The position numbers were made by a program, and so were the translations under genes. Under the pieces are notes generated by a model. It ran no database searches. It was not told the origin of the DNA and saw nothing but the letters and a program-made list of their open reading frames with translations. Shown here one piece after another: positions 1 to 64,000 of a DNA stretch of 64,000 nucleotides; position 1 is the stretch's first letter; each line of letters opens with the position of its first letter. The stretch comes from an uncultured Lachnospiraceae bacterium (lineage in GTDB: Bacteria > Bacillota > Clostridia > Lachnospirales > Lachnospiraceae). The stretch covers positions 1-64,000 of the forward strand of contig CAMUYQ010000004.1 in the NCBI GenBank assembly GCA_947165025.1, written 5' to 3'.

Positions 1-39
1 ATCGGAGTAAACGCACGGAAGGGATAAAAAAGAGAATTT

Positions 40-567
40 AAATTAGAATTTTACGTTTGCATAGTATTTCAATAAAATTTTCCGGTAGAGGCCGAGGGGG
101 GGGCGCCCGAGTATCTTACCCTTTGCCTTAGCTGATGCAATTCCTTCGGCTTGTCGTTTATGAATGGCTTGATATTCTGCTTAAGCGACATACGATAATA
201 GGGCCAGAACAAGATCGCTTATAAATGTACCCAAAAGATTCTTCTCGCGTCGTGTATCAAGAATAGGCATATCAATAACGACAATAGCAGCGCCTTTTTC
301 CTTTGTAATTATTCTCCATTGTTCGCTAAGATCACGATAACAACGTCCTAGTTTGTCCATAGAAGTAACATATAGTACAGAGGCACTATTTAGCTTCTGC
401 AATAAACGCTTGTACTGCGGCCTTTCAAAGTCTTTACCGGACATCTTATCGAGATAGATATTTTGCTGTGGAATCCCCATTTCTTTTAGTGCTATAACCT
501 GCCGATCTTCAATTTGTTCGCGAGATGAAACCCGAGCATAACCATAAGTGTTCACGTCTTTGTTCAT
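40..567 (-). pseudogene. Serine recombinase (resolvase/invertase type), broken
   Basis: The first 128 codons from the ATG at 567 give a resolvase N-terminal catalytic domain: the nucleophile serine lies in YARVSSREQ near residue 15 and the region continues through VTSMDKLGR to LALLSYVA. An ochre codon at 181-183 then interrupts it. The same frame continues past the stop with the expected helix and linker (HKRQAEGIASAKAKG, then LGRPP). A run of eight G (96-103; C on the coding strand) then puts the remainder out of frame; it reads PRPLPENFIEILCKRKILI to a stop near 40. Intact relatives are about 190-200 residues. One nonsense and one frameshift lesion make this a decayed gene, probably left from a mobile element at the edge of the glycan locus. 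Confidence 0.85.
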
Positions 568-641
568 TATTTATAATCTCCTTTCCTTTTCGTGTTTTGC
601 TTTAATAACCTTTTTGGCATAATTGACCCTTTTATTCATAG

Positions 642-1616
642 ATGATAGAATACATTGGTGTATTGTGGAAAGGGAAAAATTTGAAAGAATACAGGTTGGA
701 ACAGATCAACACCGTGGTTTCTAACCAAACTCAAGAAAATATCTGGTCATTCGTTAGAGGGTCAATTTCTGATAGTGAAACGGTTAAGAAACTGTTCGAA
801 ACATATGAGTTTGATATTGTAGTTAATCTTGCCGCTCAAGCTGGGGTCAGGTATTCAATATCACACCCGGAGGTATATATCGAAAGTAATATAGTTGGAT
901 TCTTTAATATCCTTGAGGCATGCCGGTATGATACGAATTTGAAACATCTTCTGTATGCTTCGTCTTCGTCAGTTTATGGAAATAACAAAAATATCCCATA
1001 TTCAACGGAGGACAAGGTGGACAATCCGGTGTCATTGTATGCGGCAACAAAGAAATCGGATGAATTGCTAGCTCATGCTTATAATAAGCAATATGGGATT
1101 CCTTCGACAGGATTACTATTTTTTACTGTTTATGGACCGGCCGGACGTCCGGATATGGCCTATTTCAGTTTTACAAATAAGCTTATTAGAGGAGAAAAGA
1201 TTCAATAATTTAATTATGGCAATTGTAAAAGAGATTTCACTTACATTGATGATATTGTAGAAGGTATTATAAGGGTAATCGCCTTGCCGCCGACTTCAAA
1301 TTATGATGTTAGCGGAATCGTCAATCCTCCATATGCAATTTATAATATTGGGAAAGGAAATCCAGAGAATCTTATGGAATTTGTTCGGATTCTCTGTGAG
1401 GAATTGTCAAAAGAATCACTTATCCCCAAAGACTTTGATGTTGATGCGCATATAGAATTGGTTGAGATGCAACCAGGGGATGTTGTTGTAACATGTGCGG
1501 ATACCAAGGCTTTAGAGAGCGGTTTCGGATATAGGCCCAACACATCCTTCAAAATGGGAATATGTCAATTTGCAAGATGGTATAGAGATTATTATGGAAT
1601 TCAAGAAGAAAAGTGA
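642..1616 (+). pseudogene. UDP-glucuronate 4-epimerase-like protein, 5'-truncated and interrupted
   Basis: This is an extended short-chain dehydrogenase of the UDP-glucuronate 4-epimerase (CapI-like) type. Visible parts are VVNLAAQAGVRYSI, the catalytic YAATKKSDELLAHAY (Tyr-x3-Lys), TVYGPAGRPDMA, FTYIDDIVEG and a C-terminal GFGYRPNTSF. The N-terminal GxxGxxG nucleotide-binding strand is missing; sequence upstream of 642 does not encode it. A TAA at 1206-1208 interrupts the same frame between GEKIQ and FNYGNCKRDFTY, and the remainder runs in frame to 1616. With the start lost and one internal stop it is very unlikely to be functional. It lies next to the broken recombinase, so the 5' end may have been lost in that rearrangement. 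Confidence 0.85.
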
Positions 1617-1669
1617 ATCTGAATGGTATAGGACTTTGGGGTAAATAGAGTACATACATAAGGAGGAAT

Positions 1670-2620
1670 TTGTTGGTAACTGTTGTCCGCTACGAAGATA
1701 GTAAAAAGGAAATATGGGACGCGTTTAATAGGAATAGTAAAAACAGTTTATTCATGTTTGATAGAGATTACATGGATTATCATAGACACAGGATAAAGGA
1801 CCATTCGTTGTTGTTTTTTGAAGAAAATGACTTGATCGCCATTCTTCCGATGAATGAAAAAGACAAAGACCTTATTTCTCATGGTGGTCTTACATATGGA
1901 GGGATGATCTCTGGAATAAAGATGGGCCAACGTAAGATGATGGAATGTTTTGCGGCATTGGTTGTGCATGCAAAGGAGAATGGGTTTGAGTCAATAACGT
2001 ATAAAACTATTCCTTATGTATATCATAAACAGCCTGCAGAGGAAGACCGTTTTGCACTATATTACTTGGGCGGTAGGATTAAAACGATAGATGTATCAAC
2101 GGTGATTAATCTTCAAGAACCGTTAAAGATGCCTAAAGGAAGAAAAGCGCAGATTTCGCGTGCTAAACGTGAAGGGGTTATCATAAGAGAATTAACGGAA
2201 CTAGTTGATTATAAGCGCTTTATGTTACTTGAGGAGGATGTGCTGAACAATAAACACAATGTCTCTGCAGCACATTCTGCTGATGAAATCTTTTTGTTAC
2301 ATACTCGTTTTCCTGAGAAGATCAGGCTCTTTGGAAGTATACTTAATGAAGAACTGATTGGTGGAACAATAATATACGAATACGATGATGTCATACATAC
2401 ACAATATATGGTAGCTAACGACATGGGACGAGTGGTCGGAGCACTGGATCTTGCTATAAAACATGTTATGGACACATATAGGGATAGCAAGAGTTGGATT
2501 GACTTTGGCATTTCCACAGAACACGACAGATTATACTTAAACGAAGGTCTTGTATTTCAAAAAGAGAGTTTTGGTGGAAGAACCGTTGTCTATGAAATAT
2601 GGGAATTACCAATCGAGTAA
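1670..2620 (+). CDS. GNAT/FemAB-like acyl- or aminoacyltransferase
   Basis: A 316-residue soluble protein that resembles GNAT-fold transferases of the FemAB-like type common in glycan clusters. The C-terminal half carries the pattern GSILNEELIGGTIIYEY, then YMVANDMGRVVGALDLAI, then WIDFGIST, as in families that acylate nucleotide-linked or lipid-linked amino sugars. A strong ribosome binding site (AAGGAGGA, 1660-1667) sits just before TTG codons at 1670 and 1673, either of which could start translation. The frame is open throughout, unlike its neighbours. The substrate cannot be read from sequence. A role in N-acylating an amino sugar is an inference from the FdtA/FdtB-like genes nearby. Confidence 0.6.
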   Translation: MLVTVVRYEDSKKEIWDAFNRNSKNSLFMFDRDYMDYHRHRIKDHSLLFFEENDLIAILPMNEKDKDLISHGGLTYGGMISGIKMGQRKMMECFAALVVHAKENGFESITYKTIPYVYHKQPAEEDRFALYYLGGRIKTIDVSTVINLQEPLKMPKGRKAQISRAKREGVIIRELTELVDYKRFMLLEEDVLNNKHNVSAAHSADEIFLLHTRFPEKIRLFGSILNEELIGGTIIYEYDDVIHTQYMVANDMGRVVGALDLAIKHVMDTYRDSKSWIDFGISTEHDRLYLNEGLVFQKESFGGRTVVYEIWELPIE

Positions 2621-2647
2621 TAGAGAAGACTTGCATCCAATTATAGT

Positions 2648-2950
2648 ATGCTGGAACGTTTTACATTTGTAACAATTTCATATAACCAGGAGGAGTATAT
2701 TCTGGAACACCTCAGTAGTATAGCTTATCAGATAAGGTGTTTTGGTAAAGGGATATAATTTGATTATTTTTTTGCAGATGATTGTTCGACAGATGGAACT
2801 ACAGATGTAGCAAAAGAATGGCTGGCAAATTATGGTCATTTATTTGAATCAATAGAGATTCTAAAAGATGATCACAACCTAGGGACGGTAGGAAATACTG
2901 TGCGAGCTTTAAATGCGATAAAATCAGAGTATTTTTTGATTCTATTATAA
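2648..2950 (+). pseudogene. Family 2 glycosyltransferase, N-terminal fragment with stops
   Basis: From the ATG at 2648 the frame reads RFTFVTISYNQEEYILEHL, the start of a GT-A family 2 transferase. It meets TAA at 2756-2758 and continues in frame with FADDCSTDGTTDVAKEWL (nucleotide-binding Asp motif) and HNLGTVGNTVRALNAIKSEYFL, to a second TAA at 2948-2950. Only about the first 100 residues of a normally 250-330-residue enzyme remain, and the next gene follows directly. The C-terminal part is absent. A remnant of an older glycosyltransferase gene. Confidence 0.8.
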
Positions 2951-3002
2951 AAGAAATATGTATGTAAATCCGTATCAATACATTTACCACTTTCAAAGGC
3001 GT

Positions 3003-4094
3003 ATGGATGAGACGAGTATTATTCGCGCATATGTGATAAGAAATTATGAGGAGTTTTTCAACGCATCCGAATTAAATGTCGTGTCCTCCTCAGATGATGA
3101 AGACATTATTCATGGGGCAAGCGCTCATAATGGTGAAGGGTTATTCGATAAATGCAAGACGGTGTACGATGTTGATCTGCCAGCGGATGTTGTTTTTTTG
3201 TCTGCCCGATCAGAATTGGTAAAATGTTGGAAAAAACTGAAAGAATTACATCTGCTAGATAGAACTGTTTTAGTTTTAGATGAATCCAGCGCAGTCGATT
3301 GGAAGTGTGGAACTCTTTTTTTGAAACATTTTCATAAGTCATTTCCTGCATTTCTTTCTTATAGAGATGATTTTATTGATGGCTTTAGCTTTTTCCCTAT
3401 AAGACCTATTGGATTCAAAGTTGATTCTATAGAACCGTCATTGAATAGATTTGATCAGAGAAGATTGCTTTGTATGGTTTGCGCAAACAAATCATCTCAT
3501 ATGCCTAAAGAGATGTACTCTGTCAGAAAAAAGTGCATCAACTATTTTGAAAGCCATTTATCTGAGGAATTTGATTTATATGGGCCATGGTGGAGTGATA
3601 GGTATTCGAACTGGAGAGGGACTGTAAGAGACAAGAAAGAAGCATATCACAATCACAAGTTTGCATTGTGCATTGAGAATTCATATGAACCTGGATATAT
3701 CACGGAAAAGATATTTGATTGTTTCAGATACGGTATTGTGCCGGTGTATGCAGGCCCGCCCAATGTTGATGATTATCTTCCTGCGGATAGTTACATATCA
3801 TTTTACAAATTTAAGAGTATTGAAGAACTTGTTGAATATCTGAAACATGTGTCCGAAACGGAGTATAATACCTTTCTGGAACATGCAAAAAGCTTTATAG
3901 AATCCGAAAAGTATACAGAAATTCGCAATAATTTTGAAGAATTATCACAAAGATGTACGGAGATTCTTTCGGCGCATAACAGAAAGGTTAGTCTATTTCA
4001 GGTGATACTTGCCGGATTTATCGATTCTTTGATTGAGAGTTTTCGAAATATCGTTGATGGGGCGTTGAAAATGAAAAATGTTTTAATAAATTGA
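3003..4094 (+). CDS. Family 10 glycosyltransferase (alpha-1,3/1,4-fucosyltransferase type)
   Basis: Transfers fucose from GDP-fucose to a glycan acceptor, judging from the GT10 C-terminal donor-binding signature near residue 219: KFALCIENSYEPGYITEKI followed by DCFRYGIVPVYAGPPNVDDYLP. The earlier SYRDD pattern also fits the family. The frame is open from 2958, but the ATG at 3003 (363 residues) is the better start because upstream codons belong to the dead glycosyltransferase. The ribosome binding site is weak (AAAGG close to the ATG). The last 25-30 residues are basic and hydrophobic, as in bacterial enzymes of this family that bind the membrane. The donor is presumably supplied by gmd/fcl/manC at 38-41 kb. 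It appears intact although both neighbours are dead. Confidence 0.85.
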   Translation: MDETSIIRAYVIRNYEEFFNASELNVVSSSDDEDIIHGASAHNGEGLFDKCKTVYDVDLPADVVFLSARSELVKCWKKLKELHLLDRTVLVLDESSAVDWKCGTLFLKHFHKSFPAFLSYRDDFIDGFSFFPIRPIGFKVDSIEPSLNRFDQRRLLCMVCANKSSHMPKEMYSVRKKCINYFESHLSEEFDLYGPWWSDRYSNWRGTVRDKKEAYHNHKFALCIENSYEPGYITEKIFDCFRYGIVPVYAGPPNVDDYLPADSYISFYKFKSIEELVEYLKHVSETEYNTFLEHAKSFIESEKYTEIRNNFEELSQRCTEILSAHNRKVSLFQVILAGFIDSLIESFRNIVDGALKMKNVLIN

Positions 4095-4189
4095 ATTGCA
4101 AGAATAAACAGGAAGCAGGTTGGATGTTAGTTTGAAAAAAACTGCTGTAGTAAGAGTAGATGGAGGAATATGTAGCCAGATAACCCAAT

Positions 4190-4600
4190 ATGAAGAACAC
4201 AAAACACTATACATTTGAAATCCATGGTGATGAACGCGGATCTCTCGTCGCACTAGAGAAAGCGAGGAATATCCCGTTCGAAATAAAGCGTGTTTATTAC
4301 ATGTATGGCACATCATCTGACGCCGTGCGTGGTTGCCATGCCCATAAGAACCTGGAACAGATATTGATCTGTGTTAATGGAAGCTGAAAGGTAAGACTGG
4401 ATGACGGAAATGAGAAAGAAGAGATTGTACTGAACAAGCCCAACGATGGCCTTTATATTTGTAACCTGATCTGGCGTGAAATGTATGATTTCTCTGATGA
4501 TGCCGTGCTTATGGTACTCGCGTCGGAATAATATAACGAGGAAGATTACATTAGAAACTATGAGAATTTCTTGAGATTCATCCGTGAAAATAGCCGTTAA
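4190..4600 (+). pseudogene. FdtA/WxcM-like dTDP-4-keto-6-deoxyhexose 3,4-ketoisomerase, broken
   Basis: A cupin-fold sugar ketoisomerase. Visible are HGDERGSLVALEKARNIPF, KRVYYMYGTSSD and GCHAHKNLEQILICVNGS (metal/active-site His in GCHAHK), then KVRLDDG and WREMYDFSDDAVLMVLASE. Two stops break one continuous frame: TGA at 4385-4387, where relatives usually have Cys, and TAA at 4529-4531, where relatives usually have Tyr. The frame ends at 4598-4600. FdtA works with the aminotransferase FdtB to make dTDP-3-amino-3,6-dideoxyhexoses. An FdtB-like gene survives at 31.2 kb, so the loss of this gene matters for that pathway unless another copy exists outside the window. Confidence 0.85.
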
Positions 4601-4680
4601 TCCGTTTGTGCATATATTAAACCGTGAGAGATAATAAAGTATAGTATGAAGAGATTAAGCAATTGAAAAAATAGGAACTC

Positions 4681-5265
4681 ATGATACCACCCACAATATC
4701 CACCACATTCCATAGTGCCCTCTCGGACCACCTGGAATTATTCAACAAAATTCAGAATGACAAACCGCTCCAAAAGGAGATCGAGCGCGCAGCCACCATA
4801 GTTCTCGAATCAATTCTTAATGGCGGAGCCATATACTTATGCGGAAACGGTGGCAGCGCTGCTGATGCCCAGCATATAGCAACAGAGTTTGTCAGCCGCT
4901 TCTACAAAGAACGAAAAGCCATAAATGCCGAGGCGTTAACAGTAAATACATCGAGCCTGACCGCAATTGCCAACGATTATTCATTCGACAGGATATTTGC
5001 CAGACAATTGGAAGCTAAGGGAAAGAGTGGAGACGTTCTTATTGGTATCAGTACAAGCGGTACTTCACCTGATGTTATTAAGGCACTTGATTATGCAAAG
5101 TCATGTGATATACGAACGATTCTGATGACCGGGAATAAAATCATTTCCGATGAATATGATTCTGTTATCCGCATTCCCTCGGAGGATACGCCTAGAATTC
5201 AGGAAACTCATATATTCGTAGGACATGCTATCGCTGAATACGTCGAGGATCACTTTGTTACATAA
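4681..5265 (+). CDS. gmhA: Phosphoheptose isomerase-like SIS-domain protein
   Basis: GmhA converts sedoheptulose 7-phosphate to D-glycero-D-manno-heptose 7-phosphate. This 194-residue protein has the family length and its signatures: LCGNGGSAADAQHIATEF near residue 55, the SIS-domain phosphate loop GISTSGTSPDVIKAL, and C-terminal RIQETHIFVGHAIAEYVE with the His/Glu that relatives use for catalysis. No GmhB, HddA or HddC partner is visible, so heptose synthesis is not established; a generic ketose/aldose phosphate isomerase role is possible. It follows the broken FdtA-like gene and is separated by about 255 bases from the next operon, which has its own predicted promoter. Confidence 0.8.
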   Translation: MIPPTISTTFHSALSDHLELFNKIQNDKPLQKEIERAATIVLESILNGGAIYLCGNGGSAADAQHIATEFVSRFYKERKAINAEALTVNTSSLTAIANDYSFDRIFARQLEAKGKSGDVLIGISTSGTSPDVIKALDYAKSCDIRTILMTGNKIISDEYDSVIRIPSEDTPRIQETHIFVGHAIAEYVEDHFVT

Positions 5266-5338
5266 CATTAGAATCAAAACACTTGACCTTTTGCGTATCA
5301 ATGATAATATTTAATTACATTTCAAAAACCTTTTTTTG

Positions 5339-5368
5339 CGGAGTCGACTATCGCGTGGGTCGGCTCCG
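5339..5368. repeat. Inverted repeat behind the gmhA-like gene
   Basis: CGGAGTCGAC at 5339-5348 can pair with GTCGGCTCCG at 5359-5368 (one G-U pair) across a 10-base loop. Seven T lie on the 5' side (5331-5337) and none follow, so it does not have the shape of an intrinsic terminator on either strand. The rest of the 5266-5520 gap shows no coding signal; it holds the promoter annotated at 5416. Confidence 0.45.
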
Positions 5369-5415
5369 TATTGCGTTAGATGTGATTTGCTACGAAATAT
5401 ACTGCACTGACATCT

Positions 5416-5444
5416 TTGACTATACAAAATCAAAATGATAAAAT
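5416..5444 (+). promoter_or_regulatory. Predicted sigma-A promoter of the long glycan operon
   Basis: TTGACT at 5416-5421 and TAAAAT at 5439-5444 are separated by 17 bases, a near-consensus housekeeping promoter. It lies about 75 bases before the KdsC-like gene. From there plus-strand genes run to 33.1 kb with small gaps or overlaps and no convincing terminator, so this could drive a very long transcript. Internal promoters cannot be excluded, for example in the gaps at 20541-20605 and 22138-22248. Confidence 0.6.
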
Positions 5445-5520
5445 ACTATCTTGAATGGAACTGAATGGGAAAAATTCTTGTTTGGGCGAGAGAAAATAGA
5501 TTTCATTATTTGAAATAGCA

Positions 5521-5997
5521 TTGAACAAAACTATGAAGACTGAAATAAAAATGGTCATATTTGATATTGACGGTGTTTTAACGGATGGAAATGTGTATGT
5601 TGATGAAACCGGGAAAGAGTCGAAAATTTACAGCTTGACTGAGATAGATGCACTTAATGACATTAAGAGGACAGGCTTTCTGATCGGTGCGATTACAGGA
5701 GAGGAAACGGCAATCGTCGATGTATTTGAAAAACGAATCGGTTGGGATGCATTTATCAGAGGATGCAAGAATAAGAAACAGGCAATAGAGGACATTTGTA
5801 GTATTTGGGGTCTTGAAAGTAAACAGATATGTTACATCGGCGACGGAAAATATGATGTTGAAGCTATATCATATGCCGGAATTGGTGTATGCCCGCAAAA
5901 TGCCGTTAATAAAGCCAAAGAAGCTGCCGATGTGGTGTTGAGTGGAAGAGGCGGCGAGAGTTGTATAAATGAGTTATATGAGTTGCTCACAGAATAG
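5521..5997 (+). CDS. KdsC-like HAD phosphatase
   Basis: A 158-residue cap-less HAD phosphatase of the KdsC type, which removes phosphate from 3-deoxy-octulosonate 8-phosphate or a nonulosonate 9-phosphate. The catalytic DIDGVLTDG motif sits near residue 15, the Thr motif in GAITGEET and the metal-binding YIGDGKYDVEAI near residue 103. A TTG at 5521 and an ATG at 5533 are both possible starts. It is the first gene after the predicted promoter and directly precedes a NeuB-like synthase. The pair therefore probably makes and dephosphorylates a 3-deoxy-2-keto sugar acid, although the exact substrate is unknown. Confidence 0.75.
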   Translation: MNKTMKTEIKMVIFDIDGVLTDGNVYVDETGKESKIYSLTEIDALNDIKRTGFLIGAITGEETAIVDVFEKRIGWDAFIRGCKNKKQAIEDICSIWGLESKQICYIGDGKYDVEAISYAGIGVCPQNAVNKAKEAADVVLSGRGGESCINELYELLTE

Positions 5998-6051
5998 AAA
6001 CGCTTTTAACAATGAAGTCAAAATAAAAACACAGAGAAGATTGGAGATATT

Positions 6052-6885
6052 ATGAGAGATCAGGTATTTATTACAGCAGAGATAGGTATAAACCACAACG
6101 GGAGCCTTGATATAGCCAAGATGCTTATTGATTGGGCGGCAAGGTGTGGTTGTGACGCCGTGAAATTTCAGAAGAGAACAGTCGAGAAGGTGTACTCAAA
6201 GGAAGAACTGGATAAATACCGTGAAAGCCCATGGGGAACAACCAACCGTGAACAGAAGATGGGACTTGAGTTTGGAAAGAAAGAATACGATGCGATAGAT
6301 AAGTACTGTAAGAAAAAGAAGATTGAGTGGTACGCTTCTGCCTGGGATCCTGAATCGCAGGAGTTTCTAAGAAAGTATGATTTGAAATACAACAAAATTG
6401 CTTCCGCTCTGCTTACCAATGATGAAATACTGAATATGGTTGCAGATGAGGGAAAATATACTTTCATAGGAACAGGTATGAGTACTCTTGATGAGATTGA
6501 TCATGCTGTTGACGTTTTCCGTAAGAAAAAATGTCCCTTTGAGATAATGCATTGCAACAGTACATATCCGATGGAAAAGAATGATGCGAATTTGAGCCTT
6601 ATCCCGGTACTAAGGGAAAGATATGGATGTAAGGTTGGGTATTCGGGCCATGAAACGGGTAGGACAGTATCATATGCCGCGGCATGCATAGGTGCCTCAT
6701 CAATTGAAAGACATATTACACTGGACAGGGCAATGTATGGATCTGATCAGGCAGCATCATTGTCTGTACAGGAGTTGGAACGACTGGTTATTGATATTCG
6801 TAATATTCCTATTATTATGGGTGAAGGTGTTAAGGTCGTCACGGATGGTGAGCTTGCAATCAGGAAAAAACTGAGGGGTTATTGA
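6052..6885 (+). CDS. NeuB-family sugar acid synthase lacking the SAF domain
   Basis: Condenses phosphoenolpyruvate with an aldose to form a 2-keto-3-deoxy sugar acid, by family. The TIM barrel shows ITAEIGINHNGSLDIAKML at the start, CDAVKFQKRT, EIMHCNSTYPM, VGYSGHETGR and IERHITLDRAMYGSD, all NeuB hallmarks (metal and PEP ligands). At 277 residues it lacks the C-terminal antifreeze-like SAF domain that makes sialic, pseudaminic and legionaminic acid synthases about 335-350 residues long. In dimeric NeuB that domain helps close the partner active site, so this belongs to a different subgroup. No CMP-sugar activating enzyme (NeuA type) is seen in the window. The ATG at 6052 follows a plausible GGAG-type site. 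Confidence 0.8.
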   Translation: MRDQVFITAEIGINHNGSLDIAKMLIDWAARCGCDAVKFQKRTVEKVYSKEELDKYRESPWGTTNREQKMGLEFGKKEYDAIDKYCKKKKIEWYASAWDPESQEFLRKYDLKYNKIASALLTNDEILNMVADEGKYTFIGTGMSTLDEIDHAVDVFRKKKCPFEIMHCNSTYPMEKNDANLSLIPVLRERYGCKVGYSGHETGRTVSYAAACIGASSIERHITLDRAMYGSDQAASLSVQELERLVIDIRNIPIIMGEGVKVVTDGELAIRKKLRGY

Positions 6886-6886
6886 T

Positions 6887-7720
6887 ATGAATTCAATTAT
6901 GGATCGTTTTCTGATTCGGGATAGGGTATGTGTCATTACCGGTGGAGCCGGACTTCTCGGATATAAACATGCGGAAGCGGTTTTGGCCGGTGAGGGTATT
7001 CCGGTACTGCTGGATATTTCCGATACAGCTTTGGAAAGAGCAAAATCGAATCTTCTAAACGATTATGATGGAACCGTGGAAACATATAAAGTTGATATTA
7101 CCAATCGGGACCAGCTTCAATCAGTTTGTGATGCTTTGGTAAATAAGTATGGAATGGTAAATGCGCTTGTCAACAATGCGGCCAATAATCCCAAAATGGA
7201 AGATGAATCGAAGAATTTAGGAAACATCCGATTTGATAATTTCCCGTTGGGTATTTGGATGGATGATATGGCCGTTGGATTAACGGGCGCTTTTTTATGT
7301 TCTCAAGTGTTTGGAACTCAGATGGAAAAACAGAGGTCAGGAGTTATTCTGAATATTTCGTCCGATCTCGGGGTTATTGCTCCGGATCAGAGAATATATA
7401 GAAAAGAAGGAGTGAAGGAAGAAGATCAGACAATAAAGCCTGTCACTTATTCTGTAATAAAGCATGGACTCCTTGGACTAACAAAGTACTTGGCAACATA
7501 TTGGGCTGATAAGAATATTCGTGTTAATGCAATCTGTCCTGGCGGAGTTGAAAATGGACAACCGGAAGATTTCAAAGAAAAGCTTACAAATCTAATTCCC
7601 TTGGGGCGAATGGCTGACAAAAACGAGTATCAGTGCAGTGTTCTATATCTGTTGTCGGATGCAAGCAGTTATATGACCGGTAGTACCGTGATAATCGATG
7701 GAGGGAGGACGTGCTGGTAG
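6887..7720 (+). CDS. Short-chain dehydrogenase/reductase
   Basis: A classical SDR of 277 residues. NAD(P)-binding is shown by VITGGAGLLG near residue 16 and by NNAA; the catalytic Ser lies in LNISSDLG and the catalytic pair is Tyr-x3-Lys in TYSVIKHG. NAICPGGVENG and the C-terminal TGSTVIIDGG complete the family pattern. A 30-residue insertion between the Ser and the Tyr (around APDQRIYRKEG) is longer than usual. It starts one base after the NeuB-like gene, so it is probably part of the same sugar-acid pathway, oxidising or reducing a precursor. Campylobacter flagellin-glycan loci have a comparable SDR (PtmA); that link is only an analogy. Confidence 0.75.
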   Translation: MNSIMDRFLIRDRVCVITGGAGLLGYKHAEAVLAGEGIPVLLDISDTALERAKSNLLNDYDGTVETYKVDITNRDQLQSVCDALVNKYGMVNALVNNAANNPKMEDESKNLGNIRFDNFPLGIWMDDMAVGLTGAFLCSQVFGTQMEKQRSGVILNISSDLGVIAPDQRIYRKEGVKEEDQTIKPVTYSVIKHGLLGLTKYLATYWADKNIRVNAICPGGVENGQPEDFKEKLTNLIPLGRMADKNEYQCSVLYLLSDASSYMTGSTVIIDGGRTCW

Positions 7721-7726
7721 AAGCAC

Positions 7727-8587
7727 GTGCGCATTATGATAAAACTTGGAATCATGCAGGGCAGATTAACACCTCAAAATGGAAGGGGAATTCAATTTTT
7801 TCCGTTCGATAATTGGGAGAATGAGTTTTTAGCAGGTCGTGATATAGGTCTTGACGAGATAGAGTGGATTTTTGACTTTCCTGACTATACCAATAATCCG
7901 CTTTGGAGTATCGAAGGATGCGATAAGATCAATAAAATGATCGAAGAAACAGATGTATGTATTAGATCTGTCTGCTTCGATTATTTTATGAGAAGACCGT
8001 TTTTTAAGTATTCTGAAGAAGAACAAAATACAATCCTGAATGAAAACAGAATTATAGTTCGAACTGTGTTGGATCGTATGGTATTGATACGGGCAAAGCT
8101 ACTCGAAATACCGTTTGTTGATGACTCCTCTGTAAAAAATTCGATAGAGGAGGATAACATTTCGGACTTTATAAAATGGTGCTGCGCTGAAGCGGATAGT
8201 CGAAATCTTGAGATTGGGATTGAATCGGATTATCCGCCCGAGAAATTTGCTCCTTTTTTGCGGAAGATTGGTTGTACTAATCTTAACGCTAATTATGACA
8301 GTGGAAACAGTTCCGGGCTCGGATATGATCACGTGGCTGAACTTAGAAATCTAAATGAACTTGTTGCAAATGTTCATATAAAGGACAGGGTTAAAGGAAA
8401 CGGAACCGTTAAGCTGGGAACGGGGAGTGCTAACTTTGAAGATGTTTTCAGTACCCTAAAGGAAATTGGTTATGACAAAAGCATTATCCTTCAGGCAGCC
8501 AGAACCGAAGACGGAACAGAGTCTGGCAACATATTGGATCAACTTGAGTTTGTCAAAAGCTATTTGGAAAGGTATGGTATCGAATGA
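7727..8587 (+). CDS. Sugar phosphate isomerase/epimerase (xylose isomerase-like TIM barrel)
   Basis: This 286-residue protein fits the AP-endonuclease/xylose isomerase-like TIM-barrel family: KLGIMQGRL at the start, IGIESD (metal-binding Glu), NANYDSGNSSG (Asp/Asn pair), VANVHIKDRV (His-x-Lys-Asp) and a late Glu-containing strand. Such enzymes isomerise or epimerise sugars or act on keto-inositols. A GTG at 7727 or ATG at 7736 may start it; neither has an ideal ribosome binding site. It overlaps the next gene by four bases, which indicates translational coupling. With Gfo/Idh/MocA and TPP enzymes downstream, it probably builds an unusual sugar. Confidence 0.7.
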   Translation: MRIMIKLGIMQGRLTPQNGRGIQFFPFDNWENEFLAGRDIGLDEIEWIFDFPDYTNNPLWSIEGCDKINKMIEETDVCIRSVCFDYFMRRPFFKYSEEEQNTILNENRIIVRTVLDRMVLIRAKLLEIPFVDDSSVKNSIEEDNISDFIKWCCAEADSRNLEIGIESDYPPEKFAPFLRKIGCTNLNANYDSGNSSGLGYDHVAELRNLNELVANVHIKDRVKGNGTVKLGTGSANFEDVFSTLKEIGYDKSIILQAARTEDGTESGNILDQLEFVKSYLERYGIE

Positions 8588-9615
8588 AGTACTTGTTTGT
8601 TGGATTGGGAGGCGTTGGGCAGCGCCATCTTCGAAACCTAACAAAACTTATATCTGCTGATGATGAGATTCTTGCATATCGTGTCAGAAAAGAACAATCT
8701 GTTATTAGCGATAAGTTACAGATACTTGACGGAGAAAGGCTTGAAGACAAGTACAAGATCAGGTCGTTTGATAGTTTGGCGGAAGCTTTGGATGCCGAAC
8801 CTGACGCTGTGTTTATTTGTAATCCCAGCAGTATGCATATGGAGATCATGCTGGAAACGGCTGAGCGGGGGATTCCTTTTTTTGTTGAAAAACCACTTTC
8901 ACATAATCTAGACGGTATGGATCAGCTGGTACGTTTGTGTAGGAAAAACAATGTGATTTCGTATGTTGGATACCAGCAAAGGAATAACCCGTGTATTGTA
9001 AAGGCTAAAAGTGTTATTCAAGAGGGAGTATTGGGAGATATTCTCAGTATTAATGCAGAGATTGGTGAGCGGGTAACAGAGTGGCATAAATACGAAGACT
9101 ATCGCAGAATGTATGCGTGCAGAAGTGACATGGGTGGAGGTGTAGTGTTAAGCCAGATTCATGAACTGGATTATCTTTACTGGTTTTTGGGTATGCCGAC
9201 CTCAGTATATGCAATTGGTGGGAAGTACAGTGATCTTGAAATTGATGTGGAAGATACTGTTGATATCCTGCTTAAGCATGAACTGAACGGTCGAAAGATA
9301 AATGTGCACATTCATGAAGACTATGTTCAGAATCCGCCGTCCAGAACATGTAAAGTTGTAGGAACTAAAGGCAAATTGGAATTTGATCTTATCAATCTGG
9401 ATTTTAGACAATATGATATATCAGACGAATTGGTTGAGAACGAACACTTTGATTTCGAGCGAAATTCGATGTTTGAGAAAGAGCTGGTTGATTTTTTGGA
9501 TTGTGTAAAAAACAATAAGCAGTCGCAGATTTCTGTGGAAGAAGGACTTAAGAGTCTTAAAATTGCTTTGGCGATTAAGGAATCACTTGAAAAGGATATA
9601 ATTGTTAAGCTGTAA
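8584..9615 (+). CDS. Gfo/Idh/MocA-family oxidoreductase
   Basis: A 343-residue NAD(P)-dependent sugar dehydrogenase. The N-terminal Rossmann fold begins KYLFVGLGGVGQRHLRNL, followed by ADAVFICNPSSMH-like sequence and the hallmark FFVEKPLSH (Glu-Lys-Pro) near residue 100. The second domain contains GGGVVLSQIHELDYLYWFLG, where the His-Glu/Asp pair lines the active site. It overlaps the TIM-barrel gene by ATGA and is 15 bases before the TPP enzyme. It probably oxidises a hydroxyl of a nucleotide-linked or phosphorylated sugar; the substrate is not determined by sequence. Confidence 0.8.
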   Translation: MKYLFVGLGGVGQRHLRNLTKLISADDEILAYRVRKEQSVISDKLQILDGERLEDKYKIRSFDSLAEALDAEPDAVFICNPSSMHMEIMLETAERGIPFFVEKPLSHNLDGMDQLVRLCRKNNVISYVGYQQRNNPCIVKAKSVIQEGVLGDILSINAEIGERVTEWHKYEDYRRMYACRSDMGGGVVLSQIHELDYLYWFLGMPTSVYAIGGKYSDLEIDVEDTVDILLKHELNGRKINVHIHEDYVQNPPSRTCKVVGTKGKLEFDLINLDFRQYDISDELVENEHFDFERNSMFEKELVDFLDCVKNNKQSQISVEEGLKSLKIALAIKESLEKDIIVKL

Positions 9616-9630
9616 GTAAGAAGGTGTAAA

Positions 9631-11400
9631 TTGAAATTATCGGATTATGTTTGGAAATATATAGAAAGCCTTGATGTGAAACATGTGTTTATGTTTCCGG
9701 GGGGAGGTGCTATGCATCTCGTCGACTCGTTGGGCAGAAACAACAAGATTGAGTATGTGACGCTTCTTCACGAGCAGGCATGTGCTATGGCGGCTGAAAC
9801 TTATTCGAGGATCAGTAATAATTTGGGTGTGGCACTGGTTACGACTGGCCCGGGTGGGACAAATGCAATTACCGGAGTTGCTGCTGCCTGGCTGGAGTCA
9901 ACGCCGATGATAGTTATCTCTGGACAAGCTAAAAGAGCTGATCTTAAAGGTGATTCTGGAGTTCGTCAACGCGGAAACCAGGAAATAGGAATAGTTGATA
10001 TTGTATCCTCCATTACGAAGTATGCTGTCACAGTAATGGAACCTAATGATATTAAATATCACTTGGATAGGGCCCTCTTTGAATGCCGAAGTGGTCGCCC
10101 TGGTCCGGTATGGATTGATATACCCTTGGATGTTCAGGCGGCTCAGATCAGCGAGAAAGATTTAAAATCATATGACTTAAATAAACCGGATATCTCGGAG
10201 CCTGAGGAAAAAGATGTCTTGCGTGTTATAGAACTCCTTAATAAATCCAAGTGTCCTGTTATTATTGCTGGACAGGGTATTGAAAGAAATAATGGGAAAG
10301 AATCGTTTAGAAAACTTGTTGAGACTCTAAGGATTCCGGTCTTGACCAGTTGGATAGCTGTAGAATTGATGGAATTTGATTGTGAGTACAATCTCGGCAA
10401 GCCCGGTATGGTCGCTCCCAGATATTCAAACTACACTCTTCAGGACTCAGATTTTGTTTTAGCTATAGGGACCAGATTGGATCCGGCTATGATAGGCTAT
10501 AATGAATCGGATCTTGCACCGTTGGCAAAGAAAGTTGTTGTGGACATAGATCAGGCAGAACTTGATAAGTTTTCGTTTGACATTGATACAAAAATATGCT
10601 CTGATGCAACACTATTCATTAACGCATTGCTAGACCATATAAATGGGTACCAATATGACGAAGATAAAGCAAAGTGGCTGGAGTCATGTAGAAAACTGAA
10701 GGAAAAATATCCCATTGTAATTGATGATTTCAAGGATTCGGATGAAAGAGTTAATCCGTACTTCTTCATTGATACACTATCAGATTGTTTGGCAGGGGAT
10801 GATGTAATCATTCCCGGTAGTTCCGGTGCGGGAATTGATGTTTTTTGGTTGTGTATCAAGAATAAGAAAGATCAGAGACTGTTGGCAACAGGATCTCTTG
10901 GTTCGATGGGATATGGAATACCGGCAGCTATAGGTGCATGTCTTGCGTCCGGAAAACGCACTATTTGTGTTGAGGGTGATGGAAGCCTCCAGTTAAACAT
11001 TCAGGAATTTGCAAGTATAAAGGGTATGAATCTTCCTTTAAAGATTTTCGTAAATGGTAATAATGGCTATTTGTCAATAATGAATATGCAACGCAGTCAT
11101 TTTGAGGGGAATTTCGTTGGTGCAAATGCATCAAGTCATTTGTTTATCCCGGATATTATATCTGTTGCCGAAGCATATGGGTTTAAAACATTCGAGATAA
11201 AGGATCATCAAAATGCGAAAAAAACAATAAAAGATGTGCTGTCGTCGGATGGTCCTGCGCTATGCTATGTGCATATGAGAACGGATATTCCAATTCAGCC
11301 TAGAGTAATGTCTCATGTAACTGAGAATGGTTCAATGAAATCAGGAACACTGAAGGAGTTATGGCCTCCTATTGAGGATAGTAACGAATATGTGGATTGA
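9631..11400 (+). CDS. Thiamine diphosphate-dependent enzyme, acetolactate synthase-like
   Basis: A 589-residue three-domain ThDP enzyme. The N-terminal domain shows FMFPGGGAMHLVD, the catalytic Glu in LLHEQACAMAAE near residue 50, and TTGPGGTNAITG. The C-terminal domain shows the GDGSLQLN ... NGNNGYLSI magnesium/ThDP motif near residue 450. Translation starts at TTG 9631 behind AAGGTG. A catalytic IlvB in an amino-acid operon would be expected beside IlvN or other ilv genes, and none are present. Within glycan loci such enzymes add a two-carbon ketol unit, as YerE does for the branched sugar yersiniose; CDP-dideoxyhexose genes (rfbF, rfbH) do occur 33-49 kb away. That function is a suggestion only. 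It overlaps the next gene by 11 bases. Confidence 0.7.
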   Translation: MKLSDYVWKYIESLDVKHVFMFPGGGAMHLVDSLGRNNKIEYVTLLHEQACAMAAETYSRISNNLGVALVTTGPGGTNAITGVAAAWLESTPMIVISGQAKRADLKGDSGVRQRGNQEIGIVDIVSSITKYAVTVMEPNDIKYHLDRALFECRSGRPGPVWIDIPLDVQAAQISEKDLKSYDLNKPDISEPEEKDVLRVIELLNKSKCPVIIAGQGIERNNGKESFRKLVETLRIPVLTSWIAVELMEFDCEYNLGKPGMVAPRYSNYTLQDSDFVLAIGTRLDPAMIGYNESDLAPLAKKVVVDIDQAELDKFSFDIDTKICSDATLFINALLDHINGYQYDEDKAKWLESCRKLKEKYPIVIDDFKDSDERVNPYFFIDTLSDCLAGDDVIIPGSSGAGIDVFWLCIKNKKDQRLLATGSLGSMGYGIPAAIGACLASGKRTICVEGDGSLQLNIQEFASIKGMNLPLKIFVNGNNGYLSIMNMQRSHFEGNFVGANASSHLFIPDIISVAEAYGFKTFEIKDHQNAKKTIKDVLSSDGPALCYVHMRTDIPIQPRVMSHVTENGSMKSGTLKELWPPIEDSNEYVD

Positions 11401-12508
11401 TGATTATTTACGATTAGATAATAAAATAGGTATATTCCTTAAACACCACGCGGAATCAGGCTTACCTCTGTTTCTATATGGTAATGGAAAGGCAGCGCGC
11501 TTTTTTGTCGACTTTATGAGAGCAAACTTGATTCGGATTGAGGGGATCATTGACGCCAACGCAACAGAGAAGAAAACGGCATATGGGATACCGATTACGA
11601 CACTGGATGAAACGATAAGAAATTACGAACAAGCTGATGTTGTTGTTTCTGCGCCTGCATATGCCGGAGAAATCACTAGATTATTGAATAGCAAGACGAA
11701 CTATTTCGTATTTTCATTTGATCCGCTTTTAGATGTGATACAAAAATGTGACTATTCTCAACGTAGAGAAGTAATTGAAAAGAACAGTTATAGAATTGAA
11801 CGTTTGTATGATAGATTAGCAGATAATCGGTCAAAAAAGACACTAAAATGTGTCGTGGGGGGGGGTATAACATCTGATATTTTAATGTATAAGGATCTAT
11901 CGTATGAGATGCAGTACTTTCCAGATTGTGTAATTGAAAGATTACCCTCTAATGGAACTTATATAGATGTTGGGGCATATGATGGCGATACAGTTGAAGA
12001 AATAATCAAAGCTACAAATGATTCTTTTGGTAGAATAATATGTTTTGAACCCGATCCATATAACTATGTAGCACTTTGTGAAAAGTTCAAAGATGATAAA
12101 AGAATAATTCCAATAAGAAAAGGTGTAGGAAAGAATAAAACGAAGTTGTATGTGGTTAATGAGAGTAATGGTTTAGATGAAGGTGCATATCTGACAAATG
12201 ACGAGACGGAATGTTATGTTGATGTTGTATCGCTTGATGAAGAACTAAAAGATGTAATACCGACATTCATTAAGATGGATATTGAAGGATTGGAAGCTGA
12301 TGCAATAAATGGGGCAAGACGTATTATTTCAGCGTATCACCCGGATTTGGCAATTTCGGTTTATCATAAGTGCGATGATTTATTTGTTATTCCTGAATTA
12401 ATTGATTCAATCTATTCAGGTTATAAATTCTACCTGAGGCATTATTGGGAAACAACGGGAACAGATACAATTCTGTTCGCGCTTAATTGCAACAAGAAGG
12501 AGATATAA
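11390..12508 (+). CDS. FkbM methyltransferase with N-terminal Rossmann-like module and in-frame G9 tract
   Basis: This 372-residue protein has two parts. Residues 25-110 form a Rossmann-like module (LPLFLYGNGKAARFFVDFM, then IEGIIDANATEKK, then ADVVVSAPAYA). Residues about 189-370 form a SAM-dependent FkbM O-methyltransferase (TYIDVGAYDGDTVEEI, CFEPDPYNYVALC, TFIKMDIEGLEADAINGA, ISVYHKCDD, FYLRHYWETTGTDTILFAL). Nine consecutive G at 11857-11865 encode Gly157-Gly159 in the linker and are in frame as sequenced. Gain or loss of one G would truncate the protein before the methyltransferase. ATG 11390 has GAGGA at 11374-11378; the frame also extends to TTG 11372. The gene overlaps the ThDP-enzyme gene by 11 bases. 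Confidence 0.8.
   Translation: MWIDDYLRLDNKIGIFLKHHAESGLPLFLYGNGKAARFFVDFMRANLIRIEGIIDANATEKKTAYGIPITTLDETIRNYEQADVVVSAPAYAGEITRLLNSKTNYFVFSFDPLLDVIQKCDYSQRREVIEKNSYRIERLYDRLADNRSKKTLKCVVGGGITSDILMYKDLSYEMQYFPDCVIERLPSNGTYIDVGAYDGDTVEEIIKATNDSFGRIICFEPDPYNYVALCEKFKDDKRIIPIRKGVGKNKTKLYVVNESNGLDEGAYLTNDETECYVDVVSLDEELKDVIPTFIKMDIEGLEADAINGARRIISAYHPDLAISVYHKCDDLFVIPELIDSIYSGYKFYLRHYWETTGTDTILFALNCNKKEI
11857..11865 (+). repeat. Poly-G tract G9 inside the FkbM gene
   Basis: Nine G in a strongly AT-rich gene, read GTG GGG GGG GGT in the current frame. It joins the Rossmann-like module to the methyltransferase domain. Homopolymeric G tracts of this length are typical slippage sites in phase-variable genes of other bacteria. 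Confidence 0.8.
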
Positions 12509-12512
12509 GAAA

Positions 12513-13537
12513 ATGGAAAAACGTGTATTTATCTGGGGGGGGGGTACGCAACTAAAGGCCTCTTAAAAGGAGAATTATCAGGCGTAGAGATATGTGGCGT
12601 CATTGATCGGAATGCAATTTCTATAAGGCAACAAAATATAGAATATGGGCCGTTTTATACACCGAAGGAGGCTTTGGATCACGAATACGATGTTGTATTA
12701 GTAGCGACGGAATACGCCAGCTCGGTTTATAATGATGCGAAATTGATGGGATATGATCTCTCAAAGTTCATTTTTTTATATAACAACTATGTATTTAATG
12801 ATTTAAATTCTGACTACGGTATTGTTGAAGATATACTTCCAGGAGAATTTATTGAATATTTACGTAATCAATTTCATGTAGTTCATGGAATGTCTTATGA
12901 CATTTTGATGAGTAATTCTTTGAACGCAAGTAACATGTTTCATGGCGGGATGTATGACACGGATTATGTTCGTTTGCGAACGTTTGATTTGTGTAGAAAT
13001 GAGATATGCAATTCTGGGATAGAGGGAGCCATCGCGGAATTGGGGGTTTTTCGTGGGGATTTTGCACAATATTTAAACCGTTCGTTTCCTGATAGAAGAC
13101 TGTATTTGTTTGACACATTTGAAGGCTTTGATGATATAGAGCTAAAGGCGGATATTTCATCTGACAATTGTGATGACGCATTTATTGAGCGAAAAGACAG
13201 ATTTTCTATGACCAGTGAAGACATTGTATTGGAGAAAATGGATTATCCGAAAAATGTAGTTATAAAAAAGGGATTATTTCCTGATTCGCTTAATGGACTT
13301 GAAGACACGTTTGCGTTCGTTTCATTGGATGCAGATCTTGAGATTCCGATATATAACGGATTAGAATATTTTTACCCGAGATTGTCTGAAGGTGGATATA
13401 TATTTATTCATGATTTCAACACCCCTTCTCTTACAGGAGCAAAAAAAGCTGTAAATAGATTTGAAAACAAATATGATATTAGATTGATTAAGTGCCCTAT
13501 TCCTGATGTAGAGGGGACTTTGATTGTATCAAAATAA
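12513..13537 (+). pseudogene. TylF/MycF-type methyltransferase, out of frame at a G10 tract (likely phase-off)
   Basis: A strong AAGGAG (12496-12501) precedes ATG 12513, which opens MEKRVFIWGGGT and stops at 12564-12566. Ten G lie at 12535-12544. With 11 or 8 G the frame joins a long open frame that ends at 13537: YATKGLLKGELSGVEICGVIDRN completes a Rossmann-like N-terminal module. It is followed by a TylF-type O-methyltransferase (AIAELGVFRGDFAQYL, LYLFDTFEGFDD, VVIKKGLFPDS, FVSLDADLEIPIYNGLEYF, GGYIFIHDFNTPSLTGAKKAV). Restored with one extra G the product would be 341 residues. The long frame has no other lesion, so the gene looks switched off rather than decayed. Sequencing error in the homopolymer is the main alternative. 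Confidence 0.8.
12535..12544 (+). repeat. Poly-G tract G10 inside the TylF-type gene
   Basis: Ten G, eight codons into the gene, encode the glycine-rich turn of the Rossmann-like motif (WGGG). G10 gives a 17-codon peptide; G8 or G11 gives the full protein. It is 670 bases from the G9 tract of the preceding gene. Confidence 0.85.
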
Positions 13538-13565
13538 GTATAAATTTGTTGAGAGTGGAAGAGTA

Positions 13566-14501
13566 TTGAAAAAAAAAGATATCTTTATGATTTCCAAAGA
13601 AAATAGAATCGTCATTTTTGGGACAGGTGTTATAAGCAGAAAGATATGCAGAGGGCTTAAACAGCAAGGATACAATATTCTTTGCTATCTAACAAGTTTC
13701 TCTGGGGCTTCAAGCACTCTAGACGATATAGATGTGTTTGATTTTCAGGGACTAAAGGAGATTACAAAAGGGAATATTGATGATATTACGGTTGTTGTAT
13801 GTTTGCAAAATGGTATAATTCACTCTCAAAATGCAAAGAAGATACATAGCGAATTGGGTATTGATAGAATTCTTTATTTGCCTAATGGAACTGAGCAAAC
13901 ATATGAGAATCGAGTAACACTACGAAAAAGGTATACGGATTTACTTCACGGGATTTTTGATGAATTAATTGACATTCCGATTTATAGAAGTGATTCAAAC
14001 AGATTTGATTTTATATATAACAATGACAGATATATTTCTTTTTGGTGTCCTAAAGATATTTTATACTATTATGATCATCTTGATGAGAACGGGAGTGTTA
14101 GAGAAAAAGACGAGAAAGAGCTAAAACAAGCGGAATGTCATATTTCATATTTCCAGATGTTTGAGTGGATAGAGAAGGAAGAAGAATATCCAAGGGCATA
14201 TTTTAATGAGAAAAGAGTGTTTCAGTTGATTGATGATGAAGAAGAATATCTAAATGATAGGAAACGATTATTTGAACAGTTTTGTTATGCGTTGAAATAT
14301 GATATGAGTATGTTTGTTGATTCTCCAATAGAGTGCGAACTATGTGAAGTACCTTCGTTAGAGGGCGCTTTTCTTACTTACGGATTGCGAATTGTGGACG
14401 GTATGCATCGAGCGTGTTTTTTGATTCGCAGCGGTTTTGATAAGATACCGGTTCTCATTTCAAAAGATGATTATGATTGTTACATTAATAGGTGTGTTTG
14501 A
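13566..14501 (+). CDS. Rossmann-like module plus C-terminal ParB/sulfiredoxin-like domain, unknown function
   Basis: I do not recognise a named family for the whole protein. Residues about 13-100 repeat the N-terminal pattern of the neighbouring methyltransferases (NRIVIFGTGVISRKICRGL, then ILCYLTSFSG). Instead of a methyltransferase, the C-terminus near residue 277 has GLRIVDGMHRACFLIRSGF followed by KIPVLISKDDY. That resembles the DGxHR ... IPV core of the ParB/sulfiredoxin-like fold, which includes serine kinases of the SbnI type. The frame is open from 13524. TTG 13566 behind GGAAGAG is a likely start and ATG 13587 an alternative. A nine-A run follows the TTG. It ends one base into the start codon of the next gene. 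Confidence 0.55.
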   Translation: MKKKDIFMISKENRIVIFGTGVISRKICRGLKQQGYNILCYLTSFSGASSTLDDIDVFDFQGLKEITKGNIDDITVVVCLQNGIIHSQNAKKIHSELGIDRILYLPNGTEQTYENRVTLRKRYTDLLHGIFDELIDIPIYRSDSNRFDFIYNNDRYISFWCPKDILYYYDHLDENGSVREKDEKELKQAECHISYFQMFEWIEKEEEYPRAYFNEKRVFQLIDDEEEYLNDRKRLFEQFCYALKYDMSMFVDSPIECELCEVPSLEGAFLTYGLRIVDGMHRACFLIRSGFDKIPVLISKDDYDCYINRCV

Positions 14502-16087
14502 TGGGAAAACTTAATATAGAATTTATGAACGAAGATTTGGGCTTCGTTTCCAAAAATGAGGATGATCTTGACGCCAGAGCCCTATATTGTGTGCTGAACC
14601 AAACAGATTTTTCTAAGGATCATGATCTGTTTGAACAGATGTCGGAATATAGGTGTAATCTTTTGGATTGGTATAACTTTGAGGACCATTCGCGAATTTT
14701 AGAAATTGGTGCAGGTTATGGAACGATTAGTCGCATGTTAGCCTTGAAGGCTTCATGTTTGGTTTGCGTTGAAAAAAAAAGAAGTAGAGCCGAAATTATT
14801 AAACAAAGACTTAGAGACAAAGATAATGTAACAGTGTTGAATATGAACTTTAAAGATTATTCGGACGATGAAAAATTTGATTATATTATTGTTCACGATA
14901 TTAGTGGATATTTAAAAAAATACTATGATACTAAGAATGCTCTATATTGCATGCTGTCACAAATGAGAGGAATCCTAGCAAATGGCGGTAAAATCCTATT
15001 TTCGATTGAGAATAGACTGGGATTAAAGTACTTCGCAGGTGCACCGGAAGATTACTCGGGTAAGTTTTTTACAGGATTAAATGGTTTTGATGGGTATACA
15101 AATATAAAAACTTACACTAAAGAAGAGATAACAGATATAGCAAGAAAGAGTGGGTTTGGTTTTATTGAGTTTTATTATCCCTACCCCAATGCAGATTTTC
15201 CGACTGAGATATTTACAGATATGGCATTTCAGACTATTCCGTATGGAAACAGTTCGAAAAGTGTAGGTAATATTGGACTTGAACTATTCGATGAAAGAAG
15301 ACTCTGGAGAACATTAGATGACGAGGGTGTTATTAAAACTTTTGTTAATTCATTTTTGGTAGAAATATCAGATAGCTCGATAAGCCCTTCGATTGTCTAT
15401 CACAGGATAAACGATAGATTGTCATATAATAAGTATGAGGTGACAATTCGAGGAGAGAATTCGGACAGATTTTGTGAAGTGAGAAACGGAAGCCACAAGA
15501 TTAGAAAGAAAATTGAAGGATTAAGGCTTGATAAGTGTATAATAGATGCATTGTTGGAGGGGGATTATGATACGAAATTCGCCAGAAATAAAGTAGGTGA
15601 ACTAATAGATGGTTTGCTGAATAAGGTGGATGTTTTAGTAGAGAGTGCTGAACGAATCTTAAATACCGACAGCATTCTTTTCGATATTAAAGATGTATAT
15701 TATTGTGACGGGGAATACTCAATGGTAAGCCCGTATGTAATAGAGAAAGGGATGTCGGTTAACGAGATAAGAGGCCACTTGATAAGAGAGTTTTATGATA
15801 CAAATATAAAACGATGCTCAGATTACGAAGCGTTGTATGATTTAAAGAGAATAATAGATAAATACGGGTCTTGCATAACAAATTCAAGAGTTTATCATGA
15901 AAACGGCTGTCTTCAAGATTATTATTTGAAGAAATACACAGGGAACATGATATACCCTATGGATGCTCTAAGATATGGTGATCCTATTATAGATTTCATA
16001 GATTCGAATGATGAAAAATTGAAAGAAATCCAATATGAACAAGCAATGCTTGATGAATTGAGGAGAGACGTAACTGATGAAACTTGA
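14501..16087 (+). CDS. Class I SAM methyltransferase with long C-terminal extension
   Basis: A 528-residue protein. Residues about 55-230 are a class I SAM-dependent methyltransferase: LLDWYNFEDHSRILEIGAG with GAGYG as the SAM-binding loop near residue 68, then VCVEKKRSRAEII, FDYIIVHDISG and GGKILFSIENRLGLKYF. The C-terminal half (about 290-528) is unrelated to standard methyltransferases and I cannot assign it. It has scattered polar motifs such as NKYEVTIRGENSDRF and DALRYGDPIIDFID, and might be a second catalytic or acceptor-binding domain. The ATG at 14501 overlaps the upstream stop by one base, and the 3' end overlaps the next gene by 11 bases. It is one of two genes in this block without the shared Rossmann-like module. 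Confidence 0.65.
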   Translation: MGKLNIEFMNEDLGFVSKNEDDLDARALYCVLNQTDFSKDHDLFEQMSEYRCNLLDWYNFEDHSRILEIGAGYGTISRMLALKASCLVCVEKKRSRAEIIKQRLRDKDNVTVLNMNFKDYSDDEKFDYIIVHDISGYLKKYYDTKNALYCMLSQMRGILANGGKILFSIENRLGLKYFAGAPEDYSGKFFTGLNGFDGYTNIKTYTKEEITDIARKSGFGFIEFYYPYPNADFPTEIFTDMAFQTIPYGNSSKSVGNIGLELFDERRLWRTLDDEGVIKTFVNSFLVEISDSSISPSIVYHRINDRLSYNKYEVTIRGENSDRFCEVRNGSHKIRKKIEGLRLDKCIIDALLEGDYDTKFARNKVGELIDGLLNKVDVLVESAERILNTDSILFDIKDVYYCDGEYSMVSPYVIEKGMSVNEIRGHLIREFYDTNIKRCSDYEALYDLKRIIDKYGSCITNSRVYHENGCLQDYYLKKYTGNMIYPMDALRYGDPIIDFIDSNDEKLKEIQYEQAMLDELRRDVTDET

Positions 16088-16937
16088 GAGATCATTAATA
16101 GATCATATAAACATAAAGTTAAAAGAGGTTGAATCGTTATATCATATTAAGGTTTTGTGCTGGTATTGCCGTGGAAGTCTTGGGATGGGAAGGCATCGAA
16201 GAAATAGCGATTTTGACATAGGTTTTATTTTTTTGAATTTATCAAAACAGAATATGATGATACATGCTGTTCATGATATTGTTGGATGGGGTGTTGATGC
16301 CTGGGGATGGAGTATTGAAGATGCTTTGAAATGCATTGAGGATAGTCAGAAGTTGCTATCAAATGGACTTAATGAATTGTCTGTGATTTATCCTAATCGG
16401 GAGTACGCAAGGGTTGAATTTAATTATTTTAACGACATTTATATGTGCGTGGACAATCCAATTTCAGAGGTTGGAGGTATTTTTCGGGAGCGCGTTATTC
16501 CTGTGTTAAAGGACATAATGGAGATACCGTTGATAATTAATTATACGTTGCATTATACAAAAAAAATGATCGTTAATCCATCAAAAGGGTATCTGACTAG
16601 TACCTCAAATTATTTAAAGGGTATATGGTATCTTTTGATATGCAAAAGTTTTATTTGTGGAGATTATATGAAGATTATAGATGTTGTCGAGTTGGCTAGA
16701 ATTCATTGCCCTGCTGAGGTAATTAAGACAATAGAAACACTACGAAATAGATATATGAACGCATTGACAAAGAACTCACAGGAATTGAAGAGCACGATTT
16801 TGGATGATTATACAATTAAGGAATATCAAGAGATTATGAGAATATTTCGTAAGAGCGCTCCTAAACATTCCTTGGAGTATGTTTTGGGTAAGACTAACGA
16901 AATAAGAAAATCACTTGTAGATGTAATAGAGGTATAG
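16077..16937 (+). CDS. Predicted nucleotidyltransferase (polymerase beta superfamily)
   Basis: This 286-residue protein has the nucleotidyltransferase signature near residue 26: WYCRGSLGMGRHRRNSDFD, that is Gly-Ser followed by Ser-Asp-x-Asp, which binds metal and NTP in the DNA polymerase beta-like superfamily (YcgL-type and aminoglycoside nucleotidyltransferases). The rest is mostly helical and unassigned. In this methyltransferase-rich operon it may transfer a nucleotidyl group to a small molecule or activate a phosphorylated decoration, but no substrate can be read. It overlaps the upstream gene by 11 bases and the next gene starts one base after its stop, so expression is coupled. Confidence 0.6.
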   Translation: MKLERSLIDHINIKLKEVESLYHIKVLCWYCRGSLGMGRHRRNSDFDIGFIFLNLSKQNMMIHAVHDIVGWGVDAWGWSIEDALKCIEDSQKLLSNGLNELSVIYPNREYARVEFNYFNDIYMCVDNPISEVGGIFRERVIPVLKDIMEIPLIINYTLHYTKKMIVNPSKGYLTSTSNYLKGIWYLLICKSFICGDYMKIIDVVELARIHCPAEVIKTIETLRNRYMNALTKNSQELKSTILDDYTIKEYQEIMRIFRKSAPKHSLEYVLGKTNEIRKSLVDVIEV

Positions 16938-16938
16938 A

Positions 16939-17967
16939 ATGAATTATAAAGAATTTTTTAAAAAAGCATCAATGATTTATTCCTCCCTCCAGGATGAGCA
17001 GAGCAGATTTATTTGGATAAATCGCCTTGCATGGGAAGTTACAAAAAAAGACGAATATCTTGATGCTATTCTGGATTTTCATTTAAATGATTTCAAAGTA
17101 AAAGTTGGAAGATTGGATACAGATCGTGCAATAATATATGGGGCGGGTGCTGTTTGCGAAACGGTCATTCGGATCTGCGAGAGCAACAACATCTCTGTAA
17201 TATGCATTTGCGATAATAACCCCCAAAAACAAATGGATGGTTTTAAAGGTTTTGAGGTTATTTCCCCTGAAGAGATGATTCAACGTTATCCTCATGAAAC
17301 AGTAATAGTTTCTACATTGAAGCATCGAGATGAAGTGATAGATATACTTGATCCGATATATGGGGATCGGTTAGTTGCATTTGATGATGCTGTTGTTAAA
17401 TACCAGGAAGAACAGTATCTTGAGCGGTCAATAGTTGAAATAAATGATAGAGAGATATTTGTTGATGCAGGTGCGTACGATTTCGAAAATGCACTTTCTT
17501 TTATAAAGAAGTCATCTATGGGTATGGTTTATTCTTTTGAAGCAGATCATCGGAATATAAATAGGTTCAGAAGTAGAATTCCAAGCGAGTATAAAGATGC
17601 AATAAGAATCATGCCATATGGATTGTGGAGTAAAACCGGAGAACTCAATTTTGTTGATGAGGGAAGTGTTGGGTCAAGAATATCTGATGATGAAACGGGT
17701 ACTCGGATTAACGTAGTATCTTTGGATGAGGCAATAAAAAAAGCAACCTTTATAAAAATGGACATCGAAGGAGCTGAGTTAGAAGCATTAAAAGGGAGTA
17801 GAAGTATTATTGAACAGTGTCATCCTAAATTGGCTATATGTATATATCACAAGCCAGAGGATTTAATAGAAATCCCCTGCTTTATTCGTGAAATTCATCC
17901 TGATTATAAACTGTTTGTGCGACATTACTCTTGTACAAGTGCTGAAACGGTTTTGTATGCGATTTAA
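16939..17967 (+). CDS. FkbM methyltransferase with N-terminal Rossmann-like module
   Basis: A 342-residue protein. Residues about 62-140 form the shared nucleotide-binding-like module (RAIIYGAGAVCETVIRICE, then CICDNNPQKQMDG, then ETVIVSTLKHRDEV). Residues about 170-342 are an FkbM methyltransferase (FVDAGAYDFENALSF, YSFEADHRNINRF, TFIKMDIEGAELEALKG, AICIYHKPEDL, LFVRHYSCTSAETVLYAI). The module resembles sugar-binding PglD-type N-termini more than dehydrogenases, because the GxGxxx turn is followed by an Asp-Asn pair. It starts one base after the upstream stop and ends one base before the next start. Confidence 0.8.
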   Translation: MNYKEFFKKASMIYSSLQDEQSRFIWINRLAWEVTKKDEYLDAILDFHLNDFKVKVGRLDTDRAIIYGAGAVCETVIRICESNNISVICICDNNPQKQMDGFKGFEVISPEEMIQRYPHETVIVSTLKHRDEVIDILDPIYGDRLVAFDDAVVKYQEEQYLERSIVEINDREIFVDAGAYDFENALSFIKKSSMGMVYSFEADHRNINRFRSRIPSEYKDAIRIMPYGLWSKTGELNFVDEGSVGSRISDDETGTRINVVSLDEAIKKATFIKMDIEGAELEALKGSRSIIEQCHPKLAICIYHKPEDLIEIPCFIREIHPDYKLFVRHYSCTSAETVLYAI

Positions 17968-17968
17968 T

Positions 17969-19435
17969 ATGGATATCAAAGAGTTTAACCTTTCGGATAA
18001 AAGAATAGTTATTTATGGTGCATCTTCAATCGGAGGAATTGCGTTTAGAGCCTTTTCTGAGATGGGATATAGCATTCAATGCTTCGTTGATAAAAGAGGC
18101 GACAGCATCAAAAGATTTAAGGAACGAGAAGTGTTATCGATCGAAAGAATTGATAAAATAAATCGAGAGTTGCCTGTTTTCGTTGCTGTCAAGAATGTAT
18201 TTGAGCATAGTAAAATTGCAAATGAATTATCAAGTCGGGGATTTCACAGTCTTATTTTTCGGCCTCAGTTAGTAATACAGGGCGGAGGTTCGATAGAAGA
18301 GAAGAGATTGAATGAAGTCTATGATAAGCTGATAAATCGAGAAAACTGGATTGATAATATTCCACAAACCTTTTATTCGAATGTCTGTTCATATTCTGAC
18401 AATGTCATATTAGATAATGGTGATGCTGATAAGGTGACTGTACTTATCCCGCTCGAGTGGATATTTACAGATTCACAAGGAGAAGTATATTCAAAATGGT
18501 CGGACATACCAGCGCTTTGCCTGGTGCCGCATATAAGTTTTTTTCGATGGTTGGATCACCAATCAAATCGCTCGTATGAGATGTATATTGACTATTGTAA
18601 AGATGCGGCAGGCTATTTTGGAGACATTGAAACATCAGACGGCTGGGTTTCGAATGTATTGAAGAATAGATCAGATGTTTACGTGTCTATGAATCGCAGT
18701 TTGGAGGTGGACCCTCTCTTCTTTGTGAGAAATGCAGTTGATGCATCATGGAACAAAAGAGGATATTTTAACATCAGAAGTGGAAAACATAGGATAGCAT
18801 TCTATATTTCAAAGGGAAGAAGATTTATACCTATTAAGGTAACCCGGGATGACTATTGCGAGTTTTCAGAATCATTGGATGTTTTCGAATTGTCTAGCTA
18901 CATAAAGAAAAACCATATTTCTACCGTAAATGGTCCGATAGAGTATCCGGGACTATACCGATTTCCGTGCTTGAACGATTTATTCTGGTTTAGAGTGTTG
19001 GAAGATTTTTTGTATATAGTTGTATCAAATTCTGAGACAAAAGGTATAGAGTTTCGACAGCTCTTACGAAACTACGTTTATTTATTCATAAATGACGATG
19101 GATATCTTAGACGCTGTTTGACGCGATTCGGATTTAATACAATTATACTTTATAGTAGAAGCGGATTGGAACAGAAAATAGATGAATTATCGAGTTGCTT
19201 TAAGTCGAATAATGCGGGAGGCGAGATTAAAGATAAGAATTATAGTTATGCAATTCTTGATTATCAGTTGATTTCTATTGCAAACTGTGAAATATCCCCG
19301 TTGCCCCATTTCGATTATTTGGTGTTAATATCGGATAAAGAAATGGGTGAATACATGGGATATAATGTAATCGAACAAAAAAAATGCATTTGTGATGGGA
19401 AAATTGTATTTTTGAATTATATGATAGGTGAGTAA
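17969..19435 (+). CDS. Rossmann-like module plus ParB/sulfiredoxin-like domain, unknown function
   Basis: This 488-residue protein begins with the shared module (KRIVIYGASSIGGIAFRAF, CFVDKRGDSIKRF, VFVAVKNVFEHSK). The centre is unassigned. Near residue 265 comes YFNIRSGKHRIAFYISKGR followed by FIPIKVTRDDY, which parallels the C-terminus of the 13.6-kb protein and fits a ParB/sulfiredoxin-like fold, with Gly-Lys-His-Arg where the other has Gly-Met-His-Arg. A further 200 residues follow with no recognisable domain. ATG 17969 is preferred over the frame opening at 17888, which would overlap the FkbM gene by 80 bases. Confidence 0.5.
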   Translation: MDIKEFNLSDKRIVIYGASSIGGIAFRAFSEMGYSIQCFVDKRGDSIKRFKEREVLSIERIDKINRELPVFVAVKNVFEHSKIANELSSRGFHSLIFRPQLVIQGGGSIEEKRLNEVYDKLINRENWIDNIPQTFYSNVCSYSDNVILDNGDADKVTVLIPLEWIFTDSQGEVYSKWSDIPALCLVPHISFFRWLDHQSNRSYEMYIDYCKDAAGYFGDIETSDGWVSNVLKNRSDVYVSMNRSLEVDPLFFVRNAVDASWNKRGYFNIRSGKHRIAFYISKGRRFIPIKVTRDDYCEFSESLDVFELSSYIKKNHISTVNGPIEYPGLYRFPCLNDLFWFRVLEDFLYIVVSNSETKGIEFRQLLRNYVYLFINDDGYLRRCLTRFGFNTIILYSRSGLEQKIDELSSCFKSNNAGGEIKDKNYSYAILDYQLISIANCEISPLPHFDYLVLISDKEMGEYMGYNVIEQKKCICDGKIVFLNYMIGE

Positions 19436-19436
19436 T

Positions 19437-20540
19437 ATGAATATTTGTGACTTTAATGCCAATAAGGCTGTAGAGGATTTAAAAAGTAAATATCGCACCC
19501 TACTCGAACGTTTTCATTCGCAGGGTGCATATGTATGGGGAATGGGAAAGCTCGGATGCTTCTGTAAAAATGAATTAATCAATAATGGGTTTACATTTCG
19601 TGGATTTATTGATAGTTCAGTTCGTGATTCAGATCCGGATCATATGATTTTTTCGAGTTCTGTATTGGATAAACCCGATGTGGTTATTCTTGCCACGTTC
19701 TCACACGTTGATATAGAGGAAAGTATAGAATCGACGTGCATGTACATTTATTATGAGGAATTGGCGATTATTGAATCAGAAATGAAAACGTATTATTCTG
19801 GATTTGAGGGTTTATTTTCTGAAATGGAGGAGAATAAAGACAAATATTTCAGAGTTAGAAATTATCTTAGTGACGAAATATCGCAAGATGTGTTCGATAA
19901 TATCCTTAATTACCGCATGACATTGGATACCAGATATTCAAGGATTGCCTTGAGAGAGTCTATAAAACATGGAGTTCAGGATTTTGATGAAGTAGTTTTA
20001 AATCAAATGAACTTGGGGGGATACATTTTTTTTGATGTGGGAGGATTTAACGGAGAGACCACGGAGACATTTGTTTCATTAGTGTCCAATTACAAAAAGA
20101 TTCTATATTTTGAACCAGATAATGAGTTGATAAAACAGAGTAAAGAAAGACTGAAAGATGTTCGAGATATAGATTTTATTCAAGCTGGAGCGGGGGCTCA
20201 AAATGGCAAGCAAAAATACTTAGATAAAGGACAAGGAGCAGGGTGTTTTTCCGAATCCGGAAATCAAGTAATAAACATTGTTGCACTGGATAATTATATT
20301 GATGATTCTAAATCATACGTAAAACTGGACGTTGAGGGAATGGAATATGATGTTCTCTTGGGAATGAAGAATGCAATAAAAAAGTATAGGCCAATAATGG
20401 GCATAAGTGTCTACCATATTCCTGGAGATATTCATCGATTGATAGAACTTGTAATGTCGTGGGTTCCGGAATATCATGTATATTTGCGCCATTATACAAA
20501 AACGTATGCAGACACAATGTGTTATTTTGTTTTGAATTAG
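19437..20540 (+). CDS. FkbM methyltransferase with N-terminal Rossmann-like module
   Basis: A 367-residue protein with the shared module at residues about 28-105 (GAYVWGMGKLGCFCKNELI, then FRGFIDSSVRDSD, then DVVILATFSHVDI). An FkbM methyltransferase occupies about 190-367 (YIFFDVGGFNGETTETF, LYFEPDNELIKQSK, INIVALDNYIDDSK, YVKLDVEGMEYDVLLGMK, GISVYHIPGDI, VYLRHYTKTYADTMCYFVL). ATG 19437 has AGGTGA at 19426-19431; a GTG at 19428 is the upstream alternative. It is the third FkbM protein of the block. The sequences differ enough that each probably methylates a different acceptor. Confidence 0.8.
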   Translation: MNICDFNANKAVEDLKSKYRTLLERFHSQGAYVWGMGKLGCFCKNELINNGFTFRGFIDSSVRDSDPDHMIFSSSVLDKPDVVILATFSHVDIEESIESTCMYIYYEELAIIESEMKTYYSGFEGLFSEMEENKDKYFRVRNYLSDEISQDVFDNILNYRMTLDTRYSRIALRESIKHGVQDFDEVVLNQMNLGGYIFFDVGGFNGETTETFVSLVSNYKKILYFEPDNELIKQSKERLKDVRDIDFIQAGAGAQNGKQKYLDKGQGAGCFSESGNQVINIVALDNYIDDSKSYVKLDVEGMEYDVLLGMKNAIKKYRPIMGISVYHIPGDIHRLIELVMSWVPEYHVYLRHYTKTYADTMCYFVLN

Positions 20541-20605
20541 CAATGAACTTAGAGATACTCCAAGTAGAGCTTCTCCTTGGATTGATATTATGATAAAGGA
20601 CAGCA

Positions 20606-21106
20606 ATGATCGTGTTTTTGGTTTGGGTAGTTGTTTTTATTTTTTTTCTGATATGTTCTATTGTTGCATATATCTTATTTCAGGATCGAATAATCATAAG
20701 AAAACAACGTGATGTTATGGGATACTGGATTGATAATGCAATAAAGGGGCAGAGTATTATAAGATTCTTCGAGGCTAATAGTATAAGAAAAGTGATTATT
20801 GTTGGGTTGGACGAAGTATCCGAGAGACTAGTTAAAGCGCTTATTGTGTCACCTATTGTGATTAAATATGTGGTTGATGACCGGTATTGCGATAAAATGG
20901 AATACTTACCAGGAGTAAAGTTTGTTACAAACAATCTATTTCAAGGCGAAATACAGTGTTTTATGACCGAAAAGTCGAATGCCATTGTTTATTCCTTTAC
21001 AAGCCATAGAAATGAGTTTATTGAAGGACATGATACGAAGTGTTTGGTTGAGTCAATTGAACGAATTGTTGAAATATGCAGTGAGATGGAGCGAAGTTCA
21101 ACATGA
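20606..21106 (+). CDS. Membrane-anchored Rossmann-like protein, unknown function
   Basis: A 166-residue protein with one N-terminal transmembrane helix (residues about 2-25, VFLVWVVVFIFFLICSIVAYI). A cytoplasmic domain follows that begins RKVIIVGLDEVSERLVKAL and YVVDDRYCDK, echoing the nucleotide-binding-like module of its neighbours but without a partner domain. It could tether the modification enzymes to the membrane or act as a regulatory subunit; this is speculation. AAAGGACA before ATG 20606 is a fair ribosome binding site. It overlaps the next gene by ATGA. Confidence 0.45.
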   Translation: MIVFLVWVVVFIFFLICSIVAYILFQDRIIIRKQRDVMGYWIDNAIKGQSIIRFFEANSIRKVIIVGLDEVSERLVKALIVSPIVIKYVVDDRYCDKMEYLPGVKFVTNNLFQGEIQCFMTEKSNAIVYSFTSHRNEFIEGHDTKCLVESIERIVEICSEMERSST

Positions 21107-22137
21107 AAGATTTGACTTATTATCTTAATGAACATCATTATTCAAAGAATTTGCTCAAGAAGCTATGGAACGATTATGTGTATTTACGCAACAAGTTTTT
21201 TGACAATAATCATGTAATGCGTGAAAGCGTCGTAAAGGAATATGAATCCCAAACACTGAAATTTGGAAATGAGAATTCCGACAAAACATTTTATGTAATA
21301 TCCAGTGTTGACGCGGAATACAATGGAACGTTTGAATACTGGATGATTATTGCATATTATGTGCTTTATGCGACTAAACATGGGTATATTCCTTTTGTAT
21401 ATGATAATAATAATCGATGGGAAAGGTCTTTCGTTCAACCACAAACTGAGTATGGATTTAATGAAATATCAAGATCGAGCAATGTTAAACTAAATGGGAA
21501 ATTTGTGGTCGGTGGATTCAATTGGAACTGGTGGCCGCCGTTTTCTAATTATTTTGGTTTGCTGAGACGCGAATACCATGATGTTTATAAGATAATACAT
21601 CCTCAAAAACATATCAGGGAGTTGGCAGATCGGTTCTTTATCCCACCTAATACGATGGCTATGCCTCTGCGAAGATCTTTTGAGAGCGGACAATTACAAA
21701 AAATATGGCTATACAATCAGTATCCTCATCACCATCGTAGAGGATTTTTGGATGATTATATTAAATTTGGAAACAAGATACTTAGGGATGGACGATGCGA
21801 GTATCTGTTTCTTGCATGTGATGATAGAGAGACTCTTGAGATTTTAAAAAATGAATTTGGGGATAATTGTCTATACTATGAGAGGCATTTGGTCCATAAT
21901 ATGTGTGGAGGGAAGCCGGTCCCCAGAGACTCCAAGGAACTTTTTTCGGAGTTCGGAGATAAGCCAAATGACGAGATAAGGAGAATAATAGAAATAGAGT
22001 ATATAGTAGAAACAATGCTTATGTCCGCATGTGATTCGATTTTTAATACACCCGGATCACAGGTGGTTATGGCAAGAATAATGGCAGAAAATGATATTCC
22101 TATTATTGATTCTGACATTCCGTTTCGCTTGATATAA
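21103..22137 (+). CDS. Putative glycosyltransferase, distantly fucosyltransferase-like
   Basis: A 344-residue soluble protein. The C-terminal third resembles the donor-binding half of GT-B fucosyltransferases of the GT23/NodZ and protein O-fucosyltransferase type: YLFLACDDRETLEILKNEF followed by IEYIVETMLMSACDSIFNTPGSQVVMARIMAE. The typical HxRRxD motif is not clean; the matching region reads HHHRRGFLDDYIKF. I therefore assign only a glycosyltransferase, with alpha-1,6-fucosylation as one possibility supported by GDP-fucose genes in the window. It is translationally coupled to the membrane-anchored protein before it. A 111-base gap without a gene follows it. Confidence 0.4.
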   Translation: MKDLTYYLNEHHYSKNLLKKLWNDYVYLRNKFFDNNHVMRESVVKEYESQTLKFGNENSDKTFYVISSVDAEYNGTFEYWMIIAYYVLYATKHGYIPFVYDNNNRWERSFVQPQTEYGFNEISRSSNVKLNGKFVVGGFNWNWWPPFSNYFGLLRREYHDVYKIIHPQKHIRELADRFFIPPNTMAMPLRRSFESGQLQKIWLYNQYPHHHRRGFLDDYIKFGNKILRDGRCEYLFLACDDRETLEILKNEFGDNCLYYERHLVHNMCGGKPVPRDSKELFSEFGDKPNDEIRRIIEIEYIVETMLMSACDSIFNTPGSQVVMARIMAENDIPIIDSDIPFRLI

Positions 22138-22248
22138 GCGCTTCATTTAAAAAACTTTTGAATAAGATGCGCGCCGTATGAGTTGCTCGAATTGTGTTGA
22201 TGGTAGTAAAAGTAATTCTAGATTTTTAAAAGCAAAATAGGACACGAG

Positions 22249-23196
22249 ATGGTTTATGCTCCGATTGTGATACCAACACTTAATAGAAAAGAACACTTAG
22301 CCAGATGTATTGAATCACTTAACAGTAATCAGTGGGCGAAGTATACGGAAGTCTACATATCTGTTGACTTCCCGCCAAATGACAAATATGTTGAGGGATA
22401 TCATCAAGTCAAGGACTATCTTTCTGAACTTGAAACCAATTTCAAGGGACTGGAGGTGGTGTATCAGGAAAATAACCTTGGCCCGGTAGACAATTGGCAT
22501 TTTATTGTTGACTATGTAGGGGCTGAATATGACAGATATATTTTTTTGGAGGATGATGTTGAAGTTTCACCTAATTTCATTCAGTACATGGATGAATGCC
22601 TTGAAAGATTTAAGAATGATGAGAATGTACTGGCAGTTTGTGCGTGCGGTGAGTATAACGAGGATGTCTTTGAGTATAATGTTGCGTATGGATACAATCT
22701 AAGTGCTTGGGGAATAGGTAGATGGTTTGATAAGGACAAGGAAATTAAAAAAAATCTGCGAAGAGAATACTTTGTTAAGAAAGCAAAATCATTTAGTAGA
22801 TTATGTGAATTGTATAATATGGATCCGGGATTGTTTTTATCTCTGCAAAGTTTGATCAGGCGTAAAGAAAGAATATATTGGGAATACCAGGATGAACTTC
22901 CTTCATATGATCAACTTTTAAAGATTTTAATTGTATTTGAAAAGAAAGTTGCAGTATTTCCGACTCTTGTAAAATCCCGAAATTGGGGGTTTGATGGAAG
23001 TGGAGTGAATTGTAATCTTGATGAAGAATCAAAAAGTTACCGAGTTGAGATGGATTCTAGCCATCAGTTTGAGTTGAGAGTGTCGAATCCACCGTCTGTT
23101 GTTCATGTTCGGAGAAAGAAGAGAATTGAAGATTTGGTTAGATTTCTTGTGGGAGTTATCAAGATATCGTGGTGGAGAATTGTGGATGGAACATAG
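22249..23196 (+). CDS. Family 2 glycosyltransferase
   Basis: A 315-residue GT-A enzyme. The N-terminus PIVIPTLNRKEHLARCIESL is the nucleotide-binding strand-loop. NNLGPVDNWHFI leads to the metal-binding motif YIFLEDDVEVSPNFI near residue 101 (EDD in place of the usual DxD, as in capsular and GT13-like transferases). The C-terminal region SRNWGFDGSGVNC is common in capsule-locus members. The donor sugar is not predictable. The gene lies 16 bases before the acetyltransferase gene, in the same operon. Confidence 0.75.
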   Translation: MVYAPIVIPTLNRKEHLARCIESLNSNQWAKYTEVYISVDFPPNDKYVEGYHQVKDYLSELETNFKGLEVVYQENNLGPVDNWHFIVDYVGAEYDRYIFLEDDVEVSPNFIQYMDECLERFKNDENVLAVCACGEYNEDVFEYNVAYGYNLSAWGIGRWFDKDKEIKKNLRREYFVKKAKSFSRLCELYNMDPGLFLSLQSLIRRKERIYWEYQDELPSYDQLLKILIVFEKKVAVFPTLVKSRNWGFDGSGVNCNLDEESKSYRVEMDSSHQFELRVSNPPSVVHVRRKKRIEDLVRFLVGVIKISWWRIVDGT

Positions 23197-23212
23197 ATGA
23201 TGAGGATTCAAT

Positions 23213-23776
23213 ATGATTACTAGTTTTTACGATCATGATGAATTGTGCGCGGTTGGATTTAGAAGAGTTGGACAGAATGTGCTGATTAGTCGAAAGGCGA
23301 GTATTTATAGCCCCGAACAGATTGAAGTGGGCGATAATGTAAGAATCGATGATTTCTGTATTCTTTCCGGTAGGATTGTTTTGGGGAATAATATACATAT
23401 TGCAGCATATAGTGCGTTGTATGGTAGCGATAAGGGAATATTTATTGACGACTTCTCCAATATATCCTCGAGAGTGTCGATATACAGTGTTAATGATGAC
23501 TATTCCGGACACACTCTTACGAATCCGACTCTTCCCGATGAGTTTAAGAATGTTGATAATAGGGAAGTGATAATTGAAAAGGAAGTCGTTATAGGCTCCA
23601 CAAGCGTTGTACTTCCTGGAGCGATTCTCAGGGAGGGAAGCGCATTCGGAGCGTTTTCGTTTATTAAGGATGATTCTGAACCGTGGTCTATCAATGTCGG
23701 TATCCCGGCCAGAAAGATCAAGGACAGAAGCAAGGATCTGATACATCTTGAAGAACAATACAGGCAGTTATTCTGA
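23213..23776 (+). CDS. Left-handed beta-helix O-acetyltransferase
   Basis: A 187-residue hexapeptide-repeat acyltransferase of the WbbJ/colanic acid type. Repeats begin near residue 20 (ISRKASIYSPEQIEVGDNV) and continue through VRIDDFCILSG, NIHIAAYSALYG, VIIEKEVVIGSTSVVLPGA and GSAFGAF, ending with VGIPARKIKDRS. The catalytic His typical of the family is not at its usual place (VNDDYSGHTL may hold it). It likely transfers acetyl from acetyl-CoA to a sugar hydroxyl. Its 3' end overlaps the following acyltransferase frame by about 28 bases. Confidence 0.7.
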   Translation: MITSFYDHDELCAVGFRRVGQNVLISRKASIYSPEQIEVGDNVRIDDFCILSGRIVLGNNIHIAAYSALYGSDKGIFIDDFSNISSRVSIYSVNDDYSGHTLTNPTLPDEFKNVDNREVIIEKEVVIGSTSVVLPGAILREGSAFGAFSFIKDDSEPWSINVGIPARKIKDRSKDLIHLEEQYRQLF

Positions 23777-24793
23777 CAGAAACAGCAGTATAGAACTATT
23801 GAGGGTGTTCTGCATAGCAGGCATCCTTTTTATGCATTCATTCGGACAGGTTCTGGATCGTATAACAACCGGAAAAGATCTGTTCATTGTAATTCTGGCT
23901 GCAACAGTACTGAATCTCACCAGTTCGTGCTTGATGATCATTTCGGGTTATTATGGCATAAGGCTATCTGCAAGAAGGTATGTACATCTTGAACTGATAT
24001 GCCTGTTCTGGAGCGTTATTCAGTTATTTCTGAGTTTTGTTGGAAATACCGGAGTACAGATATCAAGAAACAATCTTATATCTCATATGTTTCCTGTTAT
24101 GACAAATAGAAACTGGTTTGTGACGGGATATGTTATCATAATGGTTTTCTCACAACATATCAATGAATATCTCGACTCGCTTGATGGCAGACGATTTAGA
24201 AATCTTCTGATAGCGCTTCTATTGCTTTTCTATGCGGTTTCCACGATGATATATACAGATATACTGAATACCGGCGGGAAAGATGTTCTGCATCTCTTTG
24301 TGATGTACGTGCTGGGAAGATATCTGAAGCGATTTTACGATGATCGATACAGCAATTCAAAACTTTCAATATGGCTGGTTTCCGCGATCGCAATATCGTT
24401 CGGACTGAATATTGTAGCAGAAAAGATAGGGGTCAGATTCTGGTTCTGTAGAGATTGCTCGCTGTTTATGGTAGCGGAGGCTGTTCTTCTGTTTCTTATC
24501 ATAAAAAATGCCGGTTTTATAATGGAATAGTCAATTTCATCACACGGAATATAATTTCTGCTTTGTTGGGGGAGAGTGTTGCAGTGTTCTGCCTCAAGCA
24601 TATTGGGATGAGAGAATATATAGACGTTGTGTACAATTATGGACAGGGAAGATTGTGGGCTGCGTGTATTCTGCGAACTTTGTTTGTTTTGTTCTTCTGT
24701 GTTATAGTTGAAAAGGTCAGAGGACTTGTATTCAACCCGATTGAATCGGGGATTGAGAAGATTTCAAATAAATGGAAAATATCAAGACAGTAA
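23748..24793 (+). pseudogene. Acyltransferase 3 family membrane protein, frameshifted
   Basis: An OafA-type membrane acyltransferase. The first 260 codons from TTG 23748 contain SSIELLRVFCIAGILFMHS (catalytic His), ISGYYGIRLS and several transmembrane helices, ending LIIKNAGFIME at a stop at 24528-24530. The remaining C-terminus is open in another frame (FYNGIVNFITRNIISALLG ... VYNYGQGRLWAACIL ... FNPIESGI) to 24793. One extra T in the T4 run at 24515-24518 would rejoin them as KNAGFYNGIVNF. A fused product of about 347 residues would have normal length. The run is short for phase variation, so an ordinary loss-of-function mutation or sequencing error is likelier. Confidence 0.75.
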
Positions 24794-26565
24794 TCCGGAT
24801 GTTCCGGCAGGAATTGTATATATTGAGTTCTGAACAGAAAAGAAAGAGCGCTTTTCTGTTTCTTGCTATTTTATTGGGTTCTTTTCTTCAGATGGTGGGT
24901 GTCACGGCTATCCTCCCGTTTATTGAAGCAATCATGGACATTCAGGAGTTCAGAAGCAGGCCTTATGTTGCATATTTCGTGGATTTGTTTGGGTTAAGAT
25001 CGGACCTGTCGATAGTTGTGTTATCTGCTGCGCTGATCGCACTGGTGTATATTTTCAAAAATACGTATCTACTATGGGCATCAAATCTTCAACTTAATTA
25101 CAGATACAGATTTCAGAAAGAGCTTTCTGTAAATATGCTTGAAACCATCATGAAGCGCCCGTATGAGTATTTTTTGAATATTAACAGCTCTGAAATACTT
25201 CGGGCTGTATCAGGGGATGTTATAGGGGTATATGGTGTGTATGAGTTCGGGTTTTATCTCGTATCGGAACTGCTTAATGTAGCCCTTATCGGTGCATTGC
25301 TGATATACCAGGACTGGTTTATGGCAGTGGGTGTATTACTTGTTTCGGGCATTTGTTTTATCTCTGTCACAGTGATTTTCAGATATCTTATGAAGGGGGC
25401 AGGAGAAGCACAGAGAAGAGCCAATATCCAGTCTCAAAAATATGCTTATCAGGTTGCAAACGGGATCAAAGAGATTAACGTTATGAAAAAGAACGAGTTC
25501 TTTGTCCGAAAATACGATCAGGCATATGCTCAAATGTGCAAAAGTGAGAAGAAATACTCGTTCATTTCCGGATGTCCGGAGAAACTTATAGAAACAAGCT
25601 GTATTATCGGACTTCTTGCGATAATATGCCTGAGGCTGGCCATGGGAGTTGATACGGCCAAGTTTGTGCCGCAGTTATCTGTATTTGCTCTGGCAGCATT
25701 TAAGATACTTCCCTCGATTTCAAAGATGGTAGGTTATATCACAGGACTGATATACCAGAGGCCAAATCTTGAATCGGCATATAATAACATTATTGAGGTC
25801 GAAAAATATGAGAAGTACCGGAAAGAGTATATACAGGCTCACTCGGATGGTAATTCGGGATCGGATAAAAGATTCACGAATGAAATAAAGATCAAGAGGA
25901 TCAGATGGAAATATCCCAATTCTTCGGAACTGGTGCTGAGGGATCTGTCACTGACTATAAGAAAAGGAGAGTCCATCGGACTGATAGGACCATCAGGAGC
26001 CGGAAAGACTACACTGTCGGACATAATTCTGGGATTATTCAAGCCCCAGGAAGGCGATGTATTCATGGATGGAACGGACATCTTCACAATTCCTATGGAG
26101 TGGTCAAAGATAATAGGTTATGTACCGCAAAGTGTCTATCTTACAGATGACACATTAAGGAACAATATCGGATTCGGAACGGATGAAGAGGATATTGATG
26201 ATGAAAAGGTCTGGGAGGCATTGGATCAGGCCCAGTTAAAGGATTATATTGAAGAACTTCCGATGAAACTCGATACAATAGTCGGGGAAAGAGGAATCCG
26301 ATTCTCAGGTGGACAGAGACAGAGAATAGCGATAGCAAGAGCTTTGTATTATGATCCGGATATTCTTGTTCTGGATGAAGCAACAGCAGCACTAGATAAT
26401 GAAACTGAGAAGGCTATCATGGAATCCATAGATTCCCTTTCAAAACATAAAACACTGATAATAATTGCGCATAGGCTTACAACCCTCAAGAACTGTGACA
26501 GAGTGTTTGAGATAAAGGACGGCGTAGCTGTTGAGGTTGATAAGGCATCTGCCGGGATAGTATAA
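24772..26565 (+). CDS. ABC transporter, fused permease and ATPase (lipid-linked glycan flippase type)
   Basis: A 597-residue half-transporter. Residues 1-330 contain about six transmembrane helices. The ATPase domain has Walker A GPSGAGKTTL near residue 406, signature FSGGQRQRIAIARAL near 513 and Walker B ILVLDEATAALD near 531, followed by the H-loop IIIAHRL. The architecture matches MsbA/PglK-like exporters that flip lipid-linked oligosaccharides. In this locus it is the only visible candidate for moving the glycan across the membrane; no Wzx-type flippase or Wzy polymerase was found. The ATG overlaps the preceding frameshifted gene. Confidence 0.85.
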   Translation: MENIKTVIRMFRQELYILSSEQKRKSAFLFLAILLGSFLQMVGVTAILPFIEAIMDIQEFRSRPYVAYFVDLFGLRSDLSIVVLSAALIALVYIFKNTYLLWASNLQLNYRYRFQKELSVNMLETIMKRPYEYFLNINSSEILRAVSGDVIGVYGVYEFGFYLVSELLNVALIGALLIYQDWFMAVGVLLVSGICFISVTVIFRYLMKGAGEAQRRANIQSQKYAYQVANGIKEINVMKKNEFFVRKYDQAYAQMCKSEKKYSFISGCPEKLIETSCIIGLLAIICLRLAMGVDTAKFVPQLSVFALAAFKILPSISKMVGYITGLIYQRPNLESAYNNIIEVEKYEKYRKEYIQAHSDGNSGSDKRFTNEIKIKRIRWKYPNSSELVLRDLSLTIRKGESIGLIGPSGAGKTTLSDIILGLFKPQEGDVFMDGTDIFTIPMEWSKIIGYVPQSVYLTDDTLRNNIGFGTDEEDIDDEKVWEALDQAQLKDYIEELPMKLDTIVGERGIRFSGGQRQRIAIARALYYDPDILVLDEATAALDNETEKAIMESIDSLSKHKTLIIIAHRLTTLKNCDRVFEIKDGVAVEVDKASAGIV

Positions 26566-27429
26566 ATGTTTATAGTAAAGTTCACAGGTGGTCTGGGAAA
26601 CCAGATATATATTTATGCTGTATATCAGTGGTTGAGACGAAGATATCCCGGCTTCGTTGTTAAAGCGGATATTGACAGATATATATTTGAAAAATACAAG
26701 GTTCACAACGGATATGAACTGGATCGTGTATTTAAGAATATAGATATGGATATTGCCACCACGGAAGAAATACTTAAATGTGGTGGAGAATATGAGCGTC
26801 ATCGCCCGGGACCGATTGATATAGCAAAAAGGTTTTATATCAGGCGGATACGCGGGACAAAACCTGTAAATGGTGCAAAATGGAATGAGCTAAAGCAGAT
26901 GCCGGACGAAGCGCTTCGAAACACGGATCTGTGGCTTGATCTATGGTGGAATGTTGTTGAAGATGATATCTTCCCCGAACTGGAATTCGCTAATCCACTA
27001 AAGGGCTACAATAAGGAGTTGTACGAACGCATGACCTCGGAAAACTCGGTAAGCGTTCATATCAGACGTGGTGATTATTTGGGGACATCAATGGATGTTG
27101 TTACCTGTGAGTATTATACAGGGGCAATGGATTACTGCCGGGATAAGATGGATGCCCCGCACTTTTATGTGTTCTCTGATGATAAGGACTATATAGAAAA
27201 GGAGTTTTCGCGGTATCCCGATTGCGAGATAGTTGGTGGAAACGCTGGAGATGACAGCTATATGGATATGCAGCTGATGAGCTGCTGCGCTAACAATATT
27301 ATCACTAACAGTACATTCAGTTCCTGCGCAGCGATTTTGAATAAGAATCAGGATAAGATCGTAATCAGTCCTAAGGGATATCTGAAGAAGCTTCCGCTTA
27401 ATGGTGGAGGCACCTTGGTTGAATTATAG
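26566..27429 (+). CDS. Family 11 glycosyltransferase (alpha-1,2-fucosyltransferase type)
   Basis: A 287-residue GT11 enzyme that transfers fucose from GDP-fucose. The N-terminal signature is FTGGLGNQIYIYAVYQWL (the usual GGLGNQ motif), and the GDP-binding motif VSVHIRRGDYLG lies near residue 165. FYVFSDDKDYIEKEF and NNIITNSTFSSCAAILN complete the family pattern. Its ATG follows directly after the stop of the ABC transporter. With the GT10 gene at 3 kb it could build difucosylated, blood-group-like structures; the acceptor is unknown. Confidence 0.9.
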   Translation: MFIVKFTGGLGNQIYIYAVYQWLRRRYPGFVVKADIDRYIFEKYKVHNGYELDRVFKNIDMDIATTEEILKCGGEYERHRPGPIDIAKRFYIRRIRGTKPVNGAKWNELKQMPDEALRNTDLWLDLWWNVVEDDIFPELEFANPLKGYNKELYERMTSENSVSVHIRRGDYLGTSMDVVTCEYYTGAMDYCRDKMDAPHFYVFSDDKDYIEKEFSRYPDCEIVGGNAGDDSYMDMQLMSCCANNIITNSTFSSCAAILNKNQDKIVISPKGYLKKLPLNGGGTLVEL

Positions 27430-27435
27430 CTTTTT

Positions 27436-28644
27436 ATGAAAGTAGTTCATTTAAACACAATAGATCAGGGCGGTTCGTATAAGGCCGCAAAGCGAATACA
27501 TGAAGGCATGATACAGGCTGGTGCTCAATCGTGCCTTATTTTGCGTTCTAAGGTTAATCCGGAGAATGAAGGCCTGGAGATCATTGATAATCCGATAAAG
27601 AAACTAATTTCTAAGACCAAGAACGTTGGTAATCTGGTTGCTTCAAGCGGTGAGGTCATTATGGATCTGTTTGGTACAGACGTAACTCGGATAAAGGAAG
27701 TCCGGGAAGCTGATGCGATCATTCTTCACTGGTGCAACTCGTTTATAGGATATAAGCAGTATAAAGGGCTTGCTAGACTGGGGAAGCCAGTTGTTCTTGT
27801 GGCTCACGATATGTGGCCGTGTACGGGCGGATGTCATCTGGATGGATATTGTGGTAGATTTGAGAACGGATGCATTTCCTGCCCGATAATAGAGAAATCA
27901 AATAAGCCTATTATGAGAAAAAGTCTTCCTAATCGTGGATTTCTGAAGAAGAAAGAGGCATTTAAAGGAATAGCATACGTGGGAGTGAGCAGTTGGAGCC
28001 TTGAGAATGCGAAAAGGTCTCCGATATGGACCGATAATTCGAAAACATGTATTCTTAACCCTGTTGATTATGAAATATTCAGGCACTATTCCGAAACAAA
28101 GTATGATCATCTGCGCGATAATCCGGAACAGAAGATCATTCTGTATGGAGCGGTAAAGACATTCTCGGAGACGAACAAGGGAAGTTTAGATTTTGAAAAG
28201 GTTCTTGAAGAGTTACAGGCAAATGATTACAAAGTAGTGGTGTTCGGGAACAAACCCGGAGAGAGTTTGCGAAGCAGCAGGTTTCCTGTTGAGTATCTTG
28301 GATATATCAATAGTGAGTCTGATATGGCTCAGTTATACAGTTTTGCGGATGTGTATGTTAATACGTCACATCAGGAGAGTTTCTGTTATACTGTAGCAGA
28401 GGCACTTGCCTGCAAGACACCGGTTGTGGCATTTGGGGTTGGGGGAATTGTTGATCAGATCAAGCCCAATGTTAACGGATATCTTGCTCCGTTAGGCGAC
28501 ATCGATGAAATGGCTAGTGGGATAGAGTATTGCCTTTCGAATGAAATGGAATCTGTCAATCTTCACAACTCTTTGCTTGAAACGGGAAAGAAGTATATTG
28601 AATTTATTGAATCACTTGGTGATTCATTGAATAAAAGGAACTAA
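27436..28644 (+). CDS. Family 4 glycosyltransferase
   Basis: A 402-residue GT-B retaining enzyme resembling WcaC-type transferases. It opens KVVHLNTIDQGGSYKAAKRI with the glycine-rich acceptor loop. HDMWPCTGGCHLDGYCGRF is a Cys-rich stretch typical of this subgroup. The donor-binding domain carries ESFCYTVAEALACKTPVVA near residue 318 (the E-x7-E motif of GT4). Seven bases separate it from the GT11 gene and two from the next gene. Donor sugar unknown. Confidence 0.85.
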   Translation: MKVVHLNTIDQGGSYKAAKRIHEGMIQAGAQSCLILRSKVNPENEGLEIIDNPIKKLISKTKNVGNLVASSGEVIMDLFGTDVTRIKEVREADAIILHWCNSFIGYKQYKGLARLGKPVVLVAHDMWPCTGGCHLDGYCGRFENGCISCPIIEKSNKPIMRKSLPNRGFLKKKEAFKGIAYVGVSSWSLENAKRSPIWTDNSKTCILNPVDYEIFRHYSETKYDHLRDNPEQKIILYGAVKTFSETNKGSLDFEKVLEELQANDYKVVVFGNKPGESLRSSRFPVEYLGYINSESDMAQLYSFADVYVNTSHQESFCYTVAEALACKTPVVAFGVGGIVDQIKPNVNGYLAPLGDIDEMASGIEYCLSNEMESVNLHNSLLETGKKYIEFIESLGDSLNKRN

Positions 28645-28646
28645 GG

Positions 28647-30050
28647 ATGCAGTTTAATTCATACATCTACATATTTGCATTTATGCCTGTTGTCATAATC
28701 GCTTTCTATCTGATCGCAAAGGCTTCAAGGAAGGCGGCGGATATCTTTTTGCTGTTGGCCTCGGTATTGTTCTACGCATATGCAGGGTGGCAGTCTCTGG
28801 GTATTGTGATTGCTGATGCCCTCATCAATATGGCGATTATCGGGGTTATAAGAAAGATCAATAAACGAAAACTATTGTTAATCCTGGGAGTGGTCATTAA
28901 TGCGGCAGCGATACTTGTACTTCGGATCACGTCCGGAGTTCTTGGTATCAGTTTTATCTCGTTCCAAATGATCGCTATCATGGTTGAGACTTACATGGAA
29001 TCATCGGATGATGGTGAGGAAACGGTATATAACTGCACATTCATGGATCTGATGACGTATGTGTTCTATTTCCCAAAGATTGTTTCGGGTCCTATAGTAT
29101 CTCCTAAGGATTTTATCTCAAAATTACATAATGACTCGAGATATAAAGCAGATTCCGATTCGCTGGCCTCTGGATTTGTGCTCTTTACAATAGGTGCTTT
29201 CAAGAAAGTGATGATTGCTGATACGTTTGCCAGGACAGTAAACTGGGGATTTGATAACTTTAGTTCAGCAACTTCAATGGATTGGGTATTCGTGGTGATA
29301 GCATACACTTTCCAGATATACTTCGACTTTTCAGGATACTGCGATATGGCCGGGGGCGTATCAAGGATGCTGAATCTGGAACTTCCTATAAACTTTGATT
29401 CGCCATATAAGGCGCTTTCTGTTCCTGATTTCTGGAAAAGATGGCATATAACACTTACAGATTTCCTGCGCAAGTACATATATTTCCCGCTGGGAGGCAG
29501 CAGGAAGGGTACGGTCAGAGCCTGTATCAATATAATGATAGTGTTCCTGGTAAGCGGTATATGGCATGGCCAGTCAATGACATTTGTTATATGGGGGCTT
29601 CTGCACGGGCTTTTCAGTGTAATTCACAGACTGATATCGAAGTGGTACGACAGACTTCATGAGGCGCTTCGTTGGATGATCACATTTGCGATTGTAAGCA
29701 TATTGTGGCTGTTATTCAGGTGCGAATCGCTGGGGCAGTGGCTTGGGATAATCAAGAAGATCGTTCTGATAGAGGACATGAATGTATCATTTGATCTGAC
29801 TAGATCAATATACCTTGTGGAAACGGAAACTGTGCTTAATGCATTAAAGCTTGGATTCCTGAATTATAGGCCGATACGTGCATTTGTTCTGTTTATAATT
29901 GCGACATTTGCAGTGTGCCTTGGTACGGAGAATGCATATAAGAAGAAGTTTAAGTACGGAATTCCGCTGATGGTATTCTGTGTTGTATTGTTTGTAACAG
30001 TTGCCATTTCTCTTGGCGGCGAGACTTCGTTCATATATCAGAGGTTTTAG
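28647..30050 (+). CDS. MBOAT-family O-acyltransferase
   Basis: A 467-residue polytopic membrane protein of the AlgI/DltB family, which transfers acyl groups across the membrane to exported polysaccharide. Visible are YVFYFPKIVSGPIVSP, FDFSGYCDMAGGVSRML, VPDFWKRWHITLTDFLR and the catalytic His in VSGIWHGQSMTFVIWG near residue 306. It sits two bases before a gene for an SGNH-type partner. This pairing is the usual arrangement for acetylation or other acylation of surface glycan. No carrier protein or ligase adjoins this pair, so acetyl-CoA may be the donor. Confidence 0.9.
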   Translation: MQFNSYIYIFAFMPVVIIAFYLIAKASRKAADIFLLLASVLFYAYAGWQSLGIVIADALINMAIIGVIRKINKRKLLLILGVVINAAAILVLRITSGVLGISFISFQMIAIMVETYMESSDDGEETVYNCTFMDLMTYVFYFPKIVSGPIVSPKDFISKLHNDSRYKADSDSLASGFVLFTIGAFKKVMIADTFARTVNWGFDNFSSATSMDWVFVVIAYTFQIYFDFSGYCDMAGGVSRMLNLELPINFDSPYKALSVPDFWKRWHITLTDFLRKYIYFPLGGSRKGTVRACINIMIVFLVSGIWHGQSMTFVIWGLLHGLFSVIHRLISKWYDRLHEALRWMITFAIVSILWLLFRCESLGQWLGIIKKIVLIEDMNVSFDLTRSIYLVETETVLNALKLGFLNYRPIRAFVLFIIATFAVCLGTENAYKKKFKYGIPLMVFCVVLFVTVAISLGGETSFIYQRF

Positions 30051-30052
30051 AT

Positions 30053-31138
30053 ATGAGCCCCAGAAGGTTTCTGACCTGTACGATATCCATTATAGTGATA
30101 GCGCTTGGAGCATTGGCAGCGGTAACGTTTTACCTGGATCCGCTGTTTCATTACAGTGCGCCGAGAAATGGGTGGTACTATGATCTACTTGATAAGTACG
30201 AGCGGCTTCAGAATGATGGAATACTAAGGCATTTTGATTATGATGCGATGATAGTGGGTTCATCGATGTGTCAGAACTTCAAACCGTCAGAAGCTGATGA
30301 GTTGTTTGGAACAAAGACCGTAAAAACGTGTTTTTCCGGGGGTACGTGGAAAGAAACTAGTGATGTAATTAAAAGGGCATTATCATATAACCCGGATATC
30401 AAGTATGTGTTCAGAGGCCTTGACTATGGGATGTTAATGAATGATAAGGATAAACTGGGTTATGACCCGTCCAGCTATCCGACATACCTTACAAACAGCA
30501 ATCCGTTTGATGATATAGAATATCTGCTTAATAAGACAGTGATCTTTGATTACGTTATCCCTATGGTTGAAAGCAGACGAGCAGGTCAGCAGGAAGGTGT
30601 CAGAAGCCTTGATGAATACGAGAACTTTGATGATTATGCTGCAAAGTTTGGGTTGGAGGCTTTGACGGAACTGTATGGTGATCTGAGCTACAAAGGAAAA
30701 GGAACAGAACAACAGCTTTCAGATGATGAAGCTGAAAGGCTACGGGCGAGTATCAAGCAGAATATCACGGATATTGCAGAATCTTATCCCAATACTCAGT
30801 TCTACTGCTTTATTCCGCCATTTAGTATTCTTGGATGGATGAATTATTCCGAGCAGGGTGAGATTGATAAGATGATAGATGCAGAGCAGATCCTTATTGA
30901 GGCGTTGCTTAAGTATGATAATATCAAACTGTACTCATTTAATGACATGCCTCAGATAATCAGTGATTTGGATAACTATATGGACAAGGGTCATTACAGT
31001 GAGGATATCAATTCGCTGATAATGAAGAACATGAGAGATGATACAGGACTGATAACATCAGAAAATTATAAGGATTATCTTGCAAAAGAGAAATCTTTCT
31101 TCAACGGCTACGATTATGATTCAATAGCCGTAAAGTGA
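30053..31138 (+). CDS. SGNH/DltD-like membrane-anchored acyl transfer partner
   Basis: A 361-residue protein with one N-terminal transmembrane segment (residues about 8-28) and an extracellular SGNH-like domain. The nucleophile region is [11 protein letters not shown] near residue 66 and the late Asp/His region is MDKGHYSED near residue 310. Such proteins work with MBOAT acyltransferases (AlgJ/AlgX or DltD style) to finish acyl transfer to the polymer. It follows the MBOAT gene by two bases and certainly belongs to it functionally; which acyl group is moved is unknown. Confidence 0.75.
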
Positions 31139-31157
31139 TAAACGGGAGACGTATAAC

Positions 31158-32255
31158 ATGAAAGTGCCTTTTGTTTCTTTCAAACCGCTTGAATCGGAAC
31201 TTGATAAACAGATTCGAGATGCGTTTGAGAGAGTATATAGCAGATCTTGGTATATTGACGGTGAGGAAGATAAACAGTTTGAGAAACTGTTTGCCGATTA
31301 CTGTGGGATCAAGTATTGCGTGGGTTGTGGAAATGGTCTGGATGCGTTGATGTTATCGCTGAGGGCTATGGGTATTGGAGATGGCGATGAGGTTATAGTT
31401 CCATCGAATACATATATCGCAACGGCGCTGGCTGTTACTTATACGGGGGCAACACCTGTATTCGTCGAACCGGAGATATCTACATTCAATATTGATGTTT
31501 CAAGGATAGAGGAGGAGATATCCGATATAACAAAGGCTATCATACCTGTCCATCTGTATGGTCAGCCATGTGATATGGATGAGATACTGCGGATTGCCAA
31601 GAAACATGGATTGAAGGTGTTAGAGGATTGCGCACAGGCGCATGGTGCCCAATATAAGGGCAAGAGAGTCGGATCATTTGGAGATGCTGCAGGATTCAGT
31701 TTCTATCCGGGGAAGAATCTTGGTGCTTTGGGTGATGCCGGAGCGGTTACAACGAATAATATAGATGTCGCTGATATGGTACGGGCACTGGGTAACTATG
31801 GCTCTGATTATAAATATCATCATATCTATAAGGGATACAACTCTAGACTTGACGAACTCCAGGCGGCATTTCTTGCTGAAAAGCTTTCGATCATGGATAA
31901 GATCAATGAGGATCGCCAGAGGACTGCAGATCGATATCTGAAGGAGATAAGAAATCCGAATGTAATATTGCCTACAGTTAAAGAAGACAGAACGCATGTA
32001 TGGCATATATTTGCGATTCGCTGTGAGCATAGGGATGAACTTGAGAAGTTTCTTAATGATAAAGGTATCGGGACAAACAAGCATTATCCGATACCGATGC
32101 ATCTTCAGAAATGTTACAAGGATCTTGGTATAAAAGAGGGAGAACTTCCTATAGCTGAGGAGATAAGCAGAACGGAACTGAGCATTCCGATGTATTACGG
32201 AATGAAGAAAGATGAGATTGAAGCTGTAATAGATGCCATTAATTCGTTTTGTTGA
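31158..32255 (+). CDS. DegT/DnrJ/EryC1 sugar aminotransferase, FdtB-like
   Basis: A 365-residue PLP aminotransferase of nucleotide sugars. It begins [13 protein letters not shown] and [19 protein letters not shown]. The PLP-binding Lys is in [14 protein letters not shown] near residue 186, with [10 protein letters not shown] before it and [11 protein letters not shown] after it. It most resembles enzymes that aminate C3 of dTDP-3-keto-6-deoxyhexose (FdtB/QdtB). Its usual partner, the FdtA-like ketoisomerase, is broken at 4.2 kb. AAACGGGAG is an adequate ribosome binding site. A separate fragment of a related gene lies at 36.3 kb. Confidence 0.85.
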
Positions 32256-32266
32256 GGAATAAAGAT

Positions 32267-33118
32267 ATGAGTACCACTAGGGGGAATAGATGTACAATTT
32301 TAGTTAACAGCTGCGATGCATTTTCGGATGTATGGGAACTGTTCTTCAAGGCATTCAGTATCCAGTGGCCGGATTGCCCGTACAAAGTATTGTTAAATAC
32401 GGAGACAAAGGATTATCCAAATGATATGGGCATAGAAGTAATAAACTTTCCGCCGATAAATGGTAGAGATTGCTGGGGAAAGAGGTACAAGAATGCGCTG
32501 AAGAGTATAGATACTCCATATGTTATCCCTGTTTTGGAGGATTATGTTCTGAAGGAGTCATTTACCGGGCAGGAGATGATAGAACAGACTATGGATTGGA
32601 TGGATGAGAACCCGGATATAGGAGTATTTTATATTCGTAAACACCCATATGTAATTCAGAAGGAAACAGAGTTTCGGGGGTTTGGAATGCTACCTCAAAA
32701 ATGTGATTATAAACTCGCAACATCATTTGCGGTATGGCGCAAGGTATTTTTAGATAAGTGTGTTAAGGGAATTGAATCCCCGTGGGAATGGGAGGTTTAC
32801 GCAACAAAAAGAGCGTGGAGATTTCCGGAGAAGATGTATGCTCTTCTTGAATCGCAGGAGGAGTTGTTCAATATTTCCTGGGGAGGTGTGATTCGTAGGG
32901 GACTTTGGCACACAGAGACGAAGGAATTGGCTGAAAAGTACGGGGTGGATATAGATTTCAGTATTCGTGGCGTCATGGATGAAAATGATCCATTTCGCGA
33001 GAAGGATCTTTACAAAGTATGTGATCATTTTCCAAAGGATATATTTAAGGGAATTTTCTGGAAGGAACTGTTTGCCAGATTCAGATTCTATTGGAGAAAG
33101 TTTATCTGCTCAATTTAG
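32267..33118 (+). CDS. Glycosyltransferase-like protein
   Basis: A 283-residue soluble protein resembling GT2-like transferases of capsule loci: CTILVNSCDAFSDVWELFF at the start, a VIPVLEDYVLKES stretch (ED at the place of the DxD motif, near residue 93), SFAVWRKVFLDKC and ESPWEWEVYATKRAW near residue 170. No family could be fixed with certainty. ATG 32267 behind GAGGAA is preferred to the frame opening at 32249, which overlaps the aminotransferase. It is the last plus-strand gene of the long operon and converges with the next gene after eight bases. Confidence 0.5.
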   Translation: MSTTRGNRCTILVNSCDAFSDVWELFFKAFSIQWPDCPYKVLLNTETKDYPNDMGIEVINFPPINGRDCWGKRYKNALKSIDTPYVIPVLEDYVLKESFTGQEMIEQTMDWMDENPDIGVFYIRKHPYVIQKETEFRGFGMLPQKCDYKLATSFAVWRKVFLDKCVKGIESPWEWEVYATKRAWRFPEKMYALLESQEELFNISWGGVIRRGLWHTETKELAEKYGVDIDFSIRGVMDENDPFREKDLYKVCDHFPKDIFKGIFWKELFARFRFYWRKFICSI

Positions 33119-33126
33119 GCATTTTA

Positions 33127-35145
33127 TCAGCGGCTGAACTTGATGCAGTTCATCTGCCAGCCTCTGAAGTTGAAATTCTCTTCGTTGATGATATTGTATT
33201 TTTCTGTTATTTCAGACTCTTTTTCTTCATTTATTGTGGGCATGTAGAGATAGTAGAATGAATTAGCATCACTTATCGACAATGCCTCTTCCAGTGTTTC
33301 CTGAGGGAAGATGTAGTGAATCTCAAGCGCAGTCATGTCGGGATCTGAGTAGTAGTCGTATTGGTAGTCAATGGCTAGTCTTTGTTTTTTTGTGTCATAG
33401 AATTCCGTGAAATAGTGCTTGTTATCACCATATCCGTATGAGTACAGTCCTCCGCTCAATCCCCAGGTCAGATTTTGATTTCCGAGTGAGAACAGTATTT
33501 CTTCTTGAGGATCCATGCTGTTGACGATATAGGTCATAGCCATGTCGGCAAGAACCGGGTATGAATAGTATTCCCTGTTACATATTATCGCGTCTTCAAT
33601 GTAGGCTTTGTCATTCTTTTCAAAATCAACGATTCTGTGATCTCCAACGTTCATCGAGTTAAACAGCAGCATAGAAACAGGATCCCACATCCTGAACGAT
33701 GATATAAATTGAATGCCCAGTAACAGAGCCATTATTGCCCATGAGATGATCCGGTCGCTTAACAGTACAAGAAACAGGATTCCACAAATATATACAGCAG
33801 CTATGTGGGAATCCATGTATCGGGGGATTCTGTATGTTATAAATATGCAATAGAACAAGTACATGAACAAATCTGATAGAACAATACTGAATAAAACAGA
33901 TTTGGTATCTTGCGAAACAGACGTCTTGCTGATGAAGAAAACGTAAATTATCGAGGCGATACTTAGACCAAAGAATAACCAAAGGAAGTTCGCTGTTATA
34001 TATTCCTTCGTAAGATGAAGGATATGATCCGGGTTGAGCCCACAAGATGTATCCATGAATTGGTCGCTTGAATCGACCTTAAATGTAAACAGAAGGAAGA
34101 AGACTATTGCAACAGAAGCAAAGAACCAGTATTTAATACTCTTGATTATGTATAGAATGGAATGGTTATGAAGTAGATCGCTTATCAGAACACCAAAGCA
34201 CAAGCCACCAAACAGTATAAGCCCCGGGGATCTTGAGAATGAAATCATGACACCTATAGCAAAGAAACCAAGCCAGTTCCGACGGGCATAATAGCATACA
34301 AGAAGCGGAAACAGGCACCAAATGTAATAGTCATACATGTAGTAAGTTGACATGCCGCATACCCACGGTGAGAACAGGAAGAGGGCATCGGCGAGGACGT
34401 ATGTAATGGCCTTTTTGCCAGGAACGAGAGCTTTGAAGAGAAATGTCATACCGAATGATGCCGCTATGATGCACAGCGTATTAAGTACAAAGAAGGCAAG
34501 CGCGATATCGTTAAGAAGGAGTTTGAACAGTACGAGAATGTAGGCATAGACTACAGATATATGATTTACGAATATGAGTTTTTTGGCGTCATACAGCGCG
34601 TCAAAGCTGAGCCTGTCTATGAAGGCATAAAGCTGCGCAGAGTCCCATGGGAATCTTATGCCGTTTGGCTCTATGGAAAGCGCGATGACTAATGCTGATA
34701 TAATTGCTGACGATATGATAAGGGTGCAAGTTTCACGCGTGGCAAATGATTTTCTGATAAAGGCGGTAAGAGAGGCTCTGAATCTGAATACCCCGATAAG
34801 GGCGGCAGTAGTCCACACGATACTGTTAAGGATGGCAGGGTAATCACGGAAGATAAAGATGGTCTTTCCTACTGCGATCCAAAGTAACAATTCATAACCA
34901 AGTATTATCAGACTGAGCAGTGAATATTGCGTTTTTGCGCGCTCGTCAGAATCTATCGTGCAGGATAACAGAAAAAAACAACCAGAAATAAAAATGAGAC
35001 CGCTTTTTATGAGAATAAGCATATGATGGGCGGATTCATCTTCGTAGCCGATCATGAAAGATACGCAGTAAATCAGGAAAGACAGGAGTCCGTAAATGTA
35101 ATTATATCTGGGAAGGGCTGCAAGGCTCTTGATTTTTGTTAGCAT
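33127..35145 (-). CDS. Polytopic membrane protein, possible GT-C glycosyltransferase
   Basis: This 672-residue protein has about 12-14 transmembrane helices (for example LLSFLIYCVSFMIGY, FFLLSCTID and VLFKLLLNDIALAFF) and a soluble C-terminal domain of about 140 residues. Between helices near residue 180 is a loop FPWDSAQLYAFIDRLSFDAL with acidic residues, as in GT-C enzymes that use lipid-linked sugars. No family was recognised. It is the only minus-strand gene among plus-strand neighbours and converges on the operon end at 33.1 kb. No clear terminator lies between them. Confidence 0.5.
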   Translation of the reverse strand: MLTKIKSLAALPRYNYIYGLLSFLIYCVSFMIGYEDESAHHMLILIKSGLIFISGCFFLLSCTIDSDERAKTQYSLLSLIILGYELLLWIAVGKTIFIFRDYPAILNSIVWTTAALIGVFRFRASLTAFIRKSFATRETCTLIISSAIISALVIALSIEPNGIRFPWDSAQLYAFIDRLSFDALYDAKKLIFVNHISVVYAYILVLFKLLLNDIALAFFVLNTLCIIAASFGMTFLFKALVPGKKAITYVLADALFLFSPWVCGMSTYYMYDYYIWCLFPLLVCYYARRNWLGFFAIGVMISFSRSPGLILFGGLCFGVLISDLLHNHSILYIIKSIKYWFFASVAIVFFLLFTFKVDSSDQFMDTSCGLNPDHILHLTKEYITANFLWLFFGLSIASIIYVFFISKTSVSQDTKSVLFSIVLSDLFMYLFYCIFITYRIPRYMDSHIAAVYICGILFLVLLSDRIISWAIMALLLGIQFISSFRMWDPVSMLLFNSMNVGDHRIVDFEKNDKAYIEDAIICNREYYSYPVLADMAMTYIVNSMDPQEEILFSLGNQNLTWGLSGGLYSYGYGDNKHYFTEFYDTKKQRLAIDYQYDYYSDPDMTALEIHYIFPQETLEEALSISDANSFYYLYMPTINEEKESEITEKYNIINEENFNFRGWQMNCIKFSR

Positions 35146-35170
35146 GTCTGAATTCTACCATATATCTGCC

Positions 35171-35199
35171 TTGTGGTAAAATGCTTATTCTGATAGAAT
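35171..35199 (+). promoter_or_regulatory. Predicted promoter of the acyltransferase gene
   Basis: TTGTGG (35171-35176) and TAGAAT (35194-35199) with a 17-base spacer, in the 88-base gap before the acyltransferase start. A TATAAT on the minus strand (complement of 35198-35203) overlaps it but has no good -35 element, so a divergent promoter for the membrane protein is only possible. Confidence 0.4.
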
Positions 35200-35233
35200 T
35201 ATACGAAAAAGATTTGATTTGGAGGCGCCGGAT

Positions 35234-36283
35234 TTGCAAAATAAGAGGGATCATGGGATCGATCTGTTAAGAATATTCGCTTGTTTTAGCCTGATACCAT
35301 TCCATTATTGTACATACGGACAGATGGACGCGTCTCTTTCGTTTCAATATACGAGTGAAGTTGTTAAATCTCTTTTTGGTTTCCATGTCCCGTGGTTTCT
35401 CATGATTAGTGGCGCGCTTTTCTTGGGGAAAGAGAAAATTGACATTAAAAGGCTGTATACTCATAACATAGCACATCTCTTGCTTGTATATGTGTTCTGG
35501 TCGGCTGTTTATGCTGTGTTTGATGTTTTGATCAATATTGGAAATGTCACGGATATTAAAAATCTGATTATTTGGATCGTGATGGATATACGTGACAGTC
35601 ATTATCACCTATGGTACCTGCCAATGATAATTGGTATATATATCCTTGTGCCATTGATACATGCTGCGGTTGGGAATGATCGTAATTACAATGTTTTAAA
35701 GTATTTATTCGTTATTTTTGTCGTGTTTGGAGTGGTTATCTATACATTTTTACTCGTGCCGATTAAGGCTGACACATACAGTCTGCTTCTAAAACGGATC
35801 AACATCGGCACGTTTTCTGAATGGATTGGATTTTTTATTTCAGGCTACTTCCTTTATCAGATAAAGGATAAGATTTCGAAGAAGACCACGAAGATACTGG
35901 TTATTCTTTCGGCTATATCCATGATCGTTATTCTGGCTGTGAACATGGCGATGGTTCCTTCTCAGGGCATTAACTCGTTTCTGTCTTATTATTCAATTCC
36001 GGGATTTATCATAGAATGCAGTTTGTTCTTGGTGTTTGTGAGGATAAATGCTGTTCCCGAAGAGAAAAAGGCAAAGATCATTACTGCCACTGCAGACTGT
36101 ATGCTTGGAGTGTATTGTATACACGACCTTGTGCTGTCGCTTGTACATATGGCATTTGATTTTATCCCTGACAGTCTCTATATTGTGAGATTGTTGATAG
36201 TGATTCCTATAACATTTGCGTTGTGCATACTGATTGTTACAGGTATGCGAAAAAGTAAGCTTTTGAGGAAGATTGCTGTTTGA
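35234..36283 (+). CDS. Acyltransferase 3 family membrane protein
   Basis: A 349-residue polytopic protein of the OafA/WecH group, probably acetylating a cell-surface sugar. The start LQNKRDHGIDLLRIFACF leads into the first helix and the conserved His in LIPFHYCTYG; WFLMISGALFLGKE and HYHLWYLPMIIGIYILVPL are also family features. TTG 35234 lies eight bases after GGAGG (35221-35225) and is preferred to TTG 35219. Unlike the similar gene at 23.7 kb it is intact. A degenerate aminotransferase fragment follows it. Confidence 0.8.
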   Translation: MQNKRDHGIDLLRIFACFSLIPFHYCTYGQMDASLSFQYTSEVVKSLFGFHVPWFLMISGALFLGKEKIDIKRLYTHNIAHLLLVYVFWSAVYAVFDVLINIGNVTDIKNLIIWIVMDIRDSHYHLWYLPMIIGIYILVPLIHAAVGNDRNYNVLKYLFVIFVVFGVVIYTFLLVPIKADTYSLLLKRINIGTFSEWIGFFISGYFLYQIKDKISKKTTKILVILSAISMIVILAVNMAMVPSQGINSFLSYYSIPGFIIECSLFLVFVRINAVPEEKKAKIITATADCMLGVYCIHDLVLSLVHMAFDFIPDSLYIVRLLIVIPITFALCILIVTGMRKSKLLRKIAV

Positions 36284-36296
36284 ATATACTGTTTTG

Positions 36297-36392
36297 GACA
36301 GGTTATGGTATATAAACGGAGAATATGACAGGCAGTTTGAGTGTCTGTTTGCTGATTATTGCGGAGTCTCGTTTTGTCTGATGTGCGGAAAT
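36297..36392 (+). pseudogene. Fragment of a DegT-family sugar aminotransferase
   Basis: These 96 bases read LWYINGEYDRQFECLFADYC then GVSFCLMCGN. That matches residues about 26-57 of the FdtB-like protein at 31.2 kb ([20 protein letters not shown] then [10 protein letters not shown]). The DNA is clearly diverged from that gene, so it is the remains of another paralogue and not a recent copy. It lies just before the GT2 gene at 36.4 kb, where base composition becomes more GC-rich. Confidence 0.75.
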
Positions 36393-36399
36393 CCACCAT

Positions 36400-37203
36400 A
36401 TGATTACGGATAAGAATATGATTTCAAAAATTACGGTGATCACGGTCGTGTATAATGCGGCATCCAGGCTGCAGGAGACGATCGATTCGGTCCTGGGGCA
36501 GGATCATGAGGATATAGAGTACATCATCAAGGATGGCGGTTCAACGGATGGGACTGTTGACGTCGTTAAGAGGGCTATTGAGTCCGGGCAGGGGAATATA
36601 GTGCTTCTGTCCGGGAAGGATGATGGTATCTATGATGCGATGAACATCGCGCTTAAGTCTGCCACGGGGGACGTTGTGCAGTTTCTTAATGCCGGGGACA
36701 GGTTTGCGGATTCTGATGTTGTGTCGCGTGCGATGAAGGTCATGGAGGAGACCGGGGCTGACATAGTGTTTGGGGATGTTATGTACGAGAATCCCGACGG
36801 GACAACAGATATCCGATGCTATCCGCAAGGCTGTGCGAGGAAGGTTTATTACCTGACAGGGGACTGTATAAACCACCAGTGCATGTTTGTAAGGAGATCG
36901 TTGTTTGACGGGAATGATTTTAACACCTCGTTTAAGATATGTGCGGACCGCGAGTGGATGCTCAGGGTTGGTGCATACAGTTCGAATCTTAAGATGAAGG
37001 CGCTGGGCTTTACGGTGGCGGTGTATCCGCTTGACGGGGCTTCAGTTGTAAATAAAGAGCGATACAGGAAGGAAGCCGGGATATGCGTCAGACGCTACAT
37101 GCCGGCTGGATATCCTGTGTATGCACTGTTTGAGTTTGTGAGGGGGCAGAAGAGATTGGCGGATGTGCTCCATAAACTGTACAAAAAGCTGTATTTCGGA
37201 TAA
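36400..37203 (+). CDS. Family 2 glycosyltransferase (WcaA-like)
   Basis: A 267-residue GT-A enzyme. The N-terminus ISKITVITVVYNAASRLQET and IEYIIKDGGSTDGTVDVV bind the nucleotide, and GKDDGIYDAMNIAL, VQFLNAGDRFAD (metal motif near residue 98) and GDCINHQCMFVRRSLF are typical of WcaA-type transferases. ATG 36400 or the in-frame ATG 36418 may be the start. It is the first gene with the higher-GC composition that characterises the rest of the window. Confidence 0.85.
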   Translation: MITDKNMISKITVITVVYNAASRLQETIDSVLGQDHEDIEYIIKDGGSTDGTVDVVKRAIESGQGNIVLLSGKDDGIYDAMNIALKSATGDVVQFLNAGDRFADSDVVSRAMKVMEETGADIVFGDVMYENPDGTTDIRCYPQGCARKVYYLTGDCINHQCMFVRRSLFDGNDFNTSFKICADREWMLRVGAYSSNLKMKALGFTVAVYPLDGASVVNKERYRKEAGICVRRYMPAGYPVYALFEFVRGQKRLADVLHKLYKKLYFG

Positions 37204-37241
37204 AATGTAATCTGTCGGGTTGAGCCCGGGGAAAGCGAGGT

Positions 37242-37856
37242 ATGATCATGGATAATAAAGTGATGCAGAAGCTCAGTTACGGCCTGTTTGTGCTTACGGC
37301 AAAGGATGGTGACAAGGACAACGGCTGTATTATAAATACCGCCATGCAGGTGACGAGTGAGCCAAACAGGATCACTATAGCGGTAAATAAAGGGAACTAC
37401 ACGCATGACATGGTGAAGAAGACCGGTATGTTCAATGTGTCGATATTAAGTGAGGCCGCAAAGTTTGATACGTTCAAGCATTTCGGGTTCCAGTCGGGGC
37501 GTGATGCAGATAAGGCAGTTGGGATCTCGTTTAAGAGAGCGGCAAATGACGTGATCTACCTTGATTCGCAGGAAGTAAATGCGTATATATCCGGTAAGGT
37601 CGTTCAGACGATAGATCTCGGGACGCATACGTTGTTTATAGCGGATGTTGTTGACGGAGAGGTGCTGAACAGCGAGGCATCGGCTACGTATGCATATTAT
37701 TTTGCACATATCAAACCCGCTCCCGAGACAAAGCAGGAGAGTAAGAAGGGGTGGATATGCACGATATGCGGATATATCTATGAGGGTGATCCGCTTCCGG
37801 AGGATTTCGTGTGTCCGATATGCAAGCATCCGGCATCGGATTTTAAAAAGCTGTAA
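37242..37856 (+). CDS. Flavin reductase-rubredoxin fusion
   Basis: A 204-residue protein. Residues 1-150 are an FMN-binding flavin reductase-like split barrel (YGLFVLTAKDGDKDNGCIIN, TSEPNRITIAVNKGNYTHD). Residues about 165-204 are a rubredoxin domain with two Cys-x2-Cys iron knuckles (WICTICGYIYEGD and FVCPICKHPASDF). Such high-molecular-weight rubredoxins move electrons from NAD(P)H to flavodiiron or other redox partners in anaerobes and protect against oxygen. It has its own GCGAGG ribosome binding site and no evident link to glycan synthesis, though it sits between a glycosyltransferase and gmd. Confidence 0.9.
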   Translation: MIMDNKVMQKLSYGLFVLTAKDGDKDNGCIINTAMQVTSEPNRITIAVNKGNYTHDMVKKTGMFNVSILSEAAKFDTFKHFGFQSGRDADKAVGISFKRAANDVIYLDSQEVNAYISGKVVQTIDLGTHTLFIADVVDGEVLNSEASATYAYYFAHIKPAPETKQESKKGWICTICGYIYEGDPLPEDFVCPICKHPASDFKKL

Positions 37857-37893
37857 GATGGTTTCAGAGAAAATAAACGGATTGGAGTAAAGC

Positions 37894-38985
37894 ATGGCAA
37901 AGAAGGCGTTAATCACAGGTGTAACAGGACAGGACGGATCATATCTGGCGGAGTTTCTGCTTGATAAAGGCTATGAAGTATACGGAATGATCCGAAGATC
38001 ATCCGTTGATTTCAGAGAAAGGATCGCGCATCTTGAAGGAAAGCCACATTTTCACTTAAGATACGGGGACCTGAGCGATTCGATGAGTATCGTGGCTGTT
38101 GTCGGGTCGGTAAGGCCTGATGAGATATATAACCTTGCGGCACAGTCGCACGTGCAGGTCAGTTTTGATTCACCGGAGTTTACGGCTGATATCGATGCGA
38201 CGGGTGTGCTCCGTGTGCTTGAGGCAGTCAGGAACTGCGGATTGACGGAGACATGCCGTGTATACCAGGCTTCAACGTCGGAGCTTTACGGTAAGGTTGA
38301 AGAGGTTCCGCAGAATGAGGAAACGCCTTTCCATCCGTACAGCCCTTATGCTGTTGCTAAGCAGTACGGATACTGGATCGTCAAGGAATACAGGGAAGCA
38401 TACAACATGTACTGCTGCAGCGGTATACTGTTCAACCATGAGTCAGAGAGGCGCGGTGAGACGTTTGTTACACGTAAGATCACTCTTGCTGCCGCACGTA
38501 TCGCGCAGGGTAAGCAGGATAAGTTATATCTCGGTAATCTGTCATCGCTTCGTGACTGGGGCTATGCAAAGGATTATGTTGAATGTATGTGGCTGATCCT
38601 TCAGCAGGATAAGCCTGAAGATTTCGTAATCGCCTCAGGCGTGCAGCATTCAGTCCGCGAGTTCTGTGAGCTGGCGTTCAAGTATGCCGGCATCGAGCTT
38701 GAATTCAAGGGCGAGGGAATGGACGAGAAGGGATACGACAAGGCTACGGGTAAGGTGCTCGTTGAAGTATCACCTGATTTCTACAGACCTACGGATGTTG
38801 TTAACCTGTTCGGAGATCCCACAAAGGCTAAGCGCGTACTTGGATGGAATCCGCAGAAGACGACGTTTGAGCAGCTCGTCAAGATCATGGTTGACCATGA
38901 TATGGCCAAGGTTGCGGTTGAGCGTGCCGAGGAGCATATCAGGATGAACCTTGAGGAGTATCTGGAGAAGGGTGTTATGAAGTAG
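37894..38985 (+). CDS. gmd: GDP-mannose 4,6-dehydratase
   Basis: Converts GDP-mannose to GDP-4-keto-6-deoxymannose, the first step towards GDP-fucose. This 363-residue extended SDR has the cofactor loop [20 protein letters not shown], the NADP-binding MIRRSSVDF, the [12 protein letters not shown] motif and the catalytic [13 protein letters not shown] (Tyr-x3-Lys near residue 150). [18 protein letters not shown] and [13 protein letters not shown] are highly typical of Gmd. GGAGTAAAGC precedes ATG 37894. The gene for the second enzyme (fcl) follows after a non-coding stretch that holds a putative small RNA. Confidence 0.97.
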
Positions 38986-39004
38986 GCTCCGCTCTTGATT
39001 TTCG

Positions 39005-39033
39005 TTGACAAACGGGCATAGCTGACATATACT
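39005..39033 (+). promoter_or_regulatory. Near-consensus sigma-A promoter of the putative small RNA
   Basis: TTGACA (39005-39010), exactly 17 bases, then TATACT (39028-39033). It is the best promoter in the window. Initiation would be expected near 39040, at the start of a densely structured stretch that ends in an intrinsic terminator. Confidence 0.75.
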
Positions 39034-39039
39034 GAAATC

Positions 39040-39222
39040 GTAAGGAAGCGTGCTTCCTTAAGTGGGCTGACACTTTAATCTGAAATATCAGCCGTTCATA
39101 TGTAACGGCAGTCGGCAGGCGACACTAAGACCTGTACATTTCCCTAAGGGACGTTGACAGACAACTCTAAAATCAGTCATAAAAGGGAGTGAGCGGTACA
39201 ATGGTACGGCCTCTCCCTTTTT
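39040..39222 (+). ncRNA. Putative structured small RNA between gmd and fcl
   Basis: About 183 nucleotides between a near-consensus promoter and an intrinsic terminator, without an evident reading frame. Perfect short hairpins follow one another: TAAGGAAG/CTTCCTTA (39041-39060, tetraloop CGTG), GGCTGA/TCAGCC (39065-39093) competing with GCCGTT/AACGGC (39091-39109), GTCG/CGAC (39111-39123), TCCC/GGGA (39141-39151) and GTTG/CAAC (39153-39165). The terminator stem AAAGGGAG/CTCCCTTT (39182-39220) ends in five T. I do not recognise an Rfam family; the shape is not that of 6S RNA because the two ends do not pair. It ends about 175 bases before fcl, so it is more likely an independent transcript than a riboswitch of fcl. 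Confidence 0.6.
39182..39222 (+). terminator. Intrinsic terminator of the putative small RNA
   Basis: AAAGGGAG at 39182-39189 pairs perfectly with CTCCCTTT at 39213-39220, with an inner GTAC/GTAC pairing, and TTTTT ends the structure. The 176 bases from here to fcl show no gene or other clear signal. Confidence 0.75.
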
Positions 39223-39398
39223 GAATCACATCTAACCGGAGATTCCCATGATTAAGTATTCCATAGTGAAAAAGTACCACAGCGTATTGGTTGTTTTATA
39301 ACGTGATAAATGATACAATTACGTGGTTGGCTCTTTAGTATGTGAGAAACAATAATATCGTTTTTTGAATTATATAATTGGAGCAAAGGGTTAAGCGT

Positions 39399-40343
39399 AT
39401 GATGGAAAAGGATGCGAAGATATACGTTGCGGGGCACCGCGGGATGGTGGGCTCTGCGATAGTAAGGCAGCTTGAGAAGCAGGGATATACGAATATCGTC
39501 AAAAGGACGCACAAGGAGCTGGATCTGTGTGATCAGGCGGCGGTTGAGAAGTTCTTCGAGGAGGAGAAGCCGGATTATGTGTTCCTGGCGGCTGCAAAGG
39601 TCGGCGGGATTGCGGCAAACAGCGAGGCGCTCGCAGACTTCATGTATGACAACATGGTCCTGGAGATGAACGTGATACACTCCGCATGGAAGAATGGGTG
39701 TAAGAAGCTGGAGTTCCTTGGAAGCTCATGCATCTATCCGAGGATGGCTCCGCAGCCGATGAAGGAGTCATGCCTTCTCACAAGTGAACTTGAGAAGACA
39801 AATGAAGCATATGCCCTGGCTAAGATCTCCGGTCTTAAGTACTGCGAGTTCCTGAATCGCCAGTACGGCACGGATTACATCAGTGTCATGCCCACGAACC
39901 TTTACGGACCGAATGACAACTATCATCCGAGACACTCACATGTCTTACCTGCACTTATAAGAAGGTTCCATGAAGCGAAGGAGCAGGGACTTGCTGAAGT
40001 CACATGCTGGGGAGACGGATCCCCGCTTCGTGAGTTCATGTACGTTGACGATCTTGCAGATCTGTGCGTGTTCCTGATGAACAATTACAGCGGAAACGAG
40101 ACCGTAAATGCAGGAACAGGTAAGGAGATAACGATAAAAGAGCTCACAGAGCTTGTTGCAAAGGTTATAGGATACACGGGTGAGATCAAATGGGATCCTT
40201 CGATGCCGAACGGCACACCGAGAAAGCTTCTGGACGTATCAAAGGCGGCTTCGCTTGGATGGACGTACAAAACGGAGCTTGAGGACGGTATCCGCTTAAG
40301 CTATGAGGACTTCCTGAATAATCCGATGAGGGCGGAAAGGTAG
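39399..40343 (+). CDS. fcl: GDP-L-fucose synthase
   Basis: Epimerises and reduces GDP-4-keto-6-deoxymannose to GDP-L-fucose. This 314-residue SDR begins KIYVAGHRGMVGSAIVRQL. FLAAAKVGGIAANSEALADF and the catalytic YALAKISGLKYCE are specific for the family; LGSSCIYPRMAPQP and TNLYGPNDNYHPRHSHVLPA (binding the 4-keto sugar) also match. ATG 39399 is preferred to TTG 39378 because an AAAGGG ribosome binding site lies about seven bases before it. With gmd and manC it forms the GDP-fucose pathway; a phosphomannomutase is not in the window. Confidence 0.97.
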   Translation: MMEKDAKIYVAGHRGMVGSAIVRQLEKQGYTNIVKRTHKELDLCDQAAVEKFFEEEKPDYVFLAAAKVGGIAANSEALADFMYDNMVLEMNVIHSAWKNGCKKLEFLGSSCIYPRMAPQPMKESCLLTSELEKTNEAYALAKISGLKYCEFLNRQYGTDYISVMPTNLYGPNDNYHPRHSHVLPALIRRFHEAKEQGLAEVTCWGDGSPLREFMYVDDLADLCVFLMNNYSGNETVNAGTGKEITIKELTELVAKVIGYTGEIKWDPSMPNGTPRKLLDVSKAASLGWTYKTELEDGIRLSYEDFLNNPMRAER

Positions 40344-40368
40344 GTAGGAGGGTCCTTAGGAGAAAACC

Positions 40369-41712
40369 ATGAACATAATCTTGTTATCAGGTGGCTCCGG
40401 CAAAAGGCTGTGGCCACTTTCCAATGACATAAGGTCCAAGCAGTTTATCAAGATATTCAAGAAGGCTGACGGGACGTATGAATCGATGGTGCAGCGCATG
40501 TACCGTCAGATCAGGAGTGTCGATCCCGATGCTACTATCACGATCGCTACGAGCAAGACGCAGGTTTCTGCGATCAATAACCAGCTCGGAGAGGAAGTCG
40601 GGGTTTCGATCGAGCCGTGCAGAAGGGATACATTCCCTGCTATTGCGCTTGCAACAGCGTATCTTGCCGATGAGATGCATGTGCCGACAGATGAGGCGGT
40701 TGTTGTATGCCCGGTCGATCCTTACGTTGAGGATGATTATTTTGTTGCGCTCAAGGCACTTTGCGAACAGGCAGACAAGGGTACGGCAAATCTTGTGCTG
40801 ATGGGCATGGAGCCGACGTATCCGAGTGAGAAGTATGGATATATTATGTCAGGTCCGCGAAGCGGGCGTGACGCGGCGACATCGACTCAGTCGAAGTTGG
40901 AGGTTGAGAAGGTCCTAGAGTTCAAGGAAAAACCTGATCTCGAGACAGCAAAGGGTTATCTGAAGCAGGGCGCGCTGTGGAACGGCGGTGTGTTTGCGTA
41001 TAAGCTTTCCTACGTGCTGGATAAAGCACACGAGTTGATCGATTTTCGCGATTATCGCGATCTGTTTGAGAAGTACGATACGCTGACGAAGATATCGTTT
41101 GACTATGCGGTCGTTGAGAAGGAGCCTAACATCGAGGTCATGCGGTTTGCGGGCAAGTGGAAGGATCTTGGAACGTGGAACACGCTGACTGAAGCGATGG
41201 AGGAGCCGACGATCGGTGAGGCCGTGCTTAATGAGACGTGCGAGGATGTTCACGTTATCAATGAGCTGAACGTACCGATACTGGCGATGGGCATAAAGGA
41301 TGCGGTCATCTGTGCGTCTGCGCAGGGAATCCTTGTTTCCGACAAGGGTCAGTCGAGCTATATCAAGCCGTTTGTTGACAAGTTTGACCAGCAGATCATG
41401 TTTTCGGAAAAGAGCTGGGGAAGCTATCAGGTCATAACTGTTGACGAGGGCAGTATGACGGTCAAGGTCACGCTCAATCCGGGGCATGGGATGCATTATC
41501 ATTCGCACAAGCTCAGGGACGAGGTCTGGACAGTTGTTTCGGGCACAGGGACCGCGGTCATTGACGACAAGGTGATCCCCGTGAAGGCAGGCGATGTCCT
41601 TGAGATGAAGGCCGGCCGGAAGCACAAGATCGATGCGATCACGGAGCTTAAGCTTATCGAGGTCCAGATAGGGCAGGAGATAAGCGTTCACGATAAAGAG
41701 AAGCATGGATAA
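40369..41712 (+). CDS. manC: Mannose-1-phosphate guanylyltransferase / mannose-6-phosphate isomerase
   Basis: A 447-residue protein that makes GDP-mannose from mannose 1-phosphate and GTP. The N-terminal nucleotidyltransferase has LLSGGSGKRLWPLSNDIRSK, KQFIKIF and the FKEKPD motif; the C-terminal cupin (MTVKVTLNPGHGMHYHSHK, then GTAVIDDKVIPVKAGDVL) is the type II mannose-6-phosphate isomerase domain. At 447 residues it is slightly shorter than the usual 470. AGGAGA precedes the ATG. Its product feeds gmd and fcl just upstream. It overlaps the GT8 gene by eight bases. Confidence 0.93.
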   Translation: MNIILLSGGSGKRLWPLSNDIRSKQFIKIFKKADGTYESMVQRMYRQIRSVDPDATITIATSKTQVSAINNQLGEEVGVSIEPCRRDTFPAIALATAYLADEMHVPTDEAVVVCPVDPYVEDDYFVALKALCEQADKGTANLVLMGMEPTYPSEKYGYIMSGPRSGRDAATSTQSKLEVEKVLEFKEKPDLETAKGYLKQGALWNGGVFAYKLSYVLDKAHELIDFRDYRDLFEKYDTLTKISFDYAVVEKEPNIEVMRFAGKWKDLGTWNTLTEAMEEPTIGEAVLNETCEDVHVINELNVPILAMGIKDAVICASAQGILVSDKGQSSYIKPFVDKFDQQIMFSEKSWGSYQVITVDEGSMTVKVTLNPGHGMHYHSHKLRDEVWTVVSGTGTAVIDDKVIPVKAGDVLEMKAGRKHKIDAITELKLIEVQIGQEISVHDKEKHG

Positions 41713-42724
41713 GACGATCAATGTAATCTACCAGTTTAATGAGAAGTATGTACCGTATGCAGGGGTGTCGATGACATCCCTGCTTGCAAATAACCCCGAC
41801 GCAGACGAGATCAACATCTACGTACTCGGGGAAGATCTGTCGGAGGATTCGGTCGAAAAGATAAAGTGGGAAGTGTCGGCCTTTGACAGGAATGTGTTCT
41901 TTCCGGATACTTTTCCGCTGCTGGAGCGCTTTCGCGGGATGGGGATGATCCCGTACAGGGGCGCATATTCGGTGTATCTTAGGCTGTTCTTTGACGAGCT
42001 GCTGCCGCGGGATACGAAAAGGGTACTGTATCTTGATGCAGATACGGTCGTTGACGGAAGCATCCTGCCGCTCATAAACAGTGATCTTCACGGCAAGAGC
42101 ATCGGCATGGTGCTTGAGTCGATCCGCGATGATTACAAGGTCATGATCGGGATGGGCCGGGACAGCGATTATTACAATTCCGGCGTGATTTTGTATGATG
42201 TTGAAAAATGGCGCGCCAATCATTACGGCGTCAGACTCACAGACCATATCAGAAACGTCAGGAGCAGTTACATAGGCGATCAGGATTTTCTCAATATCGT
42301 CTGCGAGGGCGATGTTGCAAGACTTCCGATAAAGTACAATTTCCAGCCGCTTCACGGCAGGTATTCGCCGGGTGAGTATTTTAAGGCATATGGCGCGAAG
42401 GGATATTACTCTGAAGAAGAGCTGGAGGCTGCCCCCGAGGAGGCCGTTATACTTCACTGCTACCGCTGGCTCGGTGAGTTCCCGTGGAATCTTGGAAACC
42501 TTCATCCGTTTACGGGCATATTTGACCGCTATCTGATGATGTCGATGTGGAAGGACTACGAGAAGGAGCGCGCCGACAAGGGCTTTGCGCTTTCGGTAGA
42601 AAAGTTACTGTACCGGATACTTCCGAGACCGATGTTCATACGGGTGTTCAAGAAGGCGCACCAGATGATGCTTGGGCGGGCAGAGAAGGATGCGAGGCGG
42701 CAGAAGACGAACCAAAGCGCATAA
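41705..42724 (+). CDS. Family 8 glycosyltransferase
   Basis: A 339-residue retaining GT-A enzyme related to LPS galactosyl/glucosyltransferases. INVIYQFNEKYVPYAGVSM is the nucleotide-binding start, RVLYLDADTVVDGSI holds the Asp-x-Asp metal site near residue 115, DYYNSGVILYDVEKW and GDQDFLNIV follow, and HCYRWLGEFPW fits the late GT8 His motif. The C-terminal tail of about 30 residues is strongly basic and may bind the membrane. A strong terminator follows its stop codon. Confidence 0.88.
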   Translation: MDKTINVIYQFNEKYVPYAGVSMTSLLANNPDADEINIYVLGEDLSEDSVEKIKWEVSAFDRNVFFPDTFPLLERFRGMGMIPYRGAYSVYLRLFFDELLPRDTKRVLYLDADTVVDGSILPLINSDLHGKSIGMVLESIRDDYKVMIGMGRDSDYYNSGVILYDVEKWRANHYGVRLTDHIRNVRSSYIGDQDFLNIVCEGDVARLPIKYNFQPLHGRYSPGEYFKAYGAKGYYSEEELEAAPEEAVILHCYRWLGEFPWNLGNLHPFTGIFDRYLMMSMWKDYEKERADKGFALSVEKLLYRILPRPMFIRVFKKAHQMMLGRAEKDARRQKTNQSA

Positions 42725-42759
42725 AAAGAGTACACTTATTGACATAAGTGTACTCTTTT
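42724..42759. terminator. Bidirectional-type intrinsic terminator after the GT8 gene
   Basis: AAAAGAGTACACTTAT (42724-42739) and its perfect complement (42744-42759) enclose the loop TGAC, giving a 16-bp stem flanked by A on one side and T on the other. It overlaps the stop codon region of the GT8 gene and ends the GDP-fucose transcript. The following toxin gene starts 39 bases later. Confidence 0.9.
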
Positions 42760-42798
42760 GCTAATATGACAGTAAAGATATGGCTGAGGGGTATTGTT

Positions 42799-43182
42799 AT
42801 GGGGAATATTTCTGCTGACCCGGATGGATACAGACCGAGTGATGTGGTATCAAGACTAAGGCGATGCATTAAACAAGGGTGTTACGGCATAGATTACACT
42901 ATCATACCGAGAGATAAGAATGAGGCTCTTCTTGAACGGTATATTATGACAGAAGAAGACCGTATTGGTGTTCTTTTGCAACTGACTGTTGAAGAGTATG
43001 ATGGGTGGGATATGAGTGATAATCCGGATTTTCCGAATGATTTAGTCTATTTGTTTCACCACGAAATAGAACTCATGCAAAGAGGAGAAGAGGATTCGCA
43101 GTCCCGAATTGTCAAATTGTATATCAAGGTTACTTGGACTAAGCCGGAAGGCGTATTGATAATCATTTCGTTTCATGAATGA
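42799..43182 (+). CDS. Putative toxin of a Panacea-type toxin-antitoxin pair (MqsR-like)
   Basis: A 127-residue protein. RPSDVVSRLRRCIKQGCYGI at the start and the C-terminal strands VKLYIKVTWTKPEGVLIIIS then FHE recall the RelE/MqsR RNase fold, where MqsR ends VYLKITV ... LIVSFKE. The similarity is weak, so toxin activity is inferred mainly from its place 28 bases before a gene with the features of an antitoxin. ATG 42799 is chosen because GAGGGG lies seven bases before it; the frame opening at 42748 starts inside the terminator hairpin. Not obviously related to glycan synthesis. Confidence 0.5.
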   Translation: MGNISADPDGYRPSDVVSRLRRCIKQGCYGIDYTIIPRDKNEALLERYIMTEEDRIGVLLQLTVEEYDGWDMSDNPDFPNDLVYLFHHEIELMQRGEEDSQSRIVKLYIKVTWTKPEGVLIIISFHE

Positions 43183-43209
43183 GTTTCACATTGTTAAAAG
43201 GGGGAAAGC

Positions 43210-44202
43210 ATGTATAAATATCCTGAGAAAGTGCTGTGTGCTAAGTGCAGAAGTCTTCAGTCATATGATTTTCACACGGAGAGATCAACAAGAGTATGGA
43301 ATGGCATTCGGTGTGATTTTAATAAGCGATACGCAGTTTGTAGGAAGTGCGGGGAACGCGTGACGGTTCCGGGACTTGAGGATCATAATGAAGAGGAATT
43401 CGATGTCAGATTTAGGACGGAGAATGATTATATCCTGATCGAGGAGATCAAAGATATTATGTGCAAATATGACGTTGAAAAGCGTCCGTTATCAAGAGTT
43501 TTGGGACTTGGAGAGCATACAATTGAGAATTATCTGAATGGACAGTTGCCCAATAAACGGTATTCGGATATGCTAAAAAGAGTCCTGGCCAGCTACACAT
43601 ACATGCGGAATGCATTAGAGGAAAACCGTGACAGGATCAACGATCATGCTGCGGACAAGATCAAGCATAAGCTTGATTTCTATGATGCGGTCAATTCTCA
43701 TAATTCACCGATCGAAACGGTTGCGTTGTATGTGCTGAACTCAAGATATGAGATAACCAACATGTCCCTTCAAAAACTGCTTTATTACATTGAAGCGTTC
43801 TGTCAGATCCTTTTGGATATTCGTATTTTTTCTAGTCGGTGCGAGGCATGGACATATGGTCCGGTTTATCCCGAAATATACGATAAATTCAAGGCTTTTG
43901 GACGTGAACAGATATGTGTTGATAAAATTGATCTTACTAATGAGATAGGCGAAGACTGTCGCAAGGTTATAGACTATGTGCTGAGTCTGTTTGGAATATA
44001 TAACGGAGTTACGCTTAAGGATCTCAGTCATGCCGAAGACCCCTGGAAAAATGCTCATGAGGGATATGGTAACAGGGAACGGTGCGAAGAGGTCATTACA
44101 CATCAGGCAATTACAGATTACTTCACGAAGGTAAATAAGAAATTTGACCTTAGGACGGAGTCCGGGGTGAAAGAATATATATCCTCACTGGGGGTTATTT
44201 GA
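43210..44202 (+). CDS. Zinc-finger/HTH antitoxin with C-terminal Panacea (SocA-like, DUF4065) domain
   Basis: A 330-residue protein in three parts. Residues 10-47 hold paired Cys-x2-Cys motifs (CAKC and CRKC), as in the zinc domain of MqsA. Residues about 78-135 look like an XRE-type helix-turn-helix (RPLSRVLGLGEHTIENYLNG). Residues about 175-290 are a Panacea domain: NMSLQKLLYYIEAFCQILLD, then CEAWTYGPVYPEIYDKFKAF, then LSHAEDPWKNA. Panacea domains neutralise many unrelated toxins, and the pair with the upstream gene fits such a module. The start has an excellent ribosome binding site (GGGGGAAAGC). The pair is probably autoregulated through the helix-turn-helix. Confidence 0.75.
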   Translation: MYKYPEKVLCAKCRSLQSYDFHTERSTRVWNGIRCDFNKRYAVCRKCGERVTVPGLEDHNEEEFDVRFRTENDYILIEEIKDIMCKYDVEKRPLSRVLGLGEHTIENYLNGQLPNKRYSDMLKRVLASYTYMRNALEENRDRINDHAADKIKHKLDFYDAVNSHNSPIETVALYVLNSRYEITNMSLQKLLYYIEAFCQILLDIRIFSSRCEAWTYGPVYPEIYDKFKAFGREQICVDKIDLTNEIGEDCRKVIDYVLSLFGIYNGVTLKDLSHAEDPWKNAHEGYGNRERCEEVITHQAITDYFTKVNKKFDLRTESGVKEYISSLGVI

Positions 44203-44231
44203 ATCCCCCTGTTTCGTCCCTCCTGTTCATC

Positions 44232-44260
44232 TTGTAATAATATTATATTTGGGGTATTCT
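44232..44260 (+). promoter_or_regulatory. Predicted promoter of rfbF
   Basis: TTGTAA (44232-44237) and TATTCT (44255-44260) with a 17-base spacer, about 60 bases before the rfbF start. A hairpin GACCGC/GCGGTC (44271-44291) would lie in the 5' untranslated region. Confidence 0.45.
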
Positions 44261-44322
44261 AGTTAATGGTGACCGCGGGAACACAGCGGTCGCTTTAAGC
44301 ATCAACACAAGGGAGATTCGAT

Positions 44323-45099
44323 ATGAAGGTTGTGATCCTGGCAGGAGGATACGGAACAAGGATTAGTGAGGAGAGCCATCTTCGGCCGAAGCCGATGATC
44401 GAGATCGGCGAGAAGCCGATGCTGTGGCATATCATGAAGGGATACAGTGCACGCGGATACAATGATTTTATCATCTGCTGCGGTTACAAGCAGCACATGA
44501 TCAAAGAGTGGTTTGCGGATTATTACCTGTATAACAGCGATGTTACGTTTGATTTCACGAATCAGAACCATATGACGGTGCATAACAACGAGTCTGAGCC
44601 GTGGAAGGTGACGCTTGTTGATACCGGTATAGATACGATGACAGGCGGGCGCATCAAGCGCGTGCAGAAGTATGTCGGGGATGAGACGTTCATGATGACA
44701 TACGGCGATGCGGTGTCGGATGTTGACCCGAACGAGATACTGAAGTACCACAGGAGCCACGGAAAGCTTGCTACGGTCACTGCGATCGCGGTGGATCAGA
44801 GATTCGGCGTGCTTGACATGACTGATGACAACAGGATCACGTCGTTCCGCGAGAAGCAGCCCATGGATAATTCCCGCGTTTCGGGCGGATTCATGGTGCT
44901 CGAGCCTCAGGTGTTTGATTACATCAAGGATGGGGATAAGACCGTGTTTGAGAGAGGTCCTCTGATGCAGCTTGCAAAGGAAGGAAACCTTATGGCATAC
45001 CGCCACAACGGCTTCTGGCAGTGTATGGACACAAAGCGCGAGATGGATATGCTCGAGGCTATGTGGGATTCGGGCGAAGCCCCCTGGAAGTGCTGGTGA
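44323..45099 (+). CDS. rfbF: Glucose-1-phosphate cytidylyltransferase
   Basis: Makes CDP-glucose, the entry to CDP-3,6-dideoxyhexoses. At 258 residues it matches RfbF closely: KVVILAGGYGTRISEESHLR and PKPMIEIGEKPMLWHIMKGY at the start, FIICCGYKQHMIKEWFADYY, TGGRIKRV and MMTYGDAVSDVD, and a C-terminal FWQCMDTKREMDML. AAGGGAG precedes the ATG. RfbH and a candidate reductase lie 13-14 kb downstream, but the CDP-glucose 4,6-dehydratase RfbG is not in the window. The next gene is on the opposite strand and abuts its stop codon. Confidence 0.95.
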   Translation: MKVVILAGGYGTRISEESHLRPKPMIEIGEKPMLWHIMKGYSARGYNDFIICCGYKQHMIKEWFADYYLYNSDVTFDFTNQNHMTVHNNESEPWKVTLVDTGIDTMTGGRIKRVQKYVGDETFMMTYGDAVSDVDPNEILKYHRSHGKLATVTAIAVDQRFGVLDMTDDNRITSFREKQPMDNSRVSGGFMVLEPQVFDYIKDGDKTVFERGPLMQLAKEGNLMAYRHNGFWQCMDTKREMDMLEAMWDSGEAPWKCW

Positions 45100-46530
45100 T
45101 CACTGCTTATAGCAGACGACGAATTCTTTGAGATAGATGTTGCCCCAGCCCTTTTCCGTCAGGTCATCGATCATGTCCTGATGCTCGGCCTGGTTGATAA
45201 CATATACGGTTTTGCCGCTTTCATCCGTTGATCCTTCGGGATTGACGGATATTTTATTTTCTCCGGCAAAGAGCGCGATCATCAGATCCCTTCCGCCAAA
45301 ATCATCCGCGACGACAGCTATTTCCCTATCCGGCATTGTCTTCAGAGTCTCTTTTACGGCTTCGCCGACGCTCTTGTCAACAACTGTGCCCTGCTCGTGA
45401 TCCGTGCTGTTATTGACTTCCGAATTGAAGTTTGCACGGTAGTAGTACCCGAGGATTCCCAGACACAGCGAATATACGGCAAGTTCTATGATGAACACAC
45501 CTTTGATGTTTTCGCTTATCCAGACAAGTCCCTCGACAAGAAGCAGCGTTATCGCAAAGAACAGCGCATTGGCACTTCTTACGTCCGCTTCATCGCACAT
45601 AAGGACGATCAGAAGATCGCAGAGGATAAATACCCAAAGCATGAGTGAATGATCGTATTCATGAGCCTTAACTGCCTTTATAAGCTTCTTGATAGAGATG
45701 AATGCACCGACGAGGATGCACGGGATCGAGAACACATAGACGGTACCGAACGTTGACGAAACGTTGTACGGATGCCCATCATCCCATACGATCTTCATGA
45801 AGTTCATAAGGTTGTCGGGAATGCTTGCAAATGAAACAGCCGGGCCCGGAAACGGTGTTACGGCTATGATGACTATCGAAATAGCTGCAGGAAATACGAG
45901 ACCTGCAAATCCGGCAAGTCCGCACTTTTTCTTCATGGAAAGGTATACGCCTGTGATCAGCACAAAGAGCGGCACCACAACGACTGCTGTATCGCATGTG
46001 AACATGCAGAGTGCAAACAGCAGTCCCGATACGATGAACATGCTCTTTTTGGATGAAGCTGTGCCGCGGATCAGGAAATAATATGCAGCCGGGATGATAT
46101 CCAGGAACAGCCATGCTCCGATCCCTGTACGCTGTGATATGAAGTAAACCGGAAGGGACGCCACGAGCACCGCCGACAGCAGCGCATAACGCTTTTTGCC
46201 GGTCAGTTCCTGAACCGTCAGATACGTAAATACAAGCCCGAACAGGCCTGCGGCGACGCTTAACAGTCTGAACAGCTTGAGCGAGAACAGCCCGCCTTTT
46301 ATCTTCATGATCAGCGAACTTACGAGTATAAACAGCGACGGATCGGCAGCATTTGCCGATGCGCCTGTGTTCGCGCGCGTTATCGCCTCATACGCCTCAC
46401 TGATCTCATCTATATGCATGTAGTAGCATATGTCCCCGAGGGAAAAAAATCTCGACAGAAGAGTGACAAATGCGACTATGACAAGAAGCGGCAGAGCAAA
46501 GCGCTCTATCAGATCTTCAATCTTCTTCAT
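45100..46530 (-). CDS. Polytopic membrane protein, PMT/ArnT-like GT-C glycosyltransferase
   Basis: A 476-residue protein with about 11 transmembrane helices. The first extracytoplasmic loop contains YYMHIDEISEAYEAI with the acidic pair near residue 41, as in GT-C enzymes of the PMT/ArnT group that use polyprenyl-phosphate sugars. After the helices comes a soluble C-terminal domain of about 90 residues (IAVVADDFGGRDLMIALFAG). It is the last gene of the minus-strand phosphonate operon, 16 bases after the decarboxylase, and may attach a sugar to the same polymer. Confidence 0.6.
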   Translation of the reverse strand: MKKIEDLIERFALPLLVIVAFVTLLSRFFSLGDICYYMHIDEISEAYEAITRANTGASANAADPSLFILVSSLIMKIKGGLFSLKLFRLLSVAAGLFGLVFTYLTVQELTGKKRYALLSAVLVASLPVYFISQRTGIGAWLFLDIIPAAYYFLIRGTASSKKSMFIVSGLLFALCMFTCDTAVVVVPLFVLITGVYLSMKKKCGLAGFAGLVFPAAISIVIIAVTPFPGPAVSFASIPDNLMNFMKIVWDDGHPYNVSSTFGTVYVFSIPCILVGAFISIKKLIKAVKAHEYDHSLMLWVFILCDLLIVLMCDEADVRSANALFFAITLLLVEGLVWISENIKGVFIIELAVYSLCLGILGYYYRANFNSEVNNSTDHEQGTVVDKSVGEAVKETLKTMPDREIAVVADDFGGRDLMIALFAGENKISVNPEGSTDESGKTVYVINQAEHQDMIDDLTEKGWGNIYLKEFVVCYKQ

Positions 46531-46546
46531 CCTGTAACAAATCCTT

Positions 46547-47671
46547 TCAGTTGCAGCCCTTTAAATGCTTCATAAAGTTCTGCTTATTCTCAAGTGCCGT
46601 TGTTGTGGGTCTTCCAAGATCATCCCTTGCTCCCACCTGGCATTTAACTTCGATAAGAGACAGTTCGTTGCAGCTCTTTGCGGTATTAAGCTCTTTATCA
46701 AGGCTGTCAAGGTCTGACACGCTTACCGCGTTTTTGTAACCGCACGCTTTTGCAACACCGATAAGATCAACGTTTTTTGCAACTGTCGGCATTCCGCCTA
46801 CCGTCTCGTGCGCAGCGTTGTTGATCACGATATGCACCATGTTCTTCGGCGCATTCGCACCGACAACTGCCATCGCTCCCATATGCATGAGGACCGCGCC
46901 GTCACCGTCTATGCACCACACCGTTGTGTCCGGCTTATTGATCGCAACTCCGAGTGCGATCGAAGAGCAGTGCCCCATCGATCCTACCGTCAGAAAATCA
47001 GTCCCGTGCGGCTGTCCGGCATTCGTCCTTGTCTCAAACAGCTCGCGGCTTATCTTTCCGGTCGTTGATACAACGGGATCCGTGCCTGTAACCTTCGCGA
47101 TATGCCGTATCACTTCCTCGCGGTTGAGAGTGCAGTCGTTCTTATAATCAACTTTTTTGTCAAACGAAAGAGCGCCTTTTCTGATGATGAACGCGGCCTG
47201 TTTTCCATTCTCCAGAACCTTCCGAAAATCATCCATTGCAGCCACGACCTCCTCATCGGTCGTATCGGCTCCTATGGCAAACGTTGCAACATCCATGTCC
47301 TTCATAAGCGTTTCGGTAACGATGCCCTGATATATGTGCTGGGGCTCATCCTTTACACCGGGCTCACCGCGCCAGCCGATGATGAAAACGACAGGGATCG
47401 CATATACCTTGTCATTTACGAGCGATGCGAGAGGGTTGATGATGTTTCCTTCACCGCTGTTCTGCATGTAAACAACGGGAACCTTTCCGGTTGCAAGATG
47501 ATATCCCGCAGCCAGTGCGAGGCAGTTACCCTCGTTTGCTGCGATGATATGATGGTTCTTGTCGATACCGTATTTATCCATCAGGAAGTTACACAGAGCC
47601 TTTAACTGGCTGTCGGGAACTCCCGAGTAGAAATCCGATCCGATTATATCAAACAGTCTTTCAGCCTTCAT
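46547..47671 (-). CDS. Phosphonopyruvate decarboxylase
   Basis: Decarboxylates phosphonopyruvate to phosphonoacetaldehyde, pulling the PEP mutase reaction forward. This 374-residue thiamine diphosphate enzyme has the hallmark FYSGVPDSQLKALCNFL near residue 15, AANEGNCLALAAGYHLA (catalytic Glu), VYMQNSGEGNIINPL, and the C-terminal GDGAVLMHMGAMAVVG with NNAAHETVGGMPT. The gene overlaps the TagF-like gene by 11 bases. All three steps to 2-aminoethylphosphonate are encoded in this operon. Confidence 0.93.
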   Translation of the reverse strand: MKAERLFDIIGSDFYSGVPDSQLKALCNFLMDKYGIDKNHHIIAANEGNCLALAAGYHLATGKVPVVYMQNSGEGNIINPLASLVNDKVYAIPVVFIIGWRGEPGVKDEPQHIYQGIVTETLMKDMDVATFAIGADTTDEEVVAAMDDFRKVLENGKQAAFIIRKGALSFDKKVDYKNDCTLNREEVIRHIAKVTGTDPVVSTTGKISRELFETRTNAGQPHGTDFLTVGSMGHCSSIALGVAINKPDTTVWCIDGDGAVLMHMGAMAVVGANAPKNMVHIVINNAAHETVGGMPTVAKNVDLIGVAKACGYKNAVSVSDLDSLDKELNTAKSCNELSLIEVKCQVGARDDLGRPTTTALENKQNFMKHLKGCN

Positions 47672-48983
47672 TTGTTTGGATCCTCAATTCTTTTTCGCCT
47701 TTGCCTTCTTCTGCAGCGGCTTTGTTCTTCTCAACTATCTCATCATGCTTCTTTATCAGATAGTCAACCGTGCGGACCGCAGCCTCACCCGGATTTGCCC
47801 ATGTCTCTGCTCTTGCCTTGTCACGGCCTTTGGCAAGTGTTTCGTCGTTTACGGTCTTATCTATGACTTCCTTTATGTTGTCAAAATCTTCTTCCTTGAG
47901 CGGTATTCCGATCTCGGGAAGAATACGGAGTGTCCACATATCCTCATCAAGCCATGCAGCATCGTATGCGCTCTTGTCAAACTCGATGTCCGCATAAATG
48001 AAAGGACGGTCGAAGATGAGTGCATAGTCGAACATGACACCCGAAAAATCGGTGATCATGATATCCGACTTCTTCAGTACTTCGAAGTTATCATTATCCC
48101 TGTTCCATTCAAGCCTGTCACTGTTCGGGAATTTCGCCTGAAGGCTTTCCATAAGCTCTTTTTCGGACTCAAATGACTGCGGATGGGGACGGATTATGAT
48201 GTTGTAGCCTGTGCTGACAAGTGCGGAGATGATCTTTTCACCAAAGCGCGAGAGTATTGCCGTCTCGCCCCATGTAGGAGCAAGGAGTACGGTCTTTGTT
48301 TTCGCCCCCTCATTTGATGCAGCCTCTCTGCCTTCACCTTTCGTTGAAGCCTCATATCTTGCCTTCATCGTATCAAGATAGGTGATACCGGTCATGCATG
48401 TTTCACGTGCCTTGATGCCGCGAAGTGCCTCGATATCGCGAAGCTGCTTTTCCTCATATTCGCCGGATATAAGAACCGAATCATAATGATCGAGCCCGAA
48501 CATCCTGTAGAATGTCGTATCTCCCGGCTGGTGCAGGATATGCACATAGTAGTCTGTTGTCTTCGATCTCTTCCACTGAAGTACGTCAAGTCCGGGTGTT
48601 GTGGCAAGAACGACGCATGCATTCATGATGTTAAGCTTTGAGAACGCCTTGTTTCCTTCACCGATGAACTTTGCACTGACGTGCTTGTATTCGGCCTTAA
48701 GCGCCGGATCGTCTTCCGACATCGTCCAGTATTCAACGTCGACGCCGCGTTTTTCGAACTCGTCGCAAACCGGCTTGAACACATTCCAGTAACGCTTGCT
48801 GTCAGAGAATATGACGTACGGGATCTTGTTCGTATCGGCCGAAGCCTTGCCGCCCGATATAAGGAACTTGAGCTTTAACTTAAGCTTCTGGAACACAAAG
48901 AAACCGGCCGAAACCGCGCCGATTATTATCGTAAAGAGCATGCTCCCTGTACCGGGATCGATATAGAGTATCACTGGATTCAT
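47661..48983 (-). CDS. CDP-glycerol glycerophosphotransferase (TagB/TagF) family protein
   Basis: A 440-residue protein. An N-terminal transmembrane segment (LYIDPGTGSMLFTIIIGAVS) anchors a GT-B domain of the Glyphos_transf family: HILHQPGDTTFYRMFG (near residue 158), APTWGETAILSRFG, YNIIIRPHPQSFESE (His motif) and SDIMITDFSGVMFDYAL. Family members move polyol phosphate from CDP-linked donors to teichoic acid-like polymers. Inside an operon for aminoethylphosphonate with nucleotide-activating enzymes, it is the obvious candidate to transfer a CMP-activated phosphonate. This is inference; ordinary glycerol or ribitol phosphate transfer is the alternative. Confidence 0.75.
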   Translation of the reverse strand: MNPVILYIDPGTGSMLFTIIIGAVSAGFFVFQKLKLKLKFLISGGKASADTNKIPYVIFSDSKRYWNVFKPVCDEFEKRGVDVEYWTMSEDDPALKAEYKHVSAKFIGEGNKAFSKLNIMNACVVLATTPGLDVLQWKRSKTTDYYVHILHQPGDTTFYRMFGLDHYDSVLISGEYEEKQLRDIEALRGIKARETCMTGITYLDTMKARYEASTKGEGREAASNEGAKTKTVLLAPTWGETAILSRFGEKIISALVSTGYNIIIRPHPQSFESEKELMESLQAKFPNSDRLEWNRDNDNFEVLKKSDIMITDFSGVMFDYALIFDRPFIYADIEFDKSAYDAAWLDEDMWTLRILPEIGIPLKEEDFDNIKEVIDKTVNDETLAKGRDKARAETWANPGEAAVRTVDYLIKKHDEIVEKNKAAAEEGKGEKELRIQTNEG

Positions 48984-49696
48984 CTGTTATTCCTTTCATA
49001 ATCCGGATCGATGATAGAAAGCTCGGCAACCGAATCTATCTCAACGATCTGATCATCCTTTACGGGATTTACGGTCAGATCGAGCTTATCAAGGTTTTCA
49101 TTCACAACGTCATCCCAGAACATGTCCTCGTATCCGGGACGTGTATAGCGCTCATCTATCGCATCCGCAAGTATCTTTGAGTCGCCGATAAGAAAATACG
49201 ACAGCCCGCACATGTTGTACCGGTCATCGCCGACCTTTCCGACTCTTGTTATGCGGCCGCTTTCATCCAGGTCGAACACCCAGTCATCGGAGTGACCTTT
49301 TACGAACTTTCCGTAGTAGCAGGACTTTTCAAATTCACCGTCAAAGATCGAGGCATCGGATACGAACAGATCGGCTTCGCATATGAACGCATTCCTGCCG
49401 CGAAGCACAGATGTTGCAGCCTTTATCGAAGAGATGTTGTTTATCGTTTCATACTCGGTATTTCTGATGATGGACAGCCCCGGGTATTTATTCTCAAGGT
49501 ACGAAAACTGCTCTCCGAGATATCCTACGACAACGTATATCTCACTGATACCGCGCTTCTTCAGCCCTGAGATAACGGTCTCTATCATCGGAGTACCCTT
49601 GACCTTCACGAGGGGCTTTGGCATCCGCTCGGTCAGAGGTCTCATTCTTGTTCCCATTCCTGCCGCCATCAGGACGGCGATCTCGTCTTTTATCAT
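48980..49696 (-). CDS. Sugar/choline-type nucleotidyltransferase, PntC/LicC-like
   Basis: A 238-residue GT-A-fold nucleotidyltransferase. The start AVLMAAGMGTRMRPLTER and MPKPLVKVKGTPMIETVI is the NTP-binding signature; IYVVVGYLGEQF and FICEADLFVSD (Asp motif) follow. Its size and partners fit LicC-type phosphocholine cytidylyltransferase or the related PntC that activates 2-aminoethylphosphonate as CMP-AEP. It overlaps the PEP mutase gene by four bases and the TagF-like gene by four bases, so it is tightly coupled to both. CMP-AEP synthesis is the most economical reading. Confidence 0.75.
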   Translation of the reverse strand: MIKDEIAVLMAAGMGTRMRPLTERMPKPLVKVKGTPMIETVISGLKKRGISEIYVVVGYLGEQFSYLENKYPGLSIIRNTEYETINNISSIKAATSVLRGRNAFICEADLFVSDASIFDGEFEKSCYYGKFVKGHSDDWVFDLDESGRITRVGKVGDDRYNMCGLSYFLIGDSKILADAIDERYTRPGYEDMFWDDVVNENLDKLDLTVNPVKDDQIVEIDSVAELSIIDPDYERNNR

Positions 49697-50988
49697 AACT
49701 CGTCAATAAGCGTGATTATCTCTTTAAACGGCATAAGGCGTGAATCTACTTCAAGCGCCCTGTGATTTTTCAATATTTCCTCGGCGGTCTGCTGCATTAC
49801 CGGGAACGCAGCGCGCATGAGCTGGTTCGCATAGATGACGATGTTGATGCCGTGCTCAGCAAGCTCTTCTTCCGTTACCTGGTTGAACGATGTCGGAACG
49901 ACAACGATGGGAGTGGTCTTATCCTTTTCGCGGAACTTGTCACAGAACTCAAATATCTCCGCGGGATCTTTTTTGCGGCTGTGGATCATGATGCCGTCAG
50001 CCCCCGCATCTCGGAATGCAAATGCGCGCTTTAATGCATCATCCATTCCCTGCTCGAGTATGAGCGACTCGATACGTGCGATTATCATAAAATCATCCGT
50101 CAGCTGCGCCTGTTTTCCGGCAGCTATCTTCGCAGAGAAGTTTTCTATGGAATCCTGAGTCTGTACCACTTCCGTTCCAAAGAGCGAGTTCTTCTTAAGA
50201 CCGGTCTTGTCCTCTATGATGACTGCCGAAACGCCCATTCTCTCAAGCGTTCTGACGTTATATACAAAGTGCTCGGTAAGTCCGCCCGTATCACCGTCAA
50301 GGATGATCGGCTTTGTCGTGACCTCCATGATATCGTTGATCGTACGAAGTCTTGAGGTCATGTCGACAAGCTCTATATCGGGCTTTCCGCGGTCGGTGCT
50401 GTCGCACAGCGATGAGATCCACATGCCGTCGAACTGGTCGAGGCGTCCGTTGTTCTCAACGACAGTCTTTTCCGTGATAAGACCTGTCAGTCCGCTGTGT
50501 GCTTCCATGATCTTGACGATAGGGCACATCTCGATGAGCTGGCGAAGCCTCTTTCTTCTGTACTCAGGCATCGCGAGCTTTTCCTTGAGCTGCAGGTCAG
50601 CCTTTGCGACCTTCTCGTTGTATGTGTAGCTAACCTCTACAAGCTCACCGCCAAACTTTTTAAGAGCCGCAACACAGTTGTCGCGGATCGTTTTTTCGGG
50701 TCCCTTGGTCCAGTTGTCGCCGTGGATGACGATGTCGGGACGGACCTTTTCGATGATCCCGTCATACGTCATGTCGTCCTGAACAACGACTTCGTCAACG
50801 CCGTCGATCGACTTATAGAGATTTATCCTCTCCTCGATAGAAACGGTGGGGAAGCGGTTGTAACGGATGAGCGCTTTGTCGGAAAGTGCGCCGACGGTAA
50901 GGCTGCCGTACTTCTTAGCTTCGTTTATGATATTTAAGTGACCTTCATGGATTATGTCGGTCGTGAAACATGTATATACTTTCTTCAT
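49693..50988 (-). CDS. Phosphoenolpyruvate mutase with N-terminal cytidylyltransferase-like domain
   Basis: Forms the carbon-phosphorus bond by converting phosphoenolpyruvate to phosphonopyruvate. Residues 1-130 are a cytidylyltransferase-like domain (YTCFTTDIIHEGHLNIINEA with the HxGH motif; IHGDNW). Residues about 150-431 are the mutase: KIMEAHSGLTGLITEK, FDGMWISSLCDS, LDGDTGG and the active-site EDKTGLKKNSLFG near residue 259. Fusion to this domain is a known arrangement in some polysaccharide loci. Because a separate nucleotidyltransferase follows directly, the operon has two potential nucleotide-activating activities. AAGGTTGATC lies before the ATG. Confidence 0.93.
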   Translation of the reverse strand: MKKVYTCFTTDIIHEGHLNIINEAKKYGSLTVGALSDKALIRYNRFPTVSIEERINLYKSIDGVDEVVVQDDMTYDGIIEKVRPDIVIHGDNWTKGPEKTIRDNCVAALKKFGGELVEVSYTYNEKVAKADLQLKEKLAMPEYRRKRLRQLIEMCPIVKIMEAHSGLTGLITEKTVVENNGRLDQFDGMWISSLCDSTDRGKPDIELVDMTSRLRTINDIMEVTTKPIILDGDTGGLTEHFVYNVRTLERMGVSAVIIEDKTGLKKNSLFGTEVVQTQDSIENFSAKIAAGKQAQLTDDFMIIARIESLILEQGMDDALKRAFAFRDAGADGIMIHSRKKDPAEIFEFCDKFREKDKTTPIVVVPTSFNQVTEEELAEHGINIVIYANQLMRAAFPVMQQTAEEILKNHRALEVDSRLMPFKEIITLIDEL

Positions 50989-50998
50989 AGATCAACCT

Positions 50999-52135
50999 TT
51001 ACTTATACACAGCCGGAATGCTCACCCCGGTCTCTTTCATAGCCTCTGTGAACACCTCCCAGAACTTGACGATATCGTCCTCATCGATCGCTCCGAGCGC
51101 GCACAGCCTGAATGTTCCGACGCCCTGCATCTTGCCGGGATATATCGTAAATCCGCGCTCGTAGCAGTAGTCATGTATCTTTTCAAAATCCCAGTTCGGA
51201 TCATCCGGATAGTTTACCGCTGCAACAAGGCCTGACTGTACATCACGCGAAAGTGCCTCACGAAATCCCAGATCGTCGATGCCTTTCCTTATCGCGTTCA
51301 TGACTCTTGTATGCCTTGCCCACTTATTATCCTCGCCCTCTTCAAAGTACTCGATGAGTGCCTGCTTTGCGGCATATATCGTCTGGACCGGCGGTGTGAA
51401 ATGCATCTCACCGGTTCTCTCAAAGTAGTCGTACTGAAGGAAGAGATTGCAGTAGTATGAGCGGACTGGGAAATCCTTTGACTTCTCAATGATGTCGCGC
51501 CTGCCGATGACATACGACAGTCCGGTCATTCCGGTAATGCCCTTCTGAGCGCTTGCCATGCAGAAATCAATATTCTGATCGTACACGTTTATAGGCATGA
51601 GTGCGTATGCACTCGTTGTATCCGTGATGAGAAAAGCTCCGTATTTATGAGCCAGAGCCCCGATCTCCTTAACGGGATTTAACAGCCCCGTCCCTGTCTC
51701 GTGGTAGGTCACGTATACGTAGCCGATGGCATGATTTTCGCGAAGCGTATCTTCAATCACGGACAGATCCGGCTTCTGATCGATCGGCTGTTTAAGTTCT
51801 ATGTGGTCAAGGCCGTATGCGCGGCATACTTCGCACGCACGCTCCGAGTATGAGCCGTTCTGCACGATGAGCGCTTTTTTGCCCTTATCAAGAAGCGAGT
51901 TGAGCGTGATGTCGATGCATATCGTTCCGGAGCCGCAGAACAGCACGGCCGTGTATTCCTTCGGATCGCCGTGAACGATCTTTACAAGGTCATCCCGCAT
52001 CGGCGCCATGATGCCGGCAAATTCCTTTTCACGCGGGCATATATCGGGCACGATCTGCGCCAGCTTCACACTGTCGGTCGTCGTCGACGGGCCCGGGTTT
52101 AGAAGTACATTTCTCTTAACGTCACGTATGTTCAT
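50999..52135 (-). CDS. 2-aminoethylphosphonate aminotransferase-like protein
   Basis: A 378-residue PLP enzyme of fold type I, in the AEP transaminase (PhnW-like) and serine-pyruvate aminotransferase group. RNVLLNPGPSTTTDSVKLAQ is the characteristic start, AVLFCGSGTICIDITLNSL binds phosphate, and the PLP Lys lies in FCMASAQKGITGMTGLSYV. It should aminate phosphonoacetaldehyde to 2-aminoethylphosphonate. The start at 52135 with AAAGGA before it is preferred over the extended frame to 52171. First gene of the minus-strand operon; the 94-base gap upstream is shared with the divergent decarboxylase gene. A TATAAT on the minus strand in that gap (52182-52187) is a likely -10 element. Confidence 0.88.
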   Translation of the reverse strand: MNIRDVKRNVLLNPGPSTTTDSVKLAQIVPDICPREKEFAGIMAPMRDDLVKIVHGDPKEYTAVLFCGSGTICIDITLNSLLDKGKKALIVQNGSYSERACEVCRAYGLDHIELKQPIDQKPDLSVIEDTLRENHAIGYVYVTYHETGTGLLNPVKEIGALAHKYGAFLITDTTSAYALMPINVYDQNIDFCMASAQKGITGMTGLSYVIGRRDIIEKSKDFPVRSYYCNLFLQYDYFERTGEMHFTPPVQTIYAAKQALIEYFEEGEDNKWARHTRVMNAIRKGIDDLGFREALSRDVQSGLVAAVNYPDDPNWDFEKIHDYCYERGFTIYPGKMQGVGTFRLCALGAIDEDDIVKFWEVFTEAMKETGVSIPAVYK

Positions 52136-52175
52136 TTTGAAGCAGTCCTTTCTATGATTAAGGAGCAACACCCAA

Positions 52176-52204
52176 TTGCATATTATACACGATTAAATTA
52201 TGGC
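52176..52204 (+). promoter_or_regulatory. Possible promoter of the Dlt-like operon
   Basis: TTGCAT (52176-52181) and TATGGC (52199-52204) separated by 17 bases, in the divergent gap between the phosphonate and Dlt-like operons. The -10 match is weak. The minus-strand -10 TATAAT overlaps the spacer, so the two directions might compete. Confidence 0.3.
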
Positions 52205-52229
52205 GTGGTAGATGAAATTATGGTAAAGT

Positions 52230-53465
52230 ATGAAAGATATGATAACGACCGAAGACTTCAAAAAAATAAGCGATAAATACGGCTCGCCGGCATACGTTTT
52301 TGATGAGGATGAGCTGATCGGAAGAGTGCGCGCGATAAAGGCTGTGCTTGGCACGATCCCGCTGGTTTACTCGATCAAGGCAAACCCGTTTCTGATTCCG
52401 GCACTCATTGACGAGATCGACCGCCTCGAGGTATGCAGCCCGGGAGAGCTTGCGATCTGCCGCCATCTCAACGCGCCTGCGGCAAAGATCATATATTCCG
52501 GTGTTCACAAAGACCTTTGGGACATTAAAGAGGCGATCGAATACGGCGCTGCGATACTGACATGCGAGTCAGTAAAGCACTATGAACTCATATGCGAGGC
52601 GGCAAAGGATGCACGCGAAAATGCTGTGATCACCGGACCTGTCGACGTTATTCTTCGCCTTACGGCAGGCAGCCAGTTCGGCATGAGCCTTGAAGATATA
52701 GAGAAGATACTCAAGAGCCGTGATGATAACGTTAACATCATCGGTCTTCATTACTTTGCCGGAACAGGCAGGAAGAGCGCAAAGAAGCAAAGCGAAGAGC
52801 TTGAGATGCTGACAGAGACGTTAACGGACCTTCGAATCAGATACGGCCTCGAACTTCCGATGCTCGAATACGGACCGGGACTGCCGCATCCGTACTTTAC
52901 CGATGAGGATTTTTCGGATACCCTTGCTCCTTTAAAAGAACTTTCGGATGATCTTAAAAAGGCAGATGAGACCGCACACATGTCGGTTGAGATGGGACGT
53001 TTTATCGCAAGCTCATGCGGATATTACATGACTTCGATTTGCGATATCAAACGCTCACATGATACGAACTGGTGCATCGTTGACGGCGGTATCAACCACA
53101 TAAACTACTACGGACAGATGATGGGAATGAAGGTGCCGCACGTTTCGCAGTACCGCGCCGGAAAGCTTCTTGTCCGGTCCGGCGAGGCGGATAAGACCGC
53201 GGATGGTAAACAAACGGAACCCTACACGATCGCAGGGTCACTCTGCACGACGAACGACATCCTGATCCGTTCGCTCGATCTTGCCGATCCGGAAGAGGGC
53301 GACATTCTCATATTTGAAAACTGCGGCGCATACTCGGTCACCGAGGCAATGGGACTGTTCCTGTCCCGAACACTGCCGCGTATAGTAATGTTTGCCGGCA
53401 ATGATCACCGCCTTGTGCGGAACTTCGTTGAATCGTGGAAGATAAATACCTGGGACAGTAAATAA
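52230..53465 (+). CDS. Fold type III PLP decarboxylase, possibly acting on a carrier-bound amino acid
   Basis: A 411-residue member of the Orn/DAP/Arg decarboxylase family 2. The PLP Lys is in VYSIKANP (Lys50). The phosphate-binding region includes LEYGPGLP, the C-terminal active-site Cys is in AGSLCTTND (Cys339), and FENCGAYSVTEAM carries the Glu-x-Ala-Tyr-like motif. It does not sit with lysine or polyamine genes. Instead it overlaps by one base an MBOAT gene and heads an operon with an acyl carrier protein and an adenylating ligase. The butirosin enzyme BtrK, of the same fold, decarboxylates glutamate attached to a carrier protein; exosortase-associated loci have similar sets. A carrier-bound substrate is therefore plausible here. 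Start is ATG 52230 or 52239. Confidence 0.75.
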   Translation: MKDMITTEDFKKISDKYGSPAYVFDEDELIGRVRAIKAVLGTIPLVYSIKANPFLIPALIDEIDRLEVCSPGELAICRHLNAPAAKIIYSGVHKDLWDIKEAIEYGAAILTCESVKHYELICEAAKDARENAVITGPVDVILRLTAGSQFGMSLEDIEKILKSRDDNVNIIGLHYFAGTGRKSAKKQSEELEMLTETLTDLRIRYGLELPMLEYGPGLPHPYFTDEDFSDTLAPLKELSDDLKKADETAHMSVEMGRFIASSCGYYMTSICDIKRSHDTNWCIVDGGINHINYYGQMMGMKVPHVSQYRAGKLLVRSGEADKTADGKQTEPYTIAGSLCTTNDILIRSLDLADPEEGDILIFENCGAYSVTEAMGLFLSRTLPRIVMFAGNDHRLVRNFVESWKINTWDSK

Positions 53466-55021
53466 TGGCTTTTTATTCAGTGGCCTTTTTCGGCTTTGTT
53501 CTGTTATTCATAATCCTTCATGACCTTGTGGGAGAGATCTCCCCAAAGAATCAGTGGATCGTCCGCCTTCTGGCAGGACTGTCTTTTTTTGTGTTCCTTT
53601 CCGGCGTCAGGATCGTGTTCGTGCTTGTATCGGCGCTCTCTGTGTGGGACGGCGCACGCATCATCCACAAGTACGATCTTAAGAATAAAGAGATGCGAAA
53701 GCGCGAGGGCCTTTCAAAGGATGAGAAGAAGGCCATCAAAGAGAAGGGACAGCGTGCAAAGCGCACGTATCTTCTGTCGATCGCAGGATTCAATCTGCTT
53801 CTCCTTATTCTCGTAAAATATTATCTGCCTGTTGCGAACCACCCGATCGCACTTCCGATCGGTATATCATTCTATACGCTTATGGCAGTTTCCTACATCG
53901 TTGACGTTTACGGGTCAAAGTATGAACCGGAAGGTAACTTTGTAAAGGTTCTTCTGTATCTGTGCTGGTTTCCGCAGCTCATCCAGGGCCCGATAAACAG
54001 GTTTGATACCGTAAAGGATGACCTGTTTTCACATCACAGGCTTCACGCTCCCGACATGAGATATGCTTTCTACCTGTTCCTGTTCGGGGCGGTCAAAAAG
54101 TATGCGATAGCAGATCTTCTCGCACCGATCGTAAACGCTGCTCTCAACAATGATTCCGCGGCCTATCCGGGAAGCTTTGCGCTCTTTGGCGCGCTCATGT
54201 TTGCCGTTCAGCAGTATGCCGATTTTTCGGGCGGTATCGATATGTCGATCGCGGTCTCGCTCCTGTTTGGAGTAAAGATGAACGAGAACTTCAGACAGCC
54301 GTACTTTTCAACTTCGCTTGCCCAGTTCTGGAGACGCTGGCACATGACTCTCGGCAGCTGGATGCGCGACTATGTTTTCTATCCGTTCGTGACATTAAAG
54401 CCGATAGCAGATCTTAATAAAGCCGTGAGCAAACGGTTCGGTAATCACGCAGGAAGATCACTCATCGGCGGGATCAGCAATATACTCGTTTTTGCGCTTG
54501 TCGGCCTGTGGCACGGACCGGAAAAACACTTCCTGTTCTGGGGACTGTACAACGGCATCATCATCGCGGCAAGTGATGCACTCTCACCCGCATTTTCAAA
54601 GATCAATACGCTTTTACATATTGATCCGGACGGAAAGGGAATGTATGTTTTCAGGATCGTGCGCACGTTTCTTATCATAACGTTTGCGGGTTTCTTTGAT
54701 GTTATAGGCCCCGTATCGGTCGGAATTAAATGCTTTATCAATACGGCATTTCACTTCATGCCTTCGGTTGGCGCGGGTATGATCGCTCAGCTGTTTGCGG
54801 ACGGTGTTACATCGGTACCGGCTGTAGTTACCGCCGCTGTCGCAACGGTCATCCTTATCATAAACAGTGTGAGCAAAGAACGCGGGAGATCTCCGCGCGA
54901 GTATGTCTGTGCACAGAAGTTTTACGTCCGCTGGATCATATGCTTTTCACTGATCATGATCCTGCTCTATTCATTTACCGTTTCATCGGGGATAAGGGGG
55001 TTCATGTATGCAGCTTTCTAA
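53465..55021 (+). CDS. MBOAT-family acyltransferase (DltB-like)
   Basis: A 518-residue polytopic membrane protein of the DltB/AlgI family. Characteristic parts are IALPIGISFYTLMAVSYIVD, FPQLIQGPINRFDTV, QYADFSGGIDMSIAVSLLFG, FWRRWHMTLGSWMRDYVFYP and the catalytic His in VGLWHGPEKHFLFWGLYNG near residue 350. It has more residues than DltB (about 400) because of a basic cytoplasmic loop near residues 70-100. In the Dlt pathway DltB takes an aminoacyl group from the carrier protein DltC and passes it outward. Its start codon overlaps the decarboxylase stop, and its end overlaps the SGNH-like gene by 14 bases. Confidence 0.92.
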   Translation: MAFYSVAFFGFVLLFIILHDLVGEISPKNQWIVRLLAGLSFFVFLSGVRIVFVLVSALSVWDGARIIHKYDLKNKEMRKREGLSKDEKKAIKEKGQRAKRTYLLSIAGFNLLLLILVKYYLPVANHPIALPIGISFYTLMAVSYIVDVYGSKYEPEGNFVKVLLYLCWFPQLIQGPINRFDTVKDDLFSHHRLHAPDMRYAFYLFLFGAVKKYAIADLLAPIVNAALNNDSAAYPGSFALFGALMFAVQQYADFSGGIDMSIAVSLLFGVKMNENFRQPYFSTSLAQFWRRWHMTLGSWMRDYVFYPFVTLKPIADLNKAVSKRFGNHAGRSLIGGISNILVFALVGLWHGPEKHFLFWGLYNGIIIAASDALSPAFSKINTLLHIDPDGKGMYVFRIVRTFLIITFAGFFDVIGPVSVGIKCFINTAFHFMPSVGAGMIAQLFADGVTSVPAVVTAAVATVILIINSVSKERGRSPREYVCAQKFYVRWIICFSLIMILLYSFTVSSGIRGFMYAAF

Positions 55022-56060
55022 ATACGTGAAGAGAACCCTCAAAGCGATACTGTTTGTTGCGGTATTCTTCGTGATGATGTTTGTGCTTGATGCGATGTTT
55101 GAGATGGATGAAGCCTCGACGGAAGCGATGCTGACACGCTATTCAAATACGGAAGACATCGACATGGTCTTTGTCGGAAATTCCGCAGGCGAGATGGTCG
55201 ACGATGAGCTTTATTCGAAGATCACGGGCGATGATGCATTCAACATGTGCACGCCTTCACAGGGTCTTTCCGTATCGTTTAAGAACCTTCAGCTTGCGTC
55301 AAGTCACCACAAGATCAAAAAGGCCGTGCTGCTCCTCACATTTGATGTTGCCGATACCGAAAGCTATGACGGGATCGACCACCTTTATGACAGGGTCGTT
55401 GATTCATCAAGCCCTTTTTATGTGCGCATCGTAAACATCATAAAGCGTGATGTGAAAAGATCGTTTGCGCGTGACATGATCGGGAGCGAGAAGAGTGTCA
55501 ACATCTGGATACCGTGGGAAAACGAGACGATGCACGGATTTGACAACGTAAAGAAAAACCTGACGAAACGATTTTCGCGCATGATGCGCGGGGACAGGCT
55601 GGGTTCCGGCATTGCATTTGATCTGAACCACGAAGTTTATGACCGCAATCCCGGAAGGTGGACCGATGAGGACGCTGCGATGTTTGAAGAGGATGCCGCC
55701 GCGATAGATGAGCTTCCGCTTCCCGAGGGCATGCTCGGGGCAGACAAGATGGAGCTTCTTGCCGATATGTGCACGTTCTGCCGCGACAATTACATTGACT
55801 TTGCGGTAGTTGTGACGCCGCACCGCACCGATTACTACGACAGATACGACGAGTACCGCGCAAATGTGCAGACTCTGTCCGGTTATCTCGATGCTTTTGT
55901 ATCAAAAAGAGGTTTTATGTATTATAATACAGAAGATGATGCCAAGCTTCACACGACGCTTCCCGATGCGTACTTCTACGACTGGGAGCATGTGAGCGAC
56001 GAGTACAAGCCTCAGGCGACCGAATATCTTGCAGGCGTCATCACAGATCTTATGAAGTGA
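55008..56060 (+). CDS. SGNH/DltD-like membrane-anchored protein
   Basis: A 350-residue protein with an N-terminal transmembrane helix (residues about 11-27, ILFVAVFFVMMFVLDAMF) and an outward-facing SGNH-like domain. The nucleophile motif is MVFVGNSAGEMVDDEL near residue 55 and the late Asp/His motif is YDWEHVSDE near residue 328. It corresponds to DltD, which completes transfer of the acyl group to the polymer outside the cell. It overlaps the MBOAT gene by 14 bases and is followed by the carrier protein. Confidence 0.75.
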   Translation: MQLSKYVKRTLKAILFVAVFFVMMFVLDAMFEMDEASTEAMLTRYSNTEDIDMVFVGNSAGEMVDDELYSKITGDDAFNMCTPSQGLSVSFKNLQLASSHHKIKKAVLLLTFDVADTESYDGIDHLYDRVVDSSSPFYVRIVNIIKRDVKRSFARDMIGSEKSVNIWIPWENETMHGFDNVKKNLTKRFSRMMRGDRLGSGIAFDLNHEVYDRNPGRWTDEDAAMFEEDAAAIDELPLPEGMLGADKMELLADMCTFCRDNYIDFAVVVTPHRTDYYDRYDEYRANVQTLSGYLDAFVSKRGFMYYNTEDDAKLHTTLPDAYFYDWEHVSDEYKPQATEYLAGVITDLMK

Positions 56061-56085
56061 AAATCATTCCCGGAGGACACACATA

Positions 56086-56313
56086 ATGGATGAATTACTG
56101 GAACTTTTAAAGGACGTCAGAGACGACGTTGATTTTGAAAACTGCGAGAGCCTTATCGATGACGGAATTCTTGCATCTTTTGACATCCTTCAGATCATCG
56201 CGGCGATCAACGAGGAGTTTGATGTTGAGATCCCCGCTACATCGATAATACCCGCAAACTTCAATTCGGCGAAGGCGATGATGGCGCTTATCACAAAGCT
56301 TCAGGAGGACTGA
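56086..56313 (+). CDS. Acyl carrier protein (DltC-like)
   Basis: A 75-residue acidic four-helix carrier. The phosphopantetheine attachment serine is Ser31 in DDGILASFDILQIIAAINEE (the usual Asp-Ser-Leu is Ala-Ser-Phe here, close to the DltC form). VEIPATSIIPANFNSAKAMM is the typical third-helix region. GGAGGACACA precedes ATG 56086. It lies between the SGNH partner and the adenylating ligase and should carry the activated amino acid. Confidence 0.93.
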   Translation: MDELLELLKDVRDDVDFENCESLIDDGILASFDILQIIAAINEEFDVEIPATSIIPANFNSAKAMMALITKLQED

Positions 56314-56319
56314 GCATAC

Positions 56320-57855
56320 ATGACGAACGTATGTGAAATGCTTGAGCGCTCGGCCGCAAAGTTTCCCGATAAGGTGGCATTTTCGGACCCGCGTGAATCG
56401 ATAACGTTTTCGCAGCTGATGACTGATTCGCAGAAGATCGCGTGCCGTTTTCTTCTCACATGCGGTATGACAGGAAACAGCAGAAGCGTCCTTTTTTTTA
56501 TGGAAAAATGCGTAAAAGCGATGCCTGTCATGTTCGCGGGTGCGTACTGCAGCGCATTCTACTGTTTTGTTGATATCAGGCAGTCGGATGAGAGGGTGCT
56601 CTCGATCATCAGAAGAGTCACCCCGAACGTTGTTGTAACCGATGAGGAAAACCGTGAAAGGCTTGAGAAGATCGCCCCCGGTCTTGAATATTTTCTTGTT
56701 GAAGAGATAACTGACAAAAATGAGCTTGATAATGCCGAGATCGACAGGGGTCTTTTGGCGAATGCGAAAAAAGATCACACAGACACGAGGCCGCTGTATG
56801 TCAATTTTACGAGCGGCAGCACCGGAGAGCCCAAAGGCGTTGCGGTCGGACATGCATCTGTCATGGATTTTATCGAAGTGTTCACGAAGGAATTCGGCAT
56901 TTCGGATAAGGATGTTATCGCAAACCAGGCACCGTTTGATTTTGACGTGTCGGTCAAGGATATATACAGCGGCATTTACACGGGGGCAACGGTAAGGCTT
57001 ATCCCCAGAGAATACTTTAAGAACCCGACACTTCTGATGGACTACCTGTGTGACGGGAAGGTTACGGTGCTTATATGGGCCGTTACCGCCATGTGCTTCG
57101 TTTCGATCATGAACGGTTTTGACTACAGGTGTCCGGATAAGCTTCGCCTTGTGATGTTCAGCGGCGAGGTCATGCCCATAAAGCAGCTTAACAAATGGAG
57201 AAAGCATGTTCCCGGCGCGATATATGTCAATCTTTACGGACCGACTGAGATCACGTGCAACTGTACTTTCCATGTCATCACCCGCGACTATGAGCTTGAC
57301 GAGAGCATTCCCATAGGCAGGCCTTTTTGCAATGAGAAGGTGTTCCTGCTTGATGAAAATGATGAACTGATCTCGATCTATAATCACCAAAAAGAGGGTG
57401 AGATATGTGTATGCGGAACATGCCTTGCACTCGGATACTTCAGGGATATGAAAAAGACCGAAGAGGTATTTGTCAGAAACCCGCTTAACAACGACTGGTA
57501 TGAGCGTATGTACAGAACGGGAGACCTGGGAAAATATGACCGTTTCGGGGATCTTCACTATACATCGAGAAAGGATCATCAGATCAAGCATATGGGGCAG
57601 CGCGTGGAGCTGTCGGACATAGATGTTTCGGCAAATGCCGTTGACGGTGTTTCAAGATCGTGCTGCATATACGATCATAAGAAAAGCAGGATAATCCTCT
57701 TTTATACCGGTGATATTGAAAAGGACGCGCTGTCCGATAAGCTCAAGGAAAAGCTGCCCGAGTTCATGGTGCCGAATAAGACGATAAAGCTTGATGAATT
57801 CCCGGTAAACAAGAACGGCAAGATAGACAGGAAGGCACTGGAGGAACTCAAGTGA
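56320..57855 (+). CDS. Amino acid-carrier protein ligase (AMP-binding, DltA-like)
   Basis: Activates an amino acid with ATP and loads it on the carrier protein. This 511-residue adenylation enzyme has the P-loop YVNFTSGSTGEPKGVAVGH near residue 162, the specificity/AMP region NLYGPTEITCNCTF, YRTGDLGKYDRFGDLHY and the C-terminal lysine in NKNGKIDRKAL. Its length and motifs resemble D-alanine:carrier ligase DltA. The amino acid is not predictable by eye; the decarboxylase in the operon suggests that it is not simply D-alanine. The gene overlaps the next by four bases. Confidence 0.88.
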   Translation: MTNVCEMLERSAAKFPDKVAFSDPRESITFSQLMTDSQKIACRFLLTCGMTGNSRSVLFFMEKCVKAMPVMFAGAYCSAFYCFVDIRQSDERVLSIIRRVTPNVVVTDEENRERLEKIAPGLEYFLVEEITDKNELDNAEIDRGLLANAKKDHTDTRPLYVNFTSGSTGEPKGVAVGHASVMDFIEVFTKEFGISDKDVIANQAPFDFDVSVKDIYSGIYTGATVRLIPREYFKNPTLLMDYLCDGKVTVLIWAVTAMCFVSIMNGFDYRCPDKLRLVMFSGEVMPIKQLNKWRKHVPGAIYVNLYGPTEITCNCTFHVITRDYELDESIPIGRPFCNEKVFLLDENDELISIYNHQKEGEICVCGTCLALGYFRDMKKTEEVFVRNPLNNDWYERMYRTGDLGKYDRFGDLHYTSRKDHQIKHMGQRVELSDIDVSANAVDGVSRSCCIYDHKKSRIILFYTGDIEKDALSDKLKEKLPEFMVPNKTIKLDEFPVNKNGKIDRKALEELK

Positions 57856-58811
57856 ATCTTCGAAGAGTCGTGATAACAGGTGCCACCGGTGTTGTCGGAA
57901 TGGCGCTTATGAACAGGTGCGTTGCAAAAGGTATCGAGACGATACTGCTCGTTAATCCTGACAGCAGCAGGCTTTCGCGCATACCGGACGATCCGCTCGT
58001 TAAGGTCATTAAGTGCGGAATGGCGGATATGAACGATGCAGACGGTGCAAGGCTCGGACTCGTGCCGATGGAAGGCGGTGTGTTTGCAGATGCCCTCTTT
58101 CATCTTGCGTGGGGCGCGACATTCGGGGATGCGAGAAACAACACTCCGATGCAGATAAAGAACGAAGAGTACGCACTCGATGCGGTGCGTCTTGCAAAGA
58201 GGCTCGGCTGCAGCGTGTTTGTCGGTGCAGGCTCGCAGGCCGAATACGGAAGGGTTGATGGGACGCTTTCTCCCGATACGCCGTGTAACCCCGAAAACGA
58301 TTACGGACGCTATAAGCTTAAGGCATCACAGTCGACAAAAGAGCTTGCGCATGAGCTTGGAATGCGTCATGTGTGGCCGAGAATCTTAAGTATTTACGGG
58401 CCGTTTGACAGTGATAAGACGATGGTGATGACTCTTATCTCATCGCTTCTTGAAGGAAAGAAACCTGCCCTTACAAAGGGGGAACAGCAGTGGGATTTTC
58501 TCTATGCGGATGATGTCGGGGAGGCTATGCTGCTCCTTGGAGAAAAGGGTAAGGATGGCGGGATCTATCCGATAGGCTCGGGTGTGATGCGCCCGCTTCG
58601 CGAGTATATAGAGATCATAAGGGATCAGATAGATCCGAAGCTTCCTCTGGGATTTGGTGATGTACCTTATTCCGAAAAACAGGTTATGCATCTGTGCGCC
58701 GATATCTCGGCACTTAAGGCAGATACGGGATTTGAGCCTTCGGTTGATTTTGAGGAAGGCGCAAGGCGTACGATAGACTGGGTCAGGGCGCGGTTGAATG
58801 ACAGGAAATGA
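57852..58811 (+). CDS. NAD-dependent epimerase/dehydratase (CDP-sugar reductase candidate)
   Basis: A 319-residue extended SDR. VVITGATGVVGMALMNRC binds the cofactor, LFHLAWGATFGDAR follows, the Ser region is FVGAGSQAEYG and the catalytic pair lies in NDYGRYKLKASQS (Tyr-x3-Lys). The pattern fits deoxysugar reductases/epimerases such as the CDP-abequose/paratose synthase type. As it precedes RfbH it may reduce C4 of the CDP-3,6-dideoxy-4-ketohexose. It starts at GTG, overlapping the ligase stop, so it is coupled to the Dlt-like operon; a role in activating the acyl group is unlikely but not excluded. Confidence 0.7.
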   Translation: MNLRRVVITGATGVVGMALMNRCVAKGIETILLVNPDSSRLSRIPDDPLVKVIKCGMADMNDADGARLGLVPMEGGVFADALFHLAWGATFGDARNNTPMQIKNEEYALDAVRLAKRLGCSVFVGAGSQAEYGRVDGTLSPDTPCNPENDYGRYKLKASQSTKELAHELGMRHVWPRILSIYGPFDSDKTMVMTLISSLLEGKKPALTKGEQQWDFLYADDVGEAMLLLGEKGKDGGIYPIGSGVMRPLREYIEIIRDQIDPKLPLGFGDVPYSEKQVMHLCADISALKADTGFEPSVDFEEGARRTIDWVRARLNDRK

Positions 58812-58837
58812 TTTTTGATCTGTAACGGAGACTGATT

Positions 58838-60214
58838 ATGTTTGAGAACATGACTGAAAAAGAGGCAAGAGAGCACATACTTGAGAGTGTTGCAAAGTAC
58901 TGCGACACCTTCCATAACGTAAAAAAGGACTTTGAGCCGGGTGACAGGATCTCATATGCTTCGCGTGTTTACGACAGCGATGAGATGACAAACCTTGTAG
59001 ATTCCGCGCTTGATTTCTGGCTGACCGCGGGAAGATATACGGATGAATTTGAAAGATCATTTGCCGCATATCTCGGCGTCCGCTTCTGCTCGCTCGTCAA
59101 CTCGGGCTCAAGCGCGAACCTGAATGCGTTCATGGCGCTCACTTCACCGCTTCTTGAAAACTATAACGGCAGGGACAGACGCGTATATCCGGGTGATGAG
59201 ATCATCACTGTTGCAGCGGGCTTCCCGACAACGGTCGCACCGGTCATCCAGTACGGCGCAGTGCCCGTGTTCGTTGATGTGACTGTTCCCGAATACAACA
59301 TAGATGTAACCGGGCTTGAGGATGCGCTGTCGGATAAGACAAAGGCAGTCATGATCGCGCATACGCTCGGCAATCCTTTTGATCTGAGGGCTGTCCGCGC
59401 GTTCTGCGATAAGCATGATCTGTGGCTGATCGAGGATAACTGCGATGCGCTCGGAAGCAGATATGAGATGGAAGACGGATGGCACTTTACCGGTACGATA
59501 GGCGACATCGGAACATCGAGCTTTTATCCGCCGCATCATATGACGATGGGTGAGGGCGGTGCAGTATATACGAACGATCCGCTCCTTAACAGGATAATCC
59601 GCAGCATGCGTGACTGGGGAAGAGACTGCGTGTGTCCGTCAGGGAAGGATAACCTTTGCGGCCACCGGTTTGACGGACAGTACGGCGAGCTGCCGTTTGG
59701 ATACGATCATAAGTATGTGTACTCACACTTCGGATATAACCTTAAGGCGACTGACATGCAGGCAGCTGTCGGATGCGCCCAGCTGAAGAAGTTCCCGACA
59801 TTCGTCGAGAAGAGAAAGAAGAACTTTGAGCACCTTCGTGAAGGCCTTAAAGAGCGTGCGAAGGCAGCAGGCTTTGATATCGAGGATAAGCTCATCCTTC
59901 CGGTTGCAACGCCTCATTCGGATCCGAGCTGGTTCGGATTCATGATGACCTGCCGCGAAGGAGTTGACCGCAAAGCGGTCGTTGAATCCGTCGAATCCGC
60001 AGGCGTCCAGACCCGTGCACTCTTTGCGGGAAACCTCACGAAACATCCGTGCTTTGACGAGATGCGTTCCACAGGCAAAGGCTACCGCATCGTCGGAACC
60101 CTCGATAACACAGACTCCATCATGAACCGCTCATTCTGGGTCGGCGTTTATCCCGGCATGACCGCCGCAATGCTCGACCACATGTGCGAGTCAATAATTA
60201 AAGCTGTAAATTAA
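58838..60214 (+). CDS. rfbH: CDP-6-deoxy-4-hexulose-3-dehydrase
   Basis: Removes the C3 hydroxyl from CDP-4-keto-6-deoxyglucose using PMP and an iron-sulfur cluster. This 458-residue DegT-fold protein has the dehydrase hallmark TSSFYPPHHMTMGEGG, where His (near residue 233) replaces the PLP-binding Lys of aminotransferases. The Cys-rich RDWGRDCVCPSGKDNLCGHR then supplies cluster ligands. LVNSGSSANLNAFMALTSP and EDNCDALGSRY are also typical. Together with RfbF (44.3 kb) it defines a CDP-3,6-dideoxyhexose pathway. A reductase partner of the E3 type is not visible. Confidence 0.95.
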   Translation: MFENMTEKEAREHILESVAKYCDTFHNVKKDFEPGDRISYASRVYDSDEMTNLVDSALDFWLTAGRYTDEFERSFAAYLGVRFCSLVNSGSSANLNAFMALTSPLLENYNGRDRRVYPGDEIITVAAGFPTTVAPVIQYGAVPVFVDVTVPEYNIDVTGLEDALSDKTKAVMIAHTLGNPFDLRAVRAFCDKHDLWLIEDNCDALGSRYEMEDGWHFTGTIGDIGTSSFYPPHHMTMGEGGAVYTNDPLLNRIIRSMRDWGRDCVCPSGKDNLCGHRFDGQYGELPFGYDHKYVYSHFGYNLKATDMQAAVGCAQLKKFPTFVEKRKKNFEHLREGLKERAKAAGFDIEDKLILPVATPHSDPSWFGFMMTCREGVDRKAVVESVESAGVQTRALFAGNLTKHPCFDEMRSTGKGYRIVGTLDNTDSIMNRSFWVGVYPGMTAAMLDHMCESIIKAVN

Positions 60215-60263
60215 ACTATGCAATTGGCGATGTATCGTTTGATCAAAAGCTTTGGAGAACGTT

Positions 60264-60296
60264 GTTACTTGACGAGGTTTTTTCGAGTCTAGTAAC
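60264..60296. repeat. Inverted repeat downstream of rfbH
   Basis: GTTACTTGAC (60264-60273) and GTCTAGTAAC (60287-60296) form a 10-base stem with one mismatch around a T-rich loop. It may be part of the operon end. Confidence 0.45.
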
Positions 60297-60307
60297 GTGA
60301 CGTTCGG

Positions 60308-60328
60308 AAAGGAGCGAAAGCGCCTTTT
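60308..60328 (+). terminator. Likely intrinsic terminator after rfbH
   Basis: AAAGGAGC, a GAAA tetraloop and GCGCCTTT form a short stem with one mismatch, followed by T. It lies between rfbH and the next gene, in a 155-base gap without coding signal. Confidence 0.5.
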
Positions 60329-60368
60329 GAGCAAATGATATATCGACAGTTGCAGAATTGATAACACT

Positions 60369-61163
60369 ATGAAGATAGGCTTAGACAACAACGAAATCAA
60401 GGATAACGACGCCGCCCACTCCGACGGTCTTGCGGACATGATCCGCGAGCAGTCCGAAAAAGAGAAGACGAAGCTCTCGGACCTTAAGGGCAAAGCGAAG
60501 GCTGCATACATCTGGGACTACTACAAGTGGTGGTTCATCGGCGGCATAATCGTGATCGTGCTTGCCGTAACGTTCATCAGGGACTGGCGCGAGAACTCCA
60601 AGCCGGTGTTTTTGTACGCGGAAATGCTGAACACGTACTTTGCTTATGATAAGTCAAACACGATAAGTGACGACTTCGTGCGCGCCGAGAACATCGACCT
60701 TGATAAGGAGCAGCTCGTGATCGGAACGGATACGTATCTGTCGGATGAGAACTTCGACAACACGATGATCGCATTCCAGCAGAGGCTCATCGCAAGCTAT
60801 GCAGCGCAGTCGATCGATGTAGTGATCGGCCCGAAGAAGATACTCGAGGGCCCGGCAAACTGCGACGCATACGCAAACTTTGAAGAGATACTCCCGAAGG
60901 AACTTCTCGAAGAACTTAAGGACCGCGACTACGAACTTTATTACTTCGATCCTGCAGCCGATGAGATCGATGATACGGGCTACGACCCGACGCCCTACTG
61001 CGCGGGCATTTACCTTGATAACTGCACATACCTTAACAACATGGGTGAGAACGGAGCATATCCCGTGGCCGAGACCGAGGGCGACCGAATCATATTCACG
61101 ATCGCAGCAAACTCGCTCAGGGTCGACCATGCGATCGATTTTCTGAAGTTTCTCACCGAATAA
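60369..61163 (+). CDS. Single-pass membrane protein, unknown function
   Basis: I do not recognise a named family. The 264-residue protein has a charged cytoplasmic N-terminus with a YIWDYYKWWFIGG entry to one transmembrane helix (residues about 58-76) and an extracytoplasmic domain of about 185 residues. Late parts such as EGDRIIFTIAANSLRVDHAIDFL suggest a globular alpha/beta domain. Proteins with a YYKWW membrane entry are frequent in Clostridia; their role is not established. Its gene is followed after three bases by the GT2-GtrA gene. Confidence 0.6.
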   Translation: MKIGLDNNEIKDNDAAHSDGLADMIREQSEKEKTKLSDLKGKAKAAYIWDYYKWWFIGGIIVIVLAVTFIRDWRENSKPVFLYAEMLNTYFAYDKSNTISDDFVRAENIDLDKEQLVIGTDTYLSDENFDNTMIAFQQRLIASYAAQSIDVVIGPKKILEGPANCDAYANFEEILPKELLEELKDRDYELYYFDPAADEIDDTGYDPTPYCAGIYLDNCTYLNNMGENGAYPVAETEGDRIIFTIAANSLRVDHAIDFLKFLTE

Positions 61164-61166
61164 AGG

Positions 61167-62240
61167 ATGAACACGATGGATTATCTGATAGTCATTCCTG
61201 CACTTAATCCGAATAAAGACCTGATAGATTACGTGGACACACTGCTGTCGCACGGCTATTCTCACGTGCTTGTTATCGATGACGGAAGCCGTGAGGACTG
61301 CCGTTTTATCTTTGATGAGATAAAGCAAAAGCCCGGCTGCGAAGTGCTGATCCATGAAGTGAACATGGGCAAGGGCCGTGCACTCAAGGATGCTATGCTC
61401 TTCTACCTTGAAAATCATACTTCGGGTGAATCCGCCCTCAGGGGCATGATCACCGTCGATTCGGACGGACAGCATATAGTTCCCGACGTCAATAAGGTCG
61501 CCGGCGCGATGAAGGAAAATCCCGAGTCGCTCGTTCTCGGTGCCAGAAACTTCAACCTCGACAACGTTCCGCCAAAGAGCAGATTCGGAAACAAGTGTAC
61601 CGTTATCGCGATGAGGCTGTTTATCGGCGGCAACGTCCACGATACGCAGACGGGACTTCGCGGGATACCGAATAACCTGATCGAACGGTTTTCGCGCCTG
61701 CCGGGCGACCGTTTCGAGTATGAGATGCAAATGCTGATCGATGCCGTCCACGCACATGCGGACATAAAGGAAGTGTTGATCGAGACCGTATACATTAACA
61801 ACAACAGCGAAACGCATTTCCGACCGATCAAGGATTCCGTCAGGATCTACAAGGTCATCCTCGGCACGTTCTTCAGATATCTTTTGTCGTCGCTGTCATC
61901 TTTCCTTGTGGATTACGGCATCTTCTGCGCGCTGATATGGCTGCTCGGAAAGAACTATCTGTCGGGGAACCGCCTGATCTGGGTATCAACTGTCGTCGCG
62001 AGGATATGCTCGTCGATGTTCAATTACCTCATAAATAAAAAGGTCGTGTTCAAAAGCGAGCGCGGCCCTGCAACACTTGTGATGTATTACATTCTGTGTG
62101 TCTGCGTGATGGCTTTGTCGGCACTGTTCGTATCTCTCCTTAACACAACGGGCTTTGCGCCGCAGATAGGCAAGATCGTTGTAGACACGCTGCTGTTCAT
62201 AGTCAGCTACCGGATCCAGAAGATCCTTATTTTCAGATAA
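61167..62240 (+). CDS. GT2 glycosyltransferase fused to a GtrA-like membrane domain
   Basis: A 357-residue protein. Residues 1-225 are a DPM1/GtrB-like glycosyltransferase (YLIVIPALNPNKDLIDYV, LVIDDGSREDCRFIFDEI, NMGKGRALKDAML, GMITVDSDGQHIVPDV with the DSDGQ metal site). Residues about 230-357 form a four-helix GtrA domain (YLLSSLSSFLVDYGIFCALI; FNYLINKKVVFKSE). Such pairs charge polyprenyl phosphate with a sugar and flip or present it for GT-C enzymes outside. Suitable GT-C acceptors in the window are the membrane proteins at 33, 45 and 63 kb. Confidence 0.9.
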   Translation: MNTMDYLIVIPALNPNKDLIDYVDTLLSHGYSHVLVIDDGSREDCRFIFDEIKQKPGCEVLIHEVNMGKGRALKDAMLFYLENHTSGESALRGMITVDSDGQHIVPDVNKVAGAMKENPESLVLGARNFNLDNVPPKSRFGNKCTVIAMRLFIGGNVHDTQTGLRGIPNNLIERFSRLPGDRFEYEMQMLIDAVHAHADIKEVLIETVYINNNSETHFRPIKDSVRIYKVILGTFFRYLLSSLSSFLVDYGIFCALIWLLGKNYLSGNRLIWVSTVVARICSSMFNYLINKKVVFKSERGPATLVMYYILCVCVMALSALFVSLLNTTGFAPQIGKIVVDTLLFIVSYRIQKILIFR

Positions 62241-62258
62241 CCCCCGGGGGAGAAGATC

Positions 62259-62951
62259 ATGAAGAATGACATCCTCGAAAGAGGCCGAAAAGTTGAAAAG
62301 CTCATAATGGCCGTGTGCATCCCGGTCGGCGTTGTTATCGTCGCCGGAGTGATCGCGCTGATGATCATATTCAAGGGACAGGACAGCAATAAGGTAACAC
62401 AGATGAGCGAGCCTGTCGCAGAAGAGCCTGCGCAGCAGCCTGTTCAGGAACCGGCGGTTCCCGAGACCACTCCGGAGCCGGAACCTACACCTGAAGAGCC
62501 CGAGCCCACGCCCGAGCCGATGCCAGAAGAGCCTGTCGGCGAGATAGATCCCAATGCCGACGATCCGGGTGTCTACATCGATGAGAACGGGGTTGTGATA
62601 ACGACCGCTGAAGATCTTTATGAGGTGGCCAGAAGATTCAGTAATTCGGGAAAGGAAACCAACACCTTACTTTACGGTAAGTACGGAGAAAAAACGGTAA
62701 GGATCACCGGGACGGTTCAAAAAATGACCACAGATGATTCTTCTCATAAGGTGATCCAATTCAAGGTTAATAATCCATATAAGGTCTCTTCCGAAGATGG
62801 TGAAAATGAGTTCACGTTTGATGCGGTCATGAATGAGGGACAGGACGATGCACTTGGTGCTTTGAAGGAAGGAGATATGATAACGGTTGAGGGAGTTCTG
62901 AAACGGGATCCCGGGGCACTGCTTCTCGGTAGTTGCAACCTTACACAGTAG
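62259..62951 (+). CDS. Membrane-anchored protein with Pro/Glu-rich linker and OB-fold-like domain
   Basis: A 230-residue protein. A transmembrane helix at about residues 15-40 is followed by a linker from about 55 to 95 made of repeated Pro-Glu-Pro units, as in cell-wall-spanning stalks. The C-terminal 110 residues resemble the tRNA_anti-like OB fold: VRITGTVQKMTTDDSSHKVI, then FDAVMNEGQDDALGALKEGD and MITVEGVLKRD. Function unknown. GGGGGAGAAGATC lies before ATG 62259. It may bind nucleic acid or glycan outside the cell; no catalytic residues are evident. Confidence 0.65.
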   Translation: MKNDILERGRKVEKLIMAVCIPVGVVIVAGVIALMIIFKGQDSNKVTQMSEPVAEEPAQQPVQEPAVPETTPEPEPTPEEPEPTPEPMPEEPVGEIDPNADDPGVYIDENGVVITTAEDLYEVARRFSNSGKETNTLLYGKYGEKTVRITGTVQKMTTDDSSHKVIQFKVNNPYKVSSEDGENEFTFDAVMNEGQDDALGALKEGDMITVEGVLKRDPGALLLGSCNLTQ

Positions 62952-62961
62952 ATGACAGATC

Positions 62962-64000
62962 ATGATGGCGATAGTATTGGTGACAGCGCTTGCGTTTGCG
63001 ACGGCTCTGGCATTTAACAGAAGAATAACGGAGACACTGCCGGTGGCCACGTTTGTGGCCGCCTTGTCTGTTTATGTGTTCGCGCTGTTTCTTCCGCTGA
63101 ATATATCTACTTGGATTTGCTTTGGGATTTCGGTTGTGGTTACAGCGGTAATAGTGGTAGTGAAAGCGCACGAGTCCACCGTACAGGGTACCGGGATAAG
63201 TATTTTTATTTTTGTTGTAATAAGTTTGATAATGTGTATCCTGGTAAGTGGACACAGGGTATTCTATTATGACGACCTTAGCTATTGGGGGCTCTATACG
63301 AAGAACATTTTTAGTATTAACAGACTCCCGCAGCTGTTTGAGAACTGCTCGATCGATTACAAGGACTACACTCCGATCGTGCAGATCCTGCAGTACATCG
63401 CCATGTTTGGCAGAAGCACATTCTCCGAGACTGTGATGTTCCAAACGAACGTGTGCTTCATTTACATCATGCTCCTGCCTATCCTTTCCATGGCTTTCAA
63501 GCCACAGGATTGTTCACTTAATGAAGTTAAGACAGAAGAGAAAACCGGAGTTACTGCAAAACTTCCGAGGATCGCCGCTGTCGTGATGTATGTGATCTTC
63601 CCGCATATCCTCACTGCGCAGTTCTACTACAGGCTCGGTGTTGACCTGTTCCTGGCGCTTGTGTTCGGTTATATCCTTTTCTATATCTTCGTGTTTGAAG
63701 CAAATGACAGACAGTCCGGGTGGTTCAGGATCATCGCGATAACGTGCGCCCTGTCATATCTGGCTCTTATCAAGACAAGCGGCATCGTGCTCTGCATCCT
63801 TGCCCTGATCATGCTGGTTGTTAATGAGATCGGAGATACGAAGAATAAAAGTACCGGTGGCACGGCAAAGTATGCAGCCGGTAAAATCGGGCTTGCTGCA
63901 ATATTTGCATTCGGCTCATATTACTCATGGCAATTGTTCCTGAAGTATTCGTGGAACAACGGATACCTGTCCAACCGTGTTAAAGATGGGATCATGGGCG
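62962..64000 (+). CDS. Polytopic membrane protein, partial (cut by window end)
   Basis: An open frame from ATG 62962 (or 62965) runs 346 codons to the window end without a stop. It begins MMAIVLVTALAFATALAFN and has at least eight hydrophobic helices. The first large loop contains RVFYYDDLSYWGLYTKNIF near residue 97 with the paired acidic residues (YDD) seen in GT-C glycosyltransferases. Codon use matches the GC-richer genes before it. Its partner could be the GT2-GtrA protein two genes upstream. C-terminus and family remain undetermined. Confidence 0.6.
   Translation, partial: MMAIVLVTALAFATALAFNRRITETLPVATFVAALSVYVFALFLPLNISTWICFGISVVVTAVIVVVKAHESTVQGTGISIFIFVVISLIMCILVSGHRVFYYDDLSYWGLYTKNIFSINRLPQLFENCSIDYKDYTPIVQILQYIAMFGRSTFSETVMFQTNVCFIYIMLLPILSMAFKPQDCSLNEVKTEEKTGVTAKLPRIAAVVMYVIFPHILTAQFYYRLGVDLFLALVFGYILFYIFVFEANDRQSGWFRIIAITCALSYLALIKTSGIVLCILALIMLVVNEIGDTKNKSTGGTAKYAAGKIGLAAIFAFGSYYSWQLFLKYSWNNGYLSNRVKDGIMG

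Follow-up and report, generated by a model that had tools for sequence, protein, structure and literature searches.

A G10 tract in a TylF-type methyltransferase gene as a candidate phase-variation switch in a Lachnospiraceae glycan cluster

A run of ten G lies at the 5' end of a TylF-type methyltransferase gene in a 64,000-nucleotide stretch of DNA (the window; contig CAMUYQ010000004.1, forward strand) from an uncultured Lachnospiraceae bacterium. It is best explained, with a probability of about 0.72, as a slipped-strand contingency tract controlling a glycan O-methyltransferase gene, which is OFF in the assembly. Replication slippage would add G residues to the tract or remove them. At two thirds of the tract lengths translation would end within a few codons of the tract, giving a short peptide, and at the remaining third the full enzyme would be made, the G residues then encoding a glycine-rich loop. 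The enzyme would most likely methylate a sugar of the cluster's surface polysaccharide, perhaps the NeuB-made sugar or its partner; this substrate is proposed because of the content of the cluster (a NeuB-type synthase, GT10, GT11, the GDP-mannose dehydratase family, acyltransferases and an ABC transporter). The preceding FkbM-type gene carries a G9 tract of its own and is in frame, which would allow the two modifications to be switched independently of each other. The original prediction of a phase-variable methyltransferase agrees with the tract, the frames, the domain, the intact homologue and the tracts in relatives; from these we infer slippage at the window locus, its reversibility, the substrate and any surface phenotype, the tract length at this locus being taken from one draft assembly, with one genome per species.

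The features of the TylF gene all lie on the + strand. A Shine–Dalgarno-like AAGGAG (12497..12502) overlaps the last codons of the FkbM gene and stands 10 nt upstream of ATG 12513, which is followed, at the end of seven codons (ATG counted) and one T, by the ten G (12535..12544). As assembled, translation from this ATG yields MEKRVFIWGGGTQLKAS and stops at TAA 12564-12566, giving a 5' piece of 17 codons (12513..12566). After the tract a frame in another phase than the ATG (12545..13537) is free of stops from 12545 to 13534 (330 aa), shows no other lesion and closes with TAA 13535-13537. Some tract lengths therefore close the TylF frame and others open it, with the rest of the gene intact. All of this had been read correctly in the original prediction, from the order of ribosome-binding site, start, seven codons and G run to the stop after 17 codons at G10 and the undamaged downstream frame; its arithmetic that G8 or G11 opens the frame is also right.

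The protein of the downstream frame (P0001) matches the TylF methyltransferase domain PF05711 at residues 142-313 (12968..13483, + strand; E = 1.3e-19, 71 bits in the profile search against a curated score of 23). Its nearest solved relatives by sequence are NovP (PDB entry 2wk1), 4cdz and mycinamicin methyltransferases. NovP matches the window protein at E = 1.2e-9, with LDADLE aligned with MDGDLY and HDF aligned with DDY; the aligned Asp residues of these NovP-type motifs presumably have catalytic (metal or SAM-site) roles. A Rossmann-like part had been predicted in addition to the TylF part. The latter is borne out by the profile match, and the N-terminal part may be Rossmann-like to judge from weak matches of homologues (PF22674 in the protein of genome G334 and PglD_N in L008), both below the curated score. 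A possible internal TTG start (12674..12676, + strand) stands in the downstream frame two bases past AAGGAGG (12665-12671), and a restart there could give a methyltransferase lacking part of the N-terminal half even when the gene is OFF; it is disfavoured because the two-base spacing looks too short.

Homologues of the downstream piece were found in 26 of 295 genomes of the order and in 11 of 99 genomes of another set, the window genome being counted in both. The best other match belongs to G334, from a different genus of the same family, with 52% identity over residues 2-330. This homologue (L203) starts MKLFVWGTGF, partly encoded by TGG GGA ACA GGA TTT, without a G run; in the window gene the G10 tract coincides with the codons for this N-terminal glycine-rich (GxG) loop. 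Aligned codons of the two genes agree at 61%, 76% and 41% of positions one, two and three, and 168 of 327 residues are identical; this pattern indicates a protein-coding gene under protein-level constraint.

The G334 gene bears on two rival explanations. A recent one-way pseudogene, formed by a single slip in a chance G run with no selection for switching, is quite unlikely: the patchy occurrence of the gene among the genomes counted above and a genome-wide number of G runs no higher than expected agree with it, and against it stand the 330 codons without further lesion, the second tract in the adjacent gene and the recurrence of tracts in homologous and functionally similar genes. Further disabling lesions in tract-free relatives had been named in advance as evidence against switching; the tract-free relative in G334 is intact, which weakens the reading as a decayed pseudogene. 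Programmed frameshifting would instead involve a -1 shift of the ribosome at the G tract (or slippage by RNA polymerase), so that some full-length enzyme would come from G10 with the DNA unchanged. Such a -1 slip would put the reading back in register with the homologue, which has three residues between W and Y/F, but the G334 homologue has neither tract nor frameshift, so the slip site is not kept, and many tracts of the family lie between promoter boxes, out of reach of ribosomal frameshifting; we regard this explanation as very improbable.

The setting of the gene was compared with that of its G334 relative. The upstream part of the cluster (2958..11400, + strand) contains genes for a GT10 fucosyltransferase family member (2958), SIS (4681), HAD (5521) and NeuB family (6052) proteins, an SDR (6887), a TIM barrel protein (7727), a Gfo/Idh protein (8584) and an acetolactate-synthase-like TPP enzyme (9631), and most of its proteins have relatives in the G334 cluster. 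The downstream part (13524..41712, + strand) includes, among others, FkbM (16939 and 19428), GT2 (22249), a hexapeptide acyltransferase (23213), type 3 acyltransferases (23748 and 35219), an ABC transporter (24772), GT11 (26566), a GT4-like protein (27436), MBOAT (28647), a DegT aminotransferase (31158), the GDP-mannose dehydratase family (37894) and a nucleotidyltransferase (40369). In the G334 cluster the relatives are NeuB (66%), SIS (58%), HAD (47%), a TPP enzyme (45%), a TIM barrel protein (53%), an SDR (67%) and FkbM (29%), together with several further shared relatives in a partly different gene order, and there is no G run of at least 8 in its 19 kb; the shared protein relatives identify the region as the same kind of glycan cluster. 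The TylF domain and the cluster content (NeuB-type synthase, GT10/GT11, acyltransferases, ABC transporter) would fit a surface polysaccharide.

Some details of this region are recorded for their own sake. SIS (4681-5265) and HAD (5521-5997) are separate genes in the window and a single fused gene in G334 (L228, 2920-3984). The GT10 (2958-4094) and GT11 (26566-27429) genes and the GDP-mannose dehydratase and epimerase-type genes (37894-40343) may belong to a fucosylated surface glycan. An ORF of 672 aa on the minus strand (33127-35145), opposite to the cluster, has no Pfam match at E 0.001, and a 330-aa protein with a SocA/Panacea antitoxin-like domain is encoded at 43210-44202, beside the glycan cluster. 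No relatives were found in the viral contigs searched.

The FkbM-type methyltransferase gene (11390..12508, + strand; PF05050, E 2.4e-15; TIGR01444, E 3.2e-20), whose ORF is open also from TTG 11372, is in frame as assembled. Four bases separate its stop from the TylF ATG, and the two genes are therefore probably co-transcribed. Its G9 tract (11857..11865, + strand), overlooked in the original prediction, is in frame and lies in a variable linker, as located from the sequence and a homologue alignment. For this alignment 15 matches were fetched (L158-L172) and 12 were aligned, with L167, L169 and L170 dropped. At the position of the tract the 12 homologues, like two other FkbM proteins of the window, have varying residues, mostly other than Gly, so the protein does not require the G9 run. 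Among the 12, L159 (from genome G064) carries a G14 run of its own, at its codon 31.

The same comparison bears on the explanation that the G10 run is simply coding sequence for the glycine-rich loop (TGG GGG ...) that has drifted into a homopolymer. Since the tract sits on loop codons, a G run would be reached more readily. Against this explanation, GGG accounts for 20% of the Gly codons in 22 ORFs of the window, the middle residue of the loop is Thr in the G334 homologue and the FkbM tract sits in a variable linker; drift of this kind has very little probability as the whole explanation.

The frequency of G runs was evaluated for the window and for the assembly, a single draft of 2,702,416 bp in 20 contigs in which, as in assemblies generally, homopolymer lengths are prone to error. 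The window contains 6 overlapping G8 positions, against a mean of 0.74 in dinucleotide shuffles, of which 1 in 100 reached 6. Geometric extrapolation from the shorter G runs counted in 96.5 kb of the window genome gives 0.004 runs of ten G per 64 kb and, genome-wide, about 6 runs of at least 8, 1.0 of at least 9 and 0.18 of at least 10. Five runs of at least 8 were observed in the whole assembly, three of them of at least 9 and all on the + strand of their contigs; another G8 run of the window lies at 96-103, near the contig start. The claim that long G runs are rare by chance in this DNA thus holds for the 64 kb window and fails for the genome total, and the genome-wide count was rejected as proof since it equals what the extrapolation expects. 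About 670 bp separate two of the three runs of at least 9, each of them in a methyltransferase gene; random placement would give this with a probability of about 0.0016, and this closeness is moderate evidence in favour of switching.

An assembly or sequencing error, by which the real tract would have another length and the gene would simply be intact (it might still be phase-variable), is unlikely. It draws on the draft state of the assembly, with its unreliable homopolymer lengths, on contigs of some relatives that start or finish in G runs and on Bifidobacterium breve, for which the accessible part of a published study gives an annotated tract length that differed from the main population (PMC9187656). 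A wrong length, however, accounts neither for the presence of some ten G at a site where the homologue lacks a run nor for a tract in the adjacent gene.

Tracts were also sought in TylF homologues elsewhere. Of the 32 homologues examined at E < 1e-20 (two more matches were left aside), seven carry runs of G9 to G16 within the coding frame or at its edge, and the positions differ. Four of these tracts are interior (L011, L012, L016 and L206), and three lie at contig edges (L014, L213 and L225) and may be artefacts. In ten genomes, counted with the exclusion of G508, G616 and G675, there were 407 G9 positions in G077, 142 in G064, 71 in G086 and 26 in G052, none in four and 1-2 in two, and the tract-bearing homologues of the genomes counted sit in tract-rich genomes. 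The TylF genes of these ten genomes carry four tracts against an expectation of at most 0.21 (P = 6e-5), in which each G9 position is taken as a separate tract and the gene length as about 0.9 kb; with the contig-edge tract removed there are three against at most 0.21 (P = 0.0013).

Three of these genomes, sampled at the level of the order (G077, G064 and G086), have 71 to 407 overlapping G9 positions each, and interior tracts exist in them (L229-L246). Some contigs end in G runs: one in G064 (C9) nearly ends in a G33 run, and the first hundred bases of one in G077 (C55) are mostly a single run. Part of the tract counts may therefore be a sequencing artefact. A protein search of named relatives returned 24 loci, which match residues ~117-140 to 330 only; from the lineages in the locus titles we take most of them to be Bacteroidetes or a subgroup. 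L069, titled Spirochaetia, has G15 and G14 runs at 2825 and 5765 near its TylF homologue; L067, titled Cytophagales, has a G9 run at 6574 inside the TylF match; and L063 has a G8 run. Similar tracts near TylF homologues thus occur in unrelated lineages (L069 and L067).

Promoter spacers were surveyed in a family sample of 397 genomes from 334 genera, in which the genus of the window genome is represented only by itself and G026. The size of this family suggests Lachnospiraceae; a 16S search of the window genome and of five relatives gave no hit. The pattern TTGAC-N4..12-G8-N0..6-TANNAT gave 68 listed positions, corresponding to 65 distinct sites in 45 of the 397 genomes, and the reversed pattern gave a single site; the forward pattern is absent from the window genome and from G026. 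Because real promoters run in one direction only, the reversed pattern is an imperfect control, and a C8 control with the same boxes was therefore used: in 200 matched genomes G8 gave 31 sites (21 genomes) and C8 one site. The spacer length was 16 to 20 in 26 of the 30 loci fetched, and the G tracts often abut the -10 box (L106-L135). The next gene passed a crude signal-peptide rule in 19 of these 30 loci (no gene was found in L120), compared with 1 of 19 other genes at these loci and 27 of 156 in a background drawn from the window genome and other relatives; the comparison is rough, since the background genes needed 150 aa and a Shine–Dalgarno-like sequence and the next genes only ~60 aa. Two-colour sequencing artefacts put G at read ends and would not produce such strand-specific placement; the placement of the promoter tracts is strand-specific and linked to function. 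The remark that few poly-G contingency genes were known in Clostridia looks wrong for this family.

A second pattern (SD-ATG-5..35-G9) gave 21 positions, or 17 distinct sites, in 13 of the 397 genomes, and 8 positions in 6 genomes for the reversed control. It was rejected as a test, because an excess of 17 over 8 falls short of significance (P = 0.11) and the start codon seems spurious in several matches; read by eye, L141 looks like an ordinary SDR gene, the frame of L140 continues into the sequence ahead of its assumed ATG and L146 resembles a promoter spacer. At eight of the 17 sites the gene is OFF and a longer frame takes over in another phase; these are the window gene, an acyltransferase-3 gene (L142), L147 of G375, three related genes in G266 (of unassigned kind, one partly masked by N) and, in G158, a related pair of signal-peptide-like genes, one of which is truncated where its contig ends. 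The tract is in frame at five sites: L138, the SDR-like L141, two methyltransferase genes (L143 and L140, the latter with an assumed ATG that looks false) and L139, a hexapeptide acyltransferase gene. Four sites are ambiguous (L137, L144, L146 and L150). Gene kinds were taken from Pfam, except that SDR-like is a reading by eye. Related copies within one genome differ in tract length, with G9 and G11 in G158 (similar flanks) and G10, G9 and G9 in G266, at loci other than that of the window.

At least one G9 run is present in 17 of 37 genomes of the genus, the window genome included. For a descriptive listing without a control, 25 regions covering 26 tracts were fetched from the 16 other genomes. 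Promoter-spacer-like tracts have good boxes in L080, L090 and L102 and imperfect ones in L081 and L096; the gene after the tract looks secreted in L081, L090, L096 and L102, and L080 shows no following gene. Tracts also follow the start or signal peptide of secreted-looking proteins, out of frame in L085, L086 and L100 and in frame in L084. Genes for glycan-modifying enzymes also contain tracts: of the four G9 tracts of G004, a member of the genus, two fall within SAM-methyltransferase genes (L098 and L099), and another tract lies in the MBOAT acyltransferase gene L091. Some tracts stand at places without evident sense, for example in L092 and L095. In L087 a G12 run at 5059 (on the G strand) is followed by TAGCGATAACCCCCTTTTATT, 55 bp upstream of a gene (MYRRSLEGWSKH...) that we presume to be sugar-transferase-like, and the two could form a terminator-like hairpin in the leader.

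Slipped-strand phase variation has mostly been described from Gram-negative mucosal pathogens. We consider it reasonably probable that these observations reflect an unrecognized poly-G phasome of a large bacterial family, probably the Clostridia family Lachnospiraceae. On the non-template strand its tracts would be runs of G, hardly ever of C, located either between the -35 and -10 boxes of genes for surface proteins or within surface-protein and glycan-enzyme genes; within the family and the order, TylF- and FkbM-type enzymes would have gained tracts repeatedly and independently, and the window would represent a two-switch methylation module. The mechanism is already known; new, if they hold, would be its spread in the family and the paired methyltransferase tracts. 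If true in dozens of species, clonal populations would be mosaics of surface types, with a bearing on phage susceptibility, immune recognition and strain typing. Switching is testable with existing read data, because the tract positions are now catalogued. Among the literature matches listed (titles and abstract openings, with most subscription papers and all bioRxiv preprints outside), none described phase variation through poly-G tracts, homopolymers or slippage for Lachnospiraceae or other Clostridia, nor for the terms Firmicutes, Butyrivibrio, Blautia, Roseburia and gut bacteria. In the accessible part of a 2025 review of phase variation (PMC11868660) the string 'lachnospir' is absent, and the Clostridioides parts deal with invertible promoters and a signal transducer.

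The TylF, NovP and mycinamicin methyltransferases act in an antibiotic setting. These O-methyltransferases (PF05711; PDB entries 2wk1 and 4x7u) have the catalytic domain in common with the window protein, which differs in its long extra N-terminal part and in its polysaccharide-type cluster. Gardnerella belongs to another phylum. In the accessible part of a genus-level survey it has many homopolymer tracts upstream of or within surface genes, as in the family described here, with colony-to-colony length differences at one tract checked by Sanger sequencing (PMC11287997). The available text on Neisseria fetA and porA places the tract between the -35 and -10 boxes, like the promoter-spacer tracts of the family; control there is transcriptional, whereas the TylF gene of the window would be of the translational type (PMC5320596). 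For the Bifidobacterium breve pilus genes bbr_0113 and bbr_1889, the part of the study at hand describes replication slippage in G tracts, with lengths obtained by deep sequencing (PMC9187656). They resemble the window in the G tract and in two open frames that are joined at some lengths, there in a surface gene of a gut bacterium, and they differ in that the product is a pilin precursor rather than an enzyme and the tract lies between the secretion signal and the body of the protein (PMC9187656). In Campylobacter jejuni, a poly-G tract inside cj1426 makes this gene for a capsule heptose 6-O-methyltransferase phase-variable (PMC8437040). The organism is distant, and switching was measured there and is inferred for the window. 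The two systems have in common a poly-G tract within a methyltransferase gene of a cluster for a surface polysaccharide (a predicted one in the window), several genes of this kind in one cluster and a reading frame on which ON or OFF depends (PMC8437040).
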